Shown here: positions 1 through 64,000 of the stretch, one piece after another
How positions within the stretch are numbered: position 1 is the stretch's first letter
Layout of the letters: the number at the start of each line of letters is the position of its first letter
Assembly (NCBI GenBank): GCA_900315885.1
Contig: ONAT01000005.1
Location: 1-64,000, forward strand
Length of the DNA: 64,000 nucleotides
From: an uncultured Erysipelotrichaceae bacterium
GTDB lineage: Bacteria > Bacillota_I > Bacilli_A > RFN20 > CAG-826
Direction of reading: 5' to 3'
Position numbers and translations under genes: made by a program
The notes under the pieces: generated by a model
Database searches by the model: none
Told to the model about the DNA's origin: nothing
Seen by the model: the letters and a program-made list of their open reading frames with translations, nothing else

Positions 1-63
1 AGACCTTCTTACTCGCTTAATTATCTAACTCCTAAGCAATTTAAAGATATTTTTACCCCCTAA
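1..63 (+). mobile_element. C-terminal tail of an IS3-family transposase (OrfB), cut by window edge
   Basis: The first 20 codons read RPSYSLNYLTPKQF... and end at TAA (61-63). This is the usual end of IS3/IS150-type OrfB transposases (RPHYSLNYLTPxxF). The sequence after the stop, roughly 64-105, contains TGTCTACTTTCTCTTGACTA, which resembles the terminal inverted repeat of such elements, so the right end of the insertion sequence probably lies there. Only the end of the gene is visible, so completeness cannot be judged. Confidence 0.7.
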
Positions 64-275
64 ACACTATAAAGTGTCTACTTTCTCTTGACTAGTGCAC
101 CCACCTCAGAAATACGCGAGGCCAATTTTTTCAAAAACCAAAATCGATTCTGGAAAATCAAAAATCAGAGTGTCCTTTAGGCAAGTATCATTTTATTTTA
201 TATCTAATGATATAACTTGATATATAGTCAACACTACGCGAATATATGTATGACCATAAAGGAGGTCAAGAATCG

Positions 276-515
276 ATGAAAAAAGAAGAATTGAAAGTCG
301 GACAAAAAGTGAAAGCCAAATTCAGAAAATATGGTGTTCATAGTATTGTTGGTGAAGTAGCTGAAGTCTGCACTGATGAACATGCTCTCCAAGGCACATG
401 GGTTAGCATCAAAGTTACTGGTGGAAACTTATGTGACCCGCATGTTCAATGGTTAATTAAAAATAAGGTAGGGGTCCTAATTCCAATAAAGGATGTAGTT
501 GAAATTTTAATATAA
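276..515 (+). CDS. Small hypothetical protein (79 aa)
   Basis: Not recognised. The start at 276 is chosen because a strong Shine-Dalgarno (AAAGGAGGT, about 258-266) sits at the right distance; an ATG 30 bases upstream at 246 lies before that site and is unlikely. The protein begins MKKEELKVGQKVKAKF and looks like a small SH3-like or beta-barrel fold: a lysine-rich opening strand, a VGEVAEV strand, and a hydrophobic valine/isoleucine-rich end. No signal peptide or membrane segment. It stands alone between insertion-sequence remnants, so it may be element cargo. Function unknown. Confidence 0.6.
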   Translation: MKKEELKVGQKVKAKFRKYGVHSIVGEVAEVCTDEHALQGTWVSIKVTGGNLCDPHVQWLIKNKVGVLIPIKDVVEILI

Positions 516-597
516 AAAGGTTAGATAAAAGTCGCGAACTCGCGTGACTGTCTCTGGTGCTTATGTGCAACAATACATGTAGCTGGAGGCAGTTTTT

Positions 598-666
598 ATG
601 ACAAAGACAGAATTCGACAGAATTGCAGGCTACAAAGAAGAAAAGAACCATTCTATAGAGCGATGA
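598..666 (+). pseudogene. Possible 5' fragment of an AAA-type ATPase gene
   Basis: A well-placed ribosome site (GGAGG, 585-589) precedes an ATG at 598. The short product MTKTEFDRIAGYKEEK... resembles the FDxVAGxxEEKEEL segment just before the Walker A loop of FtsH-like AAA proteins, but it ends after 22 codons. It sits directly before an insertion-sequence fragment, so it may be a gene head left behind by an insertion. The match is short, and coincidence is possible. Confidence 0.25.
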
Positions 667-679
667 AATTAGAAGGTAA

Positions 680-1000
680 AGGAAACATTTATTTGATTCA
701 TTATGTGAGAAGCTTGGAATCGAACATAAACTAATTAGGCCAAGAACACCACGTCATAATGGCAAGGTAGAAAGATCTCATCGTAATGATAATGAATGTT
801 TTTACTAATACCTCAAGTTTTATTCTTATGATGATTTATTGGTGCAAATGAAATCTTATTTAAAAATGTCTAATAATATTCCTACATCAGTGCTACAATG
901 GAAAACACCTTTAGAAAAGAGATCTGAATTACTTTTAAATGACTATGGAATTGATGAAAGTAAGAAAAGAATTAAAAATATTGTTATTAAAAAAAGATAA
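680..1000 (+). pseudogene. Decayed DDE transposase (integrase core) 3' fragment
   Basis: One reading frame from about 680 to the TAA at 998-1000 encodes LCEKLGIEHKLIRPRTPRHN followed by GKVERSHRNDNECFY. This is the segment of rve/DDE integrases that carries the last catalytic Glu (in GKVERSH). An in-frame TAA follows ECFY, after which the same frame continues YLKFYSYDDLL to the end, so the gene is interrupted. The N-terminal two-thirds, including the first two catalytic Asp residues, is absent. It is probably a remnant of an IS3- or IS481-like element and is not functional. Confidence 0.75.
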
Positions 1001-1029
1001 TAATTTTTAAAATTTTTAGTGAAAAATGT

Positions 1030-1069
1030 TTGACAATCTTACAAAAATATCCAAGTATTCCAAAAATAC
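1030..1069 (+). promoter_or_regulatory. tetR promoter and candidate TetR operator copy 1
   Basis: TTGACA at 1030-1035 is a full consensus -35. Seventeen bases on lies a weak -10 (AAGTAT, 1053-1058). The 26-bp stretch 1044-1069 covers the -10 and recurs, inverted, at 2964-2989 in front of the ABC operon with one difference in 26. A shared element in front of a TetR gene and of its likely target is the expected arrangement for an operator. The assignment is inferred. Confidence 0.55.
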
Positions 1070-1097
1070 GAAAGTGTATTAAAAAGGAGGGAAAGCC

Positions 1098-1706
1098 ATG
1101 AACGATAACAATAAGAAAGAAGATGCGCGCGTCATACGTACGAAGCGCGATTTGGCCGATGCCTTGGTCGAATTGCTTGCGGAAAAGAACTTTGACGATT
1201 TGTCGGTGAAAGATATTTCCGATAAAGCCCTCATCGCGAAAAACACGTTTTATAACAATTTCGCGGATAAGAATGAGTTACTCAGCTTTGTGATGGGACG
1301 TTATTACGATGTTGTCTATCGCGATTTAAAGCCGCTCCTCGAATCCTATCGTCCGTTCCCTTTTAAAAGACGTGAGTTTTTCAAGAAGACCATCGCTTCG
1401 ATCGTCCATTTCTTCTACGAGAAGCGCTTACCCTTCGACAAGATGGTGCAAGCCGACCATTCGCATGCCCTCTACTGGGCCCTCAATCAATTAAGCCTTC
1501 AGCTCTTTGAAACCATCGTGGCCGAGTATCCTGCCCTCATTAACAAGAAGGGCGATGAGAAAATCACAATCTACTTCTATGCCGGCGGCGTGTCGAACTT
1601 AATCTACTCGATGCTGGATGAAGGCTACCGCAAGAACGAGAAAGACCTCTGCAATGAGATTTACCGTCTTATCTATCCAACGGTCATCGAAACTCCTGTC
1701 ATCTAA
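1098..1706 (+). CDS. TetR/AcrR-family transcriptional regulator
   Basis: A one-component repressor of 202 aa. Residues about 15-60 form the TetR helix-turn-helix: RTKRDLADALVELLAEKNFD is helix 1, SVKDISDKALIAKNTFYNNF is the recognition helix region with the family TFYNxF ending. The rest is the helical ligand-binding domain. A strong AAAGGAGGG site precedes the ATG. Codons are GC-richer than in native genes (many GCC, ATC, CTC), like the ABC exporter 1.4 kb downstream and unlike genes after 8.2 kb, which supports joint acquisition. It likely controls itself and the exporter through the shared 26-bp motif. The ligand is unknown. Confidence 0.85.
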   Translation: MNDNNKKEDARVIRTKRDLADALVELLAEKNFDDLSVKDISDKALIAKNTFYNNFADKNELLSFVMGRYYDVVYRDLKPLLESYRPFPFKRREFFKKTIASIVHFFYEKRLPFDKMVQADHSHALYWALNQLSLQLFETIVAEYPALINKKGDEKITIYFYAGGVSNLIYSMLDEGYRKNEKDLCNEIYRLIYPTVIETPVI

Positions 1707-2047
1707 ATGTCCATAGAAAAGGCGTAATAGGCGCTTTCCTTTTCCTTTAGAAGAAGTGGTGTAAGAATAGGCTGTAATCAATTTGAACGGATTGAGCGGC
1801 TTCTCGAATGTGTTAAAAAGAATTTGATAAGCTCTAATTGCGAGTCCAGTTTGTTAATTGAGCAGTCAATATCTTATTTGACAAAATAAAAAAAGATGCG
1901 ATGACGTCTGTCTTCTCTTGCTTGTGGGCACGCAATCACGAGCGATAAACTAATGAGCCGATTATAAAATTCAAATCCCCTCAAACTTGCTTTGACCTCA
2001 CGTAATCGAGTTTGCGGCTTCAACTTTTTCATTGAGTTTAGAACCAC
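1707..2047. other. Intergenic stretch with no convincing gene
   Basis: I see no supported coding region. The only notable feature is a motif starting TTTGACCTCACGTA at 1991-2004, followed by a GAGTTTGCGGCTTCAA-like tail. The same 14-mer and a similar tail occur at 23523-23560, so it is probably a dispersed intergenic repeat. Confidence 0.5.
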
Positions 2048-2258
2048 TTACATCATTTTTAAATTAAGAACCTTTAAATTTTGACGTTCATCCTTTACTT
2101 CGGTGGTGGTTGATATAGTAAACAAGTTTTTAATATCCCAGTTTCTAAAGCCTTCACTTTTACAGGCAACACCACCTATAAACCCTAATAGTAATAATCC
2201 TGCTATTGTGCCACCGACAATAGCTCCAACATTTGTTTTTTCTGTAATATTTTGACAT
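2048..2258 (-). pseudogene. Frameshifted small membrane protein
   Basis: An ATG with a good ribosome site begins three bases after the stop of the neighbouring gene and gives MSKYYRK. The frame is then lost at a run of six A (minus strand; 2236-2241). Reading past it in the other frame gives TNVGAIVGGTIAGLLLLGFI..., one clear membrane helix, then about 40 polar residues to TAA. Removing one A joins both parts into 69 aa. It is either a homopolymer frameshift mutation, an assembly error or, less likely, programmed slippage. Function unknown. Confidence 0.5.
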
Positions 2259-2260
2259 AA

Positions 2261-2455
2261 TTAGTCATCCTTTCTTTTAAGATTTTTATAGTGTTTGTGA
2301 TGAGCGGACAAACCTCTACCATAACCGCGAGTAGCCATAAATCTTGAACCCTTAGATTTAGCAATAGAATCGTAATCACTCCAGCCATTAGAGTATCCAA
2401 TTCTATAAGCACTTCTAACTTCAGATTTATAATCTCTGAAAGATTTTTTACTCAT
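2261..2455 (-). CDS. Small basic hypothetical protein (64 aa)
   Basis: The start at 2455 (MSKKSFRDYKSEV) is chosen because GAAAGGA lies just upstream; an in-frame start further upstream has no such site. The protein is Lys/Arg/Tyr/Gly-rich with no membrane segment and has a SAYRIGYSNGWSDYDSI motif; I recall similar small proteins as cargo of Firmicutes phages and conjugative elements, but cannot name a family. It is followed by the frameshifted membrane protein gene with coupled spacing, so the two formed one short operon. Together with the frameshifted gene at 2574-2845 it marks element debris. Confidence 0.5.
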   Translation of the reverse strand: MSKKSFRDYKSEVRSAYRIGYSNGWSDYDSIAKSKGSRFMATRGYGRGLSAHHKHYKNLKRKDD

Positions 2456-2573
2456 AATGAGTCCTTTCTCCCACAAAAGTGGATATTTCGTAACAATCAA
2501 CCCTCACTATTTTGTAACTTGAAGAACTAAATTCCGTTTTTAGAATTAAAAAAATATTTTGAAAGACTAAATT

Positions 2574-2845
2574 TTATTTAGAGGCTTGTTTTCCAGCAAG
2601 AAACGGAATTATGTTTCCTTTTTCATCAGTCATTTCGGATGGTGTAATAACTAATTCAGCGGTTGCATCGGTTAAAATACGATGTCTAAAATGTCGTAGC
2701 CGCCAATATCTTTTGGAGATAAACGTGCCTGAACTTCTTTCCCACGAATTTTTCCTTTAACGAAATGAGAGTAAAAATCCTTACCATCTTTTTGATAAGT
2801 TTCTCTTTCTACCATAAGATTTTTAATACTATTTTCTTTTGCCAT
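2574..2845 (-). pseudogene. Frameshifted conjugative-element-type hypothetical protein
   Basis: The first frame starts at 2845 (MAKENSIKNLMVERETYQKD) and gives a 57-aa protein ending GGYDILDIVF. The adjacent frame continues directly with TDATAELVITPSEMTDEKGN and on to AGKQASK and TAA at 2574. The joined protein matches my memory of conserved small proteins of Tn916-like/ICE cargo (VERETYEKDGKxYYSYFVKG, LDIVF, AELVxxPYEMTDE), but is shorter at the end. A single-base shift near 2672-2690 disrupts it. It is probably debris of an integrated element. The family recollection is from memory only. Confidence 0.5.
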
Positions 2846-2963
2846 TTTTGATAAATACCTCACTAGTACTTTCTTTAAATAAATTCTTGTGAATCGATTA
2901 CCTCATTTATCGATTTTCACATCAGTTCATAATGGCAACTGACAAATGTATTGTAAAAAAACA

Positions 2964-2989
2964 GTATTTTTGGAATAATTGGATATTTT
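2964..2989 (-). promoter_or_regulatory. Candidate TetR operator copy 2
   Basis: Begins GTATTTTTGGAATA and continues to a TTGGATATTTT end. The same 26 bases, with one mismatch, occur in reverse orientation at 1044-1069 over the tetR promoter. Here the motif lies immediately upstream of the ABC-operon -35. The repeat is seen directly; the operator role is inferred. Confidence 0.55.
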
Positions 2990-2993
2990 GCTC

Positions 2994-3055
2994 TTGTTTC
3001 TGCTCATAAGCATCACTATACTATATTAAGTTATTGTACTAGTATCCAATAACTT
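2994..3055 (+). promoter_or_regulatory. ABC-exporter operon promoter with downstream palindrome
   Basis: TTGTTT (2994-2999) and TATACT (3017-3022) are 17 bases apart. Just downstream, 9-bp perfect arms AAGTTATTG (3028-3036) and CAATAACTT (3047-3055) flank a 10-base spacer, ending at the ribosome site of the first ABC gene. The palindrome could be a second repressor site or an RNA hairpin at the 5' end of the message. Confidence 0.5.
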
Positions 3056-3072
3056 TATAGGAGTTCAAGAAC

Positions 3073-4002
3073 ATGAAACATGTAATCGAAATCAATCACC
3101 TGACAAAAAACTATGGCCAGGGACGTGGCGTCTTCGACGTCAACTTCTATGTCAATGAAGGCGAGGTATTCGGCTTCTTAGGTCCGAACGGCGCTGGCAA
3201 ATCAACCACCATCCGCCACTTAATGGGCTTCTCGATTCCCGATTCTGGCGAAACGCTCATCAATGGTGTCTCCTCACTCAAGGAACGCGACATCATCATG
3301 CAAGGCGTGAGTTATATCCCGGGCGAAGTCGCCCTTCCCTTAGAACTCACGGGAAAAGAAGTCATCGAGGAACAGAAGAAACTCAAGAATGTCACCGATG
3401 ACACGATGCTCAACTGGCTCATCCAAGAGTTTGAGTTGGACCCATCTCTCCGCTGCAAAAGCATGTCGCTTGGCATGAAGCGAAAAATGGCGATCGTCTG
3501 CGCCTTCATGAACGACCCAGATCTCATCATCATGGACGAGCCTTCCAGTGGCCTTGACCCCGAGATGCAAGCCAAGTTCGTCGAACTCATCAAGTTAGAG
3601 AAAAGGCGCGGAAAAACCATCCTCCTCTCCTCCCACATCTTCTCGGAGGTCGACGCCGTCTGCGACCGCATCGCCGTCATCAAGGACGGCAAAATCGTTT
3701 CCCTCTTCGTGGCAGATGAGCTCAAACACAAAGCAGAAAAGCGATATAGAGTCCTCTATAAAACGCCTGCTTATGCAGAAGAGGCGAAAAAAGCGATCCT
3801 CGCGAAAGGCTTCGATGCTAGAAACAGTTCTTCGAATCCATCTCTCCTCCACTGCACCTGCAACGAAGATAAGTTAGCCTCCTTCTTCGGCGTCATTCCA
3901 CACGACGGCCTCGTCGACCTAAGCGAAAAGAAAGAGACCTTAGAGGACTACTTCATGAGCTTCTACAAAGAAGACCTCACCTATGGAGGTGTCAGCAAAT
4001 GA
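3073..4002 (+). CDS. ABC exporter ATP-binding protein 1
   Basis: Cytoplasmic ATPase of an ABC-2/BcrA-type exporter, 309 aa. Walker A GPNGAGKST at residues 37-45, signature-like SLGMKRKMAI, Walker B DLIIMDEP and a H-loop in LLSSHIFSEV are all present, so it should hydrolyse ATP. The C-terminal 90 residues are an accessory domain. It overlaps the second ATPase by four bases (ATGA), and both proteins open with the same TKNYGQGRG segment, pointing to a duplication and a heterodimeric engine. It ends in TGA, rare in this window. GC-rich codon use marks it as foreign relative to genes after 8.2 kb. Substrate unknown; a drug, peptide or lipid is plausible from the TetR association. Confidence 0.9.
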   Translation: MKHVIEINHLTKNYGQGRGVFDVNFYVNEGEVFGFLGPNGAGKSTTIRHLMGFSIPDSGETLINGVSSLKERDIIMQGVSYIPGEVALPLELTGKEVIEEQKKLKNVTDDTMLNWLIQEFELDPSLRCKSMSLGMKRKMAIVCAFMNDPDLIIMDEPSSGLDPEMQAKFVELIKLEKRRGKTILLSSHIFSEVDAVCDRIAVIKDGKIVSLFVADELKHKAEKRYRVLYKTPAYAEEAKKAILAKGFDARNSSSNPSLLHCTCNEDKLASFFGVIPHDGLVDLSEKKETLEDYFMSFYKEDLTYGGVSK

Positions 4003-4925
4003 ATGACGAAAAAGTAATCACGATTGAGAACGTAACGAAGAACTACGGCCAAGGCCGTGGCAACTTCGACATTAATATCGACCTACATAGAGGCGAAACC
4101 ATCGGTATCGTCGGCGAGAACGGGGCAGGAAAAACCACGTTGCTCCGTCAGATTATGGGGTTCCTTAGAAGCGACTCCGGCAACATCGAAATCTATGGCC
4201 GCAACGCCTGGAACGATGCCGCGGATGCGAAGCAGTTCATCGGTTACATCCCTGGCGAAATCAACTTCCCAGACGTACCGACCGGCATCGACTTCCTTCA
4301 TCAATATGGGGCGTCGCTTGGTATGAAGTCAGAGGACTTCGCCTATGCCGACGAAATCATCAAGCGCATGCAGCTAGACATTCGCGCTTACCCACGCCGC
4401 ATGTCCAAAGGCATGAAGCAAAAGACATCCATCGTCGCGGCCTTCATGTTGAAGTCGCCAATCCTTTTGCTCGACGAGCCATCTACGGGCCTTGACCCGC
4501 TGATGCGAGAGGAGCTCCTCGAACTCATCTTGGAGCAAAAGAAACGAGGAGCCTCCATCATCGTCACCAGCAATGCGATTGAAGAGCTCGAAAGGGTATG
4601 CGATACCGTCCTCCTTATGAGCCATGGACAAATCTTAGATACGGCCAACATGGAAGAAATCAAAAATCGCCCTTACCGAGATTACAAAGTCGAGTTCTTG
4701 GACGAAAACGAATATGAAGCCTTCACCAAGAAACACACCAACATCATCAGGATCCAGCCGCAATATCACCAAGCGACCATCCGCGTCCATAAAGACAACA
4801 TTCCCGCGCTCCTCGATGAACTCAGCAATAAGAAGTTCAAGTTCATGACGGAAGTGCCATATACCCTCGCCACCTATTTCACGGAAAACCGTAAAGCAAA
4901 GGAGATCAACCAACATGCCGAATAA
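3999..4925 (+). CDS. ABC exporter ATP-binding protein 2
   Basis: Second ATPase of the exporter, 308 aa and paralogous to the first. Walker A GENGAGKTT is at residues 39-47, a signature-like MSKGMKQKTSI follows, and Walker B is ILLLDEPSTGLDP. The H-loop position reads TSNAIEEL rather than the usual SH, so the switch histidine is replaced by Asn. This second site may be catalytically weakened, as in many asymmetric ABC pairs (inference). The C-terminal accessory region differs from that of the first ATPase. Start overlaps the upstream stop and the end overlaps the permease start by 11 bases, so translation is coupled. Confidence 0.9.
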   Translation: MNDEKVITIENVTKNYGQGRGNFDINIDLHRGETIGIVGENGAGKTTLLRQIMGFLRSDSGNIEIYGRNAWNDAADAKQFIGYIPGEINFPDVPTGIDFLHQYGASLGMKSEDFAYADEIIKRMQLDIRAYPRRMSKGMKQKTSIVAAFMLKSPILLLDEPSTGLDPLMREELLELILEQKKRGASIIVTSNAIEELERVCDTVLLMSHGQILDTANMEEIKNRPYRDYKVEFLDENEYEAFTKKHTNIIRIQPQYHQATIRVHKDNIPALLDELSNKKFKFMTEVPYTLATYFTENRKAKEINQHAE

Positions 4926-7590
4926 AGAAATCAAAAAGACAACCGCTACCAAAAAGGCTACGGAAAAGAAAGTCGCCAAAAAGAAAAGCACCATCGCGAT
5001 GCCAAAAGAAGAAGTAAAGGTCGTGGAGTCGGCCAAGAAAAAGGCTGCTACCAAAAAGAAAGTAGCAACCCCCCTCGCCGCTTCTGTCAAAAAAGCTCCT
5101 GCGAAAAAGGTCGCCCCAGAAGTCAAAGAAGAACCGAAGAAAGAGGAGGCTCCACTCATTGTCCCTGAGGAGGTCCTCACCATGGAAAGCAAAGAGGCCA
5201 AGCCTCTGGTCATGCCAGAGTCCGTCAAGAAAGCGGAAAAGAAGAAAAAGAAACATTCTCCCCTCTTTTCCTGGGCGCTCTTCAAGGAATCCCTCAAATC
5301 AAGAAAGAGAAGCTTGATCATCGCTTCGGCCGGTAATGTCGCCATCATGGTCATCTTGATTGGTATTCTTTCCACCCTAAACGTCAATTCCACCGCAAAC
5401 GCCTTAAGAAACCTCTTCAACAACGCAGATACCGAAACCACCATCAAGAGTGGCGCCATCTCCTACTACAGCGCCTTCAAAGGTTTCGCCGATGCGGATA
5501 CCCAGTTCAGCGCGAACGAAGAGAAACTCCAAGCCGTTGTCGGTCAAGCGATTGACCAGGTCAATGACGCGACGCTTAACAGCCAGATTAATACCCTTAG
5601 CCTCCTATATAACGTCACCTACCGCTTAACCAATGGCGATGACGCCACCAAAGCGCAGACCGCGAAAAACGCGATTATTACCGCAGCCAAAGCGGACTTA
5701 AATGGCGATACCTCCAAATCCGAAGAGGAGAAAGAAATCGCGATCGCTGTCCTCGACGCCTTCTATGATGTCTATGGTCAGAACAAAGCTAGCGGCACCG
5801 AAGAAAGCAACGCTGTCGTTTTAAAGAAAGCCATTCCGACCGGCATGTCCAAAGGACTTGCCTCTCTTTACACCTTAGACGAAAAGGAAGAGGCGGATGT
5901 CCTCGCTTCCTTCCAGAACGCTTTCACCAAGGCGTTCGGAGAAGGCACAACCGCCCCAACCGATGAGGTCAAAGCCCAGGCCGAAATCGAAACTGCCTTC
6001 ACCCTCATCAAGCTTCTTTCTCAGAACGACGAGAATAGCGCTACCTTCGTCGCGATGACCGTGGACGCTCTCCAAAAGGTCTACACAACCAACGTCAAAG
6101 ATGACGAAGAAGCCTCCAAAACCGCCTACATTGTCGACCATACGCTTCACGACAAAACCCTTGCCAATACCGCCGTCACCTACGCGATGGAGACGGTGAG
6201 CGAACTTGCTTACTATCAGTTCCTCCCATCCTTCACCGTCGAATATAAGACCAGCGATCTAGGCTACCCAATCACCTATGTCCCAACGGGCGAATATGGC
6301 GAGGATGGCGAGGCCATCTACACCGCCAAGGAAATCAAAGTCTATAACCCAGACGTCTACGTCAAAGTCGACGCCAAGATGGGTACCGACGCCAATATGG
6401 CGCAAAAGATGCATAAGGACGTCTTGACCGGCGAAGACTATGACGAAGAAACGGTCTCCAAAGCCAAAGAAGAAGCCGCGGATGCCGTCAAAGTCATCGA
6501 AAAAGAACTACATTCCTTCGCGGATGAGTTCATCGCTCGTGACGAAAACAATCAAAACACCTACTACGATGGCAGCAATGTCCTCAGCGCCGCCATTGAA
6601 GAAAAGGCTGTCGACCTCGTAAGCAAAGCGGCCGAACAGCAGGTCGTCGATTCCTATAACGAATCCCATAAGAGACAGATCGTCTCCGCTTACGATATCT
6701 CCGGTAAAGATGAATCGATGTCGGGCAAGGAGATGATGGATACCGTCAGAGCCTACGCCTATAGCGGCATCGCCTCCTATAACTCCTACCTCGCCTCCGC
6801 GGCCTCTAGTCACCCAGACTACACCCTCATCCAGCAAGAGATGATTGCCATCACAAAAGGTGGACTCGGCATCATCGACCAGCTCCCAACCTTAGTTGGC
6901 GACTCCCTTAGCGAAATGGGCAACATGAATACCTATGGCATCATCGTTGGCTCCGTCGGCTTCGGCATTGCCTGCCTCCTCATCCCAATGGTTTATACCA
7001 TTCTCACCGCGACCGACCTCGTTGCCTCTAAGGTCGAATCCGGTTCGCTTGCCTTCACCCTCTCCACGCCTACCCCACGCAAGTCCTTCATCTTCACCGA
7101 AATGACCTACCTCTTATTCACGGAGTTTGTGATGGGTGCGAGCTTGCTTCTCGCTGCCATTTTGACTCAGGTAATCGGTATTGCCTGCGGCTCTGCTGAC
7201 TTAGCGGATTCGCTCCCAATCAAGGATATTTGCTACTACGCCCTCGGTAATTTCTTAATCACCATCGCGATCAGCGGCATCAATTTCCTTACTTCTTCTT
7301 GGGCCAACAAGACCAACAATTCCATCGGCGTTGGCGGAGGCATCACCATCTTCTTCTTCATCTGCGCGATCCTTGGCTTATTCGGCACCGAAGCCATCCC
7401 AGCCACCGTTCGCATCTCCGGCATGTCCTTCTTCAACTACATCACCGTCACCTCTTGCTTCGATGCGGTCTCGGTCATGCACGGCGATATGACCACCTAT
7501 TGGTGGAAGATCTTAATCACCCTTGGCATTGCCTTAGCCACCTATGCGGTCAGCTTCTACAAATTCACCAAGAAAGACCTCCCACTCTAA
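4915..7590 (+). CDS. Large ABC-2-type permease with lysine-rich N-terminal tail
   Basis: Membrane subunit of the exporter, 891 aa, far longer than typical 250-550 aa ABC-2 permeases. Residues 1 to about 115 are a Lys/Ala/Pro/Glu-rich low-complexity tail (KKATEKKVAKKK, KKAPAKKVAPEVK) resembling histone H1-like tails and predicted to be cytosolic. One membrane helix follows (LIIASAGNVAIMVILIGIL, about 134-152), then a 500-residue extracytoplasmic domain rich in Ala, Asp and Thr. From about residue 675 there are roughly six membrane helices, with a coupling segment KVESGSLAFTLSTPTPRKSF. The ribosome site lies inside the end of the second ATPase. The large outer domain may bind substrate or an accessory protein. 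Confidence 0.85.
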   Translation: MPNKEIKKTTATKKATEKKVAKKKSTIAMPKEEVKVVESAKKKAATKKKVATPLAASVKKAPAKKVAPEVKEEPKKEEAPLIVPEEVLTMESKEAKPLVMPESVKKAEKKKKKHSPLFSWALFKESLKSRKRSLIIASAGNVAIMVILIGILSTLNVNSTANALRNLFNNADTETTIKSGAISYYSAFKGFADADTQFSANEEKLQAVVGQAIDQVNDATLNSQINTLSLLYNVTYRLTNGDDATKAQTAKNAIITAAKADLNGDTSKSEEEKEIAIAVLDAFYDVYGQNKASGTEESNAVVLKKAIPTGMSKGLASLYTLDEKEEADVLASFQNAFTKAFGEGTTAPTDEVKAQAEIETAFTLIKLLSQNDENSATFVAMTVDALQKVYTTNVKDDEEASKTAYIVDHTLHDKTLANTAVTYAMETVSELAYYQFLPSFTVEYKTSDLGYPITYVPTGEYGEDGEAIYTAKEIKVYNPDVYVKVDAKMGTDANMAQKMHKDVLTGEDYDEETVSKAKEEAADAVKVIEKELHSFADEFIARDENNQNTYYDGSNVLSAAIEEKAVDLVSKAAEQQVVDSYNESHKRQIVSAYDISGKDESMSGKEMMDTVRAYAYSGIASYNSYLASAASSHPDYTLIQQEMIAITKGGLGIIDQLPTLVGDSLSEMGNMNTYGIIVGSVGFGIACLLIPMVYTILTATDLVASKVESGSLAFTLSTPTPRKSFIFTEMTYLLFTEFVMGASLLLAAILTQVIGIACGSADLADSLPIKDICYYALGNFLITIAISGINFLTSSWANKTNNSIGVGGGITIFFFICAILGLFGTEAIPATVRISGMSFFNYITVTSCFDAVSVMHGDMTTYWWKILITLGIALATYAVSFYKFTKKDLPL

Positions 7591-7614
7591 TTCAAAAATT
7601 TCCATATACACATC

Positions 7615-7650
7615 GGGGCGATAGCGTCGACTACCGCTCCTTTTCTTTAT
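7615..7650 (+). terminator. Rho-independent terminator of the ABC exporter operon
   Basis: GGGGCGATAG (7615-7624) and CTACCGCTCC (7631-7640) pair with one G-U and one A-C, six-base loop, followed by TTTTCTTTATCCTTTTTT. It lies 25 bases after the permease stop. Confidence 0.6.
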
Positions 7651-7974
7651 CCTTTTTTCTATAGCAAGCGCATACATGAAAGTGAAAGTCCTTTCATTTT
7701 CTTGTTGACATAACATTGCTAGTGGAGCAATCTTTTTGATAGTAATACCATCAATATGGATTTAAAGATTTAACCTAGCGTGAGGGCCTGATCCAACGCT
7801 ATACCGAAATTCCAATGCCGATTTCGCTGCAAAAATACGAAATATAGACTCTTTTTGTTGGTTTGAGTTTAAACCTCGTGTCCCTCCAGTTTTTTATGGG
7901 GTTTTTATGTAGCCTGTTATTAGTGTGCTTTTGATTTATTAACTCTATTAAATATAGCAAATAATGCTTAAGAA
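7651..7974. other. Intergenic stretch between exporter and tRNA
   Basis: No supported gene. A weak hairpin with arms TAGCGT (7776-7781) and ACGCTA (7796-7801) is visible. The stretch separates the GC-rich accessory zone from native AT-rich genes and abuts a tRNA gene, a common integration site, but I found no duplicated tRNA end that would prove an attachment site. Confidence 0.4.
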
Positions 7975-7978
7975 TAAG

Positions 7979-8006
7979 AAAAGACACATACATTTTGTAC
8001 GTGTCT
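7979..8006 (-). terminator. Terminator of tRNA-Ser
   Basis: On the minus strand AGACACGTAC and GTATGTGTCT pair imperfectly around AAAAT, followed by TTTTCTTATT. It lies 13 bases past the tRNA 3' end. Confidence 0.65.
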
Positions 8007-8019
8007 CGACAATCGGAGA

Positions 8020-8110
8020 TGGCGGAGAAAGAGGGATTTGAACCCTCGCACCCTGTTACAAGTCTACTAGCTTTCCAAGCCAGCCCCTTCAACCACTTGG
8101 GTATTTCTCC
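8020..8110 (-). tRNA. tRNA-Ser (anticodon GGA)
   Basis: Minus-strand sequence starts GGAGAAATACCCAAGTGG and ends TTTCTCCGCCA, so CCA is encoded. The acceptor arms GGAGAAA/TTTCTCC pair. The anticodon loop CTTGGAAA carries GGA, reading TCC/TCT serine codons. A long variable arm, typical of class II tRNA-Ser, and the T arm GGGTTCGAATCC-like segment are present. It shares the acceptor and D arm with the tRNA-Ser at 60988. Confidence 0.95.
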
Positions 8111-8206
8111 AACGGTTGTTATTATAGCAAGAAATTATATTTTTGTCATTAGTTTTTGCAATTATGACTTAAATAAGTCATAATGTTATTGTTTAAGGTG
8201 AAAAAA

Positions 8207-9172
8207 ATGAAAGATTTAGTTATTAGTAAAGAAAATGAAGGTCAACGTGTAGATAAATTTGTACGTAAGTATTTAAATGACGCTCCACTTTCTTTTGTGT
8301 ATAAAACTTTTAGAAAAAAAGATGTTAAAGTAAATGGTCATTGGGTTAACATTGATTACATTTTGAAAAAAGATGATGTGTTAAGAATTTATGTTACTGA
8401 CAGTCAATTATTAGAATTTAATAATCCTAAGCCAATTGAAAATGTAAAATTTAATCATGAAATAATCTATGAAGATGAAAACATTTTAATTGTTAATAAG
8501 CCAAGAGGATTATTAGTGCATGGTGATAGTAATGAAAAACGTTTAACATTATCAAATCAAGTGCTCAATTATTTGTATTCTAAAGGTGACTATAATCCAA
8601 ATGATAATTATGGCTTTGTGCCAGCACCAGCACATCGAATTGACCGCAACACATCGGGCTTAGTAATATTTGGTAAGACGATAAAAGCTCTTCAAATATT
8701 ACTAGGCTTATTTAAAGATAAAGACAACTTAGAAAAAACTTACTTAGCTTTAGTTGTTGGACATGTAGATAAAGCCGGAGATATTAATGCACCACTTATC
8801 AAAGATGAAAACAGCGGACTTGTTAAAGTTGATTTCCATTCTAAGAATTCAAAACAAGCTATTTCGCATTATGAAGTTGAGCGTTATTTTGCAAACTATT
8901 CACTTGTCAATGTGACTATTTTAACAGGTAGAACACATCAAATTAGAGTGCATATGAATTATATCGGTCACCCAGTCGTAGGTGATGGGAAATATGGTGA
9001 TTTTAAAGTAAATAAAATCTTTAAATCAGAATATAATTTTGAAAATCAATTCTTACATGCAAGAAGGATTCATTTCTTAGAAATACCAGGAGTTTTAAGC
9101 TATTTGAGCAATAAAACTTTTGTAGCCAAACTTACTCGTGAAGAAGAAAAGATTATTAACAATTTAAAATAA
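8207..9172 (+). CDS. RluA-family 23S rRNA pseudouridine synthase
   Basis: Converts uridine to pseudouridine in large-subunit rRNA. 321 aa, normal for RluC/RluD. Residues about 10-65 are an S4 RNA-binding domain (EGQRVDKFVRKYL, DVKVNG). The catalytic loop HRIDRNTSGLVIFGKT contains the essential Asp of HRLDxxTSG; GRTHQIRVHM and HARRIHFLE are also conserved. The start at 8207 follows AAGGTG; an upstream in-frame ATG at 8183 lacks a ribosome site. It heads a run with three unknown genes and the phosphohexomutase gene, all closely spaced. Confidence 0.92.
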   Translation: MKDLVISKENEGQRVDKFVRKYLNDAPLSFVYKTFRKKDVKVNGHWVNIDYILKKDDVLRIYVTDSQLLEFNNPKPIENVKFNHEIIYEDENILIVNKPRGLLVHGDSNEKRLTLSNQVLNYLYSKGDYNPNDNYGFVPAPAHRIDRNTSGLVIFGKTIKALQILLGLFKDKDNLEKTYLALVVGHVDKAGDINAPLIKDENSGLVKVDFHSKNSKQAISHYEVERYFANYSLVNVTILTGRTHQIRVHMNYIGHPVVGDGKYGDFKVNKIFKSEYNFENQFLHARRIHFLEIPGVLSYLSNKTFVAKLTREEEKIINNLK

Positions 9173-9181
9173 GGAGAGTTT

Positions 9182-9685
9182 ATGGTATCGGTAACACTAA
9201 TTTACTTATTATTAAACATACTTTTAATTATAAGCATAGTGTTTTCAAACGCCTTTAAAGCGCGTGTTTTATCAACGACTTTTTTCCTTGTTGATTTAGT
9301 GATTATCTTAATCAAAGTGTTTGATAAATATATTAATGGTAATCTCTTAGAAAATTCTTTAATTAATTTAATCTATTCCCTAAATTTAACCGATAGCAGT
9401 TCACGTTATGTTTTGTTCTTTGCAGGACTAATCGTTTTGCTTCAATGCTTTGTTTTATGGATCACTTTATATGCTTTGTTTCGAAGATTTGTGCCTTATC
9501 AACCACCAATCTTGTTATCAAAGCACGAAGAAAGAAATATATTTTATGAATCATTATTTTGGAAAATCGTATTGTTTTTAACTACGAATTTTTTAATGAT
9601 TTTTACTTTGCGTATAGTTAATTACGCTGCCGATTTAGAATACGGCTTTTTAGAGATTATTTTCTCTTTTGGATTTGGGGTGTAG
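9182..9685 (+). CDS. Four-helix integral membrane protein, unknown
   Basis: Not recognised; 167 aa. About four hydrophobic segments: residues 4-22, 28-46, 80-104 and 130-146. The loop between helices 3 and 4 is basic and polar (RRFVPYQPPILLSKHEERN). The start follows AAGGAGAG and lies nine bases after the pseudouridine synthase stop, and the next gene begins five bases after its TAG, so it belongs to the same operon. Probably a structural or regulatory membrane protein of the envelope; no function is claimed. Confidence 0.7.
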   Translation: MVSVTLIYLLLNILLIISIVFSNAFKARVLSTTFFLVDLVIILIKVFDKYINGNLLENSLINLIYSLNLTDSSSRYVLFFAGLIVLLQCFVLWITLYALFRRFVPYQPPILLSKHEERNIFYESLFWKIVLFLTTNFLMIFTLRIVNYAADLEYGFLEIIFSFGFGV

Positions 9686-9689
9686 CGTT

Positions 9690-10772
9690 ATGAATCCACG
9701 TGAGAAAGTATTGCTTTTAGCTGAAATGTTTGGCGTTGATGTTAGCGATAAAATTTCGGATGTCTTAAAAGAAATTGAAAATAACAACCATTATAAGCAA
9801 TTAGTCATTAACGTTGAGATGGCTAAGAAATATCAAGTGCCATATTCGCAAAACTTTTTAAAAGAATATGAAGAAACGAAATTAGCTAATATCAGTTCTT
9901 TTAAAGACGCACTTGTTGCAAGAGCAAAAATTGATTATTTATATCAAATATCGCAACCCAAATATTTTATTAATCCAATAATGTTTAATCCTCTTGAAAT
10001 GTCGACAAACATTACCACAATTGGAGAATTGCCTTGCTATTTTAAGAATAAAGAATATTCAATTAATCAATTAATTGTTAATCCTGATATTAAATATAAT
10101 GACAAAATTAAAGTGATTAAAGAATTAACAAATAAGTGGAGAGAAGATGCTAAAAACACTGTTATTGATGAAATAAACCACCAGTTGATGGGTAAAAAAC
10201 AAAACAAATTAAAAAATATAGTTTATGCCTTTAAACGAGGATTAGTTTTTTATATCTTTATTATTTTAGGTGTAGCATTATTTTTAGTGACTATTTTCTC
10301 GTCTTCGGAATTTTTCCATTCTGTTGTGCACGATACAAATGTGACAAGCATTGCCTTTTTCATTTACTCGATTATTTTGTTTTTGTTCATGGGTGCGGAT
10401 GCTTTAGACGCTCACGCAGAAAGGTCGCGTACATTTGAAAAAGAATATTGCTTGTATTATTTAAAGAGCCATGCTTATTTAGCTATTACAAACTTAGAAG
10501 ATGCTGCATTTAATATAAGAGAATTACTAATTAAAGGAATTAAAGAAAAGAAACCAGTTGATACCAATATTACCAAAATCAACTATTTAGTTAATTTTAG
10601 ACGTATCGTTTTATTCTTAAATCTAGATGATAAAGAAATAGATGAAAATATGGAATCTTTGTTAAATGTATATCACGGTATTAGAGTTACAATGCTCGTT
10701 ACGTTTATTTTATCATTCTTGTTCTATGGATTGTGCCTTGTTATTTCGTTACTAAATGGAGGTGTCATTTAA
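9690..10772 (+). CDS. Membrane protein with large cytosolic N-terminal region, unknown
   Basis: Not recognised; about 360 aa from the ATG at 9690 (MNPREKVLLLAEMFG). The first 185 residues are soluble and helical, followed by two helices (LVFYIFIILGVALFLVTIF; IAFFIYSIILFLFMGAD), a polar helical region and a final helix near the C terminus. The TAA overlaps the next gene's ATG (TAATG), indicating coupling with the 10772 gene. The two probably form a complex with the 167-aa protein before them (inference from spacing only). No ribosome site is obvious before 9690, so coupling to the upstream gene may supply ribosomes. Confidence 0.7.
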   Translation: MNPREKVLLLAEMFGVDVSDKISDVLKEIENNNHYKQLVINVEMAKKYQVPYSQNFLKEYEETKLANISSFKDALVARAKIDYLYQISQPKYFINPIMFNPLEMSTNITTIGELPCYFKNKEYSINQLIVNPDIKYNDKIKVIKELTNKWREDAKNTVIDEINHQLMGKKQNKLKNIVYAFKRGLVFYIFIILGVALFLVTIFSSSEFFHSVVHDTNVTSIAFFIYSIILFLFMGADALDAHAERSRTFEKEYCLYYLKSHAYLAITNLEDAAFNIRELLIKGIKEKKPVDTNITKINYLVNFRRIVLFLNLDDKEIDENMESLLNVYHGIRVTMLVTFILSFLFYGLCLVISLLNGGVI

Positions 10773-11455
10773 TGAATCTTGATGTTTATTTTGAAGACCT
10801 TCATATTACTAATTTAGTGGAACTAGGCCAAAATATGTATTTATATCCTGATTTAGCTTTTAGCTTAATCTTACGTGATGATTTCCAAGAGGCTTTAAGA
10901 CAAGAAGAACCATTAATATATCAAAGGTTTGAAGAACTTAAAGATATTGAAGATGATGACATTTTTGTTTTTAAAGTAAGTTATTTGTTTTGCCCATATA
11001 TGACTTTGCGTTATCACAAATATCGATTTGATAAATTAGAAGATTTAGGTAATAAAATGATTAATTTTGGACCGACAATAGATGTCTATTTAGAAGACTT
11101 ATTAAAAAATCATCTAATTTCTTATGTGTTTGAACTTCAAGGTCTTAACACAATTAGCAAAGAAAGTTATCGCTACATCAAAGAAGCGGAGAGATTATAT
11201 TTAACAAATCGTACGCGCGCATATTTTAAATTAGCCTTTAATTTATCAAAATTAAATGTTTTAGTGTATAATGGAAGAGCGTATGTAAATCCGAAATCTT
11301 TTTTAGAAGCCATGACGAACGATGTAAATATTACTAAGTTCGCTCTTGAATTTGAAGAAAACGATTATTTCTTTGCTTGGCTTGATTATCTTGGCTATCA
11401 AAAAAGGATTGAAAGATTTTATAATCTTGTTAATTATATTGATGAAAGGAAATAA
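10772..11455 (+). CDS. Soluble hypothetical protein (227 aa)
   Basis: Not recognised. The start at 10772 follows GGAGGTG by five bases and overlaps the previous stop; an in-frame start 39 bases upstream is inside the preceding gene without a ribosome site. The protein is acidic, rich in Leu, Tyr, Phe and Glu, with no signal or membrane segment, and looks all-helical (ITNLVELGQNMYLYPDLAFS, LILRDDFQEALRQEEPLIYQ). Its end is only four bases before the phosphohexomutase start. Likely a cytosolic partner of the membrane protein it is coupled to. Confidence 0.65.
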   Translation: MNLDVYFEDLHITNLVELGQNMYLYPDLAFSLILRDDFQEALRQEEPLIYQRFEELKDIEDDDIFVFKVSYLFCPYMTLRYHKYRFDKLEDLGNKMINFGPTIDVYLEDLLKNHLISYVFELQGLNTISKESYRYIKEAERLYLTNRTRAYFKLAFNLSKLNVLVYNGRAYVNPKSFLEAMTNDVNITKFALEFEENDYFFAWLDYLGYQKRIERFYNLVNYIDERK

Positions 11456-11459
11456 AAAA

Positions 11460-13172
11460 ATGAGTATTATTGAAGAAAATTATCAAAGATGGCTTGCTTC
11501 ACCAGTCGTGGATGAAAAAACAAAAGAAGAAATCCGCAAAATGAGTGAAAGTGAGAAAAGCGATGCGTTTTTTAAAGATGCAGAATTTGGAACAGCAGGT
11601 ATGCGTGGCATTTTAGGTCCAGGCACAAATAGATTAAATATTTTTACTGTTCGTAAGTCTACCATAGCATTTGGCAAATATCTTATTGAGAAATTCAAAA
11701 AAGAAGGTAAAAAACGCGGAGTAGTTATTTCACATGACAATAGATTTATGTCTCGTGAATTTACTCTAGATACGGCAAAAACATTAAATAAAATGGGTAT
11801 TAATACTTATATATTTGATAGTTTAAGACCAACTCCAGAATTATCCTTTGCAGTAAGAGAAATGCATGCAGTCGGAGGCGTAATGATTACGGCTTCTCAT
11901 AATCCAAAAGAATATAATGGTTATAAGGTATATGATGAAAATGGTTGTCAATTAGTGCCATATCGTATTGAAAGACTATTAGAGATTTTAGCAGAATTAC
12001 CAGATGAATTATCAGTTCATATTGATGAAGCAAAAGTGCCAGGAGTTAACACTGTTCTAACTAGCGAGATAGACGATAAATATGTTGATGCGGTATTAGG
12101 TATTAGATTAAATCCCGATTTAGACAAAAAAGGATTTAAAGTTGTTTATACTCCTCAACATGGTACAAGTTTTATTCCTGCAATGAAAATGTTTGAAAAA
12201 GCAGGATATAAAGATAATATTTTCCCAGTTGAAAAGCAATGTACGCCAGATCCAAACTTCTCTAATACTTTATCACCAAATCCAGAAGTAAAAGATGCTT
12301 ACATTGAGCCAATCAAATTAGCAAAAGAAATTTCAGCAGATTTAATTGTTATGACTGATCCAGACGCTGATCGTGTCGGTGTCGCATTTAAAAACAAAAA
12401 TGGTGAATACGAGTTATTAACAGGTAACCAATCAGGTGGGCTTTTAATTGACTATATCTTAGGACAAAGAAAAGCAAAAGGATTGTTATCTAATAATGGT
12501 GTTATGTATAACACAATTGTTACATCAACTTTTGGTACAAAAATCGCAAAAAGTTATGGCGTAAAAACTGTTTCATTATTAACAGGATTTAAGTTTATTG
12601 GTGATGCTATTGACTTAGCATTGAAAAATAATGGCCCACATTATGAATTTGGCTATGAAGAATCATATGGTTGCCTTATCGCTCCATTCGCTCGTGATAA
12701 AGATGCACAACAAGCCCTTTTAATGCTTGTAGAAATGACTTTGTTCCATTTAAGAGAAGGCAAAACTTTAGATGTTGTAATGGATGAATTACAACAAAAA
12801 TTTAATTATTACAATGATACACAATTCTCAATTTTCTTCCCTGGTTCAGAAGGACCAAGCAAGATGTCTAAATTGATGGATGAATTGCGTGGTAATATTA
12901 GTGATATAGCTGGTTACAAAGTGACACGTGTCGAAGATTATGAAAAAGGTATTGCTAAAAACGCAGATGGCACGACTGAAAAATTAACTTTGCCAGTATC
13001 TAATGTTTTAAAGTTCTTCTTAGGCGAAGATATAATGATTAGTATTCGTCCTAGTGGTACAGAACCAAAATGTAAATTCTACTATGGCACGAATGCTAAA
13101 GACAAAGAAGAAGTAAAGACTTTACCAAGTAAACTTCATGAAGATTTATTGAAGAAAATTGGATTAAAATAA
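11460..13172 (+). CDS. pgcA: Alpha-phosphohexomutase (phosphoglucomutase/phosphomannomutase)
   Basis: Interconverts hexose 1- and 6-phosphates, feeding cell-wall and glycolipid sugar nucleotide synthesis. 570 aa, the usual size for Firmicutes PgcA. Four domains are recognisable: the N-terminal FGTAGMRGILGPG loop, the phosphoserine loop TASHNPKEYNGYKVY, the metal loop DPDADRVGVAF, the sugar loop GYEESYGC, and the phosphate-binding RPSGTEPKCKFYY at the C terminus. All key residues are present, so it should be active. The start MSIIEENYQRW at 11460 is preceded by GAAAGGA. It is the last gene of the 8.2-13.2 kb run. Confidence 0.92.
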   Translation: MSIIEENYQRWLASPVVDEKTKEEIRKMSESEKSDAFFKDAEFGTAGMRGILGPGTNRLNIFTVRKSTIAFGKYLIEKFKKEGKKRGVVISHDNRFMSREFTLDTAKTLNKMGINTYIFDSLRPTPELSFAVREMHAVGGVMITASHNPKEYNGYKVYDENGCQLVPYRIERLLEILAELPDELSVHIDEAKVPGVNTVLTSEIDDKYVDAVLGIRLNPDLDKKGFKVVYTPQHGTSFIPAMKMFEKAGYKDNIFPVEKQCTPDPNFSNTLSPNPEVKDAYIEPIKLAKEISADLIVMTDPDADRVGVAFKNKNGEYELLTGNQSGGLLIDYILGQRKAKGLLSNNGVMYNTIVTSTFGTKIAKSYGVKTVSLLTGFKFIGDAIDLALKNNGPHYEFGYEESYGCLIAPFARDKDAQQALLMLVEMTLFHLREGKTLDVVMDELQQKFNYYNDTQFSIFFPGSEGPSKMSKLMDELRGNISDIAGYKVTRVEDYEKGIAKNADGTTEKLTLPVSNVLKFFLGEDIMISIRPSGTEPKCKFYYGTNAKDKEEVKTLPSKLHEDLLKKIGLK

Positions 13173-13251
13173 CATACTTAACAAATTAAGCAATCGAGAA
13201 TTACCGCAGTTCCCATAGGGAATTTTAGGTAAAGGCGCAATGTTCAGAGTC

Positions 13252-13280
13252 AGGCGTAGCGGAATGCCACGCCTTTTCTC
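13252..13280 (+). terminator. Hairpin after phosphohexomutase, possible terminator
   Basis: AGGCGT (13252-13257) and ACGCCT (13269-13274) pair, followed by TTTTCTCTT. It lies 80 bases past the pgcA stop and just beyond the end of the recombinase remnant, so it could serve either. Confidence 0.4.
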
Positions 13281-13296
13281 TTGCTGTTTGTCGGCT

Positions 13297-13503
13297 TCAA
13301 TCATCTTTGTCGGTGAGTTCGTTGCCCCATATCGGATGGTCGATTGCTCTGACGAAATTGTAAAAGATTTCTACCGTTTGTCTGTAATGTCCGTCGATTT
13401 TCGTCTTTTCGTGAACAACGACTTTTTCGATGAACGCGCGCAGTATTTCGGGTGTGAGTTCTTCAAAACTATTATACTTTCTTTTTGTCGTACTTAAATT
13501 AAC
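13297..13503 (-). pseudogene. C-terminal remnant of a large serine recombinase (TnpX-like)
   Basis: Minus-strand frame ending TGA at 13297 reads EELTPEILRAFIEKVVVHEK, then KTKIDGHYRQTVEIFYNFVR and HPIWG. This is the end of Tn4451/TnpX-type large serine recombinases (DUF4368 region: LTPEILRxxIxKIVVHEK...VEIYYNF). The catalytic N-terminal half is missing, because upstream sequence turns AT-rich and shows no match. It marks the edge of an integrated element beside the potassium-transport island. Confidence 0.7.
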
Positions 13504-13560
13504 ACTTTATACATCAATAATATACTATTGATTGCCTTTCTTCAAATGATCTATAAAAAA

Positions 13561-13619
13561 AAATGCAATTACAACTTTTTTAATTTTCATCATTTTTTTT
13601 GAAGTTAATAATTGCATTT
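13561..13619. repeat. 11-bp-arm inverted repeat
   Basis: AAATGCAATTA (13561-13571) and TAATTGCATTT (13609-13619) are perfect arms. The loop contains near-complementary T- and A-rich runs, and a partial direct copy of the right side (TTTGAAGCTAATAATTTTTT) follows at about 13637. Possibly a terminator or element end. Confidence 0.5.
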
Positions 13620-13659
13620 TTATCTCATACGTTTGTTTTTGAAGCTAATAATTTTTTGA

Positions 13660-13764
13660 GAACATAACAATCCGTATTCAGTGAACGGCAAGAATTATGT
13701 CATGGTTGCCGATGAAAGCCGGAAGTTGACGCTTTCCGAACTTATGATATTTTTTTTAGACTAA
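13660..13764 (+). pseudogene. Short 3' coding remnant, origin unclear
   Basis: A frame opening after TGA at 13657 reads YSVNGKNYVMVADESRKLTL then SELMIFFLD and TAA. It looks like the tail of a real protein rather than random sequence (GC-rich codons, balanced composition), but has no start and I cannot name a family. It faces the CorC-like pseudogene end with one base between them. Probably element debris. Confidence 0.3.
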
Positions 13765-13765
13765 T

Positions 13766-15075
13766 TTACTCTGCGTTGATGTTTGAAGTTTCAACTTTGA
13801 TTGCCTGAGTATGAGTATTCGAAACCTTTATGATTGTTATCAAAAGACCTTCATACGCAAAAGATTATCCCTCGCATGGTATTTTATTACATTTTTCAAT
13901 AATCCACCCGTTAACGGTAGTAGATTCGGAGGTATCGTCGGGAGAAAGATTAAAAAAATCAAAGAAATTGTCAATAGAAATAGAAGTGTTTATATGATAA
14001 GTTGTATCGTTTTCTTTGTATATCAATTCTATCGGTTTGTCTTTTTCATCCCAAATTTCGCCAACAAGTTCTTCTAAAATATCTTCCATCGTAACAATAC
14101 CCGCAGTCATTTCGTACCTGTCTATAAGAATTGCAATATGCGTGTGCATTTTTTGCATTTCTTTGAACAATAAATCCAAGCGTTTTGTTTTCGAAACAAA
14201 CATAGGCGGTTTCAAAATCTGTGACAATTCGAATCAAGGCTATTCGCGATTCAAAAGAAATTCCCGCGTATATAAAATGCCGATGATATTGTCAACGTCG
14301 CCCGAATAAACGGAAATACGGGAATAATTTTTTGTTTGAATTTCTTCCATAATTTTATCGTCCGAAATAGTATCCGGTATGCATGAAACACACATTTTAG
14401 GCGTCATTACGTCTTCCACCATCATTCCGTCGAGTTTGAATACGTTCTTTATATATCTTATATCTTCTTTATCCAAAGTTCATTCATCGCCGCCGGCATC
14501 CAGCATTAAAACAATATCTTCTTCCGACACGGTTTCATTATCATCTTTCGGGTTTACCCCTAACAAAAGCAGAACCGCATTTGTGGAAACACTTAAAAAC
14601 CAGATAATCGGTTTTAAGATGATTGTTAAAAAAGTAATTATACCACACGCGGTGTCTGCAAGTTTCTCTTTATGTTTCATTGCCCACCGTTTAGGAACAA
14701 GTTCTCCTAATACAAGCGTAAAATATGACAATATCAAAGTAATCAGAATTACCGAAACGATATTGATAACGTCTGCATTCTGAGATGATATATTAAATGG
14801 TTTTATAAGCCGTTCCGAAAGCCCTTTTGCAAAGTTATCTGCCGCAAATGCAGAGCCGAGAAATCCCGCAAGCGTAACCCCGAATTGTATTGTGGAAAGA
14901 AATTTCGTCGATTCTTTTATTGTTTTCAATAGTTTCACAGCTTTTTTATTACCGTCGTTTGCGCGGGACTTTACTTTTTTTCGTTCAAAGATAGGATTGC
15001 AATTTCTGTCGCGGCAAAAAAGTGTTGAGTAGAATAAGTACTAATTGCAAAAGCAATCAGTAAAATGTATCTATG
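13766..15075 (-). pseudogene. CorC/HlyC-type (DUF21-CBS) membrane protein, multiply interrupted
   Basis: One frame runs from about 14975 down to TAA at 13766 and reads as a complete CNNM/CorC protein: DUF21 membrane domain (FLSTIQFGVTLAGFLGSAFA, LGELVPKRWAMKHKEK), CBS pair (MMVEDVMTPKMCV, GIVTMEDILEELVGEIWDE) and C-terminal CorC_HlyC domain. It is interrupted by four in-frame stops: TGA 14480-14482, TAG 14240-14242, TGA 14234-14236, TAA 13865-13867. A one-base shift in a run of seven T on the plus strand (14975-14981) separates the first helix (FFAATEIAILSLN). The family exports divalent cations or modulates magnesium. It lies downstream of the kdpDE-like pair. The exact start is not determined. 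Confidence 0.8.
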
Positions 15076-15139
15076 TAATATGTAAGTTCTTCTTATAATA
15101 TGCAAACCGAATGTTATCTTGACGGCTTAAATTCAATGT

Positions 15140-15841
15140 TTAATCGTCAATCTTTATCATTCTGTACCCGATGCCGACGTGAGTTTGAATATATTGCGGC
15201 GAATCGGCGGACGGTTCGATTTTTTTGCGCAAAGTCGCCATAAATACGCGCAGGGAAGCAACATTGCTTTCCCATGCCGCACCCCATATTTTTTGTGTAA
15301 TGAAAGTATGAGTAAGCACTTTTCCGACGTTTTTTGACAATAAGCATAGTAGTTTGTATTCGATAGGGGTAAGGTGGAGTTCTTCGCTGCTTAAATATGC
15401 ACAACCTGCGCCATAATCTATTTTCAGATTTCCGTTGACAAAAACCGATTCGGATTTGTTTGTCGATTGTATTGCAAGAAGCCTTCTTTTCGTAACACGG
15501 ATTCTTGCAAGCAATTCTTCGACGGAAAACGGTTTTGTTAGATAATCGTCCGCTCCGGCATCGAGCGCGTCGATTTTGTCCTTGTCTTCGGCGCGAGCGC
15601 TGATTACGATAATAGGCATTTCCGACCAGGAGCGTATTTTTCTGATAACGTCCACGCCGTCGATATCCGGCAAACCCAAATCGAGCAAAACAACATCCGG
15701 ATTGTGCGAAGATGCCTGCATAATGGCGTTTTCTCCATTTGTTGCGGTAATATAATCGTAGCCGTGAGTTTTCAAAGTTATTCCGATAAGATTACGGACG
15801 GGCGTGTCGTCTTCCACGACTAAAATCAGTAAGTTATTCAT
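15140..15841 (-). CDS. kdpE: KdpE-like OmpR-family response regulator
   Basis: DNA-binding response regulator, 233 aa. The N-terminal receiver has the acidic pocket (LVVEDDTPV), the phosphoacceptor Asp in VVLLDLGLPDIDG and the conserved Lys in DYLTKPFS. The C-terminal winged helix has LTPIEYKLLCLLSKNVGKVL and HVGIGYRM, typical of KdpE. The start MNNLLILVVEDD at 15841 overlaps the kinase stop by eight bases, so the pair is translationally coupled. No kdpFABC genes are in the window; the target is more likely the adjacent KtrAB-type system (inference). Codon use is GC-richer than native genes, as across the island. Confidence 0.88.
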   Translation of the reverse strand: MNNLLILVVEDDTPVRNLIGITLKTHGYDYITATNGENAIMQASSHNPDVVLLDLGLPDIDGVDVIRKIRSWSEMPIIVISARAEDKDKIDALDAGADDYLTKPFSVEELLARIRVTKRRLLAIQSTNKSESVFVNGNLKIDYGAGCAYLSSEELHLTPIEYKLLCLLSKNVGKVLTHTFITQKIWGAAWESNVASLRVFMATLRKKIEPSADSPQYIQTHVGIGYRMIKIDD

Positions 15842-17789
15842 AAATTTCCACCTCCCCGACATGCAATGTAAAGGTAAATATCGCGCCGTGCGGAACGTTG
15901 TCGGTTATCGTTATTTCTCCGCCGTGTGCGTTTATGATGGATTTACACAACGAAAGTCCCAACCCGATGCTGCGACGACAATCGGCAATTTTATTTGCTC
16001 CTGTATAAAACATATCGAACACCCGCGATTTTTGTTCGTTTGCAATTCCGTTTCCGTTATCCGCTACGCTTATGCAAACCATACTTCCGCTTCTTTTTGC
16101 GGTAATCGTAATTTGCGAATCGTGTGGTGTGTACTTGATGGCATTGTCTAAAAGATTGATTAAAACCTGCACGATAAGTCGGGCATCCATTTTTGCAAGA
16201 AGCAGGTCATCGGGCTGTATTACGATAATTTTTTGTTTTTCGCTTTTCGTATGAATATGTTTCAACGCTTCGGCTATTACATCGCCGACAAGTTCCGTTG
16301 TCAAATTTATATTCATTCTGCCTTCTTCAAGGCGCGTTACCGCAAGCAAATTTTCAACCAGATTGATAAGCCAAAGCGAATCGTCGTAAATATCTTCGTA
16401 TATTTGTTTTTTTGTCGCGTCGTCAATATCGTTGCCGTTTGAAATCAGATTGCTCGCATTGCCCGAAATGGAAGTGAGCGGAGTCCGTAAATCGTGCGAT
16501 ATGGAACGAAGAAGATTTGCGCGCAACTGTTCGTTTTTTGCCAATACGGCGGCGCGTTCTCTTTCTTTGGCGTTTATGATTCCGTCAATTGCGATTGCGC
16601 ATTCGCCGATAACGGAAACCACAATGCTTTCATTAAAAGAATCAATCGGTTTTTCTCCGACGAAAATGCCTATTGCTCCATAGTTTTTGCCGTTTTTGCA
16701 TATCGGGAAAAACGTATAGTCGCTTTCAGGACAAATATCCGTGCCTTTCCCTTCTTTTACGTTGTTTTTCGTTACTTGCAGAACTACTTGCTCGCAGTAG
16801 GGCGGTATGGCGGAAGAGTCGGTTTCCGTAGACGAAGTATATGTTTTTTGCGCTTTATCATCAAATACAATTACCTTTCGGTTTAACAATCGTTGTAATT
16901 GATTCGCCGTAACCTGAAATATCTCCGTTTCGTCGGACGCTTTCTGGATCAACTGATTCGCATCGAACAGAATTTTCATTCTGTATGCTGTTTGAGTTGC
17001 TTGACGCTCTCGAGCTTTCAGTTTTTCTGTTGTTCCACCGATGACAAGAGACGCCGCAAGCATAATTGCGAAAGTAACGGGATAGCCGTTTCCGTATGCT
17101 AAAAACGAAAATCTCGGTTCGGTAAAAAGGAAATTGAACACAAGAACACTCGCAATAGATGATAAAACCCAGCAAATTTTACTTTCGGTGAAAGTTGCGA
17201 TAAGCAGTACGCCGAGGATATATACCGTAATTATGTTAGCATCGGTAAATCCTAAGCGAGAAAATAAATAGCCGAACAAAGAAGATAACAGAAGTACAAC
17301 GAATGAAATTATCAATCCTTTCAGTAACTTTGAAAAACTCGGTTTTTCAAACAGTTTTTCCTTTCTTTCGGATATGACGACATCGCTGTCGGGAATGATG
17401 TGTATATCGACATGTGGAGCAAGCGATATCAATTTTTCCGTTAAAGTTTGTTTGCCTATAAAGCGTCGCTTACCGATAATGGTTCGCCCGATTACTATTT
17501 TCGTAACGCCGGAAAGACGCGCGTATTCCGCAATCTGAAAAGCAATGTCGTCCCCGCATACGGTAACTATCGACGCTCCGTTCGTTTCTGCAAAATGAAT
17601 ATTTGCAAGCAACCGTTCCGTATCATCCGTTGTCATAGATTCAGACGCGGGAGTTTTTACATATAATGCGGAAAAGGCCGCATTGAACGCCTTTGCCATG
17701 GCTGCCGCTGTTTGAATTATTTTCGTGTTTGAAGGCGCGGAAGACAAACAAACCAGTATGTGTTCTTTGTTTATATACTGTTTTTTCAT
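15834..17789 (-). CDS. KdpD-like sensor kinase lacking the N-terminal KdpD domain
   Basis: Membrane histidine kinase, 651 aa against about 890 in E. coli KdpD. It begins directly with a UspA-like domain (about 8-130; EHILVCLSSAPSNTKIIQTA), then about four DUF4118 membrane helices (160-260), a GAF-like region, the phosphoacceptor box SISHDLRTPLTSISGN (around residue 435) and an HATPase domain with DNGNGI and RSIGLGLSLCK. The roughly 200-residue N-terminal KdpD sensor with its ATP-binding motif is absent. In-frame sequence upstream reaches a stop within a few codons, so this is not a start error. Similar short forms, as I recall, occur in Clostridia near Trk genes. It forms a two-component system with the overlapping KdpE. 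Confidence 0.85.
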   Translation of the reverse strand: MKKQYINKEHILVCLSSAPSNTKIIQTAAAMAKAFNAAFSALYVKTPASESMTTDDTERLLANIHFAETNGASIVTVCGDDIAFQIAEYARLSGVTKIVIGRTIIGKRRFIGKQTLTEKLISLAPHVDIHIIPDSDVVISERKEKLFEKPSFSKLLKGLIISFVVLLLSSLFGYLFSRLGFTDANIITVYILGVLLIATFTESKICWVLSSIASVLVFNFLFTEPRFSFLAYGNGYPVTFAIMLAASLVIGGTTEKLKARERQATQTAYRMKILFDANQLIQKASDETEIFQVTANQLQRLLNRKVIVFDDKAQKTYTSSTETDSSAIPPYCEQVVLQVTKNNVKEGKGTDICPESDYTFFPICKNGKNYGAIGIFVGEKPIDSFNESIVVSVIGECAIAIDGIINAKERERAAVLAKNEQLRANLLRSISHDLRTPLTSISGNASNLISNGNDIDDATKKQIYEDIYDDSLWLINLVENLLAVTRLEEGRMNINLTTELVGDVIAEALKHIHTKSEKQKIIVIQPDDLLLAKMDARLIVQVLINLLDNAIKYTPHDSQITITAKRSGSMVCISVADNGNGIANEQKSRVFDMFYTGANKIADCRRSIGLGLSLCKSIINAHGGEITITDNVPHGAIFTFTLHVGEVEIYE

Positions 17790-17853
17790 TTGACCGACAC
17801 GTATCTCCTTCGTTTTTTATTTCATATATTGTAGCAGATTTTTTGAATAAAAT

Positions 17854-18140
17854 CTACTTGAAACGACTTTTGTAATCGTTTAAAGTGTCGGTCAACTCAC
17901 GATTATCTCCGTCAAACATAACAATAGCGACTTTTTTATGGTGTTTTTTGAAATCCTCAATCTCGGAAATCGTATTCTCATAGTTTTCCGTGTCTATGAA
18001 TTTGAGCGGACTGTCTTTTTCTTCTTGTTCCTTTTCAATTGATTTTCTGTTTTCTTCCAAGAAGACGTCAAGCCTTTTCATAATAAAAAAGCCGACAATC
18101 ATACCGCCGCTACTGCAATAATAAGTATTACGTCTTCCAT
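17854..18140 (-). pseudogene. Small single-helix protein of the Ktr locus, frameshifted
   Basis: From ATG at 18140 the product starts MEDVILIIAVAAV and hits TGA. The next frame continues MIVGFFIMKRLDVFLEENRK and a charged tail (EQEEKDSPLKFIDTENYENT...) ending at 17854. One added base in the GCGGCGGT stretch near 18100 would join both into about 95 aa: a membrane helix plus a cytosolic tail. The second part alone could also start at MKRLDVF (18081). It lies between the KtrA-like gene and the kinase gene, so it is probably a membrane adaptor of the transport system. Either mutation or assembly error. Confidence 0.5.
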
Positions 18141-18164
18141 AAAAGTTACTTTCTTTTACGGCTG

Positions 18165-18818
18165 TTAAATATCAAAGCATTTTCGCATTGCTTTGTATTC
18201 CCCAAGAACTAAAAGCGTTTCGTCTTCGGAAAGAATCGTGTCGGCGGTAACAACGGCATTGATTTTTTCGTTTTTCTTTGTGGCGATGATACTTACATTG
18301 TATTTTCTGCGAATGTCGATTTCTACGACCGATTTTCCGATCCACGCCGACGGAACGGAAACTTCAAAGATTGAGAAGGAATCACCGAGCTCCATGTAAT
18401 CAAGAATATTGTCGGAACTATAACGGATTGCCGCCCATGTGGCAAGTTGTTTTTCCGGATAAATAATTTCGTCCGCACCATTGCGCAGAAGAAATTTTGC
18501 CTGAACGTCCTGTTCTGCACGCGATACAACCTTTTGCGCACCCAATTCTTTTAATAAACAGGTTGTTTCGAGAGAACTTTGAAAGTTCCCGCCGATAGTT
18601 ACAATGCAGACGTCGTAGTTTTTTACGCCGAGAGATTTCAGTAACGCTTCGTTTGTGCTGTCGCCGATTTGCCCGTTCGTCACGTATGGCATAGCATCGT
18701 TAATTCTTTCTTCGTTTTCGTCTACCGCCATAATTTCATGTCCTAATTCATGTAATTTCATAGCGATGTATTTTCCGAAACGTCCGAGACCTATCAATAA
18801 AATAGATTTTGTTTTCAT
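18165..18818 (-). CDS. ktrA: KtrA/TrkA-type potassium channel regulatory subunit
   Basis: Cytosolic RCK gating ring subunit, 217 aa. The Rossmann NAD/ATP motif is LLIGLGRFGKYIA, followed by the acidic strand end VDENEERI. The RCK_C domain (WIGKSVVEIDIRRKYNVSII) follows from about residue 140. The start at 18818 is chosen because of AAGGAGG just upstream; the frame stays open much further upstream but only inside the ktrB gene. It follows ktrB after 14 bases, forming the classical pair. It opens the KtrB pore in response to bound nucleotide and is expected at the inner face of the membrane. Confidence 0.9.
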   Translation of the reverse strand: MKTKSILLIGLGRFGKYIAMKLHELGHEIMAVDENEERINDAMPYVTNGQIGDSTNEALLKSLGVKNYDVCIVTIGGNFQSSLETTCLLKELGAQKVVSRAEQDVQAKFLLRNGADEIIYPEKQLATWAAIRYSSDNILDYMELGDSFSIFEVSVPSAWIGKSVVEIDIRRKYNVSIIATKKNEKINAVVTADTILSEDETLLVLGEYKAMRKCFDI

Positions 18819-18832
18819 ATATAAGAACCTCC

Positions 18833-20161
18833 TTAACCGACTGCAATCGTATCTGTCGGCAATTTTGCCACTTGTTTCTTGTTCGTACCGAAAGTGGCAT
18901 ATATCAATGTCAATCCGCCGACGCGTCCAAAGAACATTGAAAAAATCAAAATCAATTTGGATGCAATTCCGAGCGTCGGGGTAATTCCGAGCGTAAGCCC
19001 TACCGTTCCGACAGCGGAAGACGTTTCGTAAAGGCAAGACGTAATAGGCAAATTTTCAATTGCGCTTATAGCCATTCCGCCAAATAGAAACAGGGTTATG
19101 TACATTATAAATATCGCCGAAGCTGTCTTAACCGTTTCATCGTCGACGCGCCTTTTCATAAGTTCCGCATTGTCTTTTTTTCTGAATACGGAAAAAGCGG
19201 AAGAAAATAAAACAGCTATCGTCGTCGTTTTCATACCGCCTGCGGTAGAACCTGGCGAACCGCCTATCAACATAAGAATAATCATCAGGTATAATCCCGT
19301 ATCGCTGATTGCCGTAAGATTTACAGTATTAAACCCTGCCGTCCTCGGCGTTACCGATTGAAACAAAGACGCAAGTATCCGCTCACCGACAGGTAAATCG
19401 CCGAATTCAAAAAAGAAGAAGTATATCGCGGGCAAAACAATAAGCGCGGCGGTTACAATCAATACCACTTTGCTTTGCGTGCGATATTCTTTGATTCGCC
19501 ACTTGTGTTTGCAAACGTCTTCCCATACAAGAAAACCGATACCGCCAATAATAATCAGCAACATAATCGTAATGTTGATGATGGGTTGCGCGGAATAGTG
19601 CGTGATAGAAGTAAATTCTCCGCTTTTCGTTCCCATAATGTCGAACCCGGCGTTGCAGAACGCCGATACCGAATGAAAAATCGACAACCAAATACCTTCT
19701 GCGCCGTAATCGATACAAAATACGGGCATCATAATAAGCGCTCCGATAATTTCAATCAAAAATATACCCTTGATAACAAATCCGGTCAAACGAACTATAC
19801 CGCTTACATTTGGCGCAGAAATCGCATTTTTCATCGTTTCACGGCTGAACAGCCCGATTTTTTTGCCCGAAATAACGGCGAGAGACACGGCTATGGTAAT
19901 AACACCCATGCCGCCGATTTGAATCAGTAGCAATATAACGATTTGCCCGAATATCGTCCAGTGCGTTGCCGTATCGAATACGATAAGGCCCGTTACGCAT
20001 ACGGCGGACGTCGAAGTAAAAAGAGCGTCGATAAAAGATGTCCATTCGTGAGTTTTTGACGAAATCGGCAATGTAATTAAAAATGCGCCGAATAAAATAA
20101 CTCCCGCGAAGCCCAATAATATTATTTGAAAGGATGATAATTTCCTTTTTAGTATTCCCAT
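18833..20161 (-). CDS. ktrB: KtrB/TrkH-type potassium translocating subunit
   Basis: Membrane pore subunit for potassium uptake, 442 aa, normal for KtrB. The four pore loops with selectivity-filter glycines are visible: TSTSAVCVTGL, SVSAFCNAGFD, QSVTPRTAGFN and ETSSAVGTVGLT. Eight or so membrane helices fit the M1-P-M2 fourfold design. The start follows ATGGAGG. It is the first gene of a five-gene minus-strand unit: ktrB, ktrA, small protein, sensor kinase, response regulator, with the CorC-like pseudogene beyond. The unit looks like an acquired potassium-homeostasis island. Confidence 0.9.
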   Translation of the reverse strand: MGILKRKLSSFQIILLGFAGVILFGAFLITLPISSKTHEWTSFIDALFTSTSAVCVTGLIVFDTATHWTIFGQIVILLLIQIGGMGVITIAVSLAVISGKKIGLFSRETMKNAISAPNVSGIVRLTGFVIKGIFLIEIIGALIMMPVFCIDYGAEGIWLSIFHSVSAFCNAGFDIMGTKSGEFTSITHYSAQPIINITIMLLIIIGGIGFLVWEDVCKHKWRIKEYRTQSKVVLIVTAALIVLPAIYFFFFEFGDLPVGERILASLFQSVTPRTAGFNTVNLTAISDTGLYLMIILMLIGGSPGSTAGGMKTTTIAVLFSSAFSVFRKKDNAELMKRRVDDETVKTASAIFIMYITLFLFGGMAISAIENLPITSCLYETSSAVGTVGLTLGITPTLGIASKLILIFSMFFGRVGGLTLIYATFGTNKKQVAKLPTDTIAVG

Positions 20162-20968
20162 GCAAAAACCTCCATTCCGTTTATCGATGTTATAATATCA
20201 CGTTTTTCGTAAAGATGACATTAGGGTTCTTGCAGATGGTATTAAGATTGTATAAAGATTACAAGCAATCTATATTCATCTTTTGTTATCGTTTGAAAGC
20301 GTAATTCTATAATTTAGTTTTAATAATTCCTATGGAAACTGCGCTTTCACTTGGTTGCTTTTTTATTGTTTGGAAAGAATGAAAACTTATGATAATATAA
20401 TATTAGAGTAAGTAATTAAGTTTATAATTTAGAAACTAAAATAATAGAAAAGTATGGAATGGAGGGCGATTGCATATGGTTTTCTAAAAAATACATAGTT
20501 CTAATCATTCTTAGACGTGTTTTTGTTTTATAAAGATGAAGCCAAAACGAAGACTTTATATTGATTATGATAAGTGTTTTATCAATTATTTGTGGGATTA
20601 ATGAAAATAGATTTTATCAAGAGGAATTCCCATTAAGAACACTGAAGATTTTTGATAATGAATTTTGACTTAGAAACGAAGCAAATGTATTAGCGGATTT
20701 AAAAGCAAACAATTCTCCATGTAGATATAGTTCTTGGCATTCTCCTTTTACGACAAAGACAATAAACGAATTATAATTAAAATGTCTATTTTGGATTACT
20801 TTATAGTAACATTAGGATTATATGGTAAAAATATAAACTAAGAATAAGATAACAATTATTCGAGAAAAATTAGTTTTGAACTAAAACACGACTATTTAAT
20901 AGGAACTCATGTTATTAATAAAATTATTAAAAGCTATTATACAAATGAGGGAGGTAAAGAATAGCATT
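20162..20968. other. Long intergenic stretch with decayed coding traces
   Basis: The promoter of ktrB should lie at 20165-20260 on the minus strand; I see no strong boxes. On the plus strand an ATG near 20558 reads MISVLSIICGINENRFYQEE, then EFPLRTLKIFDNEF, an in-frame TGA, LRNEANVLADLKANNSPCRY and SSWHSPFTTKTINEL before TAA. The composition is protein-like on both sides of the TGA, so this may be a decayed gene. No family recognised. Confidence 0.35.
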
Positions 20969-22699
20969 ATGAAAATTAAACAAATTATAATTATAGGGAC
21001 ATTGTTTTCATCGTTTTTATGTACACCTAGAAATGAAAAGACAAATTTAATTGAGAACAATCAAGAATTTATTACTAACGACATAGTTAGAAATAATCAA
21101 AACGCAAAACGCAAAATTATCGCAACACAATCGTCGAAATACTATGTAACATTTGATTTGAATGGTGGCTTATATGATGACAAATATTCAAAACTTGAAA
21201 TAATAGCGGATAGTAATTCACTAATAGAAAGTCCTAATTCTAAATTGTGCTCTAGGTATAATTCTAGTTTTAATGGATGGTATACTGAATCAAATGTAAA
21301 ATGAAATTTTGAGACAGATGTTGTGACGAGTGATACTACATTATATGCAAAATGGATGTGGAATAATGCAAAACGCATTGATGATTTTCAAGAACCATGG
21401 AATGGCACAATTGGTGGTTATTTAAAAACAAAATATTACAATTCATCTAAATGGACTATGATTAGTAATAATTCTACAAGAAAAGTTAATGGATACATAC
21501 CTATTGAGATGCAAGGGGAACTAACTGAAGGCGCATTGTTTCCGAAAGAAGATGTTTTAACTGCTGTAAAGAGTTCTGGTGTTGCAAGTACGTATGGTGG
21601 ATGTGGGCCTATTGCAATGATGGGAATTATGGATTATTATGCTAGATATAGGGGTTATTCATCTATTATGAATGATCCAACAAATAAAAAAGATAGAATT
21701 CAACTTGCCTATGACATATTAAGAAACACTAAAACATCAGAGATTCCAATAGGCAAAGAGTCGACACAATCTGGTTCTAATATAAAAACATCTACTTTGA
21801 CATTGCCTGATGATTATGTAGAAGGTTTTACAAAAGTAATGAAATTATACGGATTAGATAAACAAATTACTGCAAAAAATTATGGTGGATTAAATATTTT
21901 TGATCATAAGAATTTATGCATAAAACATGCCAAAGAATCAATTGATAAAGGTATACCAGTTACTATGTATACTGGTGGTAAAGGTGAAAAAGGATTGTTT
22001 TCTGGACATTTTGTTAATTTGTATGAATATAGAGTATTTAAAGGGGTTGATAGATTTGGAAAACCAATCACACAAACCATTTTTAATGCAAGGCCTAATT
22101 TTGGATTTGATCAAATTAGCGATGCCTTTGCAGATGCTGATGTACTTGATTTTGCTTTGAGTGGAGTTATTATATATGATGTCAAAGACAGCAATCAATT
22201 AATTAGGGCAATTGATTTTTCAAGAGACTTTGTTAATGATAATGGACAAGGTCAATACTTTTTTTACAATAAGACTGCAAATATAACTACTTCTGATGGA
22301 TTTACTTTTGGAACAAGTAGACTAAGATGTGGATATATTGAAAATCAATATTTGGTTTTATCTGCGAATAGAAGTGGAGCTGGGCATGCTTTTCTTGAAA
22401 TGAACTTTGATATTAACATCAAAGCAATGAATTTTGATATTTCATTATGGGGAGATTTTGAAGGACTTGGTTATCAAGATTCTATTAAATTATATTATAA
22501 AGATGAAAATAACGAGTGGCAGGAGCATATGAGTTTTCTTCCACCTTCAATGTCTACATTCAAGGATTATCCAGATAATTATTACACAGTTTTCCCAGCT
22601 TTAACTAATGGTATTAAATTTGAGGTTATTGAAATGAATCCATCTGGTAGCAGGAATAAAGGCCGTGTTATTTTAGGAGATATGAACTTGTTTTATTAA
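20969..22699 (+). pseudogene. Secreted papain-like cysteine peptidase with InlB-type repeat, interrupted by TGA at 21302
   Basis: A single frame of 576 codons contains one stop, TGA at 21302-21304 (codon 112). It begins with a signal-like segment (MKIKQIIIIGTLFSSFLC). Codons about 55-125 are a Flg_new/InlB B-repeat (YYVTFDLNGGLYDD, FNGWYTESNVK-stop-NFETDVVTSDTTLYAKW). In that repeat the residue at the stop is normally Trp (KWNF), a one-base change from TGG. The downstream half looks like a C39/papain-like peptidase: nucleophile Cys in GGCGPIAMMGIMDYYA (codon 212) and His in FSGHFVNLYEY (codon 347). The C-terminal third is a beta-rich domain. It could be inactive, or produce a shorter protein from an internal start, or be read through. 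Confidence 0.65.
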
Positions 22700-22869
22700 T
22701 GTTTAAATAATATACAATCAACATATAAAGCAATTGAGATAGAACTTGATTGCTTTATATATTACTACTATTCACATTCAATATTTATAAGTGAAGTTTT
22801 GAATAGTTTGTTATTAAGATTTAATGCATATCTAAGAAAAATATTAATGTTATAGAGAGGAAAGTGTAT

Positions 22870-23355
22870 ATGAAAAAACTTATATTAGTTTTGGTGAGTA
22901 TTTTATCAGTTAGATGTGAAATCAAACTGAATAGAAATCATGAAGATGAATTAGTTACAGGAACTTTACAATCACAAATGTTTGATGATGGTGAGGAATT
23001 TTCATATGGAAAAGTAATTATTGAAGAGATAACATATGATGAATATAAACTTAAAAATGGAGTAAATGTAATTGTGGATTTAAAGCCCAATGACGCTGTA
23101 AGGAAATATTGTTCATTGGAATTTTCGTATTATGATAAGAATGATAAGAAGATTCCAATAGAAATTACTGATTTAGAATATTCTATTGGTACAAGAAATC
23201 GTTATTCTGGTGAAATCAGTTATAGAAAAGAAGAAACGAATTATTCTGGTGGTATGACATTAGAAGTGTGTGAATTTGGTGTAAAAATCGGAACACATGT
23301 CAATAAACATTATATTGAAGGTTTTTATACCAACAACGAAATTTGGCCATATTAA
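22870..23355 (+). CDS. Small secreted or membrane-anchored hypothetical protein
   Basis: Not recognised; 161 aa from ATG 22870, preceded by AGAGAGGAAAG. It opens MKKLILVLVSILSVRCEIKL, a signal-like stretch with a Cys, though the residues before the Cys fit a lipobox poorly. The mature part is charged and beta-rich with paired segments (FSYGKVIIEEITYDEYKLKN, LEFSYYDKNDKKIPIEI). It follows the interrupted peptidase gene by 170 bases in the same direction and could be its inhibitor or immunity partner; that is guesswork from position. Confidence 0.6.
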   Translation: MKKLILVLVSILSVRCEIKLNRNHEDELVTGTLQSQMFDDGEEFSYGKVIIEEITYDEYKLKNGVNVIVDLKPNDAVRKYCSLEFSYYDKNDKKIPIEITDLEYSIGTRNRYSGEISYRKEETNYSGGMTLEVCEFGVKIGTHVNKHYIEGFYTNNEIWPY

Positions 23356-23522
23356 ATTAGTTGTGGTATATCATACATAAAAAATGATATTTGTTTTAAT
23401 AAGCGTTTTGTCTATGTGATACGAAATGAAAGATTTATATATTGATAAATAATGGTTGTTATGATTTTTTTGCATTTAGGAATGACGGCTTTTTTCTTAG
23501 TTTAGTCAAAAAATCATAATGA

Positions 23523-23560
23523 TTTGACCTCACGTATAGTGTGAGTATGCAACTTCATTT
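23523..23560. repeat. Dispersed intergenic motif, copy 2
   Basis: TTTGACCTCACGTA is identical to 1991-2004, and the following GAGTATGCAACTTCA resembles the tail of that copy (GAGTTTGCGGCTTCA). Here CTCAC and GTGAG also form a short hairpin. The rest of 23356-23606 holds nothing I can support. Confidence 0.45.
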
Positions 23561-23600
23561 TATCCTAAAGATATATAATTTTATTATATAAATAAACAAT

Positions 23601-23628
23601 TAAAAAGAGTGATTTTTGGCAATCACTC
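23601..23628 (-). terminator. Terminator of the HAD phosphatase gene
   Basis: Perfect arms GAGTGATT (23607-23614) and AATCACTC (23621-23628) with a six-base loop; on the minus strand a TTTTTA tail follows. Confidence 0.75.
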
Positions 23629-23634
23629 AATAAA

Positions 23635-24441
23635 TTATTTTATTATTTCTTTTAAAGCGTACATAATACCATCATTATCATTATCAAAAGGAGTAATAAT
23701 TTTAGCGTGTGATTTAGTAAAATCATCAGAATTCTTCATGGCAATAGGAATTCCTGCAAGTTGAAACATTTCAACATCATTACTTGCATCGCCAATTGCA
23801 ATAATATGGTCATGAGGAATTTGATAGTATTTAGCAATGTGTTTTAAACCATTTGCTTTAGAAATGTTTTTAAAATATATTTCAGAATATAAACTATACA
23901 TACCATTCCAGAATCTTAAGTGTAATTCTGGATGTTTTTTTATAGCGTCAATTATTCTTTGATCGTATTCTTTTGAATAACTTTTCATAATCATTGTCAT
24001 TGGGTCTTGATCTAGTGTTTTAGTAATATCACCTTTTATTATTTCCATTTGGTCAGTCCAAAAGAAACTTTCTAATGTTGGATCATCTTTAATTATCCAT
24101 AATTCTTTATTTGTTTCACACATGACATTTTCAATGTATTCATTACCGACATCATTATATATTTGTTTAATTACTTCGTGTGGGAAAGCAAAAGATATTT
24201 CTTTGAAATTAGGATCGTTTGGTGAAAGAATATCAGCCCCATTATAACAAACAAGAGGTGTGGTTAGTTCTAGTTCATCATAATACCTTTTAATCGCGCG
24301 TATTGGTCTTCCTGAAGCTATAACGACAATATGACCTAAAGAAGCTAGATGCTTAAGGTATTCTTTTGTTTTAGGACAAATTTCCTTTTTTGAGTTCAAA
24401 AGGGTTCCATCCATATCAAGGGCAATTAAATATTTTTCCAT
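23635..24441 (-). CDS. Cof-type HAD-superfamily hydrolase
   Basis: Cytosolic sugar-phosphate or flavin/pyridoxal-phosphate phosphatase, 268 aa. Motif I LDMDGTLLNS carries both catalytic aspartates, motif II is IVVIASGRP, and motif IV is AIGDASNDVEMFQLAG with the metal-binding Asp pair. The cap between them is the large alpha/beta C2 type. The start MEKYLIALD at 24441 follows GAAAGGAAAAG. Single gene with its own terminator. Substrate cannot be deduced. Confidence 0.9.
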   Translation of the reverse strand: MEKYLIALDMDGTLLNSKKEICPKTKEYLKHLASLGHIVVIASGRPIRAIKRYYDELELTTPLVCYNGADILSPNDPNFKEISFAFPHEVIKQIYNDVGNEYIENVMCETNKELWIIKDDPTLESFFWTDQMEIIKGDITKTLDQDPMTMIMKSYSKEYDQRIIDAIKKHPELHLRFWNGMYSLYSEIYFKNISKANGLKHIAKYYQIPHDHIIAIGDASNDVEMFQLAGIPIAMKNSDDFTKSHAKIITPFDNDNDGIMYALKEIIK

Positions 24442-24493
24442 ACTTTTCCTTTCTAAAATCAAATATATTTACATATTTTTTAATGGTGATTTT

Positions 24494-24757
24494 ATGATAA
24501 TTTATCGTTTGACGATGTTTGTAATTGGTTTAATTCTTGCAACAACTGGTATGATATTTTTTGTTTTATACATATCACTTTTAAATTACGGTTTAACAAT
24601 TGGCGAGTTTATTGTATACATACTAAAAACACAGGAATTTTATCTTCTCCCATTTGGAGTATTTCTAATGTTTTTAAGTTTATTTGGTAAAAAATTTTGG
24701 AATGTTATTCAAAAACTTAGAGAAGGCCGACAACATCGTGAACGCGTTTTAAAGTAG
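24494..24757 (+). CDS. Small two-helix membrane protein
   Basis: Not recognised; 87 aa with helices at about residues 7-30 and 50-70 and a basic tail (KKFWNVIQKLREGRQHRERV). The start is preceded by GGTGATTTT, the same ribosome-site style as native genes such as ylbD and rsmD. Its last 41 bases overlap the end of trpS on the opposite strand, so the two messages are complementary at their 3' ends. The hydrophobic pattern and start signal support a real gene. Confidence 0.65.
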   Translation: MIIYRLTMFVIGLILATTGMIFFVLYISLLNYGLTIGEFIVYILKTQEFYLLPFGVFLMFLSLFGKKFWNVIQKLREGRQHRERVLK

Positions 24758-25694
24758 CATTAGCGATACTCTTTGCTTTTTCAGCGCCACGATTTAAAAC
24801 TTCATCAACATAATTTGAAGCAATAATTTCTTGGTAACGCTTTTGGAATGGCTCAATTTCTTCAATAACTGCATCAGCGACAGCTTTTTTGAATGTGCCA
24901 TAATTTGCTCCTTCAAATTCTTTTTCGGCCTCAGGAATGGTTATATTCTTTAAAGAAGCGTATATTGTTAGTAAATTGGAGATACCAGGCTTGTTTTCAA
25001 CATCATATATTACGACTGATTCACTATCGGTAACCGCGGACATGATTTTTTTACGAATTACTTTAGGGTCATCTTTTAAGAAAATATCACCTTTTTCGTC
25101 GGATTTAGACATTTTCTTTGTTGGATCAGAAAGAGACATAATTCTTGCTCCAACTTTAGTTACGACTGCTTTTGGCATAATGAGAGTATCACCATAACGG
25201 TGATTAAATCTTTTGGCTAAATCACGTGTTAATTCAACGTGTTGGATTTGGTCTTCACCAACTGGAACAATTGTTGCGTCGTAAAGCAAGATATCCGAGG
25301 CCATTAACACTGGATAAGCAAAAAGGCCTAAACCGATTTTCTCTTTGTTTAATTTTTGACTTTTATCTTTAAATTGTGTCATACGAGAAAGCTCACCCAT
25401 GTATAAGAAGTTTTGCATAATGGCGTTTAATTCTGCGTGTGCGGAGACATGAGACTGTAAAAATATATTGCATTTATTTGGGTCAAGACCTGCGGCTAAA
25501 TAAAAAGCGGCAATATCTCTGCTATTGGTTTTTAATTCAAGAGGATCTATTGGTAAAGTTAAAGCGTGTAAATCGGCAATAAAGATAAAACATTCGCCTT
25601 GTTCTTGAAAGTTTTTAAAATTTCTTAAAGCACCAATGTAATTGCCTAAAGTTAGTTTTCCTGTTGGCTTAATGCCACTTAATATTCTTTCCAT
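24717..25694 (-). CDS. trpS: Tryptophanyl-tRNA synthetase
   Basis: Charges tRNA-Trp; cytosolic class Ic synthetase. 325 aa, the usual bacterial size. The HIGH-like signature is in KPTGKLTLGNYIGALRNF and the KMSKS loop is in DPTKKMSKSDEKGD. The tryptophan pocket segment GLDPNKCNIFLQSHV and YPVLMASDILLYDA are intact. The start MERILSGIKPTG at 25694 is preceded by GGAGGTCATC; no T-box or leader structure is visible upstream. The end overlaps a convergent small membrane protein gene. Confidence 0.95.
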   Translation of the reverse strand: MERILSGIKPTGKLTLGNYIGALRNFKNFQEQGECFIFIADLHALTLPIDPLELKTNSRDIAAFYLAAGLDPNKCNIFLQSHVSAHAELNAIMQNFLYMGELSRMTQFKDKSQKLNKEKIGLGLFAYPVLMASDILLYDATIVPVGEDQIQHVELTRDLAKRFNHRYGDTLIMPKAVVTKVGARIMSLSDPTKKMSKSDEKGDIFLKDDPKVIRKKIMSAVTDSESVVIYDVENKPGISNLLTIYASLKNITIPEAEKEFEGANYGTFKKAVADAVIEEIEPFQKRYQEIIASNYVDEVLNRGAEKAKSIANATLKRVHDVVGLL

Positions 25695-25803
25695 TATGAT
25701 GACCTCCACAATATTAATAAAATTATATTCTAAGCGTTATTTAAAGTCAATTTTTAAAAAGTTGAGCAAATAAGCACCAAAAAGCAAAATAATTGTTGTC
25801 TAT

Positions 25804-25829
25804 TTGTTATTTTGTTATTAAAATAACAA
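25804..25829 (+). promoter_or_regulatory. 10-bp perfect palindrome in front of the Spx-like gene
   Basis: TTGTTATTTT (25804-25813) and AAAATAACAA (25820-25829) around a six-base spacer, 19 bases before the start codon and adjacent to the ribosome site. It may be a regulator site or an RNA hairpin that affects translation of the Spx-like protein. Confidence 0.5.
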
Positions 25830-25848
25830 TGCGAGAGGAGCGATAAGA

Positions 25849-26283
25849 ATGATTAAGGTTTACACTTCCCCAAGCTGTTCATCTTGCCACAAGGTGAAAA
25901 ATTGGTTTACGGAACATAAAATTCCTTATAAAGAAAGAAGCATCTTTTCCGCTGCATTTAATGAAAAAGATGTCTATGAAATATTAAGCAAATCAGAAAA
26001 TGGTACGGAAGATATCATTTCTAAAAAATCAAAAATAATTAAAGAAGGTAATTACGATATTGATAAAATGTCGACAAGCCAACTTGTAAAATTTATTCTT
26101 GATAATCCAACTGTCTTAAAACGACCAATTATTGTTGATGATTCAAAAATTCAAATCGGTTATAATGCTGAAGAAATTCGTGCATTTATTCCAGAAGAAG
26201 TTCGGCTCCTTGCTCGTCTAGCATGTGCTAAAGATTTGTGTAAAAAATACGAATCTTGTGAGCATAAAAAAGATTATGAATAA
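25849..26283 (+). CDS. spx: Spx/ArsC-family redox regulator
   Basis: Binds the RNA polymerase alpha subunit and redirects transcription under disulfide stress in Bacillus. 144 aa, slightly longer than B. subtilis Spx (131). The redox switch CSSC is at residues 10-13 (YTSPSCSSCHKVKNWF). The ArsC fold segments follow: LKRPIIVDDSKIQIGYNAEE and RLLARLACAKDLC. Extra cysteines (residues ~126-137) lie in the C-terminal tail. A palindrome precedes the gene and a bidirectional terminator follows. It could instead be an arsenate-reductase-like protein, but the CxxC and the RxLARxA tail favour Spx. Confidence 0.85.
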   Translation: MIKVYTSPSCSSCHKVKNWFTEHKIPYKERSIFSAAFNEKDVYEILSKSENGTEDIISKKSKIIKEGNYDIDKMSTSQLVKFILDNPTVLKRPIIVDDSKIQIGYNAEEIRAFIPEEVRLLARLACAKDLCKKYESCEHKKDYE

Positions 26284-26310
26284 AAAGAATAGAGCGGATC
26301 TATTCTTTTT
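26282..26310. terminator. Bidirectional terminator between spx and CYTH genes
   Basis: AAAAAGAATAGA (26282-26293) and TCTATTCTTTTT (26299-26310) pair perfectly around GCGGA, with T runs in both directions. It covers the stop codon of the minus-strand CYTH gene. Confidence 0.85.
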
Positions 26311-26872
26311 TTATCGTCATAAGTGTGCGTTTATGTTTAGTTATTTTATTAAATTCTGTAAAAGTAATGTTATTGTTTTTTAGTATGTCTTTTAAGAACT
26401 CTTCAGCAGTTTCTTTTGAAGTGCTTTCTACTTCGAGTTCGTAATCAACGTGATTATTATAATAACTCTTATCAAGACATATAATGTGAGGAGTAATTTT
26501 ACATTCCATTCTTATAGTTTTTAACGATCCGACAATATGTAAGTTATTTATTCTATACGTTAAAGAGTTAGTTATTTCATTTTGAATGTCTTTTGAATTA
26601 AGATAAGTGTTAAATTGTTCTTCACTTAACGTAGTAGTGGTTTCCTTTATTCCTTCTTTAAGAGGAGTTTTAAGTGTCATTTCATAGTATTTTTGTGTTG
26701 CGCGTATTCTTAAGCCTAAACCAAGTTTATGTAACTCTAAGTTATCATTATCAATGTAATAATTCGTTTGTGTAATCTTATCAGGATTAAACTTGATTAG
26801 AGCATTTAAAAGTTTTTCATATTCACTTTCGCTTAGTAATACTTTTGCTTCATATTCCATACTATTTTGCAT
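26300..26872 (-). CDS. CYTH-domain protein (inorganic triphosphatase-like)
   Basis: Cytosolic triphosphate-tunnel enzyme family, 190 aa; members hydrolyse inorganic triphosphate, thiamine triphosphate or act in nucleotide signalling. The signature ExExK is EYEAK near the N terminus. Other tunnel residues are visible: LGLGLRIRATQKYYEMTLKT, IRMECKI, VDYELEVES. The start at 26872 lies about ten bases from GGAGA; an ATG four codons later is also possible. It is divergent from nadK. In Bacillus the CYTH gene yjbK also lies close to nadK (yjbN), with relA-like yjbM between; the relA-like gene is missing here. Confidence 0.85.
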   Translation of the reverse strand: MQNSMEYEAKVLLSESEYEKLLNALIKFNPDKITQTNYYIDNDNLELHKLGLGLRIRATQKYYEMTLKTPLKEGIKETTTTLSEEQFNTYLNSKDIQNEITNSLTYRINNLHIVGSLKTIRMECKITPHIICLDKSYYNNHVDYELEVESTSKETAEEFLKDILKNNNITFTEFNKITKHKRTLMTIKKE

Positions 26873-26943
26873 TGACTTTCATCTCCTAAAAAACTTATTA
26901 TTATGATACAATAATAAAAAAGAAGAATAAAGAGGCGATGACT

Positions 26944-27741
26944 TTGAAATACAGTATATGTTTTAAAAAAGAAGCAATTACAGAGATGTACATTGATAGT
27001 TTTAAAAAGAGACTTTCAAAAGATGGTTTTGTCTATGATGAAGAGAATCCAGATTATGTGTTTTTTCTAGGTGGAGATGGAACTTTTTTAAGGTCGGTTC
27101 ATAAGTATATAGATATTGTTAATAGAATTAAATTTGTAGGCTTAAATGCGGGAACACTAGGATTTTTCTTAGACTATTCCACAAGAGACATTGATAATCT
27201 AATTAACGATTTACTTAGTGGTAATGTTTTAGAAACAACATATCCATTGTTGCAGGCAACGGTGATTTCTAAAAAAGAAACTCGCCAAATATACGCAGTA
27301 AATGAAGTGCGTATTGAAAATCCTTTTAAATCATTAGTTTGTGATGTATCAATTAACGAACATAAGTTAGAAACTTTTGCGGGCAATGGCTTAATTGTTG
27401 CTTCTTCACTTGGAAGCTCGGCTTATAACAAATCTTTAGGTGGAGCGGTGATAGAGCATAATTTACCTCTTTTAGAGATAAGTGAAATTGCATCTATTCA
27501 AAATAATGCATATCGTTCATTAGCCTCTAGTTTAGTCGTGGGTGGCGATAGAGTTATTTCATTCTTTGGCAAACTTGATGAAGTAGTAATAGGTTATGAC
27601 CATGAACTAATTAAAGACATGCGTCGTGTGAATGAAATAAAAATAACTTTATCAGACAAAAAAATTACACTCATTCGTAAAGTTGATCATAACTACATTG
27701 ATGTTTTAAGAAAAGCTTTCATTATAGATAAGGAGTTATAA
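26944..27741 (+). CDS. nadK: NAD kinase
   Basis: Phosphorylates NAD to NADP; cytosolic. 265 aa, normal for the Gram-positive form. The catalytic GGDGT motif is in FFLGGDGTFLRSV and the family NAGTLGFFLDY and NEVRIENPF segments follow, with the C-terminal beta-sandwich containing GSSAYNKSLGGAV. I prefer the TTG at 26944 because AGAGG lies eight bases before it and the product then starts MKYSICFKK like homologues; an ATG at 26938 sits only two bases from that site. Followed after two bases by the EIIB-like gene. Confidence 0.9.
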   Translation: MKYSICFKKEAITEMYIDSFKKRLSKDGFVYDEENPDYVFFLGGDGTFLRSVHKYIDIVNRIKFVGLNAGTLGFFLDYSTRDIDNLINDLLSGNVLETTYPLLQATVISKKETRQIYAVNEVRIENPFKSLVCDVSINEHKLETFAGNGLIVASSLGSSAYNKSLGGAVIEHNLPLLEISEIASIQNNAYRSLASSLVVGGDRVISFFGKLDEVVIGYDHELIKDMRRVNEIKITLSDKKITLIRKVDHNYIDVLRKAFIIDKEL

Positions 27742-27743
27742 AC

Positions 27744-28109
27744 ATGATTCATTTAGATTTTGTTAATTTTATTCGTGAAAATGCATTCTATATCGTTTTA
27801 GCGTTAGTAATTATTATTGCTATTATCGTGACGATTTTACTAGTGCGTAACAATAAGAAAAAGGCTCAAAGCGCGAATGATACTTTATTTAACAGCTTAT
27901 TAGAGGCTCTAGGAGGAAAAGATAACATCTTATCTTTATCTGCGAAAATGTCAAGACTTACAGTTTCTTTAAAAAATGAAGATTTGCTTGATGTTAATAA
28001 AGTTAAGGAATTAGGTGTGACAAGAATTTTAAGAATGTCTAAAAAAATTATCTTACTAATTGGACAACAAGCATCAGAAATAGAAAAGAAGTTTAAAAGC
28101 GACAATTAA
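27744..28109 (+). CDS. Membrane-anchored PTS EIIB-like protein without the phosphocysteine
   Basis: A single membrane helix (about residues 16-34) followed by one domain resembling glucose-type PTS EIIB: LGGKDNILSLSAKMSRLTVS then DVNKVKELGVTRIL and IGQQASEI. In active EIIB the motif is LDACxTRLR with the phosphorylated Cys; here the aligned position is Lys (SAKMSRL), so phosphotransfer is not possible. 121 aa. It follows nadK by two bases, with AAGGAGT as its ribosome site, and ends in a terminator. Probably a sensor or scaffold protein. The EIIB relation is recognised from the motif pattern only. Confidence 0.7.
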   Translation: MIHLDFVNFIRENAFYIVLALVIIIAIIVTILLVRNNKKKAQSANDTLFNSLLEALGGKDNILSLSAKMSRLTVSLKNEDLLDVNKVKELGVTRILRMSKKIILLIGQQASEIEKKFKSDN

Positions 28110-28119
28110 TGTCGCTTTT
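28095..28119. terminator. Terminator after the nadK operon
   Basis: AAAAGCGAC (28095-28103) and GTCGCTTTT (28111-28119) pair around AATTAAT, with A and T runs on either side, so it can serve both convergent genes. It overlaps the end of the upstream coding sequence. Confidence 0.8.
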
Positions 28120-28126
28120 TAAATCG

Positions 28127-28483
28127 TTAATCGTTTAAATTTGGATAATATGGATTAGTGTATTGTGGATTTGAGTATTCCGTTTTTGGGTATGGTTGAT
28201 TGCTATATTGTGAACTTCCATAAGGCTTAGTGGAGTATTGTTGGGCACCATATTGATTTGGTATTTGATTTTGATATGTTGGTTGATAATTATATGTTTG
28301 ATTTGTCGAATATGTTTGATTAGGTATTTGATAATAATAAGGAACAGGAGTGTAATACATTGGGCCTTGTTGATAATTAGGATATAAAGGCCCCTTGGTT
28401 GGGGCGAATAATCCTCCCACTAAAAGACCACCGACAAAAGGTAAGAAAGGACCAACAACACGAGGTTCATTATAATAATTCAT
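28127..28483 (-). CDS. Tyr/Pro/Gln/Asn-rich spore-coat-like small protein
   Basis: 118 aa. The N terminus has a short hydrophobic Gly-rich segment (GPFLPFVGGLLVGGLFAP) followed by a low-complexity tail of Tyr, Pro, Gln, Asn and Ser (YQIPNQTYSTNQTYNYQPTY...), with tandem SNPQYTNPYYP-like units. Such tails and the VGGLLVGGLF opening are typical of small coat or exosporium-associated proteins of Firmicutes; no enzyme motif is present. The start follows GGAGGA. Its upstream region carries AC-N16-CATAAAATG, the pattern shared by three other coat-like genes here. The coat assignment is inferred from composition and promoter pattern. Confidence 0.6.
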   Translation of the reverse strand: MNYYNEPRVVGPFLPFVGGLLVGGLFAPTKGPLYPNYQQGPMYYTPVPYYYQIPNQTYSTNQTYNYQPTYQNQIPNQYGAQQYSTKPYGSSQYSNQPYPKTEYSNPQYTNPYYPNLND

Positions 28484-28500
28484 AAAAAATCCTCCTAGTT

Positions 28501-28527
28501 CATTTTATGAAACAAGAAGGATTTGGT
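28501..28527 (-). promoter_or_regulatory. Candidate mother-cell sigma (sigma-K/E-like) promoter
   Basis: On the minus strand AC (28527-28526), 16 bases, then CATAAAATG (28509-28501), followed at once by the ribosome site of the coat-like gene. Sigma-K consensus is AC-N16/17-CATA-N3-TA; here the last base is G. Confidence 0.45.
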
Positions 28528-28533
28528 TAAAAA

Positions 28534-29073
28534 TTAAAGGTAATTCTTCATTTCTTCAATAGGTAAGCCCATAACGTTATAATAGCTACCATCAATTTTT
28601 TTAATTAATGGAAAATTCTTATCTTGAATGCCATATGCACCTGCTTTATCTAATGGCGATTTTGTGGCAATATAAGCACTAATTAATTCATCAGTTAATT
28701 CGTTAAAATAAACTTTTGTTAAGACTGATTTTGTAATGCATTTATCTTGGGACATAATGGTAAACCCAGTTACAACATCATGTACATTATTTGATAATTC
28801 TTTAAGCATGCGGAAGGCATCTTGCTCGTCTTTTGGCTTGCCAAGAATTTCATTATTTAAAATAACAATTGTATCCGCGGCAATAACAGTTGCGTCAGGA
28901 TGCTTCTTAAATATTGCTTTCGCTTTAAGATAAGATAATTTTTCACTTAATTTATAAGGCGTTTCTTTGATTTTGCTCTCGTCGACATTTGATACTTCAA
29001 CAATGAAGTTAGGAATAAGCATTTTTAATAATTCGTTACGGCGAGGAGATTTAGAGGCTAAGATATAATACAT
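28534..29073 (-). CDS. maf: Maf-family nucleotide pyrophosphatase
   Basis: House-cleaning enzyme that hydrolyses non-canonical or methylated nucleoside triphosphates; linked to septum formation. 179 aa. The N-terminal signature SKSPRRNELLKM, the TVIAADTIV motif with catalytic Asp, GKPKDEQDAFRML and the C-terminal GSYYNVMGLPIEEM are all conserved. The gene starts one base after the RNase J stop, so it is translated from the same message. Confidence 0.93.
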   Translation of the reverse strand: MYYILASKSPRRNELLKMLIPNFIVEVSNVDESKIKETPYKLSEKLSYLKAKAIFKKHPDATVIAADTIVILNNEILGKPKDEQDAFRMLKELSNNVHDVVTGFTIMSQDKCITKSVLTKVYFNELTDELISAYIATKSPLDKAGAYGIQDKNFPLIKKIDGSYYNVMGLPIEEMKNYL

Positions 29074-29074
29074 T

Positions 29075-30760
29075 TTAGTTATTCTTATTCATGATTACGG
29101 GAATAATCATTGGTCTCCTTTGTGTTTTCTTGAAGAAGAAGATAGATAATTGACTCTTAATGACGTTCTTTAAATCAGAAAATTTAACTTTTTCTTTCAT
29201 TAAATCATCTAACACTAATTGGACATAGTTTTCAGCTTGACCAATTAAATTATCGTGTCCATAAGTGTAGACAAATCCACGAGTGTAAATTTTTGGGGCT
29301 TGCATTAAGCGATTATTTTTAGAATCTAACACTAATAAAACAGCGACCATGCCATCGTTATATAAAATATCACGGTCATTAATGACAGCGCGGCACACAC
29401 CAGAGACATCATTACCATCAATAAATACATCATCAGCTTGAATGTGTGGTCCTTCTGTTACTTTATGATTCTTTAATTCTAAAACATCACCATTTCCTAA
29501 AATGAAGGTGTTTTCGCGAGGAATACCTAATGACACCGCAATATCAGTATGAATTTTTAACATACGATACTCACCATGAACTGGCATAAAATATTTTGGC
29601 TTAAATAATTTTAATGCAAGTCTTAATTCTTGCTTTGAAGGGTGTCCAGAACTATGTAATGATAAGAATACTGAATTAGTTAAAACATTGGCGCCTGCTT
29701 TAGTAAGGGTGTTTACAACACGATCAATGCTTGCTCCGTTTCCAGGAATTGGAGAAGATGAGAAGACAACTGTGTCACCAGGAATAATTCTTAATGTTTT
29801 ATGTTCACCGTTAGCGATTCTTGCTAAAGCCGCCATCGCCTCACCTTGACTACCAGTACATAGAATTGTGGTTTCTTCAGCTTTTATTGATTTAAGATTT
29901 TCAGCTCTTACTAAAGATGCATCAGGAATATGAATATAACCAAAGTTTCTAGCTGTTTCTACAGCGTTTTCCATAGAACGACCAATAATGACTATTTTAC
30001 GATTGTGAGCAACACTAGCTTCGACAATTTGTTGGATACGTGAAATATTACTTGAGAATGTTGAGACGATTAATCGTCCAGGAGCATTTCTAAAAACTTC
30101 ATTAATTGAATTAATAACATTAGTTTCAGAAGGAGTGTAGCCTTCGATTTCTGCATTTGTGGAATCAGACATTAAAATGTCGACACCTTCAGTTCCTAAT
30201 TTGGCCATTTTACCTAAATTAATATCTGGTCCAACAGGTGTTAAATCGATTTTGAAGTCACCAGTTGTGACTATGCGGCCTTCACTAGTGTCAACACAAA
30301 TTCCAAATGAATCAGGAATGGAGTGTGTTACTTGGAAAAATTGGACAACAAAGGAATCTCCTACTTTAATAAAATCATTCTCAGTATATTCCACAATATT
30401 TACGCGCTCGCGGATATGCATTTCATCTAATTTGTGACGTATTAATGCTGCCGCAAGTTTTGGCGCATAAATAATAGGAACAAAGATGTTTTGAATTAAA
30501 AAAGGAATTCCTCCAATATGGTCTTCGTGACCATGAGTAATAAACAAAGCTTTAACTTTTGTGCTGTTGTTTTTTAAATGAGTATAATCTGGTATAACGT
30601 AGTCGACACCAGGTAAACCTTCTTCAGGGAATCTAATACCTGAATCAATAATAATTATGCTTTTTGCATCTTCGATGCAATACATATTCTTACCAACTTC
30701 TCCAAGCCCTCCGAGAGCGTAAATAGAAACTGGCAATTTTCGTGAAATCATCGCGGACAT
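29075..30760 (-). CDS. rnj: Ribonuclease J
   Basis: Metallo-beta-lactamase/beta-CASP endo- and 5' exonuclease for mRNA decay and rRNA maturation. 561 aa. Metal motif THGHEDHIGG, beta-CASP segments (STFSSNISRIQQIVE, GRSMENA, CTGSQGEAMAAL) and the SLHSSGHPSKQEL and PVHGEYRML motifs are intact, as is the C-terminal domain. The start MSAMISRKLPVSIY at 30760 follows GGAGGC; an in-frame start ten codons earlier lacks such a site. The stop abuts maf. This window shows one copy; J1 and J2 cannot be told apart. Confidence 0.94.
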   Translation of the reverse strand: MSAMISRKLPVSIYALGGLGEVGKNMYCIEDAKSIIIIDSGIRFPEEGLPGVDYVIPDYTHLKNNSTKVKALFITHGHEDHIGGIPFLIQNIFVPIIYAPKLAAALIRHKLDEMHIRERVNIVEYTENDFIKVGDSFVVQFFQVTHSIPDSFGICVDTSEGRIVTTGDFKIDLTPVGPDINLGKMAKLGTEGVDILMSDSTNAEIEGYTPSETNVINSINEVFRNAPGRLIVSTFSSNISRIQQIVEASVAHNRKIVIIGRSMENAVETARNFGYIHIPDASLVRAENLKSIKAEETTILCTGSQGEAMAALARIANGEHKTLRIIPGDTVVFSSSPIPGNGASIDRVVNTLTKAGANVLTNSVFLSLHSSGHPSKQELRLALKLFKPKYFMPVHGEYRMLKIHTDIAVSLGIPRENTFILGNGDVLELKNHKVTEGPHIQADDVFIDGNDVSGVCRAVINDRDILYNDGMVAVLLVLDSKNNRLMQAPKIYTRGFVYTYGHDNLIGQAENYVQLVLDDLMKEKVKFSDLKNVIKSQLSIFFFKKTQRRPMIIPVIMNKNN

Positions 30761-30896
30761 TATATAGCCTCCTAAACAAATGTAACGCAAATAAAAATTC
30801 GTTGCTCATTCGAATAATTATGAGTTATCTTAATAAAACATAGTAATTATATATGGAAGTAGTATAAAAGTAAATAGAAAACAAAGAAAAAAATCA

Positions 30897-31439
30897 TTAT
30901 AATTCGACACTATTTTCCTCTTTTTTGAATGGGTTAATTTTATCAATATGGTCGTAATAAAGCACACCATTTAAATGGTCAATTTCATGTTGCAAAACGA
31001 TAGCTTCAAATCCTCGAGCGACAATAGTGACATCTTGCATTTTACTTGCATCAAAAGCCTTAATTGTGACTTTGTATGGGCGATAGACATATCCTTCATG
31101 ATCAACATCAACAGATAAACATCCTTCTCCCGAGTGAATGTAACAAGTTTTAATAGAGGATGCGACAATTTTAGGGTTTATAAGCATATGAAGAATTTCT
31201 TTATTATCTTCATCTTGATAATAGACAACAAGCATTCTTTTATTAACACCAACTTGTGGCGCAGCTAAACCAACGCCAGCACGCATATTGTGCTTTTTGG
31301 CATATTCATCATCTTGACTTTTTTTTAAATAATCAAGCATTTCATTTAATAATTTTAATTCTTTTTCACTTGCAGGCATATCCACTGCAATGCTTTTTTC
31401 TCTTAATGATTTTACATTATCTTTAACAATCTTTAACAT
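30897..31439 (-). CDS. def: Peptide deformylase (type 2)
   Basis: Removes the formyl group from new proteins. 180 aa, the length and insertions of the Gram-positive type 2 enzyme. Motif 1 is GVGLAAPQVG, motif 2 EGCLSV with the metal-binding Cys, and motif 3 HEIDHLNG with both His and the catalytic Glu. The ribosome site is GGTGATT, as for other native genes. Separated from RNase J by 136 bases. Confidence 0.95.
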   Translation of the reverse strand: MLKIVKDNVKSLREKSIAVDMPASEKELKLLNEMLDYLKKSQDDEYAKKHNMRAGVGLAAPQVGVNKRMLVVYYQDEDNKEILHMLINPKIVASSIKTCYIHSGEGCLSVDVDHEGYVYRPYKVTIKAFDASKMQDVTIVARGFEAIVLQHEIDHLNGVLYYDHIDKINPFKKEENSVEL

Positions 31440-31495
31440 AGTTAATCACCATGTAAGATTTTAGCATATTTTAAGAGTAAAAAAAAGGAGAGACG

Positions 31496-31675
31496 TTACA
31501 TCCCTCCGAAGCAACCATTGTTATTAAATCCACCAGTGCTACAACTGATAATAATTAGTAATAAGAAAATTACTAAGATTACGGCGAACACTCCCGCATA
31601 ACCATGATTGTTATTTGAAGGATAGGCATATGCATATCCGCCTGGATAGCCATAGTTTGGTCCGTAATTATACAT
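31496..31675 (-). CDS. YjcZ-like small sporulation-type membrane protein (59 aa)
   Basis: Short gene from ATG 31675 with a very strong AAGGAGG site. The product MYNYGPNYGYPGGYAYAYPS continues NNNHGYAGVFAVILVIFLLL, then a Cys/Gly/Asn-rich end (CSTGGFNNNGCFGG). A Gly/Tyr-rich head, one helix containing an FAVILVIFLLLIII core and a short C-terminal tail match the YjcZ/YczN family of tiny sporulation-associated proteins. Upstream lies AC-N16-CATATTATG, the pattern shared with other coat-like genes. The family call is from the hydrophobic pattern and composition. Confidence 0.65.
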   Translation of the reverse strand: MYNYGPNYGYPGGYAYAYPSNNNHGYAGVFAVILVIFLLLIIISCSTGGFNNNGCFGGM

Positions 31676-31695
31676 ACTAAACCTCCTTACTATTA

Positions 31696-31722
31696 CATAA
31701 TATGAGAAAACACAAAAAATGT
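31696..31722 (-). promoter_or_regulatory. Candidate mother-cell sigma (sigma-K/E-like) promoter
   Basis: Minus strand: AC (31722-31721), 16 bases, CATATTATG (31704-31696), then the ribosome site of the YjcZ-like gene. Confidence 0.45.
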
Positions 31723-31750
31723 TATTTGTTATTTATTCATGTTAATGAAT

Positions 31751-31777
31751 ACTTTTTGTTTTTAATTGCATATTCTA
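31751..31777 (+). promoter_or_regulatory. Candidate sigma-K/E-like promoter of ylbD
   Basis: AC (31751-31752), 16 bases, CATATTCTA (31769-31777): a full match to AC-N16-CATA-N3-TA. A TATAAT overlaps at 31776-31781, so a housekeeping promoter is also possible, although no good -35 accompanies it. Confidence 0.45.
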
Positions 31778-31790
31778 TAATGGTGATTTT

Positions 31791-32162
31791 ATGAATAAGT
31801 TAGAAGAATTTCGAGAATTTGCAAAAACTAAACCTATGTTAAAAGATTTGGTAGAGCAAGGAAAGTATACTTGGCAAGATTTATTTGAAAGATACGACAT
31901 ATATGGTCCAGAAGATGAACTTTTTAGTGATAAAAAAGAAGAAATAGAAGAAAGTTCGAAAAGCGAAAGCGAAGGAGAAAAAAAAGAAGGATTAGGATCA
32001 ATTCTTAATGCTTTGAATGGGTTTGATCCTGATAAGATTTCGGATGGCTTAAATGGTATGAAAAAGATATTAAATATTTTAAGTGAAGTAACAAAACCTG
32101 ATGAAGCACCGAAACTTTCTAAGCGAAAAGTATCACGACCATATCAAAGGAATGATGACTAA
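31791..32162 (+). CDS. ylbD: YlbD-like spore coat protein
   Basis: Homologous region of B. subtilis YlbD, a coat-associated protein. 123 aa. The N-terminal half FREFAKTKPMLKDLVEQGKY and TWQDLFERYDIYGPED matches the family xFKxFVxxHPxLxxEVRxGKxTWQxxYExW pattern. A Lys/Glu/Ser-rich linker and a helical segment (GLGSILNALNGFDPDKISDG) follow. It opens the ylbD-ylbE-ylbF run, two bases before ylbE, in the same order as in Bacillus. The ribosome site is GGTGATTTT. Confidence 0.8.
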   Translation: MNKLEEFREFAKTKPMLKDLVEQGKYTWQDLFERYDIYGPEDELFSDKKEEIEESSKSESEGEKKEGLGSILNALNGFDPDKISDGLNGMKKILNILSEVTKPDEAPKLSKRKVSRPYQRNDD

Positions 32163-32163
32163 T

Positions 32164-32373
32164 ATGCATAGTTCAGTTATAATAGAACTTAATAAGGATG
32201 AAGATTATTATGTCTTTTTAAGAGAAAAACCTTATTGGTATCGTCAATTATCGCGACATCCAGAGAGAATTGATGAATTTATTTCAGATTATAAAGTGAC
32301 AAGGAGAAAAAGAGTTATTGATAAAATTGAAGATTTATCAATGATTATGTCTTTAGCAAGGGAGTTAATGTAG
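32164..32373 (+). CDS. ylbE: YlbE-like protein
   Basis: Small cytosolic protein of unknown role, conserved in sporulating Bacilli. 69 aa from the ATG at 32164, whose upstream TAA belongs to ylbD (TAATATG). The family motif FLREKPYWYRQLSRHPERID matches YlbE FxREQPYWYRxLxRNP. An upstream in-frame ATG pair at 32152 sits too close to the AAAGGA site. Two bases separate it from ylbF. Position between ylbD and ylbF supports the call. Confidence 0.8.
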   Translation: MHSSVIIELNKDEDYYVFLREKPYWYRQLSRHPERIDEFISDYKVTRRKRVIDKIEDLSMIMSLARELM

Positions 32374-32375
32374 AA

Positions 32376-32738
32376 ATGAACGATGAACTATTAAAAGCAG
32401 CATATAAATTTAAAGAAACGATTGAAAATGATGAGCGTGTTACAGCTTTAAAAAAAGCCGAAAAAGAGATGGAAAACAGTGAAGAAGTTATGCGTCTAGC
32501 TTATGCTTTTTCTTGTGCTCAAGATGATTATAATGATACTTTGCGTCATTTCTCTATGGATTCTAAAGAAGCTCAAGACAAGCAACATAAACTTTATGAA
32601 ACAAAACTTGCTTTAGACTCACATCCGTTAGTGAAAGAATATAATAAGAAATATAAAAAAGTTCGTTTGATGTATGAAAAAATCCAAAAGGAAATTTTTA
32701 CTCCATTTAATTCTCATAATTGTAATGAAAAAAGGTAG
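32376..32738 (+). CDS. ylbF: YlbF/YmcA-family regulator
   Basis: In B. subtilis YlbF (RicF) forms a complex with YmcA and YaaT that promotes RNase Y-dependent mRNA maturation and helps Spo0A activation, competence and biofilm. 120 aa, nearly all helical (LLKAAYKFKETIENDERVTA, FSCAQDDYNDTLRHF, HPLVKEYNKKYKKVRLMYEK), typical of this family. It follows ylbE by two bases; ylbG, which lies next in Bacillus, is absent. A terminator overlaps its stop. Confidence 0.8.
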   Translation: MNDELLKAAYKFKETIENDERVTALKKAEKEMENSEEVMRLAYAFSCAQDDYNDTLRHFSMDSKEAQDKQHKLYETKLALDSHPLVKEYNKKYKKVRLMYEKIQKEIFTPFNSHNCNEKR

Positions 32739-32756
32739 AGATTATCTACCTTTTTT
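32728..32756 (+). terminator. Terminator of ylbDEF
   Basis: AAAAAAGGTAGA (32728-32739) and TCTACCTTTTTT (32745-32756) pair perfectly around a five-base loop. A second A/T-rich hairpin (AATATTAT/AATAATATT, about 32786-32810) follows before rsmD. Confidence 0.85.
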
Positions 32757-32853
32757 CTTAGGGAGGAACAGGGCACGTTAAGTGCAATATTATTTTTAGC
32801 AATAATATTTTTTTTATTCGTATTTTTGTGTATAATTTTTAAAGGTGATTAAA

Positions 32854-33399
32854 ATGCGTATTGTTGGTGGCAAAAACCGTTCACGTGAAATTCTTTACCC
32901 ACTTAACGAAAAAATAACACGACCTACGAAAGATATGGTACGTCAAGGTATTTTTAATGTTTTGGCGTTTGATATTCAAGGCACAGTTGTTTTAGATTTA
33001 TTCGCTGGTTCAGGCTCGATGGGATTTGAAAGCTTATCACGTGGTGCAAGTAAAGCATATTTTGTCGATGGAAGTAAGGACGCGATTGAAGTGATAAGAA
33101 AAAACATGAATTCTTTGAAAGAAAATGACAATTCTGTGATTATAAATGATGATTATAAAAACGCTTTAGAGAATTTTAAAAACGAAAAAATCATGTTTGA
33201 TATTATCTTTTTAGACCCACCATATAAAGTGACCACAATCCCTAATATTGTTTCTTATTGTTTAGAAAATGACTTATTAACAAAAAATGGTATAATAGTG
33301 GTGGAATCTAATCGTTTTATTGATTTAGATGGGAAATTATTTTCAAAAATGAAACAATATAAATATGGAAAAACACTAGTGACAGTGTGGAGGAAGTAA
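32854..33399 (+). CDS. rsmD: 16S rRNA (guanine966-N2)-methyltransferase
   Basis: Methylates G966 of 16S rRNA using S-adenosylmethionine; B. subtilis name ylbH. 181 aa. Family opening MRIVGGKNRSREI and TRPTKDMVRQGIFNVL, SAM loop VVLDLFAGSGSMGFESLSRG, and the catalytic NPPY-like DPPYKV. The start at 32854 follows AAAGGTGA; TATAAT at 32831-32836 is a likely -10. It is followed after one base by coaD. Confidence 0.93.
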   Translation: MRIVGGKNRSREILYPLNEKITRPTKDMVRQGIFNVLAFDIQGTVVLDLFAGSGSMGFESLSRGASKAYFVDGSKDAIEVIRKNMNSLKENDNSVIINDDYKNALENFKNEKIMFDIIFLDPPYKVTTIPNIVSYCLENDLLTKNGIIVVESNRFIDLDGKLFSKMKQYKYGKTLVTVWRK

Positions 33400-33400
33400 A

Positions 33401-33874
33401 ATGAAAATTGCAGTATATCCAGGTAGCTTTGACCCTATAACAAATGGTCATCTAGATATTTTAAAAAGAGCTTTAAATGTTTTTGATAAAGTAATTGTTT
33501 TAGTGGCAAATAATCCTAAAAAACAAACAACGTTTGATGTAAATGAGAGAAGGAACATAATCAAAAACGTCACAAAAGATATGAAAAATGTTGAAGTGGA
33601 TTCGACAGAAGGCTTAGTTGTAGCTTATGCTAAAAAAGTTGGTGCGACAGCGTTAGTTAGAGGCTTAAGAGCGGTCACAGACTTTGAATACGAACTTCAA
33701 ATGGCGACCACGAATGAATTCGTGGATTCAAGCATTGATATGGTGTTTTTTATGACTCACTTAGAAAACACATTTATTTCTTCTTCATCTGTAAAAGAAT
33801 TATTCTTCCAAGGCTTAGATATTTCTAAACTTGTGCCTCAAGAAGTTATTCATGCTTTAGAAAGCAAGAAATAA
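33401..33874 (+). CDS. coaD: Phosphopantetheine adenylyltransferase
   Basis: Penultimate step of coenzyme A synthesis, ATP plus phosphopantetheine to dephospho-CoA. 157 aa. Nucleotidyltransferase motif GSFDPITNGHLDIL, RGLRAVTDFEYELQMA and the ISSSSVKELF motif are intact. Start follows GAGGAAG at the end of rsmD. Its last 18 bases overlap the end of the ylbJ gene on the other strand. Confidence 0.95.
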   Translation: MKIAVYPGSFDPITNGHLDILKRALNVFDKVIVLVANNPKKQTTFDVNERRNIIKNVTKDMKNVEVDSTEGLVVAYAKKVGATALVRGLRAVTDFEYELQMATTNEFVDSSIDMVFFMTHLENTFISSSSVKELFFQGLDISKLVPQEVIHALESKK

Positions 33875-34723
33875 AATAAATAGAATTGATAAGGCGGTTA
33901 CAATTAACCGCTTTTTTATTACTTCAATGATGCTTATATCTTTATATAATAGTTTTACTTGAATAATTAAGGAAAGCGAAGAAAACGCAATTATGAGAAC
34001 CGCAAAATATAGATTAATTAGTATATTGCTTTTTAATAAGATATTTAACGGATAAGAAAACTCAATTAGACCATGAAGCAAAAACTTGTAAGGTGAAGGG
34101 CATTTATATGATATAAATACGCCTAATAAAGAAAATAGTGCAATAGTGCCTAACATAAGTATTAATGATTGAGCGGTGGTTATAATAGCTTTACTCATGA
34201 TGTTATCAATATTGGTATTTTGTTTTAATACTTCATAATTAAGAAATTCTTTTTTATAAGATAATAAAAATAAAAAAATGTTGATAATTAAAGGAACAAA
34301 AAGCAAGATTTTTTTATTTATTACCCAATCACTATTTATTGCTATAGCTAATAAAAAGGGAAAAGAAGGCATAACAAAGGAAGACATAATCAAATCATTT
34401 TCTTCTTTGCTGAAACTTTTATTTTTTTCTTCTTTTAATATATTGGCGAGTGCAGGAGTGCCACTTAATACTCCAATAACAATTATGCCTAAAGTGTTAA
34501 TTAAATGCTTTGCTTGAGAACTTAATTTATTAGAATTAAATAAAGCAAGAAATCCTCCGCTATAGGTAAAAATGTTTACAAGAATCATAATAGGGGCTAA
34601 AGTAGGAATAATATTAATAATAAAGTTTTGCATTACATTAGTAGTTATCAAGGAAACATTTTTAGAAAAAATTAGTAATAGACAAATTGTAAACAAAATA
34701 ATAAGTAATTGTACTTTTTTCAT
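33857..34723 (-). CDS. ylbJ: YlbJ-like sporulation membrane protein
   Basis: Integral membrane protein of the nucleoside-recognition/GATE fold; in B. subtilis ylbJ is sigma-E controlled and required for heat-resistant spores. 288 aa, against about 400 in B. subtilis, with roughly eight hydrophobic segments (LLIILFTICLLLIF; IIPTLAPIMILVNIFTYSGG; VIGVLSGTPALANIL). The LSGTPALA and MPSFPFLLA segments match the family SGxPxxA and NPxFxL patterns. Position next to coaD (ylbI) matches Bacillus, but the orientation is convergent. No good Shine-Dalgarno is seen. CATATATTG at 34736-34728 (minus) may be the -10 of a sigma-E-like promoter. Confidence 0.75.
   Translation of the reverse strand: MKKVQLLIILFTICLLLIFSKNVSLITTNVMQNFIINIIPTLAPIMILVNIFTYSGGFLALFNSNKLSSQAKHLINTLGIIVIGVLSGTPALANILKEEKNKSFSKEENDLIMSSFVMPSFPFLLAIAINSDWVINKKILLFVPLIINIFLFLLSYKKEFLNYEVLKQNTNIDNIMSKAIITTAQSLILMLGTIALFSLLGVFISYKCPSPYKFLLHGLIEFSYPLNILLKSNILINLYFAVLIIAFSSLSLIIQVKLLYKDISIIEVIKKRLIVTALSILFILFLAF
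33894..33917 (+). terminator. Terminator of rsmD-coaD, embedded in ylbJ
   Basis: GCGGTTA (33894-33900) and TAACCGC (33905-33911), CAAT loop, then TTTTTT. The hairpin lies wholly inside the ylbJ coding sequence on the other strand, encoding part of its C-terminal RLIVTA segment. Confidence 0.8.
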
Positions 34724-34768
34724 AATACAATATATGTAAACTTTTCATTAATATGGGCAAAAGTTATA

Positions 34769-34796
34769 ACAAAGTTTGCACTTAAAGCATAGTCTA
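34769..34796 (+). promoter_or_regulatory. Candidate sigma-K/E-like promoter of cotD-like gene
   Basis: AC (34769-34770), 17 bases, CATAGTCTA (34788-34796): full match to AC-N17-CATA-N3-TA, 24 bases before the start codon with AAGGAGGA between. Confidence 0.5.
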
Positions 34797-34820
34797 TAAG
34801 GTAAAGTAAGGAGGATTTTT

Positions 34821-35081
34821 ATGAATAATTTCTGCCCAAATCAATGCCCGTGCAAATATGACCCAATTGTTATGCCTGTAAAAGAAAGAGTATGCAATCG
34901 TTATTATTGTGTAGAACAACCTGTTATTTGCCCTGTAAATACACGTGTTGTAAATCATTATGTACCAAGACCTGTATATTATCATACATATACACGCACG
35001 GAAGAAAATGTTTGTGAAGGAAACACAAATATGAATAATATGCCATACGGACAAAATCCACAAACCTATAACAACCAATAA
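34821..35081 (+). CDS. CotD-like cysteine/proline-rich spore coat protein
   Basis: 86 aa. Cys-rich head NFCPNQCPCKYDPIVMPVKE, followed by repeated valine/proline strands with tyrosine, histidine and cysteine (VCNRYYCVEQPVICPVNTRV, VVNHYVPRPVYYHTYT) and an Asn/Gln-rich tail. This resembles CotD-family inner coat proteins (CPP...V.P......T..V.HYVP.P.I). Strong AAGGAGGA site, own terminator, and a sigma-K-like promoter. It is divergent from ylbJ, another sporulation gene. The cysteines suggest disulfide crosslinking in the coat. Confidence 0.75.
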   Translation: MNNFCPNQCPCKYDPIVMPVKERVCNRYYCVEQPVICPVNTRVVNHYVPRPVYYHTYTRTEENVCEGNTNMNNMPYGQNPQTYNNQ

Positions 35082-35082
35082 A

Positions 35083-35105
35083 AAAAGCCGCTTAATGCGG
35101 CTTTT
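35083..35105. terminator. Bidirectional terminator after cotD-like gene
   Basis: AAAAGCCGC (35083-35091) and GCGGCTTTT (35097-35105) around TTAAT. Confidence 0.85.
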
Positions 35106-35122
35106 ACTTTTGCATTTAGAAA

Positions 35123-35887
35123 TTAGTTATCGTATTCTTGGTTCCAAATATGATCGAATGTTTTTGCGATTTCATATTTGTTGTCAGGAGAACTTTCATC
35201 CCAACCTCTAACACCAATCATAGCATCCTTGATACCATAAGTTGAGTTATCTTCATCGTAAGTTTTTTTATCCATTAAGATAACTAATGGTGTATACAAA
35301 TCTTTACCTTCTTCGATGTCACTTAATTCTTCTTCATAATTTGAATCGTAGTCGATTCCGATTTCGTAGTAGTTAGAGTCTTTAGCAACTTTAGCAACTT
35401 GTTCACGGAAATCTGCGACTTCCATTTTGTTAGAATAGAATAATTTGTAGAGATAACTATCTTCATCTGTTTTTGGATCAACTTTTGTTTGTTCATCAAC
35501 GTAAATCACTTTGAATTTGTAATCACCTGTGAAAGTGCTATCTTCGATTAAAGTCTTAACACCTTGATAAGTGTTCTTGCAATGTTCACAATCTTTTGAT
35601 ACGAACATTAAGAAGTACTTGTCATTTTCGCTAAATCTTTCATCAGCGTTGTAAACGTAATTGTAAGCTTTATCACCATAAACAGAAAGTTTGTTTTGGT
35701 TGTAATATCTTTCGTTATTAGTAATTGCATCACCTAAAGCAACAACACCTTCGGAAATTGGTTGAATCAATAAAATAACACCAAAGATTAAACTGACTAT
35801 TAATAATGGTTGAACCCAAGCAGTTTCTTTAATCCAACGCCAAATTCTAGCAAAGAAACCACCGATTGCTCTAAAAATAACTTTCAT
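35123..35887 (-). CDS. Membrane-anchored thioredoxin-like protein
   Basis: 254 aa. Basic, aromatic N terminus (FRAIGGFFARIWRWIKE), one membrane helix (about 27-49, PLLIVSLIFGVILLIQPI), then an extracytoplasmic domain. The latter has a thioredoxin-type active site: FLMFVSKDCEHCKNTYQGVK with CEHC. A long insertion lies between the CxxC strand and the cis-Pro-like segment DLYTPLVILMD. The start at 35887 follows AGGAGGT. It probably acts in disulfide chemistry on the cell surface, perhaps as an oxidase or reductase partner; no DsbB or CcdA gene is adjacent. Confidence 0.8.
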   Translation of the reverse strand: MKVIFRAIGGFFARIWRWIKETAWVQPLLIVSLIFGVILLIQPISEGVVALGDAITNNERYYNQNKLSVYGDKAYNYVYNADERFSENDKYFLMFVSKDCEHCKNTYQGVKTLIEDSTFTGDYKFKVIYVDEQTKVDPKTDEDSYLYKLFYSNKMEVADFREQVAKVAKDSNYYEIGIDYDSNYEEELSDIEEGKDLYTPLVILMDKKTYDEDNSTYGIKDAMIGVRGWDESSPDNKYEIAKTFDHIWNQEYDN

Positions 35888-36024
35888 ATATAGACCTCCT
35901 ATACATACGTAAACATATAGCATAACAATAATAACATTAAAGGCTATCAGTTTCAACAATTAATTTTATAATTAATTATTGAGAATAGCAAGAATTAAAA
36001 AAATAATGTTCTTTTGTATTGTAA

Positions 36025-36058
36025 ATGACATAATTATGGTGTTAACTATAATAGTTAA
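36025..36058 (+). promoter_or_regulatory. yitT promoter with palindrome over the -10
   Basis: ATGACA (36025-36030), 16 bases, TATAAT (36047-36052). The -10 sits in a palindrome with seven-base perfect arms TTAACTA and TAGTTAA (36042-36058), which could be a repressor site. Confidence 0.55.
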
Positions 36059-36077
36059 GACACGAGTAGGTGGTTAA

Positions 36078-37112
36078 ATGGCAAACAAAAAATGGAAGAA
36101 AAAAATTGATGACTTTATGTTTGATCATGAGAATGTTAAAAACGCAGTTGAAATTATCAAATCGATGTTAGCATGTGTTGTAGCAGCGGCGATTTATGCA
36201 TTTGGCTATCGTTGCTTTATTTTAAATACAGATCCACATTTAAGATTAGTTTCTGGTGGAATGTCTGGCTTCTCCCAAACAATTGTTCAATTATTTGAAT
36301 TGTTTGGTGTCTTAGAACCGGAAAAAATAACGACATGGCAACCGATATTTAACTATTTATTAAATATTCCGATGTTTATAATTGGTTGGAAATATATTGG
36401 AAAACGATTTTCTATTTTGACCTTGTTTACAGTTTTACTTATTTCATTGTTTACTACTTTTATGCCTCAATCAATATTGGATTTATTTAAATCCATTCAA
36501 AACGATTTATTGCCTCGAGCTTTATTTGCTGGAATATGTACGGGGATAGCGACAGTTATTGCTTTTAAAAACTGCAGCTCGACTGGTGGTTTAGATGTTG
36601 TGTCTTTAGCAGTGGCAAACAAAAAATCAACATCGATAGGAAAATATCTTGTTATATTTAACGGAATAGTTTTGATTGGCTATACTTTGACATCGTATTT
36701 GTATTTTATGAAGAATCCTCTTCCTAATCCTCTTCCTAATGGAGCAGAAAACCCGGATGGAGCAGAAAACCCTGCATTAGTGTTGTTCTTATTCTCGGCA
36801 ATATACTTGTTCACAAATGCATTGGTTAACGATTTCTTGAATTCGCGATACCGCAAAGCTCAAATTCAAATTATTACCACAAATGAGAATATTTCAAATA
36901 TATTAATTGCTAACTTCCCACATGGATGTACCATTATGAATGGTAAAGGCGCATTTTCAAAAGAAAATCGTTTCATTATCTATATGGTTGTTTCATCTTC
37001 CGAAGTTCAAAAAGTTGTTCAACTTGTACAAGTCGTGGATCCACATGCTTTCGTAAATGTCACGACATTAAATCAAGTTTATGGAAGATTCTATATTGAA
37101 CCGTTTAAATAA
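36078..37112 (+). CDS. YitT-family membrane protein (DUF161/DUF2179)
   Basis: 344 aa. About five to six membrane helices in residues 20-250 (ACVVAAAIYAFGYRCFILNT; PLVSGGMSGFSQTIV-type GGxSG loop; CTGIATVIAFKNCSSTGGLD) followed by a cytosolic DUF2179 domain (RKAQIQIITTNENISNILIA, GAFSKENRFIIYMVV). This is the standard YitT layout; transported substrate unknown. The last extracellular loop has an insertion of tandem repeats (PLPNPLPN, then two GAEN.P units; DNA 36717-36770). Upstream palindrome suggests regulation. A perfect terminator follows. Confidence 0.88.
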   Translation: MANKKWKKKIDDFMFDHENVKNAVEIIKSMLACVVAAAIYAFGYRCFILNTDPHLRLVSGGMSGFSQTIVQLFELFGVLEPEKITTWQPIFNYLLNIPMFIIGWKYIGKRFSILTLFTVLLISLFTTFMPQSILDLFKSIQNDLLPRALFAGICTGIATVIAFKNCSSTGGLDVVSLAVANKKSTSIGKYLVIFNGIVLIGYTLTSYLYFMKNPLPNPLPNGAENPDGAENPALVLFLFSAIYLFTNALVNDFLNSRYRKAQIQIITTNENISNILIANFPHGCTIMNGKGAFSKENRFIIYMVVSSSEVQKVVQLVQVVDPHAFVNVTTLNQVYGRFYIEPFK

Positions 37113-37139
37113 AAAACATGGCATATATGTCATGTTTTT
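37112..37139. terminator. Bidirectional terminator yitT / alkD-like
   Basis: AAAAACATG (37112-37120) and CATGTTTTT (37131-37139) around a ten-base loop, with A/T runs on both sides. Confidence 0.8.
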
Positions 37140-37845
37140 ATTTTTGTCGCATTGTTTTTAAAAGTGCTTTGTCTTCAAAAGAAACTCTATAGCTATCGAC
37201 ACATTTTGAAATAGCTTTATTAATTATAAAATTATTTGTTTTATTACTTTTAAAATATGCTAATGTTTCATTACGATATTTAGCAAAACATTCACATAAT
37301 AGCCATGCGGCACACATATTGACATAGTACTCTTTTTCTTCGCTCATAGTATCTAATAATTTAAAGGTATTATCCAAATATTTTGCATCCTTTATCAGCT
37401 CAAAATGTATTAAAACACCCACTCTTCGCACAAATGTTTTCTTACTTTTTATTAATGCGTTTGATAATGTTAGTAATTTGTTATATGGCCTTTTTTTGAA
37501 CGATAAAGCATCGCAACTTGCCCAGTTATCATATTGTTTGATTAATCTAAGAAGTTGCTTTTTGAATTCGTTAAAATCTTTAATATTTGTTATAAACAAA
37601 TCTAACAAAATAGTGTCAAAATGTGATGTAATTTCCATATTTTGGATAAATTCTAAATAGTTTCCTTTTTTGATTTGTTTATATATTTCTCTTGCTTTTG
37701 ATGATGTTTTTCCATAGCAAGGTAGTTTTGTTAAGACGATTTTTTGTTCAAAGTCAATTTCTTTTTGATTGCCTTTAAGTGTTTTCTCAAAATCTATAAA
37801 TTCTTTGATATCATCTTTTGTCCAATGTTCTTTGATCAATTGCAT
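37138..37845 (-). CDS. AlkD-like DNA alkylation repair protein
   Basis: HEAT-repeat DNA glycosylase family that removes bulky or charged alkylated bases. 235 aa, all helical. The late family signature is clear: YYVNMCAAWLLCECFAKY followed by NNFIINKAISKCVDSYRVS. The DNA-contacting Asp/Trp region includes YDNWASCDALS. The start at 37845 (MQLIKEHWTKDD) follows AAGGTGAT; a GTG three codons earlier is less likely. Stands alone. Confidence 0.85.
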   Translation of the reverse strand: MQLIKEHWTKDDIKEFIDFEKTLKGNQKEIDFEQKIVLTKLPCYGKTSSKAREIYKQIKKGNYLEFIQNMEITSHFDTILLDLFITNIKDFNEFKKQLLRLIKQYDNWASCDALSFKKRPYNKLLTLSNALIKSKKTFVRRVGVLIHFELIKDAKYLDNTFKLLDTMSEEKEYYVNMCAAWLLCECFAKYRNETLAYFKSNKTNNFIINKAISKCVDSYRVSFEDKALLKTMRQK

Positions 37846-37943
37846 GTTTATCACCTTATATATTCTATTTTAATTAATAGTTAATTACAATGTTTTTACT
37901 TATGTATTTATGATATATTATTTAGTGATAAAGGAGATTCCTT

Positions 37944-38633
37944 ATGCTAAAAATTCTTATTGTTGATGATGAAATTAACATTCGTAATCTATTTAAAATT
38001 AGATTTGAAAATGAAGGCTATGAAGTATACACCGCAAAAGACGGATTAGAAGCTTTAGATGTTGTTTATGATAACATCATTGATATGTGTATTGTTGATG
38101 TTATGATGCCTAATTTAGATGGCAATTCCTTTGTAAAAAAAATTAGAAGTGAAAACTTTAATATGCCAATCATTATGGTAACCGCTAAAGGAGAATTAGA
38201 TGACAAAATAGAAGCGTTTGATTCTGGTATCGATGATTATATGACAAAACCGATTGAATTTGATGAGTTGTTATTGAGAATGAAAGCATTGTTTCGCCGT
38301 GCCAAAATTGTAACAGATAAAAAAATAGTTATAGGTGATACGATTTTAGAATATGATACCTTAACTATTACCAACAACAAATTAAATCTAAATGTTACTT
38401 TAACTAAAAAAGAGTTTTCAATTCTTTATAAGTTGTTATCATATCCTGAAAGGACTTTTACTAAAGGACAACTTTTTGATGAATTTTGGGGATTAGATAA
38501 TTATGGAGATGTAGATGCGGTTAAAGTTTATATAAGTAAAATTCGTTCAATTATTGAGCCATTCCCAGAAATTGATATTGCCACAATTAGAGGAATAGGA
38601 TATCGAGGTATTAAAAAAGATGAAAAAAACTAA
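37944..38633 (+). CDS. OmpR-family response regulator
   Basis: 229 aa. Receiver: acidic pair in LIVDDEINI, phosphoacceptor in CIVDVMMPNLDG, Thr in VTAKGEL and Lys in DYMTKPIEF. Winged-helix output domain from about residue 130 (LTKKEFSILYKLLSYPERTF, IRGIGYRG). It follows AAAGGAG and overlaps the kinase gene by 14 bases. No linked target gene is evident. Confidence 0.92.
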   Translation: MLKILIVDDEINIRNLFKIRFENEGYEVYTAKDGLEALDVVYDNIIDMCIVDVMMPNLDGNSFVKKIRSENFNMPIIMVTAKGELDDKIEAFDSGIDDYMTKPIEFDELLLRMKALFRRAKIVTDKKIVIGDTILEYDTLTITNNKLNLNVTLTKKEFSILYKLLSYPERTFTKGQLFDEFWGLDNYGDVDAVKVYISKIRSIIEPFPEIDIATIRGIGYRGIKKDEKN

Positions 38634-39672
38634 AAATAATAACTCTACAATAAAAGTTTCGATTAAATATGGCCTTGTACTTATCATATGTTTTCTTGTC
38701 GCGGCCTCAATTGTCATAAGCATTGTAGCAATATTTAATTTTTTAGGACAAGATTATGTAAAAGATAATTATTTTATTTTCTTAATCATTTGTATTGTCG
38801 CAGCGATAATTGTGGGATGGGGACTATCCATTATAGTCTCAAAATATTTTATGCGCACAGAGATTTATTTGAGTAAAATTTTAAATCAAATTGCAAAAGG
38901 CGATTACACCACAAAAATACCAGAAGAATATAGTGATAAGTATTTCAAAAAAGTTATTCAAGACTTCAATAAAATGGTGGATACCTTGAATTCAACAGCG
39001 TTATTACAAAGTGATTTTGCCAACAATTTCTCACATGAATTTAAAACTCCAATTGCATCTATTAAAGGCTACGCTGAGTTGTTACGCGATAATTATAATC
39101 TCTCAGAGTCTGATAAAAGACGATACTTGAATATTATTATTGCTGAAAGTGAACGATTAACAAATTTAGCTTCATCGACGATGTTAATAAGTCGTCTTGA
39201 TACATTAAAAGAATTTGATAATATTGTTCCGGTTAAAATTAATCAACAAATTGAAGAATGTGTTATTTTGCTAGACAAAATGTTTGAAAGCAAAAATATC
39301 AATGTTGATGTAGATGTTAAACCTTTTACAATTAACACAAATGCAGACATGCTAAAAGAAGTATGGATTAATTTAATTACTAATGCCATTAAATATAATA
39401 AAAACAATGGTGATATCATCATTAAATCACATGAAGAAGATAATAATTATATTGTCGAATTTATTGATAATGGTATAGGAATGAAAGAAGAAACTTTAGC
39501 ACATATCTTTGATAAATATTATCAAGGCGATACATCACATTATAAAAAAGGTTCGGGGCTAGGTTTACCTATTGCAAAAAAAATTATTGAACTTTCCGGT
39601 GGTACAATTACTGTAACAAGTAAAGAAAATGAAGGTTCTATATTTAAAATATCATTTCCAAAGAAAAAATAA
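38620..39672 (+). CDS. HAMP-type sensor histidine kinase
   Basis: 350 aa membrane kinase. Two helices (about 14-36 and 48-71) are separated by only a dozen residues, so there is almost no extracellular sensor; this is typical of intramembrane-sensing kinases of the cell envelope stress type. A HAMP region (FMRTEIYLSKILNQIAKGDY) leads to the phosphoacceptor box NFSHEFKTPIASIKGYAELL, N box WINLITNAIKYNKN, and the ATP lid DNGIGM plus GSGLGLPIAKKII. Coupled to the preceding response regulator. Confidence 0.92.
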   Translation: MKKTKNNNSTIKVSIKYGLVLIICFLVAASIVISIVAIFNFLGQDYVKDNYFIFLIICIVAAIIVGWGLSIIVSKYFMRTEIYLSKILNQIAKGDYTTKIPEEYSDKYFKKVIQDFNKMVDTLNSTALLQSDFANNFSHEFKTPIASIKGYAELLRDNYNLSESDKRRYLNIIIAESERLTNLASSTMLISRLDTLKEFDNIVPVKINQQIEECVILLDKMFESKNINVDVDVKPFTINTNADMLKEVWINLITNAIKYNKNNGDIIIKSHEEDNNYIVEFIDNGIGMKEETLAHIFDKYYQGDTSHYKKGSGLGLPIAKKIIELSGGTITVTSKENEGSIFKISFPKKK

Positions 39673-39693
39673 GCACCAATTGTGCTTATTTTT
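39665..39693. terminator. Bidirectional terminator
   Basis: AAAAATAAGCAC (39665-39676) and GTGCTTATTTTT (39682-39693) around CAATT, between the convergent kinase and fakB genes; it overlaps both gene ends. Confidence 0.85.
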
Positions 39694-40585
39694 TATTGCT
39701 ATCGAATGTTTCAGGTTTACCGAAGAAGAATACACCCACTGTTCCTGGACCAGTTGAAGCTCCGACGATAGGTCCGATTTTTTCAATTGTGATTTCAAGA
39801 TTTTTATCTTTGTTAGCTTCAAGAATCATATCACGTAATGTTTTAGCGTCTTCTTCACAATCAGAATTGACAACACAAATCATTTGATTTTCATTTTCTT
39901 GATAACGTTCATTGAACATCTGGACTATACGAGTGAAAGAATTTTTACGTCCTTTAATTTTTTCAACTGCGGTGTTTTGTCCGTTAATATCGGAAATAAT
40001 AATTGGCTTAACTTGTAACATACCACCAAATACTGCACTCATTGTGCTAACACGACCTGCTCTTTTTAAATATGATAAACTTTCAACTGTTACGAGTTGG
40101 TTCACTTCTTGTTTGTGATTTTCAATGTAATTATATGTATCTTCAATATCTACACCATTTGCGCGTAATTTTGAAGCAGTCATACAAATAATGCCAAGGC
40201 CTAAGCTTGAGTTTCTGCTATCAACACAATAGATTTTTGCTTCAGGATATTTTGCTTTTAATTCATCACGAACGACTTCGCTAGCGTGGAATGAACTAGA
40301 AAGAGCTGAAGAACAAGAAATTGATAAAATGTCATAGCCTTCTTTAATGTATTTTTCAAATGTTTCTTTATATTCGGATGCGTTTACTTGAGCAGTTTTA
40401 AATCTTTTACCATTACGCATTAATTCATAGAATGCTTTATATGAGATGTATTTCCAGTCTAAACTTGCTGGAATATCATGATCATCATATAACACACGCA
40501 TTGGCAAATATTCGATGTCATATCTTTCTCTTTTTTCTTTATCTAAATCGGCGCAAGAATCAGTAATAATAATAAATTTTTTCAT
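39686..40585 (-). CDS. fakB: DegV-family fatty-acid-binding protein (FakB-like)
   Basis: Presents an exogenous fatty acid to FakA for phosphorylation. 299 aa, two-domain EDD fold. Conserved N-terminal TDSCADLDKE, the SISCSSALSSSFHASEVV lipid-head/phosphate loop, and the C-terminal IGPIVGASTGPGTVGVFFFG motif are present. It is the last gene of the minus-strand run fakA-plsX-fakB, 17 bases after plsX, so the adjacent genes support the functional call. Confidence 0.88.
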   Translation of the reverse strand: MKKFIIITDSCADLDKEKRERYDIEYLPMRVLYDDHDIPASLDWKYISYKAFYELMRNGKRFKTAQVNASEYKETFEKYIKEGYDILSISCSSALSSSFHASEVVRDELKAKYPEAKIYCVDSRNSSLGLGIICMTASKLRANGVDIEDTYNYIENHKQEVNQLVTVESLSYLKRAGRVSTMSAVFGGMLQVKPIIISDINGQNTAVEKIKGRKNSFTRIVQMFNERYQENENQMICVVNSDCEEDAKTLRDMILEANKDKNLEITIEKIGPIVGASTGPGTVGVFFFGKPETFDSNKK

Positions 40586-40601
40586 TTTTTGTACCTCCTA
40601 T

Positions 40602-41555
40602 TTATATATTTTTAATTGCTTGCTTTATACAATTGACAATTGTATCTTCATTCGCACTGCCATGAGCTTTTATAACAGCCTTTTTAATACCAAGTATTTG
40701 AGCTCCGCCTTGCGAATTGAAATCTATTTCTTTTAAACATTCTTCGTAACTTTCTTTTATGAAAGAACTATCAGCGTCACCAGGAATATGTTTATATAAT
40801 TTGTTTAATATGTTTTTTAAGATGGTTTTTGCTGAACTTTCAATAGTTTTTAGTAATATATTTCCATAAAACCCATCAGCGACAACGACATCAACATCGC
40901 CATTTAAGACATTCTTTGGTTCAACATTTCCTACAAAATTCAAATCGCTGTTTTTCAGTAAGACAAATGCTTCTTTAGTTAAAGCATTGCCTTTTTTATC
41001 TTCGCTTCCGATTGATAATAGACCAATTCGAGGATTATCAATTTTAAATGCTTTTTTAACATTTTCGTTTGCAAGAGTAGCAAATTCTAGAAGATGTTGT
41101 GGACGTGAATCAATATTAGCGCCACAATCGGTCAGACAAACAAATGAATTGTTACTTGTTGGTAAATATGATACTAAAGTTGGACGATCAACATTTTCTT
41201 CTTTACCAAGAATTATAATAGATCCACAAAGAACAGCACCAGTTGAACCAGCTGAGATTAAGGCACTTACATCATAATTATTTCTTAAAAATTGCAAAGC
41301 TTGAACGAGTGAAGAATTTTCTTTTGTTCTAATAGCTAGAACAGGTGAATCATTGTTTGTTATGACTTCGGGTGCATTGATGAAACCTAAGCGTGATTTG
41401 TCATAGTTTTCATTATGCAAAATGGATTTGATTTCTTTTTCATCGCCACTTGCGTAAATGATAACGTCATCTATTTCGTTAAGGGCTTTAGCAATTCCTT
41501 TGATGACTGCAGTTTTATTGTCGCAGCCGAGGCAATCTACAATTATTTTATTCAT
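40602..41555 (-). CDS. plsX: Phosphate acyltransferase PlsX
   Basis: Interconverts acyl-ACP and acyl-phosphate, feeding phospholipid synthesis with PlsY. 317 aa. Fold motifs are visible: SAGSTGAVLCGSIIILGK, LTDCGANIDSRPQHLLEFA, IGLLSIGSEDKKGNALTKE and VVADGFYGNILLKTIE. The N terminus reads VDCLGCDN where most homologues have VDAMGGDN, so Gly is replaced by Cys. It starts four bases after the fakA stop. Here it probably links FakA-made acyl-phosphate to acyl-ACP. Confidence 0.93.
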   Translation of the reverse strand: MNKIIVDCLGCDNKTAVIKGIAKALNEIDDVIIYASGDEKEIKSILHNENYDKSRLGFINAPEVITNNDSPVLAIRTKENSSLVQALQFLRNNYDVSALISAGSTGAVLCGSIIILGKEENVDRPTLVSYLPTSNNSFVCLTDCGANIDSRPQHLLEFATLANENVKKAFKIDNPRIGLLSIGSEDKKGNALTKEAFVLLKNSDLNFVGNVEPKNVLNGDVDVVVADGFYGNILLKTIESSAKTILKNILNKLYKHIPGDADSSFIKESYEECLKEIDFNSQGGAQILGIKKAVIKAHGSANEDTIVNCIKQAIKNI

Positions 41556-41558
41556 ATT

Positions 41559-43220
41559 TTATTCTGCGATTATTAAATAATCGTATACCTCCTGTCCTCC
41601 ATTTGTGATATAAACTTCGACGTCTTTATAATTTGTTTCAACAAAATTTTCTAACAATTCTATTTCGTTTTTGTTAGGATTTGTACCAGTGAAGATAATT
41701 AAGAATTCCTTATCATTGTTTTCAAGGAAGTGACTAATTAAGTTTTTTGCTGTTTCAAGCCTTTCTTTATGGGTTGTAATGATATTTTTATGTACAAAAC
41801 CAATATAATTTCCTTCGACAATTTCTTTTCCTTTTATTGTTGTGGAACGATTTGCTTTTGAAACCATGCCAGAAACATTGTTTTTAACAGCGTTTGTCAT
41901 ATTTTCTTCAATTTCATCAGCGTTTTCTGATTCATAATCTAAACAAGATAAGACACTATAACCTTCACCTAAGCTAGAGGATTGAATAACTCTTACATCA
42001 GAAGAAGTATATTTTTTCTTTGCTTCGTTTGCAGCCATAAGTATATTGTTGTTATTTGGTAAAACAAATATTGTATCAGCATTAACTGCATCAAACGCTT
42101 TTATAAATACTTCTACGGATGGATTACGTCCTTGGCCTCCATCTATAACGATATCAGAACCTAATTCCTTAAATGTATCAATTAAACCTTGACCGTTTGC
42201 GACTGCAACAACAGCGAATTTTTTCCTGACTTTGTTTGCTTTAAAAACTTGTTGTGTTTCTTTTTCGATTTTTTCGTTATGTTGCAAAGTCATATTTTCA
42301 ATTTTTAATGTTAAGAATTCGCCATATTTTTGTGCAAATTCAAGTACTTGACCAGGATTCAAAGTGTGAATATGTATTTTTACAATTGTTCCTGTCTTGA
42401 CGGCAACGATAGAATTACCAAAAACAGATATTTGTTCTTTAAATTCATCTAATGAAAATTGATTAACATTGATTTTATTTGAAGTAAGTTGAAGTAAGAA
42501 TTCGGTGCAATAACCAAAATCCATAACACTATTCTCATTAAAAAGTGAGAAATCAATTTGTTTTTGCGTGAGTGGAGCGTTGTGAGTTTCATTAATTACA
42601 TCTTCACCCTCAAACGCTTTTAAGAAGCCTTCCATAATATAGAAAATTCCTGCTCCTCCACTATCGACAACGCCAGCCTCTTTTAAAACATCAAGTAATT
42701 CTGGCGTGTTATCAAGTGATGTTTTAGCTTCAACTAAATAATTAGCCAAATACTCATGAATTGATGATGCTGATTGAGTTTTCTTTTGAGCTAACTCATT
42801 AGCTTCTCTAATTACAGTTAATATTGTTCCTTCAACAGGAGTAGAGACGGAATTATATGCACTTTTAACACCTGCATCATAAGCTTCGATTAATTGTGCA
42901 TAGTTTGCAGTTTCATATTTAGCAAGCACGGAATTAATACCTGCAAACATTTGAGATAGGATAACTCCAGAATTTCCTCTAGCACCTAGTAACATGCCAT
43001 CACTAATTTTTTGAGCAATGGTGTTAAGAGGAGCATCCTCAATATTTGTAATTGCTTTGATGCCTCCGTACATTGTTGAACACATATTGTCACCAGTATC
43101 TCCATCTGGAATAGGAAAAACGTTTAAATCATTAACCTCATCAGCGTGGTTTTTTAAATTGTTATATCCAGATATGAGCATTTTTTTATATAAAGCGCCA
43201 GTTATTAAGTCTTGTTCCAT
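41559..43220 (-). CDS. fakA: Fatty acid kinase FakA (DhaL-domain protein)
   Basis: ATP-dependent kinase for FakB-bound fatty acids, cytosolic. 553 aa, as in Staphylococcus FakA. The N-terminal DhaL/DAK2 domain has the metal loop NVFPIPDGDTGDNMCSTMYG and ARGNSGVILSQMFAG; a middle domain (HIHTLNPGQVLEFAQKYGEF) and a C-terminal EDD-like domain (NGQGLIDTFKELGSDIVIDG) follow. First gene of fakA-plsX-fakB; the ribosome site is GGAGGC. The absence of fatty-acid synthesis genes in the window does not show whether the cell depends on host lipids. Confidence 0.92.
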   Translation of the reverse strand: MEQDLITGALYKKMLISGYNNLKNHADEVNDLNVFPIPDGDTGDNMCSTMYGGIKAITNIEDAPLNTIAQKISDGMLLGARGNSGVILSQMFAGINSVLAKYETANYAQLIEAYDAGVKSAYNSVSTPVEGTILTVIREANELAQKKTQSASSIHEYLANYLVEAKTSLDNTPELLDVLKEAGVVDSGGAGIFYIMEGFLKAFEGEDVINETHNAPLTQKQIDFSLFNENSVMDFGYCTEFLLQLTSNKINVNQFSLDEFKEQISVFGNSIVAVKTGTIVKIHIHTLNPGQVLEFAQKYGEFLTLKIENMTLQHNEKIEKETQQVFKANKVRKKFAVVAVANGQGLIDTFKELGSDIVIDGGQGRNPSVEVFIKAFDAVNADTIFVLPNNNNILMAANEAKKKYTSSDVRVIQSSSLGEGYSVLSCLDYESENADEIEENMTNAVKNNVSGMVSKANRSTTIKGKEIVEGNYIGFVHKNIITTHKERLETAKNLISHFLENNDKEFLIIFTGTNPNKNEIELLENFVETNYKDVEVYITNGGQEVYDYLIIAE

Positions 43221-43336
43221 ACTAAAATGCCTCCTATTTTTCTTAGTAGGGTTATTTTCACATGGGGAAGTTTAAATATTGTTAAAAAAAAGTTAAATTT
43301 TGGTTAAAAAAGCTAGGATAATTTTTATCAACTTTA

Positions 43337-43397
43337 TTGACAGCGCTTTCAATAGTTTATATAATATAAATGAAGTTTAGTAAAACGATTTACTAAA
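43337..43397 (+). promoter_or_regulatory. Operon promoter with cre-like and LacI-type sites
   Basis: Perfect consensus TTGACA (43337-43342), 17-base spacer, TATAAT (43360-43365). Over the -35 lies TGACAGCGCTTTCA (43338-43351), a 13 of 14 match to the CcpA cre consensus. Downstream, 43376-43397 is a 22-bp palindrome with arms TTTAGTAAA and TTTACTAAA and a central CG, the LacI-family style, ending just before the ribosome site. Binding by the operon's own LacI protein is inferred. Confidence 0.75.
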
Positions 43398-43410
43398 TGT
43401 GGAGGTTCGT

Positions 43411-45303
43411 ATGGCAAGTGTCAAATTAAATCATATTTATAAAGTTTATGAAAATGGTACTAATGCAGTATCAGATTTCAATATGGAAATAGAAGATAAA
43501 GAGTTTATTGTTTTCGTTGGTCCCTCTGGATGTGGTAAATCAACAACGTTGCGTATGATTGCAGGCCTAGAAGAGATTACGGCAGGGGACTTATTTATTG
43601 ATGGTAAACTTGTAAACGAACTTGAACCTAAAGACCGTGATGTTGCGATGGTATTCCAAAATTACGCTCTTTACCCACATATGACTGTATTTAATAATAT
43701 GGCATTTGGTTTACATATTGCCAAAGTTCCTAAGGATGAAATTGAAAGAAGAGTTCACGAAGCAGCCAAAATATTAGATATTGAAGAATATTTAGAGAAG
43801 AAGCCTCGTGAAATGTCTGGTGGACAACGTCAAAGAGTGGCTTTAGGACGTGCTATTGTTCGCAATCCTAAAGTATTCCTTCTTGATGAACCATTAAGTA
43901 ACCTTGACGCAAAGTTACGTGCAACTATGCGTACAGAGATTTCTAAATTACATAATAAACTTCAAACAACTTTTATTTATGTTACTCATGACCAAGTAGA
44001 AGCTATGACAATGGGAACAAGAATTGTTGTTATGAAGAAAGGTTATGTCCAGCAAATAGATTCTCCAAAAAATTTATACATGTATCCAGCAAATAAGTTT
44101 GTCGCAGGATTTATTGGAACGCCACAAATGAACTTCTTTAAAGGAAAAATTACTATTGAAAAAGGTAAAGCTAAAATTTCATTAGAGAATCAAAACATTT
44201 ATATTTCATTAGATATTGTAGAAAAAATGGACAAAAAATATTTTGATGAGAGAGAAATTGTTGTAGGTATACGTGCTGAAGATATCCATTATGATTCTAA
44301 TAATGATAATAATGATTTGATTATAAATGTTGTACCACAAGTTGTAGAAGAATTGGGGGCAGAGACACTTATTAATTCCAATTTAGCAAATTCTAATTGC
44401 CAAGTTACTTTTAAGGTTAAAAATACAGTTGATGTTGAAACTAATAAGACATTAAAAGTATATGTTGACCCTACAAAATTACATTTCTTTGATGTAGAAA
44501 CAGAAACAACACTTTTACCAAGAGTTCCAGAAAAGAGACATTTCCTCATTAAATATAATAAAGCAAAATGCAAATTATTTAATAAGACTATTGAGTTACC
44601 TCTAGTGTTTAAAGAAGCAATGGAAGATGGAAAAGAATATTTGTTCACAATACCAACTGTTTCAGTTAAGTTAGGAAATACTTTTAAAGGTGTAATTAAA
44701 CGTTGTGAAAAGATTAACAAAAAATATCTTTTACATATTGCATGCAAAGATGATTTAGTATTTTGCTTAAATGAAGAAGCTTTAGAAGAAGGACAAGAAG
44801 TTAGTTTTGATATAGATTTTACCAAAGTTATCGTTAATGAAGATGAAAAAGTAGTGGTAAATGAAATTCCTGATTACAATCATATTATTGGAAGATTACA
44901 TCGTATTAAAGCACTTGTACCAGTTGAAAGAAAAGGTAAGACAATCCAAAAGAAAAAGACTGGATTCCAATTTGATATTGCCGGAACATATATTGATGTT
45001 CCTTATGAAATGTATGACAAAACATTAGCGGTTTTAGTTAAAAAGTTTGAATTACATAAAATCGAATATAGTTTTAAAACTTCTTTAGTGGCATCAAAAG
45101 AAGAAGGCATTGAAATTGAATTAAAGAAAGCCATGGAATATGGTAAAGAATTGCATTATGGTGTCTTTACAATTAAACAAAATCAAGAAGAAATAGTGTT
45201 ACGTTTACCAGAAGATTACGAAAATGCTGATAAATTATATTTAAAACTCAATTATGAAGATTTAAAAGCTCGTGATACACACTTTGATATTAGATTAAAA
45301 TAG
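43411..45303 (+). CDS. MsmK/UgpC-type sugar ABC ATPase with long C-terminal extension
   Basis: Drives the oligosaccharide importer encoded downstream. 630 aa, against about 370 for MsmK/UgpC. Walker A is GPSGCGKST, the signature [14 protein letters not shown], Walker [13 protein letters not shown], and [11 protein letters not shown] has the H-loop. The MalK-like regulatory beta domain follows ([18 protein letters not shown]). The last 260 residues are extra: beta-rich with two similar units ([15 protein letters not shown] and [18 protein letters not shown]) that may be additional TOBE-like folds. The start follows GGAGGT, and an upstream GTG lacks one. It is the first gene of the operon. Confidence 0.9.
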
Positions 45304-45313
45304 AGGGCGCAAT

Positions 45314-46342
45314 ATGAAAACAGTATGTATTAAAGATATAGCAAAGAAATCAGGAGTTTCGATAACCGCGGTTTCGTTAATATTAAATAACAAAGCGACA
45401 TCAATTCCTGAAGAAACAATTCAAAGAGTGAAAAAAGTTGCCAGTGAATCAGGTTATAGACCTAACGCTATTGCATCATCACTCAAAACAAAAAGAACAA
45501 AGACTATTGGTTATGTGATGCCAAGTATTGAAAACAGTTTTTTCTCTGAAATTGCTAAAAAAGTTGAAAAAATTGTAGAACCATCAGGATATAGCATTAT
45601 TATTTGTAGTTCTGATGATAAGTTTGAAAAAGATTATAACTTAATTCAAATGCTTACATCACGTATGATTGATTTTTTACTTTATTGTCCAAGTTCTGAA
45701 ACTTTAAAAAGTGAAAATCTACATAAAATTATTACATTACTCCACTCAATTGATACACCTTATGTTGTTGTCGATAGACAAATTAAAGGCGATATCAAAT
45801 CTAAGGTCGTTTGTGATGACCATCAAGGTGGAATGCTTGCTACGCAACATTTAATTGAGAATGGCCATAAAAAAATCGCATGTATCACAGGACCATTAGA
45901 AATGTCTAGTGCAAACAACCGTTATTTAGGATATGAAGATTCTTTAAAAGAAAATAATATCCCATTTGTTAAAGATTACGTTTTTTACGGCAATTTTGAC
46001 TTTGAATCTGGTTATAAGCAAGCAAAAGAAGCTTTAAAAACAGATGTTACCGCAATGTTTGTGTGCAACGATTTAATGGCGTATGGTGCTTTAAAAGCAA
46101 TCAAAGAATCAGGAAAGAAAGTTCCGCAAGATATTTCTATTGTGGGATACGATGATTTGATGTTTTCTGAATTACTTGATACTCCATTAACAACAATTCA
46201 TCAAGATATCGATGCAATCGCTGATTGTATTGGTAAATATATAATCTCTGTTTTAGAAGAGAAGAACACAGAAATTACAATTAAAGCTGTACCTTCTTAT
46301 CTTGTAAAACGTTCAACAGTTGCAAGAAGGGAGGAAAAATAG
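45314..46342 (+). CDS. LacI-family transcriptional repressor
   Basis: 342 aa. HTH and hinge: VCIKDIAKKSGVSITAVSLI, LNNKATSIPEETIQRVKK, GYRPNAIASSLKTKRT. The periplasmic-binding-like core follows (IGYVMPSIENSFFSEIAKKV, ACITGPLEMSSANNRYLGYE, VPQDISIVGYDDLMFSELLD, PLTTIHQD). It is the second gene of the operon, 11 bases after the ATPase, so it is autoregulated; palindromes in the promoter region at 43338 and 43376 are its likely targets. The inducer should be a sugar derived from the imported substrate. Confidence 0.92.
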   Translation: MKTVCIKDIAKKSGVSITAVSLILNNKATSIPEETIQRVKKVASESGYRPNAIASSLKTKRTKTIGYVMPSIENSFFSEIAKKVEKIVEPSGYSIIICSSDDKFEKDYNLIQMLTSRMIDFLLYCPSSETLKSENLHKIITLLHSIDTPYVVVDRQIKGDIKSKVVCDDHQGGMLATQHLIENGHKKIACITGPLEMSSANNRYLGYEDSLKENNIPFVKDYVFYGNFDFESGYKQAKEALKTDVTAMFVCNDLMAYGALKAIKESGKKVPQDISIVGYDDLMFSELLDTPLTTIHQDIDAIADCIGKYIISVLEEKNTEITIKAVPSYLVKRSTVARREEK

Positions 46343-46343
46343 T

Positions 46344-47309
46344 ATGTCAAAAAAGAAAGACGAAACAATAGACAATTTAGCTTTTCCTTCTCGTAAAAGT
46401 AAAAAGTGGAAGTCGTCTGAAAAACAATTATTCTTGATGGCAATGTTAGGCATCATATACGTTATCGTATTTGCTTACGCTCCAATGTTTGGTATTGCTT
46501 TAGCTTTTAAAGATCCAGACTATCCTTCCATTAATATTTTACAAACTTTACTTTATGCACCTTGGGCTGGATTTAGAAATTTTGCTGATTTCTTTACTGA
46601 CCCAGAGTTTGGAAAAGTAATGTGGAATACATTAGGTTTAAATATTCTACAATTACTTATTAACTTCCCAGCTCCAATTATATTTGCGGTTTTATTAAGT
46701 GAAATCCAATCGAAAAAATTTAGAAAATTAATTCAAACAATTACATATTTCCCATATTTCCTATCTTGGGTAGTATTTGGCGGAATTATCTTAATTTTGA
46801 TGGAAAATAATGGCGTTATAAACAATGTATTACAAGCACTTCATTTTATTGATGAACCAATTAATTTCGGTGAGCCTCAATATTTCTGGCCAACAATTAT
46901 TATTACTTCATTAATAAAAGGATTAGGATGGGGCGCAATTATCTATATCGCCGCTATTGCGGGAATTGACCCTCAACTATATGAAGCAGCGAGAATGGAT
47001 GGGGCAAATAGATGGCATCGTATTTGGCATATTACAATTCCAAGTATTGCACCAACAATTGTCTTGTTCTTTATCTTATCTTTATCGGGAATCTTAAATA
47101 ATGGCTTTGATCATATTTATACATTCCAAAACGCTATTAACCTAGACCGTTCAGAAGTTTTAGATACATTTATTTATCGTAATGGTATTGTTAACCAACA
47201 ATATGCTTATACAACCGCGGTCGGCTTATTTAAATCAGTTGTCGCAATTATCCTTCTTGTTGCAGGTAATAAAATCTGTAAGAAGATAACAGGAAATGGG
47301 GTGATTTAA
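46344..47309 (+). CDS. Sugar ABC transporter permease 1 (LplB/YteP type)
   Basis: Membrane subunit of a CUT1-type importer. 321 aa with six helices; the EAA loop that contacts the ATPase is YEAARMDGANRWHRIWHITI. A basic polar head (KKKDETIDNLAFPSRKSKKW) precedes helix 1. The start at 46344 follows GGGAGG; an upstream in-frame start lies inside lacI. The next gene begins two bases later. LplB/YteP-type permeases usually serve complex oligosaccharides such as rhamnogalacturonan fragments. Confidence 0.92.
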   Translation: MSKKKDETIDNLAFPSRKSKKWKSSEKQLFLMAMLGIIYVIVFAYAPMFGIALAFKDPDYPSINILQTLLYAPWAGFRNFADFFTDPEFGKVMWNTLGLNILQLLINFPAPIIFAVLLSEIQSKKFRKLIQTITYFPYFLSWVVFGGIILILMENNGVINNVLQALHFIDEPINFGEPQYFWPTIIITSLIKGLGWGAIIYIAAIAGIDPQLYEAARMDGANRWHRIWHITIPSIAPTIVLFFILSLSGILNNGFDHIYTFQNAINLDRSEVLDTFIYRNGIVNQQYAYTTAVGLFKSVVAIILLVAGNKICKKITGNGVI

Positions 47310-47310
47310 G

Positions 47311-48225
47311 ATGGTACGATCAATTCACCAAATGAAAATGAAGGGTTCGAATGGCAAAAAAGCTAAAACTACTTGGTTTGACGTATTAAACTACATCCTC
47401 TTAGGTTTGTTTGCCTTGATATGTCTCTATCCAATGATTTATGTCTTAGCTTGTTCATTAAATACTGGTACTGATTATATTAAAGGTGGTATTTATTTAT
47501 GGCCAAGAGAATGGACATTTGAAAACTTCTTGCTAGTCTTAAACGATGATCGTTTGTGGCGTGCATATGGTATAACCTTAGCCCGTACAGTTCTTGGAAC
47601 TATTAGTGCTCTAGTATATACCGCGATTGTTGGATACGCCATGTCCCGTCAAAACTTAAGAGGACGTAATATCTTTTATAAAATATTCATCTTCACAATG
47701 TTTTTCTCGGGCGGAACAGTTCCTTATTACTTAATTATTAGTGCATTAGGACTTTTCGATAATTTCTTAGTATACATAATTCCAGCGTTATTCTCTGTTT
47801 ATAACATGCTGGTCTTCTCTAATTTCTTTCGAGGAATTCCAGAAGAAATTCGTGAATCTGCAGTTATGGATGGCGCAAGTGAATTTAAGATATTTACTTC
47901 AATTATTATGCCGTTATCTACACCAGTTATTTCTACTGTTGCTTTGTGGATTGCGGTTGGGCATTGGAACTCTTTCTATGACACTATGCTCTATACCTCA
48001 GATAATAGACTTTGGACTTTACAATACTATTTAATGAAAGTTATTAAAGAATCATCAATTCCAACAAACATTGGTGGTTTACCATCTGATATCTTGCAAA
48101 CAGTTTCACCAGAAACAGTCTCATTCGCCGCAATTATTATCTCAGTTATTCCAATCTTGATAGTTTATCCTTTAATCTTCAAGATGTTGACCAAAGGAGT
48201 CGTAGTCGGCTCATTAAAAGGATAG
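47311..48225 (+). CDS. Sugar ABC transporter permease 2 (LplC/YtcP type)
   Basis: Second CUT1 permease, 304 aa, six helices. EAA loop IRESAVMDGASEFKIFTSII, family segments WDVLNYILLGLFALICLYPM-like head and LAVTFAAIIISVIPILIVYPL-like tail (here VSFAAIIISVIPILIVYPLI). It begins two bases after permease 1 and ends 12 bases before the binding protein; together with the ATPase at 43411 the transporter is complete. Confidence 0.92.
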   Translation: MVRSIHQMKMKGSNGKKAKTTWFDVLNYILLGLFALICLYPMIYVLACSLNTGTDYIKGGIYLWPREWTFENFLLVLNDDRLWRAYGITLARTVLGTISALVYTAIVGYAMSRQNLRGRNIFYKIFIFTMFFSGGTVPYYLIISALGLFDNFLVYIIPALFSVYNMLVFSNFFRGIPEEIRESAVMDGASEFKIFTSIIMPLSTPVISTVALWIAVGHWNSFYDTMLYTSDNRLWTLQYYLMKVIKESSIPTNIGGLPSDILQTVSPETVSFAAIIISVIPILIVYPLIFKMLTKGVVVGSLKG

Positions 48226-48237
48226 GAGGAAAGATTT

Positions 48238-49983
48238 ATGAAATCAAAGAAAAAACTATTAGCAGTAGCCTTTATTTCGTTACTACTATCAGGATGTGGT
48301 CCTGCGCCATATCAACCAGGAGAATTCGTGGATGTCAAACTACCTGATTTCCCTGCTACTCCCGATAATGGAGAAGACTCTTGGACTTTAGATAACGAAG
48401 AATTTGACTTTACGTGGTTTGTTAATGACTCAACATTTACATGGCCAAGTTATGGTAGCGATGAAGTATCGCGTATTATCAAAGAAAAGACCGGAGCAAA
48501 CATCCACTTTATTTCCCCAGTTATTGATGATAATTCGCAATTATCTAATATGATTTCCAATAACAAATTACCAGATGTAATTTCTGTTCAATGTTGGTAC
48601 CAACAATGTTCCCAACTTGCTATGCAAGGTTACCTATATCCATTAAATGACTTAATTGATAAATGGGCACCATCACTAAATAACAGATTACAAGAAGATG
48701 TATTCTCATGGTTCTCACTTGGAAATGATAAGACATATGGATTCCCAAACTTTGCTTATTCAAGTAAATATGTTTCAAGCACAGATAAAATGGAACCTAA
48801 TGGTGCAATATTAGTCCGTGAAGATTGGTATAAAGAAGCTTGTAACGCTATTAAAGGTGATATGACAAGTCCAGAATCATTTATTGCTGGATGCAATTAC
48901 ATTAGACAAAAATATAGTAAATCTATCCCAATTCAACTTGATGTCTTCGATAGCGAAGGTAATGACTCAATTAAATGGTTATCACAATACTTCGCAACAC
49001 CATTTGAAGATGAACAAGGAAATTATGTCTACAATATGACGCATGAAAAATATTATGAAACATTACAATTCTTGCGTGAGTGTTATAACGAAAAATTAAT
49101 TATGGATGATAACTTCTCTGCAAATACTGCTCAAGTAAGAACGAAAATTGCTTCTGGTAATGTGTTTGTATCCATGGTAACACCACAAGATTATCAACAA
49201 GGATTTATTGCAGCATATAATTCAGATGTTAAATATGTCCCTCTTATTTTAAGAAATTATGAAGGTGACGATCCAATTTTACAAGACATCCGTGGTATGG
49301 GTTACTTATATACAATGGTTACTACAAATGCAAAAAGACCAGACAAAATCATAAAAGTATTAGATTTCTTATATTCTGAAGAAGGACAAAGATTAGTGGC
49401 TTTCGGTAAAGAAGGCGAAACTTGGAATTGGAAAGATGAAAAACATGAAGAAGTTGTTTGGACACAAGAGTATCTCGATAGTGTTTCAAAAGATGATACA
49501 GGTAAATATGGTTTATACCAAATGACTTTGATGATGAACCTTGCTTATATTAATAAGATTAAACCATTAAATGGCCGTAAAGATGTTGATGTTTATATTG
49601 ATAATTTAAAACGACCAGCTTCACCATATAGTTATGATTACACAGCGTCATTCTTAAAAGATGATACTTCCGATAAGAGCTATAACGAATTATCTGTTAA
49701 CGAGACCAAAGGTGTTCAAAGATGGTCGACATCTTACTTAGCCAAAGTTCTCCGTTCTTCCACAAAAGAACAAGCAAAACAATATTATGATCAAGGTATT
49801 GCTTACATGCGTAAAAACTGTATGTTAGACCGCGTTATTGAATTTAACGCTAAGAGTTATCAACGTGCAAAAGACGCTCTAGGTCTAGAATACGTTTGGC
49901 CAAAGAATTTAAGCACTTATATTTCACCTGAGACTGGACCAAATGGAGATTTCTCCTATTGGAGAGGTGCAACTCATGAATAA
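48238..49983 (+). CDS. Extracellular oligosaccharide-binding lipoprotein
   Basis: Captures substrate for the importer. 581 aa, family 1 large-size class (LplA/YtcQ type). Signal peptide with lipobox LLLSGC, lipidated Cys at residue 20. The mature protein has the usual two-lobe pattern (VISVQCWYQQCSQLAMQGYL, YPLNDLIDKWAPSLNNRL, DFLYSEEGQRLVAFGKEGET). Many aromatic residues suit carbohydrate stacking. Its last eight bases overlap the nucleoside hydrolase gene start, so they are coupled. Confidence 0.9.
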   Translation: MKSKKKLLAVAFISLLLSGCGPAPYQPGEFVDVKLPDFPATPDNGEDSWTLDNEEFDFTWFVNDSTFTWPSYGSDEVSRIIKEKTGANIHFISPVIDDNSQLSNMISNNKLPDVISVQCWYQQCSQLAMQGYLYPLNDLIDKWAPSLNNRLQEDVFSWFSLGNDKTYGFPNFAYSSKYVSSTDKMEPNGAILVREDWYKEACNAIKGDMTSPESFIAGCNYIRQKYSKSIPIQLDVFDSEGNDSIKWLSQYFATPFEDEQGNYVYNMTHEKYYETLQFLRECYNEKLIMDDNFSANTAQVRTKIASGNVFVSMVTPQDYQQGFIAAYNSDVKYVPLILRNYEGDDPILQDIRGMGYLYTMVTTNAKRPDKIIKVLDFLYSEEGQRLVAFGKEGETWNWKDEKHEEVVWTQEYLDSVSKDDTGKYGLYQMTLMMNLAYINKIKPLNGRKDVDVYIDNLKRPASPYSYDYTASFLKDDTSDKSYNELSVNETKGVQRWSTSYLAKVLRSSTKEQAKQYYDQGIAYMRKNCMLDRVIEFNAKSYQRAKDALGLEYVWPKNLSTYISPETGPNGDFSYWRGATHE

Positions 49984-50905
49984 AAAAGAACGAGTTATTT
50001 TAGATACTGATATTGGTGATGATATTGATGATGCCTTTGCTTTATATTTGTTGTTACAAGAAAAAAGAGCGAAACTTCTAGGAGTTACAACAGTATTTCG
50101 CAACGCGCGTCAAAGAGCAAAAATGGCTAGTTTCTTAATTTCGACTTTTAAAAAGAAAGTGCCAGTATATGCTGGATGTGATGAACCGCTCATTGCCAAA
50201 GTAAAAAATCTTATTCCTCCAGAAATTCAAGCTAAGGAGACAAAAGATAAATTTGGTAAATATTATATCCCTCAATTTATGGAATTTATGGAAGATGCTC
50301 ATATTGAAGAAAAACATGCAGTAGATTTCATTATTGAGTCAATTCATAAATATCCTCATGAAGTTACAATATTTGGAATTGGACCATTAACCAATATTGC
50401 TATGGCAATTCGTAAAGATCCAAGTATTGTTCCACTTATTAAAGAAATAAGGATAATGGGTGGTGATCCAACAAATATCAATATAAAAGAATGGAATATC
50501 TTCTGTGACCCAGAAGCGGCACACATTGTATTTGATGCCATAGTTCCAATATATGAAGTTGGATTAAATGTTACATTGAAATGCCAATTAACCCAAGAGT
50601 ATCGAGATATTCTTACAAATATTCATGATGATAGATTTATTTTATTAACAAAAATGATGGAAAAGTGGTTTAAACATTATGAATTTACGATACCAGTTAT
50701 GCATGACCCGTTAGCGGTTGCCACAATGTTTGGTGATTTCTGTGAATTTGAAAAATTACCATTAACTGTTGGATTAGAAAATGAAAAAAGAGCATTAACA
50801 TATTGTGACAAAATAGGAAATGATGTCTATAGTGCCAAAAAAGTTAATGTAGATGCATTCTTTAAATATTTTATAAAAACAATATTTGAAATTGATAAAA
50901 ATTAA
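49976..50905 (+). CDS. Inosine/uridine-preferring nucleoside hydrolase family protein
   Basis: Cytosolic (no signal peptide), 309 aa. Splits N-ribosides into base and ribose. The calcium site DTDIGDDIDDAFAL is at residues 9-22 and the late active-site segment VMHDPLAVATMFG is present; the middle motif reads IRIMGGDPTNINIKEWNIFC DPEAAHIVF-like, with the family GG and N..CDPEAA residues. The start at 49976 follows GGAGAGGTG and overlaps the binding protein stop. Together with the ribokinase gene six kilobases on, it points to a ribose-releasing step after uptake. Some members act on unusual ribosides, so the substrate is open. Confidence 0.88.
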   Translation: MNKKERVILDTDIGDDIDDAFALYLLLQEKRAKLLGVTTVFRNARQRAKMASFLISTFKKKVPVYAGCDEPLIAKVKNLIPPEIQAKETKDKFGKYYIPQFMEFMEDAHIEEKHAVDFIIESIHKYPHEVTIFGIGPLTNIAMAIRKDPSIVPLIKEIRIMGGDPTNINIKEWNIFCDPEAAHIVFDAIVPIYEVGLNVTLKCQLTQEYRDILTNIHDDRFILLTKMMEKWFKHYEFTIPVMHDPLAVATMFGDFCEFEKLPLTVGLENEKRALTYCDKIGNDVYSAKKVNVDAFFKYFIKTIFEIDKN

Positions 50906-50916
50906 ATGGGGGAAAT

Positions 50917-52953
50917 ATGAAAACATTCAAACGATTAATCTATTTATCTAGTTTATTAGCGCTTACGATGACTCCAATGGCAAGAGTGGTTAATGCGCAA
51001 GATATTCCTTTCAAAACAACTTTAGAAGGAGGAGTAAAAGTTTCTTATACTACGGCATCCAAAGATACAAGGTCAACTTTACTTCTAAAACCAACAGGTT
51101 CAGCTGATTTTTCTGGAGATGGCATTGCCATACGTATAAAAAATCATATTGAATCAGGTGGAGGTTCTCCGTTTTTTGTGTTTTTAAACGAAACAGACTC
51201 GGACCGTGTCCAAGCTGGAACAGGAACTTCAACAAGTTATACTTTGTATCATTTAGATGGCACACAAGAATCTCAAACTTATCGTTCGGGAGATAACGCT
51301 ATTAGTCTTCCTGCTTCATTTGATGGGTACATTTATTTACCATATCAAAGCTTTGGTTATGTGAATGGTTATGGTTCTGGTAACGGAACATTTGACTATA
51401 GCACTGTTTATGGATTTTATATAGAAATTAATACTTATTATGATGCCTTTTCTAATTTCTCTTTAGGAGGATTAGAAAAACTTCAAAATAATGTTGCAAC
51501 TACACTTTTAGATCCAACAACATTAAATGACTACACATATGGTAACTATTATTGTAAAGATTATAATGGCGAGTATATCAATCTTGAACATAAAAGTGTT
51601 GGAGGTGGAGAGGTTACTTCCGATGTTGATTATGGAAAAGTTACATTAGATGGTGAACTTAATAAGGGATTACAAGTTTCTTATATTGGCGCGGAAAGTG
51701 ATCTTATTTCGCAATTTGGCATTGTGCCAACGATTCGTAATTACGGCACAGATTGTGACTCGTTAGCGTTTAGAATTAAAAACCATACATCTATTGCTAC
51801 TCCAATTACTATTGGCGTAAAAGATCGAAGTGCTAAGACTTATAGTGTTAACAAAACTGTAGGTAAAAATATCTTCTTTAAAGCAAAAGATAATACATTA
51901 AGTATCAATGCTTGGAGAAGTTGGGATTCTGCGGTTGTTATACCATCTGGTTTTGATGGTTGGATGATTATTCCATTTGCTTTGTTTAATACAGTTACAG
52001 CAGCAAACCCTAGTGATGTTCGTTCAATTGTCTTCTCTACTTCGGTATTTAAATCTTATGATGCTTTTACAATCTTGACATTTGGTGATATTACAATCAT
52101 TAAATCAGATGCTAGTTTAACAAAATTATTAACTCCAAGTACTTTAACTGAAGCACAATTTAACGCAACATACGTTAAAAATACAAATACAGAATACATC
52201 CGCTTTACCCGTTACGAAGAACAAACTTTAGTAGCAGAAAGAGAAGGCGATGTTAAATATCTTGAAACATTTACACATGTTAAAACAGATGCAGAGTTAA
52301 ATGGAGAATTCCCAGTTTGGACTGGTGGCTCCACTCTTACAACTACTTTAGTAGATACTTATAACAATAGAAAAGGTATGCAAGTAGATATTGGAGCAGT
52401 TATTCCAAATAACAATATATATGGTTCCATCAATGTCTTCCCAAAATATTATGTTTCTGATTGGAACAATTGGGCTGATGGAGGCGAAAACCATGACCAA
52501 AAGGCTGAAGGTGTCACTTGCTATTTGAAAAACTTATCTCGTAAAGAAATTATTATGAATCTTGAGTTTGATGAAATAACTAAGAAAAATAATAAAAACG
52601 TTACAGAGAGATGGAATGTTCAATTAGGCGCAATGATTATGTATTACGACATTAATACAAATCAAGAATTTATTAGAATGGCTAAACCGGCAATTGTTAT
52701 ACCTGTTAATTTTGAAGGTTATATTCGTATTGATTTCTCACAATATTCTGTCCCAGTTTGGTGTACAGATGGTGATTTGCAACTTGATGTAAGTGCAAAT
52801 ATGGCGGGAATGTATGTAACTACAGATTGCTCTAATAATGAAGGTTTATCATTCGTTATTTCCGATTGTGGTATCTATTTCAATAAAACAGAGATTTCTT
52901 CGTTCTTTGAAGAAAGTGAAAATTCTATTCGTTCAAACATGGGGAGGAATTAA
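50917..52953 (+). CDS. Large secreted protein with three beta-rich modules
   Basis: 678 aa with a classical signal peptide (LIYLSSLLALTMTPMARVVNA, cleaved near residue 27). Three modules of about 200 residues: 33-225, 228-440 and 443-665. Module 1 has SGDGIAIRIKNHIE, LNETDSDRV, PASFDGYIYLPYQSF and YSTVYGFYIEIN; modules 2 and 3 keep the LAFRIKN, SGFDGWMIIPF and NFEGYIRIDFS parts. The 737-aa lipoprotein at 56933 has two more copies. I know no family for it; the Phe-Asp-Gly-Tyr beta pattern suggests carbohydrate binding (inference). No anchor motif or enzyme motif is seen. Confidence 0.8.
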   Translation: MKTFKRLIYLSSLLALTMTPMARVVNAQDIPFKTTLEGGVKVSYTTASKDTRSTLLLKPTGSADFSGDGIAIRIKNHIESGGGSPFFVFLNETDSDRVQAGTGTSTSYTLYHLDGTQESQTYRSGDNAISLPASFDGYIYLPYQSFGYVNGYGSGNGTFDYSTVYGFYIEINTYYDAFSNFSLGGLEKLQNNVATTLLDPTTLNDYTYGNYYCKDYNGEYINLEHKSVGGGEVTSDVDYGKVTLDGELNKGLQVSYIGAESDLISQFGIVPTIRNYGTDCDSLAFRIKNHTSIATPITIGVKDRSAKTYSVNKTVGKNIFFKAKDNTLSINAWRSWDSAVVIPSGFDGWMIIPFALFNTVTAANPSDVRSIVFSTSVFKSYDAFTILTFGDITIIKSDASLTKLLTPSTLTEAQFNATYVKNTNTEYIRFTRYEEQTLVAEREGDVKYLETFTHVKTDAELNGEFPVWTGGSTLTTTLVDTYNNRKGMQVDIGAVIPNNNIYGSINVFPKYYVSDWNNWADGGENHDQKAEGVTCYLKNLSRKEIIMNLEFDEITKKNNKNVTERWNVQLGAMIMYYDINTNQEFIRMAKPAIVIPVNFEGYIRIDFSQYSVPVWCTDGDLQLDVSANMAGMYVTTDCSNNEGLSFVISDCGIYFNKTEISSFFEESENSIRSNMGRN

Positions 52954-52955
52954 GC

Positions 52956-54083
52956 ATGAAAAAGAAATTAATGATGTTAATTTTACCGTTGATGCTATTA
53001 ATGGGGTGTGACACAACAACTCCTAGTACACCACAAGAAAAATTTGAACCTAAAACAAATTATGGCATTGCTCCAATGTTTGATGATACTTTAGGAATTT
53101 ATGATAAAGATCCAGCAATCTTTAAAGAAGATGGAAAAAAATATACTTTCTTTACAACAAATGAAACAAAATATGTGACAGGAGATGTCATTGGTTTACG
53201 TATCGGCACTGAAAACGAAAATGGCGAAACTGTTTATGATAAAACAACGCAAATTGTTTTAAGAGCAAGTGAAAATGATTGGGATTCAATGCGTGTTTCT
53301 AATCCTGATGTTATCAAAGGTGAATTTGCTTATCAAAATGTTACTTATTCTTATTTAATGGCGTTCCAAGGAACTTCAAAAGTAAAAGATAAGTTATATC
53401 AAATCGGTTTTGCAGTTAGTAATGATTTACTAAATTGGAAAAAAGTAGGAAACGAACCAATTATTAAATATTCTTCATACGCTTATGGTTCTGCTTATGG
53501 CGTAGGTGCTCCATCACTTGTAAGTTATGATCAAAAAGGAAAATTCTATTGTTTCTATACTTACGCAGACGCATTAATTACAACAACAAGAGTTAGCTAT
53601 TTTGATTGCTCTTCACTAGATGATATTAAAACAGGTGAAGCATCCGCAATATCATCTAAAGGTTTAGAAGATAAATCAGGAGATGTCGTGTTTAATAACG
53701 CAGACTTCATGATTGATAAAGAATCTAACACTATATACTGCGTACGTGATCGTAACCCAGTTATGACTATGCCTGCAACTAGTGATTCAATTCAAGTAGC
53801 AAAAGCGGATTTAAAGATATTAGTTAATCCAAATGATTATGAATGGACACTTGTTACAAGAAGCATTTCTGATTTAGATACTGCTTTATTAGACGGGGAA
53901 GAAAGTCAAGAATTTGGTTGGGAACGTATTTATTCTGCATGTTTAATTAGTGATGCTTATGGACATAAACTAGCTGGAGACAAATTGCCATTAGCTTTTA
54001 GTGTTTCCGCGGTTGGTGTTGGTAGTGAAAACAATAATTACCTATATTCAGGTGCAATTGTTTACTACGAAGTGAATTTATAA
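52956..54083 (+). CDS. Beta-propeller glycosidase-like lipoprotein 1
   Basis: 375 aa; lipobox LMGC with Cys 18. The mature part resembles five-bladed propeller glycosidases (GH43/GH32/GH117-like): YDKDPAIFKEDGKKYTFFTT places an Asp where the GH43 base lies, SNPDVIKGEFAYQNVTYSYL is like the second acidic site, and YGVGAPSLVSYDQKGKFYCF is like the third blade. The catalytic acid is not identified with certainty. It starts two bases after the module protein and is paralogous to the next gene. Likely trims or binds glycan at the cell surface. Confidence 0.75.
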   Translation: MKKKLMMLILPLMLLMGCDTTTPSTPQEKFEPKTNYGIAPMFDDTLGIYDKDPAIFKEDGKKYTFFTTNETKYVTGDVIGLRIGTENENGETVYDKTTQIVLRASENDWDSMRVSNPDVIKGEFAYQNVTYSYLMAFQGTSKVKDKLYQIGFAVSNDLLNWKKVGNEPIIKYSSYAYGSAYGVGAPSLVSYDQKGKFYCFYTYADALITTTRVSYFDCSSLDDIKTGEASAISSKGLEDKSGDVVFNNADFMIDKESNTIYCVRDRNPVMTMPATSDSIQVAKADLKILVNPNDYEWTLVTRSISDLDTALLDGEESQEFGWERIYSACLISDAYGHKLAGDKLPLAFSVSAVGVGSENNNYLYSGAIVYYEVNL

Positions 54084-54097
54084 GGAGGAACTCATAG

Positions 54098-55258
54098 ATG
54101 AAAAAAATAATGAAGTTTGTCTGTTTATTAGCGTTGCTTTGTGGAGGTTGTGATATGAATAGTAATAGTGGTTCAACACCAAATTCTTCTAAACCGACTG
54201 AAGAAGAAAATAAAGTTTATCAATTATTTGAACATAAAAAGGGCGAGACAGAAACTGATCAATTTTATAATTATTGCCCAACATCATTTGAAGAAGATGG
54301 TGTAAGACATATCTACTATTGCGCAAATAAGATACACGGTAATGTTACTGACTACATCGCTTATCGTAGAGGTGTAAAAAACGAAAAAGGAATATGGGAA
54401 TATGGTGAAATATCATATGTCCTTGCTCCAACAGAAAACACTTGGGATTCTCGTCATGTTTGTGATCCAAGCGTTATCAAAGGAGTATTCAATTATAACG
54501 AAGAAACTTATAACTATTTAATGGCCTATTTAGGTTGTGTTACAAGCGATAACACAAAAAATGAAGTTGGCTTAGCAATTGCTAAAAAACCCGAAGGACC
54601 TTGGATTAAAATCGATAATAATCCAATTTGTCATTATGAACTAAATGATAATAAAGGATTTCAATGGGGATATGGACAACCAAGTTTAGTATCCGTAGAT
54701 AAAGAAAGTGAAGTTTTATTATTCTATACAGTTGGTGATGGTGCATCTACATACACACGTGTAGAAAGATGGGATTTTAGTTCTTTAAATAATCCAGTTA
54801 TGGTTTCGGACAATTACAAACGAGTTATTACTCGTGGCTTAAAGAATTTAAATAATGCTCAAGACTACATTTCTAATGCAGACTTTGCTTATGACCCAAC
54901 GAGTGGAAGAATCTATATGATTAAAGATGATCATCCATCTCCAGAAGGAGCGAGTGTAGGTTCAGGAGTAACTATTTATTACTTAGAAGAAGACTTTGAA
55001 AATAAAGATTTCTATCCAGGATATACATTATTTAATGTTGTCGGTGATATGTGGAATGAAATGGATCACATTGATGTATCTGTTTCAGGATTTGCGTTAA
55101 ATCATAACTCTGGATTTGTCACTGATGCTTATGGATGGACATTATCGAATAAAAATATTGATTGCTTATTTACAGCTGCGAATTTCTATCCTAGTTCATT
55201 CTGGGGTACATTAGGTAGCTATAGAATTTATCAATATACAATGGAAATAACAGAATAA
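54098..55258 (+). CDS. Beta-propeller glycosidase-like lipoprotein 2
   Basis: 386 aa; lipobox CGGC with Cys 18, then an Asn/Ser-rich linker. Same blade pattern as the preceding paralogue: YNYCPTSFEEDGVRHIYYCA, CDPSVIKGVFNYNEETYNYL, GYGQPSLVSVDKESEVLLFY, and a shared final segment SDAYGHKLAG/TDAYGWTLSN before the end. The Asp of the first blade (DPAIF in lipoprotein 1) is replaced here by Cys-Pro (CPTSF), so one of the two may be a non-catalytic binding partner. No experimental family assignment is possible from sequence reading. Confidence 0.72.
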   Translation: MKKIMKFVCLLALLCGGCDMNSNSGSTPNSSKPTEEENKVYQLFEHKKGETETDQFYNYCPTSFEEDGVRHIYYCANKIHGNVTDYIAYRRGVKNEKGIWEYGEISYVLAPTENTWDSRHVCDPSVIKGVFNYNEETYNYLMAYLGCVTSDNTKNEVGLAIAKKPEGPWIKIDNNPICHYELNDNKGFQWGYGQPSLVSVDKESEVLLFYTVGDGASTYTRVERWDFSSLNNPVMVSDNYKRVITRGLKNLNNAQDYISNADFAYDPTSGRIYMIKDDHPSPEGASVGSGVTIYYLEEDFENKDFYPGYTLFNVVGDMWNEMDHIDVSVSGFALNHNSGFVTDAYGWTLSNKNIDCLFTAANFYPSSFWGTLGSYRIYQYTMEITE

Positions 55259-55270
55259 GGTGTAAAAATA

Positions 55271-55924
55271 ATGCAGGATTTTGATAAAAAAACTAATGGA
55301 AAAGGCTATAGATTTCTAAAAGTGTTAGGAGACATTTTCGTTTTAAACATTGAGTTTATTTTGGTAACATGCCTTTCCTTAACAGTTCTATTTTTTCCTG
55401 CATTATTTGCCCTTGTTGAGTTGTTTAAAAATGAAAAAACAAGTTATGTTAATCCTTTTTCTGATTACTTCGCTTTAATTAAAAAGCATATTAAAAAGGG
55501 ATTAAAATATTGGATTACTGTTCTTCCAATATACGCTTTATTAGCTTATGTATTATATCTAGATTATCAATTAATACATGCGAACGAAAGCGTTATGGTC
55601 GCGTGGATGAGTTTAATTATTATTATTGGTATTTTAATTGTCTTAACATCTGCGCTTATTGAATTGCCTTTATTTATTGCATATTTTGATGATGAAAAAG
55701 CACTTGATTGCTTTAGAAAAGCATCTTTAATTGCTAGAAAAAAATTGTTGTTAGTTCTTTCATCATGGATGTGCATTCTCTCATTTGTCTTCGTATTTTA
55801 TATGTTCTATCCGCTGATTTTCTTCTTTGGTATAGGACTTATGGTTTATCTAGTAACAAGAATGAGCGAGAGAGTATATGAGCAATTAGTTAGAGAAGAA
55901 AAAGCAAGACTAAAAGAAGAATGA
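55271..55924 (+). CDS. DUF624-like (YesL-type) membrane protein
   Basis: 217 aa with about five membrane helices (ILVTCLSLTVLFFPALFALV; WITVLPIYALLAYVLYL; WMSLIIIIGILIVLTSALIE; SSWMCILSFVFVFYMFYPLI). This size, the FPALFALVELFKN segment and position in a LplABC-type sugar operon fit the DUF624/YesL family, which regularly accompanies CUT1 importers. Role unknown, possibly transporter assembly. It ends in TGA, almost unique among the AT-rich genes here; a TAG follows two codons later. Confidence 0.7.
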   Translation: MQDFDKKTNGKGYRFLKVLGDIFVLNIEFILVTCLSLTVLFFPALFALVELFKNEKTSYVNPFSDYFALIKKHIKKGLKYWITVLPIYALLAYVLYLDYQLIHANESVMVAWMSLIIIIGILIVLTSALIELPLFIAYFDDEKALDCFRKASLIARKKLLLVLSSWMCILSFVFVFYMFYPLIFFFGIGLMVYLVTRMSERVYEQLVREEKARLKEE

Positions 55925-55999
55925 ATGTAGATTACTAATGTAATTTACAGATAGATTATTAGATATTTGATTCGTAATAAATAGGAAAGGAGGAACAAA

Positions 56000-56905
56000 A
56001 TGAAAATTTTAGTTGTTGGCAGTATCAACATGGATTTAGTAACTTATGTTAATTCTTTACCACAGCGTGGGGAGACAACATTCGGCTCAACTTTTATGCA
56101 AAACCCAGGTGGAAAAGGCGCTAATCAAGCATGTGCCGCGGCATTACTTAATGGCGATGTGACATTCCTTGGCGCAATTGGAAGCGATGATTATGGTAAA
56201 GCATTACAAAGTTGTTTATGTAAATGTGGAGTAAAACCAGTTTTAAAAATTTCTAAAACTAAACCGACAGGATGTGCATCAATTATTATTGAAGAAGATG
56301 TGCACGACAATCGAATTATTGTTATTTCAGGAGCGAATGAAGAAATAAAAGAGCATGATATTGATATGCATTTAGATTTACTTCAAGACGCAGACATAAT
56401 AATTATGCAATTAGAAATTCCACTTGAAACTGTAGAGTATGTTGCTACTTTAGCACATAAAATGCATAAAACTGTTATTTTAAATCCAGCACCAGGCAAA
56501 AAACTTAGCGATAATTTATTAACAAAAGTTAACTATTTAACTCCAAATGAAACAGAATTAGCGCTTTTAACGGATTTAGAAGTTAATGATGAAGAATCTT
56601 TAGCAAAAGCGTGTGACTGTTTACTAAATAAAGGGACAAAAAATTTATTAATTACTTTAGGAAGCAAAGGAGTTTATTGGTGTACACAAGATGCTAAAAA
56701 GTTAATACCAGCATTCCGTGTAGACGCTGTCGACACAACTGCAGCAGGAGATTGTTTTAATGGGGCTTTCGCAACATTCTTATCCGAAGGATATGAAGTA
56801 GAAAAAGCAATCTTATATGCTCAAAAAGCCTCTTCAATTTGTGTCCAACGTAAAGGTGCGATTGCATCTTTACCAAGAAGAGAAGAATTGATGATTAAAA
56901 ATTAG
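56000..56905 (+). CDS. rbsK: Ribokinase
   Basis: Phosphorylates ribose to ribose 5-phosphate for the pentose pathway. 301 aa PfkB-family. Substrate motif VVGSINMDLVTYVNSLPQRG and GGKGANQACAAA, the NPAPGKKLSD and TPNETELALL segments, and the catalytic DTTAAGDCFNGAF with the base Asp are intact. Strong AAAGGAGG site; 75 bases separate it from the previous gene without an obvious promoter or terminator. The ribose-specific look of the N-terminal motif supports ribokinase rather than fructokinase. It fits with the nucleoside hydrolase of the operon. Confidence 0.9.
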   Translation: MKILVVGSINMDLVTYVNSLPQRGETTFGSTFMQNPGGKGANQACAAALLNGDVTFLGAIGSDDYGKALQSCLCKCGVKPVLKISKTKPTGCASIIIEEDVHDNRIIVISGANEEIKEHDIDMHLDLLQDADIIIMQLEIPLETVEYVATLAHKMHKTVILNPAPGKKLSDNLLTKVNYLTPNETELALLTDLEVNDEESLAKACDCLLNKGTKNLLITLGSKGVYWCTQDAKKLIPAFRVDAVDTTAAGDCFNGAFATFLSEGYEVEKAILYAQKASSICVQRKGAIASLPRREELMIKN

Positions 56906-56932
56906 ATTTTAAAAGGGAGGAAAAACAAATAA

Positions 56933-59146
56933 ATGAAAAAATCTTTAAAATCTTTACTATTAGTTGCATTTATGGCTGGTGCAACTGCGTTAGTGGGATG
57001 CGATAATAATCAAACATCTACACCAGCGTCAACTCAACCATCAGTGACAACACCTCAACCTTCAGTTGCGCCTAGTGTTGATCCTGCAATTTTGGAAGGC
57101 CAAAAAACTGCCGCTATCACAGAAGTTGAAAACTACAAAAACAAAGATGACTACCGTGATACAGAAAAGGCTCAACTTGAAACATTAATTACAAACACAA
57201 AAACTGTGATTAATCAAGCAACAAGCAAAACAGCTATTGATGAAGCTGTTACACAATTTAAAGCAAGTGCAGATGCTTTAAAGACAAATGCACAATATGA
57301 AGCAGAAGAATTTGCTACTTATAAGACAACAAAAATTAGTGAAGTAGAAAATTACAAAGACAAGAACGATTACCGCGATGCAGAAAAAGCACAATTAGAA
57401 GGATTAATTAATGCTGCTAAAACTGCAATTAATGATGCAACATCAAGAGAAGTTATTGATGGAGTAGTTACTACTTTCAAAACAAACGCAGATGCATTAA
57501 AAACTAATGCTCAATACGAAGCAGAAGAATTTGCAGCTTACAAAGAAACAAAAGTTAGTGAAGTTGAAGGTTATAAAACTGCAACTGACTATCGCGAAAC
57601 CGAACAAACTCAACTTGCAACATTAATTCAAACTGCTAAAGCAAGCATTAATAATGCTACAACAAAAGATGAAATTAATAATGCGGTTACTGAATTCAAA
57701 ACTGCTGCTGATGCACTAAAAACTAAAGCTCAATACGAGGCAGAAGAAGCTCAAGCTTTAGCAGACGCTATTGTAGCAGCTGGCTCGGAAATTGAAAATT
57801 ACGTTAACCCAATTAATTATCGTAAAGCACAAGAAACACAAGTTCTTGATTTAATTGATGAATATTATGCTAAAGTTCAAGCGGCTACATCTATTGATAA
57901 CGTCAATGCAATAGTTACAGAATTTAAAGGCTTGGTTGATGCAATCCCAGTTGATACAGGATTCACTGGTGCTTTAGAAAAAGGTGCTATTGTATCATTT
58001 ACAAAAGCTGCTAATCCAACAGCTGCAGATCTGTTCATTAAACCTGACACAAATAATTGGACTGGCGATGGCTTTGCAATTCGTATTAAAAATACATGTG
58101 GTGCACAAATGTTTATTAATGTTTATTTAAATGAAACAGACTCTGATCGTGTTCATTTAGCAACAGGTGCAAGTTTCTATCTCTACGATGCAAATGGTAA
58201 ATCAATGGCAACTTCTGGAAGAACTTGGGGCTACTACATGTTAGTACCCCATGGTTTTGATGGTTATGTTTATATTCCATATGAAAGTATGGAATTAGAT
58301 CCAAATTATGGTGGAGGAAATAAATCATTTAATTATTCTTCTGTTTATGGATTATATTTAGAAACAGCAGTTGAATGTGATGACTATCAAATCTATGAAG
58401 TGGGCGAGGTTCAAGTACTAAATGGTGACACCATTACTACAGTCGTATCAACAAGCGATTTGACTTCAAGAAACTATAGCTCTAAGTATGTTAAAGATTT
58501 TAATGGCCAATACATTAATACAAGATTTAATGGCGAAGAAGAGCCAGAAGAAACATGTATTTTTAGTGGCTCTTTAACAGGCTCGGAAATTTCATTTAAT
58601 TCAAGTAGCGTTGATCAATTATCTGCTTTGAAATTGTCTGCTAAAAACAACAATTGGGCTGGTGATGGCTTTGCTATTAGAATGAAAGAATTAGCAGGAA
58701 CACTATCCTATATCAGTATGTTTATCAATGAAACTGATGGTGACATTGCTTGTTTAAAAGCAAATGCAACTTATTCTTTATATAACCTAGATGGTACTGT
58801 TACTGAAGGATCAAATAATAGAGGATGGGGAAGCTATTTAACATTGCCTGCAAATTTTGATGGATATGTCTATTTCCCTTATTCAAGCTTCGCCTACAAT
58901 AGAGGAGCAGGCGATAACAATATGACTTATACAGGTATTTGGGGTGTATATTTTGAAATAAATACATTTATAAACTATGGAGATTTCAATCAACATTTCA
59001 TTATTGGTTCAATCGAAGTTAAAAATGGTGACACTGTTACTAAAGTTTTAGATACAACAACATTAACAAACAGCGATTACACACAATATGTTGAAAAAGC
59101 AGGAAATAACGAGAATATTAATCAATCATTCTATTCTGCAAAATAA
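56933..59146 (+). CDS. Repeat lipoprotein: FIVAR-like stalk plus two beta-rich modules
   Basis: 737 aa; lipobox LVGC, Cys 23. A Thr/Pro/Ser linker is followed by four helical repeats of about 72 residues (about 56-342) with the phrase EVENYKNKDDYRDTEKAQLE, related to FIVAR domains, forming a stalk. Then two modules (about 342-538 and 541-737) like those of the protein at 50917: TGDGFAIRIKN/AGDGFAIRMKE, LNETDSDRV/INETDGDIA, HGFDGYVYIPYES/ANFDGYVYFPYSS. Likely a surface glycan-capturing protein on a rigid spacer. Last gene of the operon; strong terminator after it. Confidence 0.8.
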   Translation: MKKSLKSLLLVAFMAGATALVGCDNNQTSTPASTQPSVTTPQPSVAPSVDPAILEGQKTAAITEVENYKNKDDYRDTEKAQLETLITNTKTVINQATSKTAIDEAVTQFKASADALKTNAQYEAEEFATYKTTKISEVENYKDKNDYRDAEKAQLEGLINAAKTAINDATSREVIDGVVTTFKTNADALKTNAQYEAEEFAAYKETKVSEVEGYKTATDYRETEQTQLATLIQTAKASINNATTKDEINNAVTEFKTAADALKTKAQYEAEEAQALADAIVAAGSEIENYVNPINYRKAQETQVLDLIDEYYAKVQAATSIDNVNAIVTEFKGLVDAIPVDTGFTGALEKGAIVSFTKAANPTAADLFIKPDTNNWTGDGFAIRIKNTCGAQMFINVYLNETDSDRVHLATGASFYLYDANGKSMATSGRTWGYYMLVPHGFDGYVYIPYESMELDPNYGGGNKSFNYSSVYGLYLETAVECDDYQIYEVGEVQVLNGDTITTVVSTSDLTSRNYSSKYVKDFNGQYINTRFNGEEEPEETCIFSGSLTGSEISFNSSSVDQLSALKLSAKNNNWAGDGFAIRMKELAGTLSYISMFINETDGDIACLKANATYSLYNLDGTVTEGSNNRGWGSYLTLPANFDGYVYFPYSSFAYNRGAGDNNMTYTGIWGVYFEINTFINYGDFNQHFIIGSIEVKNGDTVTKVLDTTTLTNSDYTQYVEKAGNNENINQSFYSAK

Positions 59147-59163
59147 TATTTAAAATGTGTTGA

Positions 59164-59197
59164 AAAAAGGCTATCGGCGTACGCTGATAGCCTTTTT
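59164..59197 (+). terminator. Terminator of the 43.3-59.1 kb operon
   Basis: AAAAAGGCTATC (59164-59175) and GATAGCCTTTTT (59186-59197) pair perfectly around GGCGTACGCT, which can extend the stem. Confidence 0.92.
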
Positions 59198-59249
59198 GTA
59201 TGGATTAATGATACTTGAAATTAGTAGAAGAAGTTATTGTCACACAATA

Positions 59250-59960
59250 CTACATTTTCTCAAAAAGAATATTCATTATTATTCTAATCATTACTTCTTT
59301 TTCATCTAGTTTTGATTCTGCGACCAAAAGTGTAATGGCGGCTAAGGCACCATTAGAAATCGCTAGTTTATTTTGACTTAATAATGCATTCTTACTCAAA
59401 TATAATAAAAATAAGCCTGCCGCAATTCTCTTACATCCATCTGCAAAAAGATGGTCTTTTACAATAAAATATAGCAAATTTGCAGCTTTTTCTTCTAATG
59501 ATTTATATATTTCTTCTCCAAAAGCCGTTTGATTAATACAAGCAAGTATTCCCTCCAATTTACCATTTTCTTTTTCTACGCCAAAAACTTCTGAATCATG
59601 AGTAAAACGCATATTATTAATAAATTCTCGGCATTCATTATAATTTAAAACGTAATTTGCTTTATTTCCATTTGGCTTAGAAACGCATTAATGGTCATAA
59701 TTATCAAGCAATGTTAAAGCATTTGTGTATAAATCGATTATGTTTTTTAAATCTTGCGTTTCTATATCCAATGTGTTTGCTAGCATTTTATTTTGAATTT
59801 CTATTGTTTTATTTAACGCTAGCATCTTTTTGTTGTTTATAGCATATCCATCAATTAAATATTGTTTTAAAACATTATTAGCCCATTGTCTAAAGATAAT
59901 GCCACGTTGTGATTTGACGCGATATCCCATAATTTCAAACACATAATCAAATTCGCGTTA
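59250..59960 (-). pseudogene. RhuM-Fic family protein, truncated and interrupted
   Basis: One minus-strand frame. The upper part reads FEIMGYRVKSQRGIIFRQWA then NVLKQYLIDGYAINN, the middle of RhuM proteins; a stop TAA at 59688-59690 follows DNYDH, where homologues have Gln (CAA). The same frame goes on CVSKPNGNKANYVLNYNECR and a Fic domain. The Fic motif reads HLFADGCKRIAAG, with Cys for the usual Asn of HPFxDGNKR. The RhuM N-terminal half is missing; a TAA lies just above the preserved part. A decayed defence or phage-related gene beside a toxin-antitoxin pair. Confidence 0.7.
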
Positions 59961-59961
59961 A

Positions 59962-60009
59962 AACAAAAAACTGACACAATTTGGAGTAATGTCAATTTCG
60001 TGTTCAGTT
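59962..60009 (-). terminator. Terminator of the mntA-hepT pair
   Basis: On the minus strand AACTGAACAC (60009-60000) and GTGTCAGTT (59977-59969) pair with one bulged A over a long loop, then TTTTTTG. Confidence 0.55.
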
Positions 60010-60017
60010 ATAGAAGG

Positions 60018-60371
60018 TTACCATGTTACAATTTCATCAACTATCCTTATTAATTTTTTGTACATCTCTGGTATCCATCGCGTTACCGTGTCATAAACAA
60101 TAACCATATTTACGACGCCATAATCATGGACTATTTTGTTACGCATTCCTTTGATTGCCACCCAAGGGATTTCTCTATATTCCTTTTTAAACTCTTCCGA
60201 TAGGCGGCTGTTGTTCTCTGCGATTTGAATAATGCGAAACATAATAGAATCAATCAGTAAATCATTGTTTTCTATTTCTTGTTTTGTTTTTCCTTTGGTT
60301 TGTTCTATTATGAATCCCAAGTCAGATATGATTTTTTCAAGATAGTACTTATCGTTTTTTACGTTATCCAT
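60018..60371 (-). CDS. hepT: HepT-like ribonuclease toxin (DUF86)
   Basis: HEPN-domain RNase of the MntA-HepT toxin-antitoxin type. 117 aa, helical. The catalytic RX4HXY motif is present as RNKIVHDY (GMRNKIVHDYG). Its start overlaps the antitoxin gene by eight bases, so the two are coupled. In studied pairs MntA adenylylates a Tyr next to this His to silence the RNase; the Tyr is present. Order is antitoxin first, then toxin. Confidence 0.85.
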   Translation of the reverse strand: MDNVKNDKYYLEKIISDLGFIIEQTKGKTKQEIENNDLLIDSIMFRIIQIAENNSRLSEEFKKEYREIPWVAIKGMRNKIVHDYGVVNMVIVYDTVTRWIPEMYKKLIRIVDEIVTW

Positions 60372-60834
60372 AAATCTTTATGCCGTCCTTTAATATCTCT
60401 TGTACAAGCGTGGGATTATTATCCAACTGTGTTATATCCAGTAGATCAATTTTCTTTTTTAACTGTTCTCTCAACATCTCTATGAGTTCGAAGAATTTCA
60501 TTCCGTCTACAGGCATTGCAACAAGCAAATCGACATCGCTTTTTTCTGTTGCTTTACCTTTGGCATAAGATCCGAATAGATAGCAGTATTCCACCGAATA
60601 TTCCTTGAATATTTTGCCACATATTTTCTTTATTTGGTCTGTGGTTAATATCCCGTGGCTTTCATCGATCCGCCCATATTCGCTCAATCGTTGTAGTAAA
60701 TATTGATACTTGAGAGGGCTAATCTTTGTTTCATCGGACTCGTATCGTTTATATGTTCGCAGGGATACTTGAAACAATTCCGCGCATTCGGCTTGCGTAA
60801 TTCCTTTTTCAGTTCTTAATTGTTTTAGTGTCAT
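60364..60834 (-). CDS. mntA: HTH-fused MntA-like nucleotidyltransferase antitoxin
   Basis: 156 aa fusion. Residues 1-60 are an Xre-type HTH (TLKQLRTEKGITQAECAELF, VSLRTYKRYESDE); residues about 65-155 are a minimal nucleotidyltransferase with the GS-X10-D-X-D motif GSYAKGKATEKSDVD. Usual MntA lacks the HTH, so here repressor and antitoxin functions are in one chain. The start at 60834 (MTLKQLRTEKG) follows GAGGTGG. A palindrome with 10-bp arms lies upstream and overlaps the likely promoter, fitting autoregulation. Confidence 0.87.
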   Translation of the reverse strand: MTLKQLRTEKGITQAECAELFQVSLRTYKRYESDETKISPLKYQYLLQRLSEYGRIDESHGILTTDQIKKICGKIFKEYSVEYCYLFGSYAKGKATEKSDVDLLVAMPVDGMKFFELIEMLREQLKKKIDLLDITQLDNNPTLVQEILKDGIKIYG

Positions 60835-60848
60835 TTTTACCACCTCGC

Positions 60849-60895
60849 AGTTATTATACCATGTTGACACCAAATTATAAAAGACTTTGGTGTCA
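60849..60895 (-). promoter_or_regulatory. Promoter and operator of mntA-hepT
   Basis: Perfect arms TGACACCAAA and TTTGGTGTCA (plus 60865-60874 and 60886-60895) with 11 bases between, so arm centres are 21 bases apart, two helix turns. On the minus strand a TATAAT (60859-60854) follows directly, 17 bases after TTTATA inside the palindrome, so a bound HTH protein would block the polymerase. Confidence 0.7.
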
Positions 60896-60946
60896 TTTTG
60901 GCACTTTTTAATATTTGTAAGAGTGACAATTTTGCACTTTGGCTAA

Positions 60947-60972
60947 TAAAAAAGCCTGATAGCATGTATCAG
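60947..60972 (-). terminator. Terminator of tRNA-Ser (CGA)
   Basis: CTGATA (60956-60961) and TATCAG (60967-60972) around GCATG; on the minus strand GGCTTTTTTATT follows. Confidence 0.7.
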
Positions 60973-60987
60973 ACTACTCTATTATTA

Positions 60988-61078
60988 TGGCGGAGAAAGG
61001 GGGATTTGAACCCCCGCTAGACTTGCATCTACTGCTAGTTTTCGAAACTAGTCCCTTCAACCACTTGGGTATTTCTCC
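60988..61078 (-). tRNA. tRNA-Ser (anticodon CGA)
   Basis: Minus-strand sequence starts GGAGAAATACCCAAGTGG and ends TTTCTCCGCCA with encoded CCA. The anticodon loop TTTTCGAAA carries CGA, reading TCG. Long variable arm and T arm (GGGGGTTCAAATCCCCC) are intact. Acceptor and D arms match the tRNA-Ser at 8020. Confidence 0.95.
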
Positions 61079-61196
61079 AATACGAGTAGTATTATAACAT
61101 AAATAAAATAAAAATTGAGCATAAATCTTATTAGGTGTATAATTAATTTAATATCAATATTATTTGAGGGATAAAATAAGGGTGGTGACTACTATC

Positions 61197-62189
61197 ATGC
61201 TTGATATAGATGAGGGCGCAAGCATTATAGACAATAAACTTAATGTTTTAAAAGGCGAAGTGAATAATAAAATTAAAGATTTAGCAAAAATTAAAATATT
61301 AGTTCATGAAATTAAAGGTCTATTTGGACTATATTCAATGAAGAATGAATTTGATTCTTTTGCAACGATTGAAAAATTAGTTTATAAAGGCAATTATATA
61401 GGTGCATTTAAATTAATAAAAAGTTTTAGTCGGAAGAAGGGGGCTAGTGGCACTAAGTGTAGCATTGAGTGTAAAGATACATACTTTTATAAGTTGATTT
61501 TTCATTACACAACAATGGAAAAGTTTGAATATTTTTTGCAATGTGTTGAAAATATAGCAACGGTATTAAGTTCTAAAAGACAAAACGGAAATATTATTGT
61601 ATTTATCGCTTCGAATTATCCGATAAGCCAAGTTAAACTATTATGTAAATCAATTTGTAAAGTAAAATATAAACATCTTTTATTCATACCAAGAAACAAT
61701 TATTTATCACGTGTTGTCTATAATGATGAGTACGTTAATAATAGTTTTTTGGATATTTTTTTATATGAGTGTTGTAATAATATTTCGAATATCGCTGGTA
61801 AGAAGTATAATTTTGATTTTAAATCAAATAAGTTTTTAATTAAGAGAAAATTTATATATGATTATTCAATTGTCTTGCTAGAAATAGTAAAAAATGCTTT
61901 TGCTCATAGTGGTAGAATCAATAATTATTTACGTTTTTCTATCAAATTAAAGAATAATGAGTTGATAGTTAAAACGTTTAATCGTGGTAAAAAAATATCA
62001 AGAAAATCTGCGAAAAAACTATTTGACCAATATTATTCTACTTCGGATTTAACAAAGATAAGTGGTAATGGTATTGGTTTATATGATGTAAAGCAAATTT
62101 TAGAAAGAAATGGTGGAAGTATTAACTATAAAAATAAGCTTACTGGTGTGTGCTTTACATTACGTTTTCCAATAGACAAGTATTTGTAA
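61197..62189 (+). CDS. GHKL ATPase-domain protein (sensor-kinase-like)
   Basis: About 330 aa; not assigned to a subfamily. The N-terminal two-thirds has a helical region with LAKIKILVHEIKGLFGLYSM, where the His-Glu could be a degenerate phosphoacceptor site, and a middle part with many Lys, Tyr and Cys. The C-terminal HATPase has the N box LLEIVKNAFAHSGR and lid GNGIGLYDVKQILERNGGSI. No membrane helix. The start is uncertain: ATG 61197 has GGTGGT 12 bases before it; GTG codons at 61182 and 61185 are alternatives. Fits a soluble histidine-kinase-like ATPase. Confidence 0.7.
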   Translation: MLDIDEGASIIDNKLNVLKGEVNNKIKDLAKIKILVHEIKGLFGLYSMKNEFDSFATIEKLVYKGNYIGAFKLIKSFSRKKGASGTKCSIECKDTYFYKLIFHYTTMEKFEYFLQCVENIATVLSSKRQNGNIIVFIASNYPISQVKLLCKSICKVKYKHLLFIPRNNYLSRVVYNDEYVNNSFLDIFLYECCNNISNIAGKKYNFDFKSNKFLIKRKFIYDYSIVLLEIVKNAFAHSGRINNYLRFSIKLKNNELIVKTFNRGKKISRKSAKKLFDQYYSTSDLTKISGNGIGLYDVKQILERNGGSINYKNKLTGVCFTLRFPIDKYL

Positions 62190-62265
62190 AATACTTAATC
62201 AAAAAAAACCTACTTTATTTAATTACACATCAAGTATATAATATTAGCAGGTGATTTATGTGTAT

Positions 62266-64000
62266 ATGACTTGTCTTTCTAAGATATATTATTTGACAAT
62301 CATGATTAACTCTTTTGCAAAAGAAGTTACTAACAAGTATGATCATATATTCACGCTTTTGTTTGTTTTGCTTGCAATTGCGCTTTTTGCTGTTATTGTA
62401 ATTTATTATTTCTTAGCAAAAAATAGTAAAAAATTCGACCCCGCTCGTAGCCTTGATTTGGCTAAAAATACAACAAGAGTTTTTACCATTGATGTAAAAA
62501 ATGGCATGGTCAAATATTTTGATAAAGCAGACATATCTAATCAACACGAAATTACATTCCAAGTTTTTCTTAATCAATTTGTTTTACAAGAAAGAATGCG
62601 AATTGAAAAATGGATTGGGGAATTATTATCTGCTAAGAAAAACGTTAGTGATTATTTAGAAGCAGATGTAATTGTTGAAAAAGATCGCCGCAGTTATTAT
62701 TCTTTTCTTCAAGTTCAAAAGATTGATAAAAAGAGCAAAATAATACATATTGAAAGTTATATTATGCGTTATTTGGATGTTAAAGATTATGGTAATCGTA
62801 AGAAAAAGGTAAGATACAATGTTACAAACATTGAGCAAATGGTTACTATTGATAACATTAAAGATAAAAATAAAGGCTCATTTATCTTTGTCTCTTTACG
62901 CAATACCAAGATTCAAGATGAAGATAATGATAAAGTAGATTCGCTCTTCTTTACAAATATTAAGAATATAGTTACACCGTTATTAGATAATAGCGCTTCA
63001 TTAGCGGAATATTCTCAATCATCATTTACAATTTTTTATCCAGGAATTAGTTCGAGAAGAAATTTGCTTCGCTTAATGCATAGTATCTCTAATGTTATTA
63101 CAAAATATTTAAAGATCAATTCCTATAGTGATAAATATGTTTATTCAATAACTGGCTGTTTGTTATCTAATGATAATTGTTCTTACAAACAATTAGTTAG
63201 AGCTACTAAATCTATTTCTCTTGCGGCAATGTCACATGAAAATCACGTTATGTTATATGATGAAAACGCTAATACGACAAGTGATGTTGAATCTTCTTAT
63301 GAAACAGAATTTAAGTCATTTATTGAAAAGAAAGACTTTGCGATTATGTTCCAACCAATTGTAAATATCAAAAACGGCTCGATTTTTGCTTATTCATCAA
63401 CAATTGTATGTAATAATACATTATTTAGTGATGCTCTTGAATTAAAACAATACGCGTTTAAAGTCGGAAAAAGTAAAGACTTGTTTGCTTTGTTTAATAA
63501 GAAAATTCTTGCGCGATATCGTAATGAGAATATTAGCAATTCTAAACTCATCTATCATGTCTCTGTCCTAGAAAGAGATTATATCTTAAAGAGTTTATCA
63601 CACACCACAAGTGTTGATGCAAAGAATATTATTTTTGCTTTTGAAGAAGAAGAACTCTCTGAGTGGCTTCAAGAAGAAAATGAAATTATTGAGTCTTTAG
63701 AGAATCTAAAGGAATATGGGTTCTCTATAGCCTTGATGCTTAATCGTAAACAAATTATGCTAACAGATGAAATTATGAATTTGTTTGATTACTACATTAT
63801 TTCAAGTGAATTATCACGTGAATGTAGTAAAGTTGGCCGTTCTATTTTAATGATTCATGGTATCTTAGATGTCATTGAAAAATACAAGAAAGATATCATT
63901 GCTTATGAACTAAATGCGATGGCGGCGATATACTTATTTGCTAAATTAGGTATTAAGTATATGTCAAGTAATTTAATATGTCCTGCTGATGAAATGATTT
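62266..64000 (+). CDS. Membrane protein with degenerate GGDEF/EAL-like domains, runs off window
   Basis: Open for 578 codons to the window edge without a stop. The start at 62266 follows AGGTGA; GTG 62260 and ATG 62302 are alternatives. One membrane helix (FTLLFVLLAIALFAVIVIYY), then a PAS-like region (TTRVFTIDVKNGMVKYFDKA), a GGDEF-like fold without a GGDEF motif, and an EAL-like domain starting FAIMFQPIVNIKNGSIFAYS. In active phosphodiesterases the last phrase reads GxEAL; here it is AYSST, so catalysis is unlikely. Probably a c-di-GMP-independent or binding-only regulator. Confidence 0.75.
   Translation, partial: MTCLSKIYYLTIMINSFAKEVTNKYDHIFTLLFVLLAIALFAVIVIYYFLAKNSKKFDPARSLDLAKNTTRVFTIDVKNGMVKYFDKADISNQHEITFQVFLNQFVLQERMRIEKWIGELLSAKKNVSDYLEADVIVEKDRRSYYSFLQVQKIDKKSKIIHIESYIMRYLDVKDYGNRKKKVRYNVTNIEQMVTIDNIKDKNKGSFIFVSLRNTKIQDEDNDKVDSLFFTNIKNIVTPLLDNSASLAEYSQSSFTIFYPGISSRRNLLRLMHSISNVITKYLKINSYSDKYVYSITGCLLSNDNCSYKQLVRATKSISLAAMSHENHVMLYDENANTTSDVESSYETEFKSFIEKKDFAIMFQPIVNIKNGSIFAYSSTIVCNNTLFSDALELKQYAFKVGKSKDLFALFNKKILARYRNENISNSKLIYHVSVLERDYILKSLSHTTSVDAKNIIFAFEEEELSEWLQEENEIIESLENLKEYGFSIALMLNRKQIMLTDEIMNLFDYYIISSELSRECSKVGRSILMIHGILDVIEKYKKDIIAYELNAMAAIYLFAKLGIKYMSSNLICPADEMI

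Follow-up and report, generated by a model that had tools for sequence, protein, structure and literature searches.

The window (the whole stretch of DNA analysed, 64,000 nt) comprises positions 1-64,000 of contig ONAT01000005.1 from an uncultured Erysipelotrichaceae bacterium of gut type (GCA_900315885.1), whose genome is 1.32 Mb. An operon in the window encodes an ABC transporter, a LacI-family repressor, a nucleoside-hydrolase-family enzyme, two GH43/GH117-like lipoproteins (GH43a and GH43b), a membrane protein, a ribokinase and two proteins built of repeated modules, designated A and B (Table 1). The open reading frames of 678 and 737 aa that a sequence-only reading had described for A and B were both found as described.

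Table 1. Features of the operon and of its two module proteins. Positions are those of the window, and profile scores are compared with curated cut-offs where available.
Feature	Position	Strand	Remarks
Sigma-70 consensus promoter, TTGACA-17-TATAAT	43337..43365	+	Predicted promoter upstream of operon; 12/12 consensus bases, a consensus match only
RbsR-type operator, AGTAAAACGATTTACT	43379..43394	+	Downstream of promoter; four bases before first listed start codon
UgpC/MsmX-type ABC ATPase	43399..45303	+	NF008653 above cut-off, 486 vs 432 bits
LacI-family repressor, best match RbsR	45314..46342	+	NF047341, 271 bits, below cut-off of 382
Two sugar-type ABC permeases	46320-47309, 47311-48225	+	
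Extracellular solute-binding lipoprotein (SBP)	48238..49983	+	PF01547, 38.6 vs 26 bits
Nucleoside-hydrolase-family enzyme	49943..50905	+	PF01156, 210 bits; no signal peptide seen
Protein A, 678 aa	50917..52953	+	Signal peptide, A1 and A2 (N type), A3 (C type), conserved C-terminal tail
Module A1, N type	50998..51600	+	112 bits, window-free HMM
Module A2, N type, degenerate motifs	51622..52221	+	88 bits, window-free HMM
Module A3, C type	52258..52950	+	154 bits, window-free C-type HMM
C-terminal tail NSIRSNMGRN	52921..52950	+	NTIKxNMGL in orthologs (alignment)
GH43a, GH43/GH117-like secreted lipoprotein	52956..54083	+	PF04616, E 2.7e-4, below cut-off
GH43b, GH43/GH117-like secreted lipoprotein	54098..55258	+	Profile matches GH43/GH117 structures; fused to N-type module in L021-L024
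DUF624/MusI-like membrane protein	55271..55924	+	NF052431, E 1.8e-5, below cut-off
Ribokinase	56000..56905	+	TIGR02152, 343 bits, above cut-off of 299.65
Protein B, 737-aa lipoprotein	56933..59146	+	Lipobox LVGC, helical repeat stalk, B1, B2; homology to A
Stalk, repetitive, probably helical	57098..57946	+	About four units of ~73 aa
Module B1, N type	57947..58540	+	111 bits, window-free HMM
Module B2, N type	58541..59143	+	110 bits, window-free HMM

In the genome of the window, the modules were found in A and B only, and the two proteins shared 30% identity over two modules (BLASTP, E = 5e-42). Inspection of protein A by eye revealed neither a lipobox nor a C-terminal membrane anchor. When orthologs were compared, A3 was the most conserved region of the protein. 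The stalk of protein B was detected by TRF as a repeat with a period of 219 bp and 2.9 copies (57122-57748), and the fourth unit was recognised by eye.

The relationship among the copies was measured with profiles free of window sequence. The N-type HMM was made from 24 rows, all from other genomes, and gave scores of 88 bits or more for A1, A2, B1 and B2 (Table 1), compared with a top score of 10.7 bits among 2,000 shuffled A/B sequences. A3 matched this profile weakly (20.6 bits); with the C-type profile, made from the C-type modules of other genomes only, it reached its score of 154 bits against a shuffled maximum of 18.2. The two profiles are themselves homologous (hhalign probability 92.8%, E = 4e-7). 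Thus the five copies, which had been read as a single module, are related, but as two subtypes: the N type, with four members, and a divergent C type, represented by A3. The phrases said to be common to all five did not hold up, as GDG, LNETDSDRV and FDGY are each missing from some. GDG is present in A1, B1 and B2; FDGY occurs in the same three modules, with FDGW in A2 and FEGY in A3. LNETDSDRV is indeed identical between the two proteins when A1 is compared with B1, but it is confined to these, and B2 has NETDGD. Because the conserved residues of the FDG region may have a structural role, shaping the fold rather than binding a ligand, the shared phrases are by themselves no evidence of binding.

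No match above cut-off was obtained for whole A or whole B in Pfam or NCBIfam. The 41 module rows scanned singly against Pfam gave scattered weak matches only, as did searches of the modules against PADLOC and PHROGs. The CBM_11 family (PF03425) was not matched by whole A, whole B or any of the 41 module rows at E-values up to 1, and CBM11 chains were absent from the PDB profile matches at E-values up to 10. A search for PF03425 in 149 genomes of the phylum returned zero matches, with the controls equally silent, and so carries no weight as to absence of the family.

Separate alignments were used to model B1 and A3 with AlphaFold2. The B1 model, based on 28 aligned modules, had a mean pLDDT of 92.9 and a pTM of 0.90, and the A3 model, based on 13 rows, had a pLDDT of 77.9 and a pTM of 0.80. 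Conserved residues of the module include R46, W94, Y97 and D154, as numbered in the B1 model. Both were β-sandwiches, and CBM11 ranked first for both when they were compared with solved structures by Foldseek. The top match for B1 was 6r31 (E = 3.2e-3, probability 1.00, TM 0.46 by query and 0.52 by target), and for A3 it was 6r3m (E = 3.5e-5, TM 0.53, and 0.68 by target). All of the B1 matches failed the E = 0.001 level, so that the fold class is reasonably supported and the exact relation is not. The models therefore provide reasonable support for a CBM11-type β-sandwich in the modules, with moderate overlap in the case of B1. The suggestion that the modules belong to no known family stands for sequence, in that there is no confident Pfam or NCBIfam match and the family is without a name in either, but not for the fold, which is CBM11-like and not new.

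CBM11 of C. thermocellum Lic26A-Cel5E (PDB 6r31, 6r3m, 1v0a, 2lro) resembles the modules in being a β-sandwich attached to glycosidases; it differs in lacking a match at the sequence level, in belonging to another operon and probably in its ligand. GH50 agarases (6xj9, 4bq2-4bq5) and CBM22 and CBM4 entries also matched the fold of at least one subtype, but they superposed weakly (TM by query about 0.2-0.46), and sequence similarity to them was not detected. Another match for A3 was 7zkq, a chain from an assembly intermediate of complex I. CBM11-like sandwiches occur in proteins without known sugar binding as well, a point against sugar binding by the modules. Protein A was also considered as an enzyme; this was provisionally rejected, there being no enzyme match and the fold matches being mostly to binding modules.

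By profile, the sole significant solved relative was 8SMQ (E = 1.9e-5), the N-terminal domain of C. difficile CD630_25440, which superposed on B1 with an rmsd of 1.6 A over 76 columns. CD630_25440 is a surface protein of unknown function that forms an octamer with exchanged strands (PMC10792529). The likeness lies in the sequence profile, the structure and the surface location; strand-exchanged octamers and the lack of a known tie to the present operon set 8SMQ apart from the modules.

Among the 279 genomes of the order, N-type modules were found in 13 and GH43b (E ≤ 1e-30) in 13, with 12 genomes common to both; the genomes are related, and these counts are therefore not independent events. 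In a previous sample of 245 genomes from the order, these same 12 were the ones that had the C-type module. One genome (G030) had GH43b without modules. All of the module matches listed were located at the operon except one, in G603, where a weaker match (E = 2.1e-8) lies inside a GH127 beta-L-arabinofuranosidase-like lipoprotein. In four loci (L021-L024) an N-type module follows the GH43b domain in a single protein with a C-terminal membrane segment, the segment being identified by eye. In both kinds of fusion the module is a discrete non-catalytic part of an enzyme, GH43b being below the Pfam GH43 cut-off.

These fusions bear on a possible structural or assembly role of the modules, which would then serve as surface scaffold, enzyme dock or oligomerisation unit with a CBM-like fold and no sugar binding. 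The octameric, strand-exchanged 8SMQ is the nearest solved sequence relative, and A3 and the C-terminal tail are conserved as if docking to something, both of which fit such a role; the joining of modules to different glycosidase types and their tie to a glycan-import operon argue against it, and we regard it as very unlikely. The glycan-binding function that had been predicted for the modules is supported by the CBM11 fold match, by the GH43b and GH127 fusions and by the near-confinement of the modules to one glycan-import operon.

A scan of contigs with the whole 678-aa protein as query yielded zero relatives, and a scan with the alignment as query yielded 17 loci. Orthologs of protein A were found in 12 order-level genomes and at these 17 named-genome loci, the two genome sets partly overlapping, and they share the operon context wherever the contig permits. 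Loci in Bacilli, Paracholeplasma and Clostridia combine the SBP, nucleoside hydrolase, A and GH43a as far as the contig covers these genes. The order in most loci is LacI, permease, permease, SBP, nucleoside hydrolase, A, GH43a and GH43b. The ribokinase gene stands before or after this conserved block. Most loci encode this kinase together with a repressor resembling RbsR, and within the window's family an ABC ATPase gene usually lies in front. Three loci (L021-L023) are without the LacI gene, and in these a gene for a second module protein separates the nucleoside hydrolase from A; in L024 the nucleoside hydrolase is at the far end of the locus. Contig ends interrupt L026, L061, L063 and L064, or some of their upstream genes are missing. 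In the assembly of the cultured relative Paracholeplasma vituli (L045/L059) the nucleoside-hydrolase frame is split in two, and in G020 an Endonuclease I-domain protein is encoded downstream of the operon. The GH43-like proteins scored below the curated Pfam GH43 cut-off (20-21 vs 32.2 bits); the GH43a profile matched GH43 and GH117 structures with E-values down to 4.8e-7.

The operator AGTAAAACGATTTACT was single in the genome with one mismatch allowed. A backward control pattern had two matches elsewhere in the genome, so a single match is not rare, and the weight rests on the position and conservation of the operator. Near-identical or similar palindromes were present upstream of the operon in L024, L042, L043, L044 and L062. 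Compared with the RbsR-type operator GTAAAACGTTTTAC, the window has GTAAAACGATTTAC, with one difference, and L042 has exactly GTAAAACGTTTTAC. In the stretches examined, the palindrome was not found before the operons of L021-L023, L025, L059 and L065. Matches in a generic LacI/CcpA palindrome search were no commoner than chance. The operator published for RbsR of L. sakei and E. faecalis has the core gTAAAACGTTTTAc, and the T of the half-site has been tied to Gln or Leu replacing the usual Arg in the repressor (PMC2329647). RbsR was the top NCBIfam match of the LacI protein, yet the RbsR equivalog cut-off was missed. At the position where Arg is replaced, the window repressor appears to carry what we take to be Leu. 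The repressor is thus a candidate RbsR, judging from its best profile match and the putative operator.

The glycan bound by the modules might instead be a polymer of arabinofuranosyl or other furanosyl units, the ribose genes serving a side branch or the kinase taking another pentose. GH43/GH117-like enzymes and the single case of a module joined to a GH127 beta-L-arabinofuranosidase-like protein are consistent with such a polymer. We consider it unlikely as the substrate, given a ribokinase above its curated cut-off, an RbsR-type operator and an operon in which no arabinose genes were seen.

Taken with the copy homology, predicted fold, enzyme fusions, gene order, ribokinase by curated cut-off and single operator, all of which were computed, A and B are probably surface-displayed arrays of CBM11-like modules, serving a dedicated uptake operon by capturing a glycan that contains ribose. 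The sugar binding, the ligand, the GH43-like and nucleoside-hydrolase-like activities, the identity of the repressor and the order of the steps are inferred. Protein A, secreted, and protein B, a lipoprotein on its helical stalk, would hold the polymer at the cell surface, where the GH43/GH117-like lipoproteins would cleave it. The SBP and ABC permeases would bring the fragments in, the cytoplasmic nucleoside-hydrolase-family enzyme would free ribose, and the ribokinase would convert it to ribose-5-phosphate. RbsR would repress the operon at its single operator until ribose is present. It is conceivable, and we suggest it tentatively, that the modules form a new carbohydrate-binding family recognising ribofuranosyl residues and that the operon equips a Gram-positive bacterium to feed on a polysaccharide containing ribose. 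In the literature searched, no paper on a ribofuranosidase, or on ribofuranose with GH43, was found.

A nucleoside hydrolase and a ribokinase are also the classic pair of nucleoside salvage, and a cluster of B. longum that contains the two has been interpreted in this way (PMC13011590). The operon could accordingly scavenge nucleosides, nucleic acid or ADP-ribose-like material, with A and B binding that polymer, and the endonuclease-domain protein of G020 would suit this role. The conserved genes of the operon include no recognised nuclease or phosphatase, and sugar-type permeases and GH43-like lipoproteins would be superfluous for nucleosides, which makes this origin of the ribose quite unlikely.

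For a ribose-containing glycan as the source, the closest parallel in working is the ribose-scavenging system of Bacteroides thetaiotaomicron, in which, as Glowacki et al. are said to have described in 2020, a nucleoside hydrolase, a ribokinase and glycosidases obtain ribose from bound sources. The likeness is one of function; the window operon has a Gram-positive ABC importer and module arrays, not SusC/SusD, and appears to be under RbsR-type control. We know of no binding module assigned to ribose-containing glycans. Because the regulator and the kinase connect a module family without a name to one particular sugar, the list of possible ligands is short and testable. If confirmed, the modules would offer a handle on ribose-containing glycans, and uncultured gut Bacilli, Acholeplasmataceae and Clostridia would share a dedicated ribose-glycan pathway. 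The modules also hint at what 8SMQ, the so far unexplained structure from C. difficile, might do.

The extreme C-terminal tail of the secreted 678-aa protein (protein A) was kept among its orthologs, reading NTIKxNMGL in Bacilli and SIPDLM/IPALMGL-like in Acholeplasmataceae and Clostridia (alignment A5). The nucleoside-hydrolase motif of the operon's enzyme, DTDIGDDIDDA, was kept among the relatives viewed, and is apparently longer than its RihA counterpart, DCDPGHDDA. The split of this gene into two adjoining frames in Paracholeplasma vituli may reflect a sequencing error, a frameshift or decay.

A CcpA/LacI-like palindrome, TGACAGCGCTTTCA, overlaps the -35 box of the operon; the generic pattern showed no enrichment over chance. 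The L021-L023 operons are without the LacI gene and have upstream another protein, of 292 aa, possibly a different regulator.

Coordinates of the features described.
Feature	Locus	Position
Nucleoside-hydrolase-family enzyme	window	49943-50905 (+)
Split nucleoside-hydrolase gene	L059	6589-7483
Palindrome	window	43338-43351
292-aa protein	L021	3511-4389
Protein A tail	window	52921-52950
984-aa protein	L047 (G020)	1444-4398

The 984-aa protein, downstream of the operon, contains an Endonuclease I domain. A weak module match was found within a GH127-domain lipoprotein, apparently not part of the operon (L077, genome G603).
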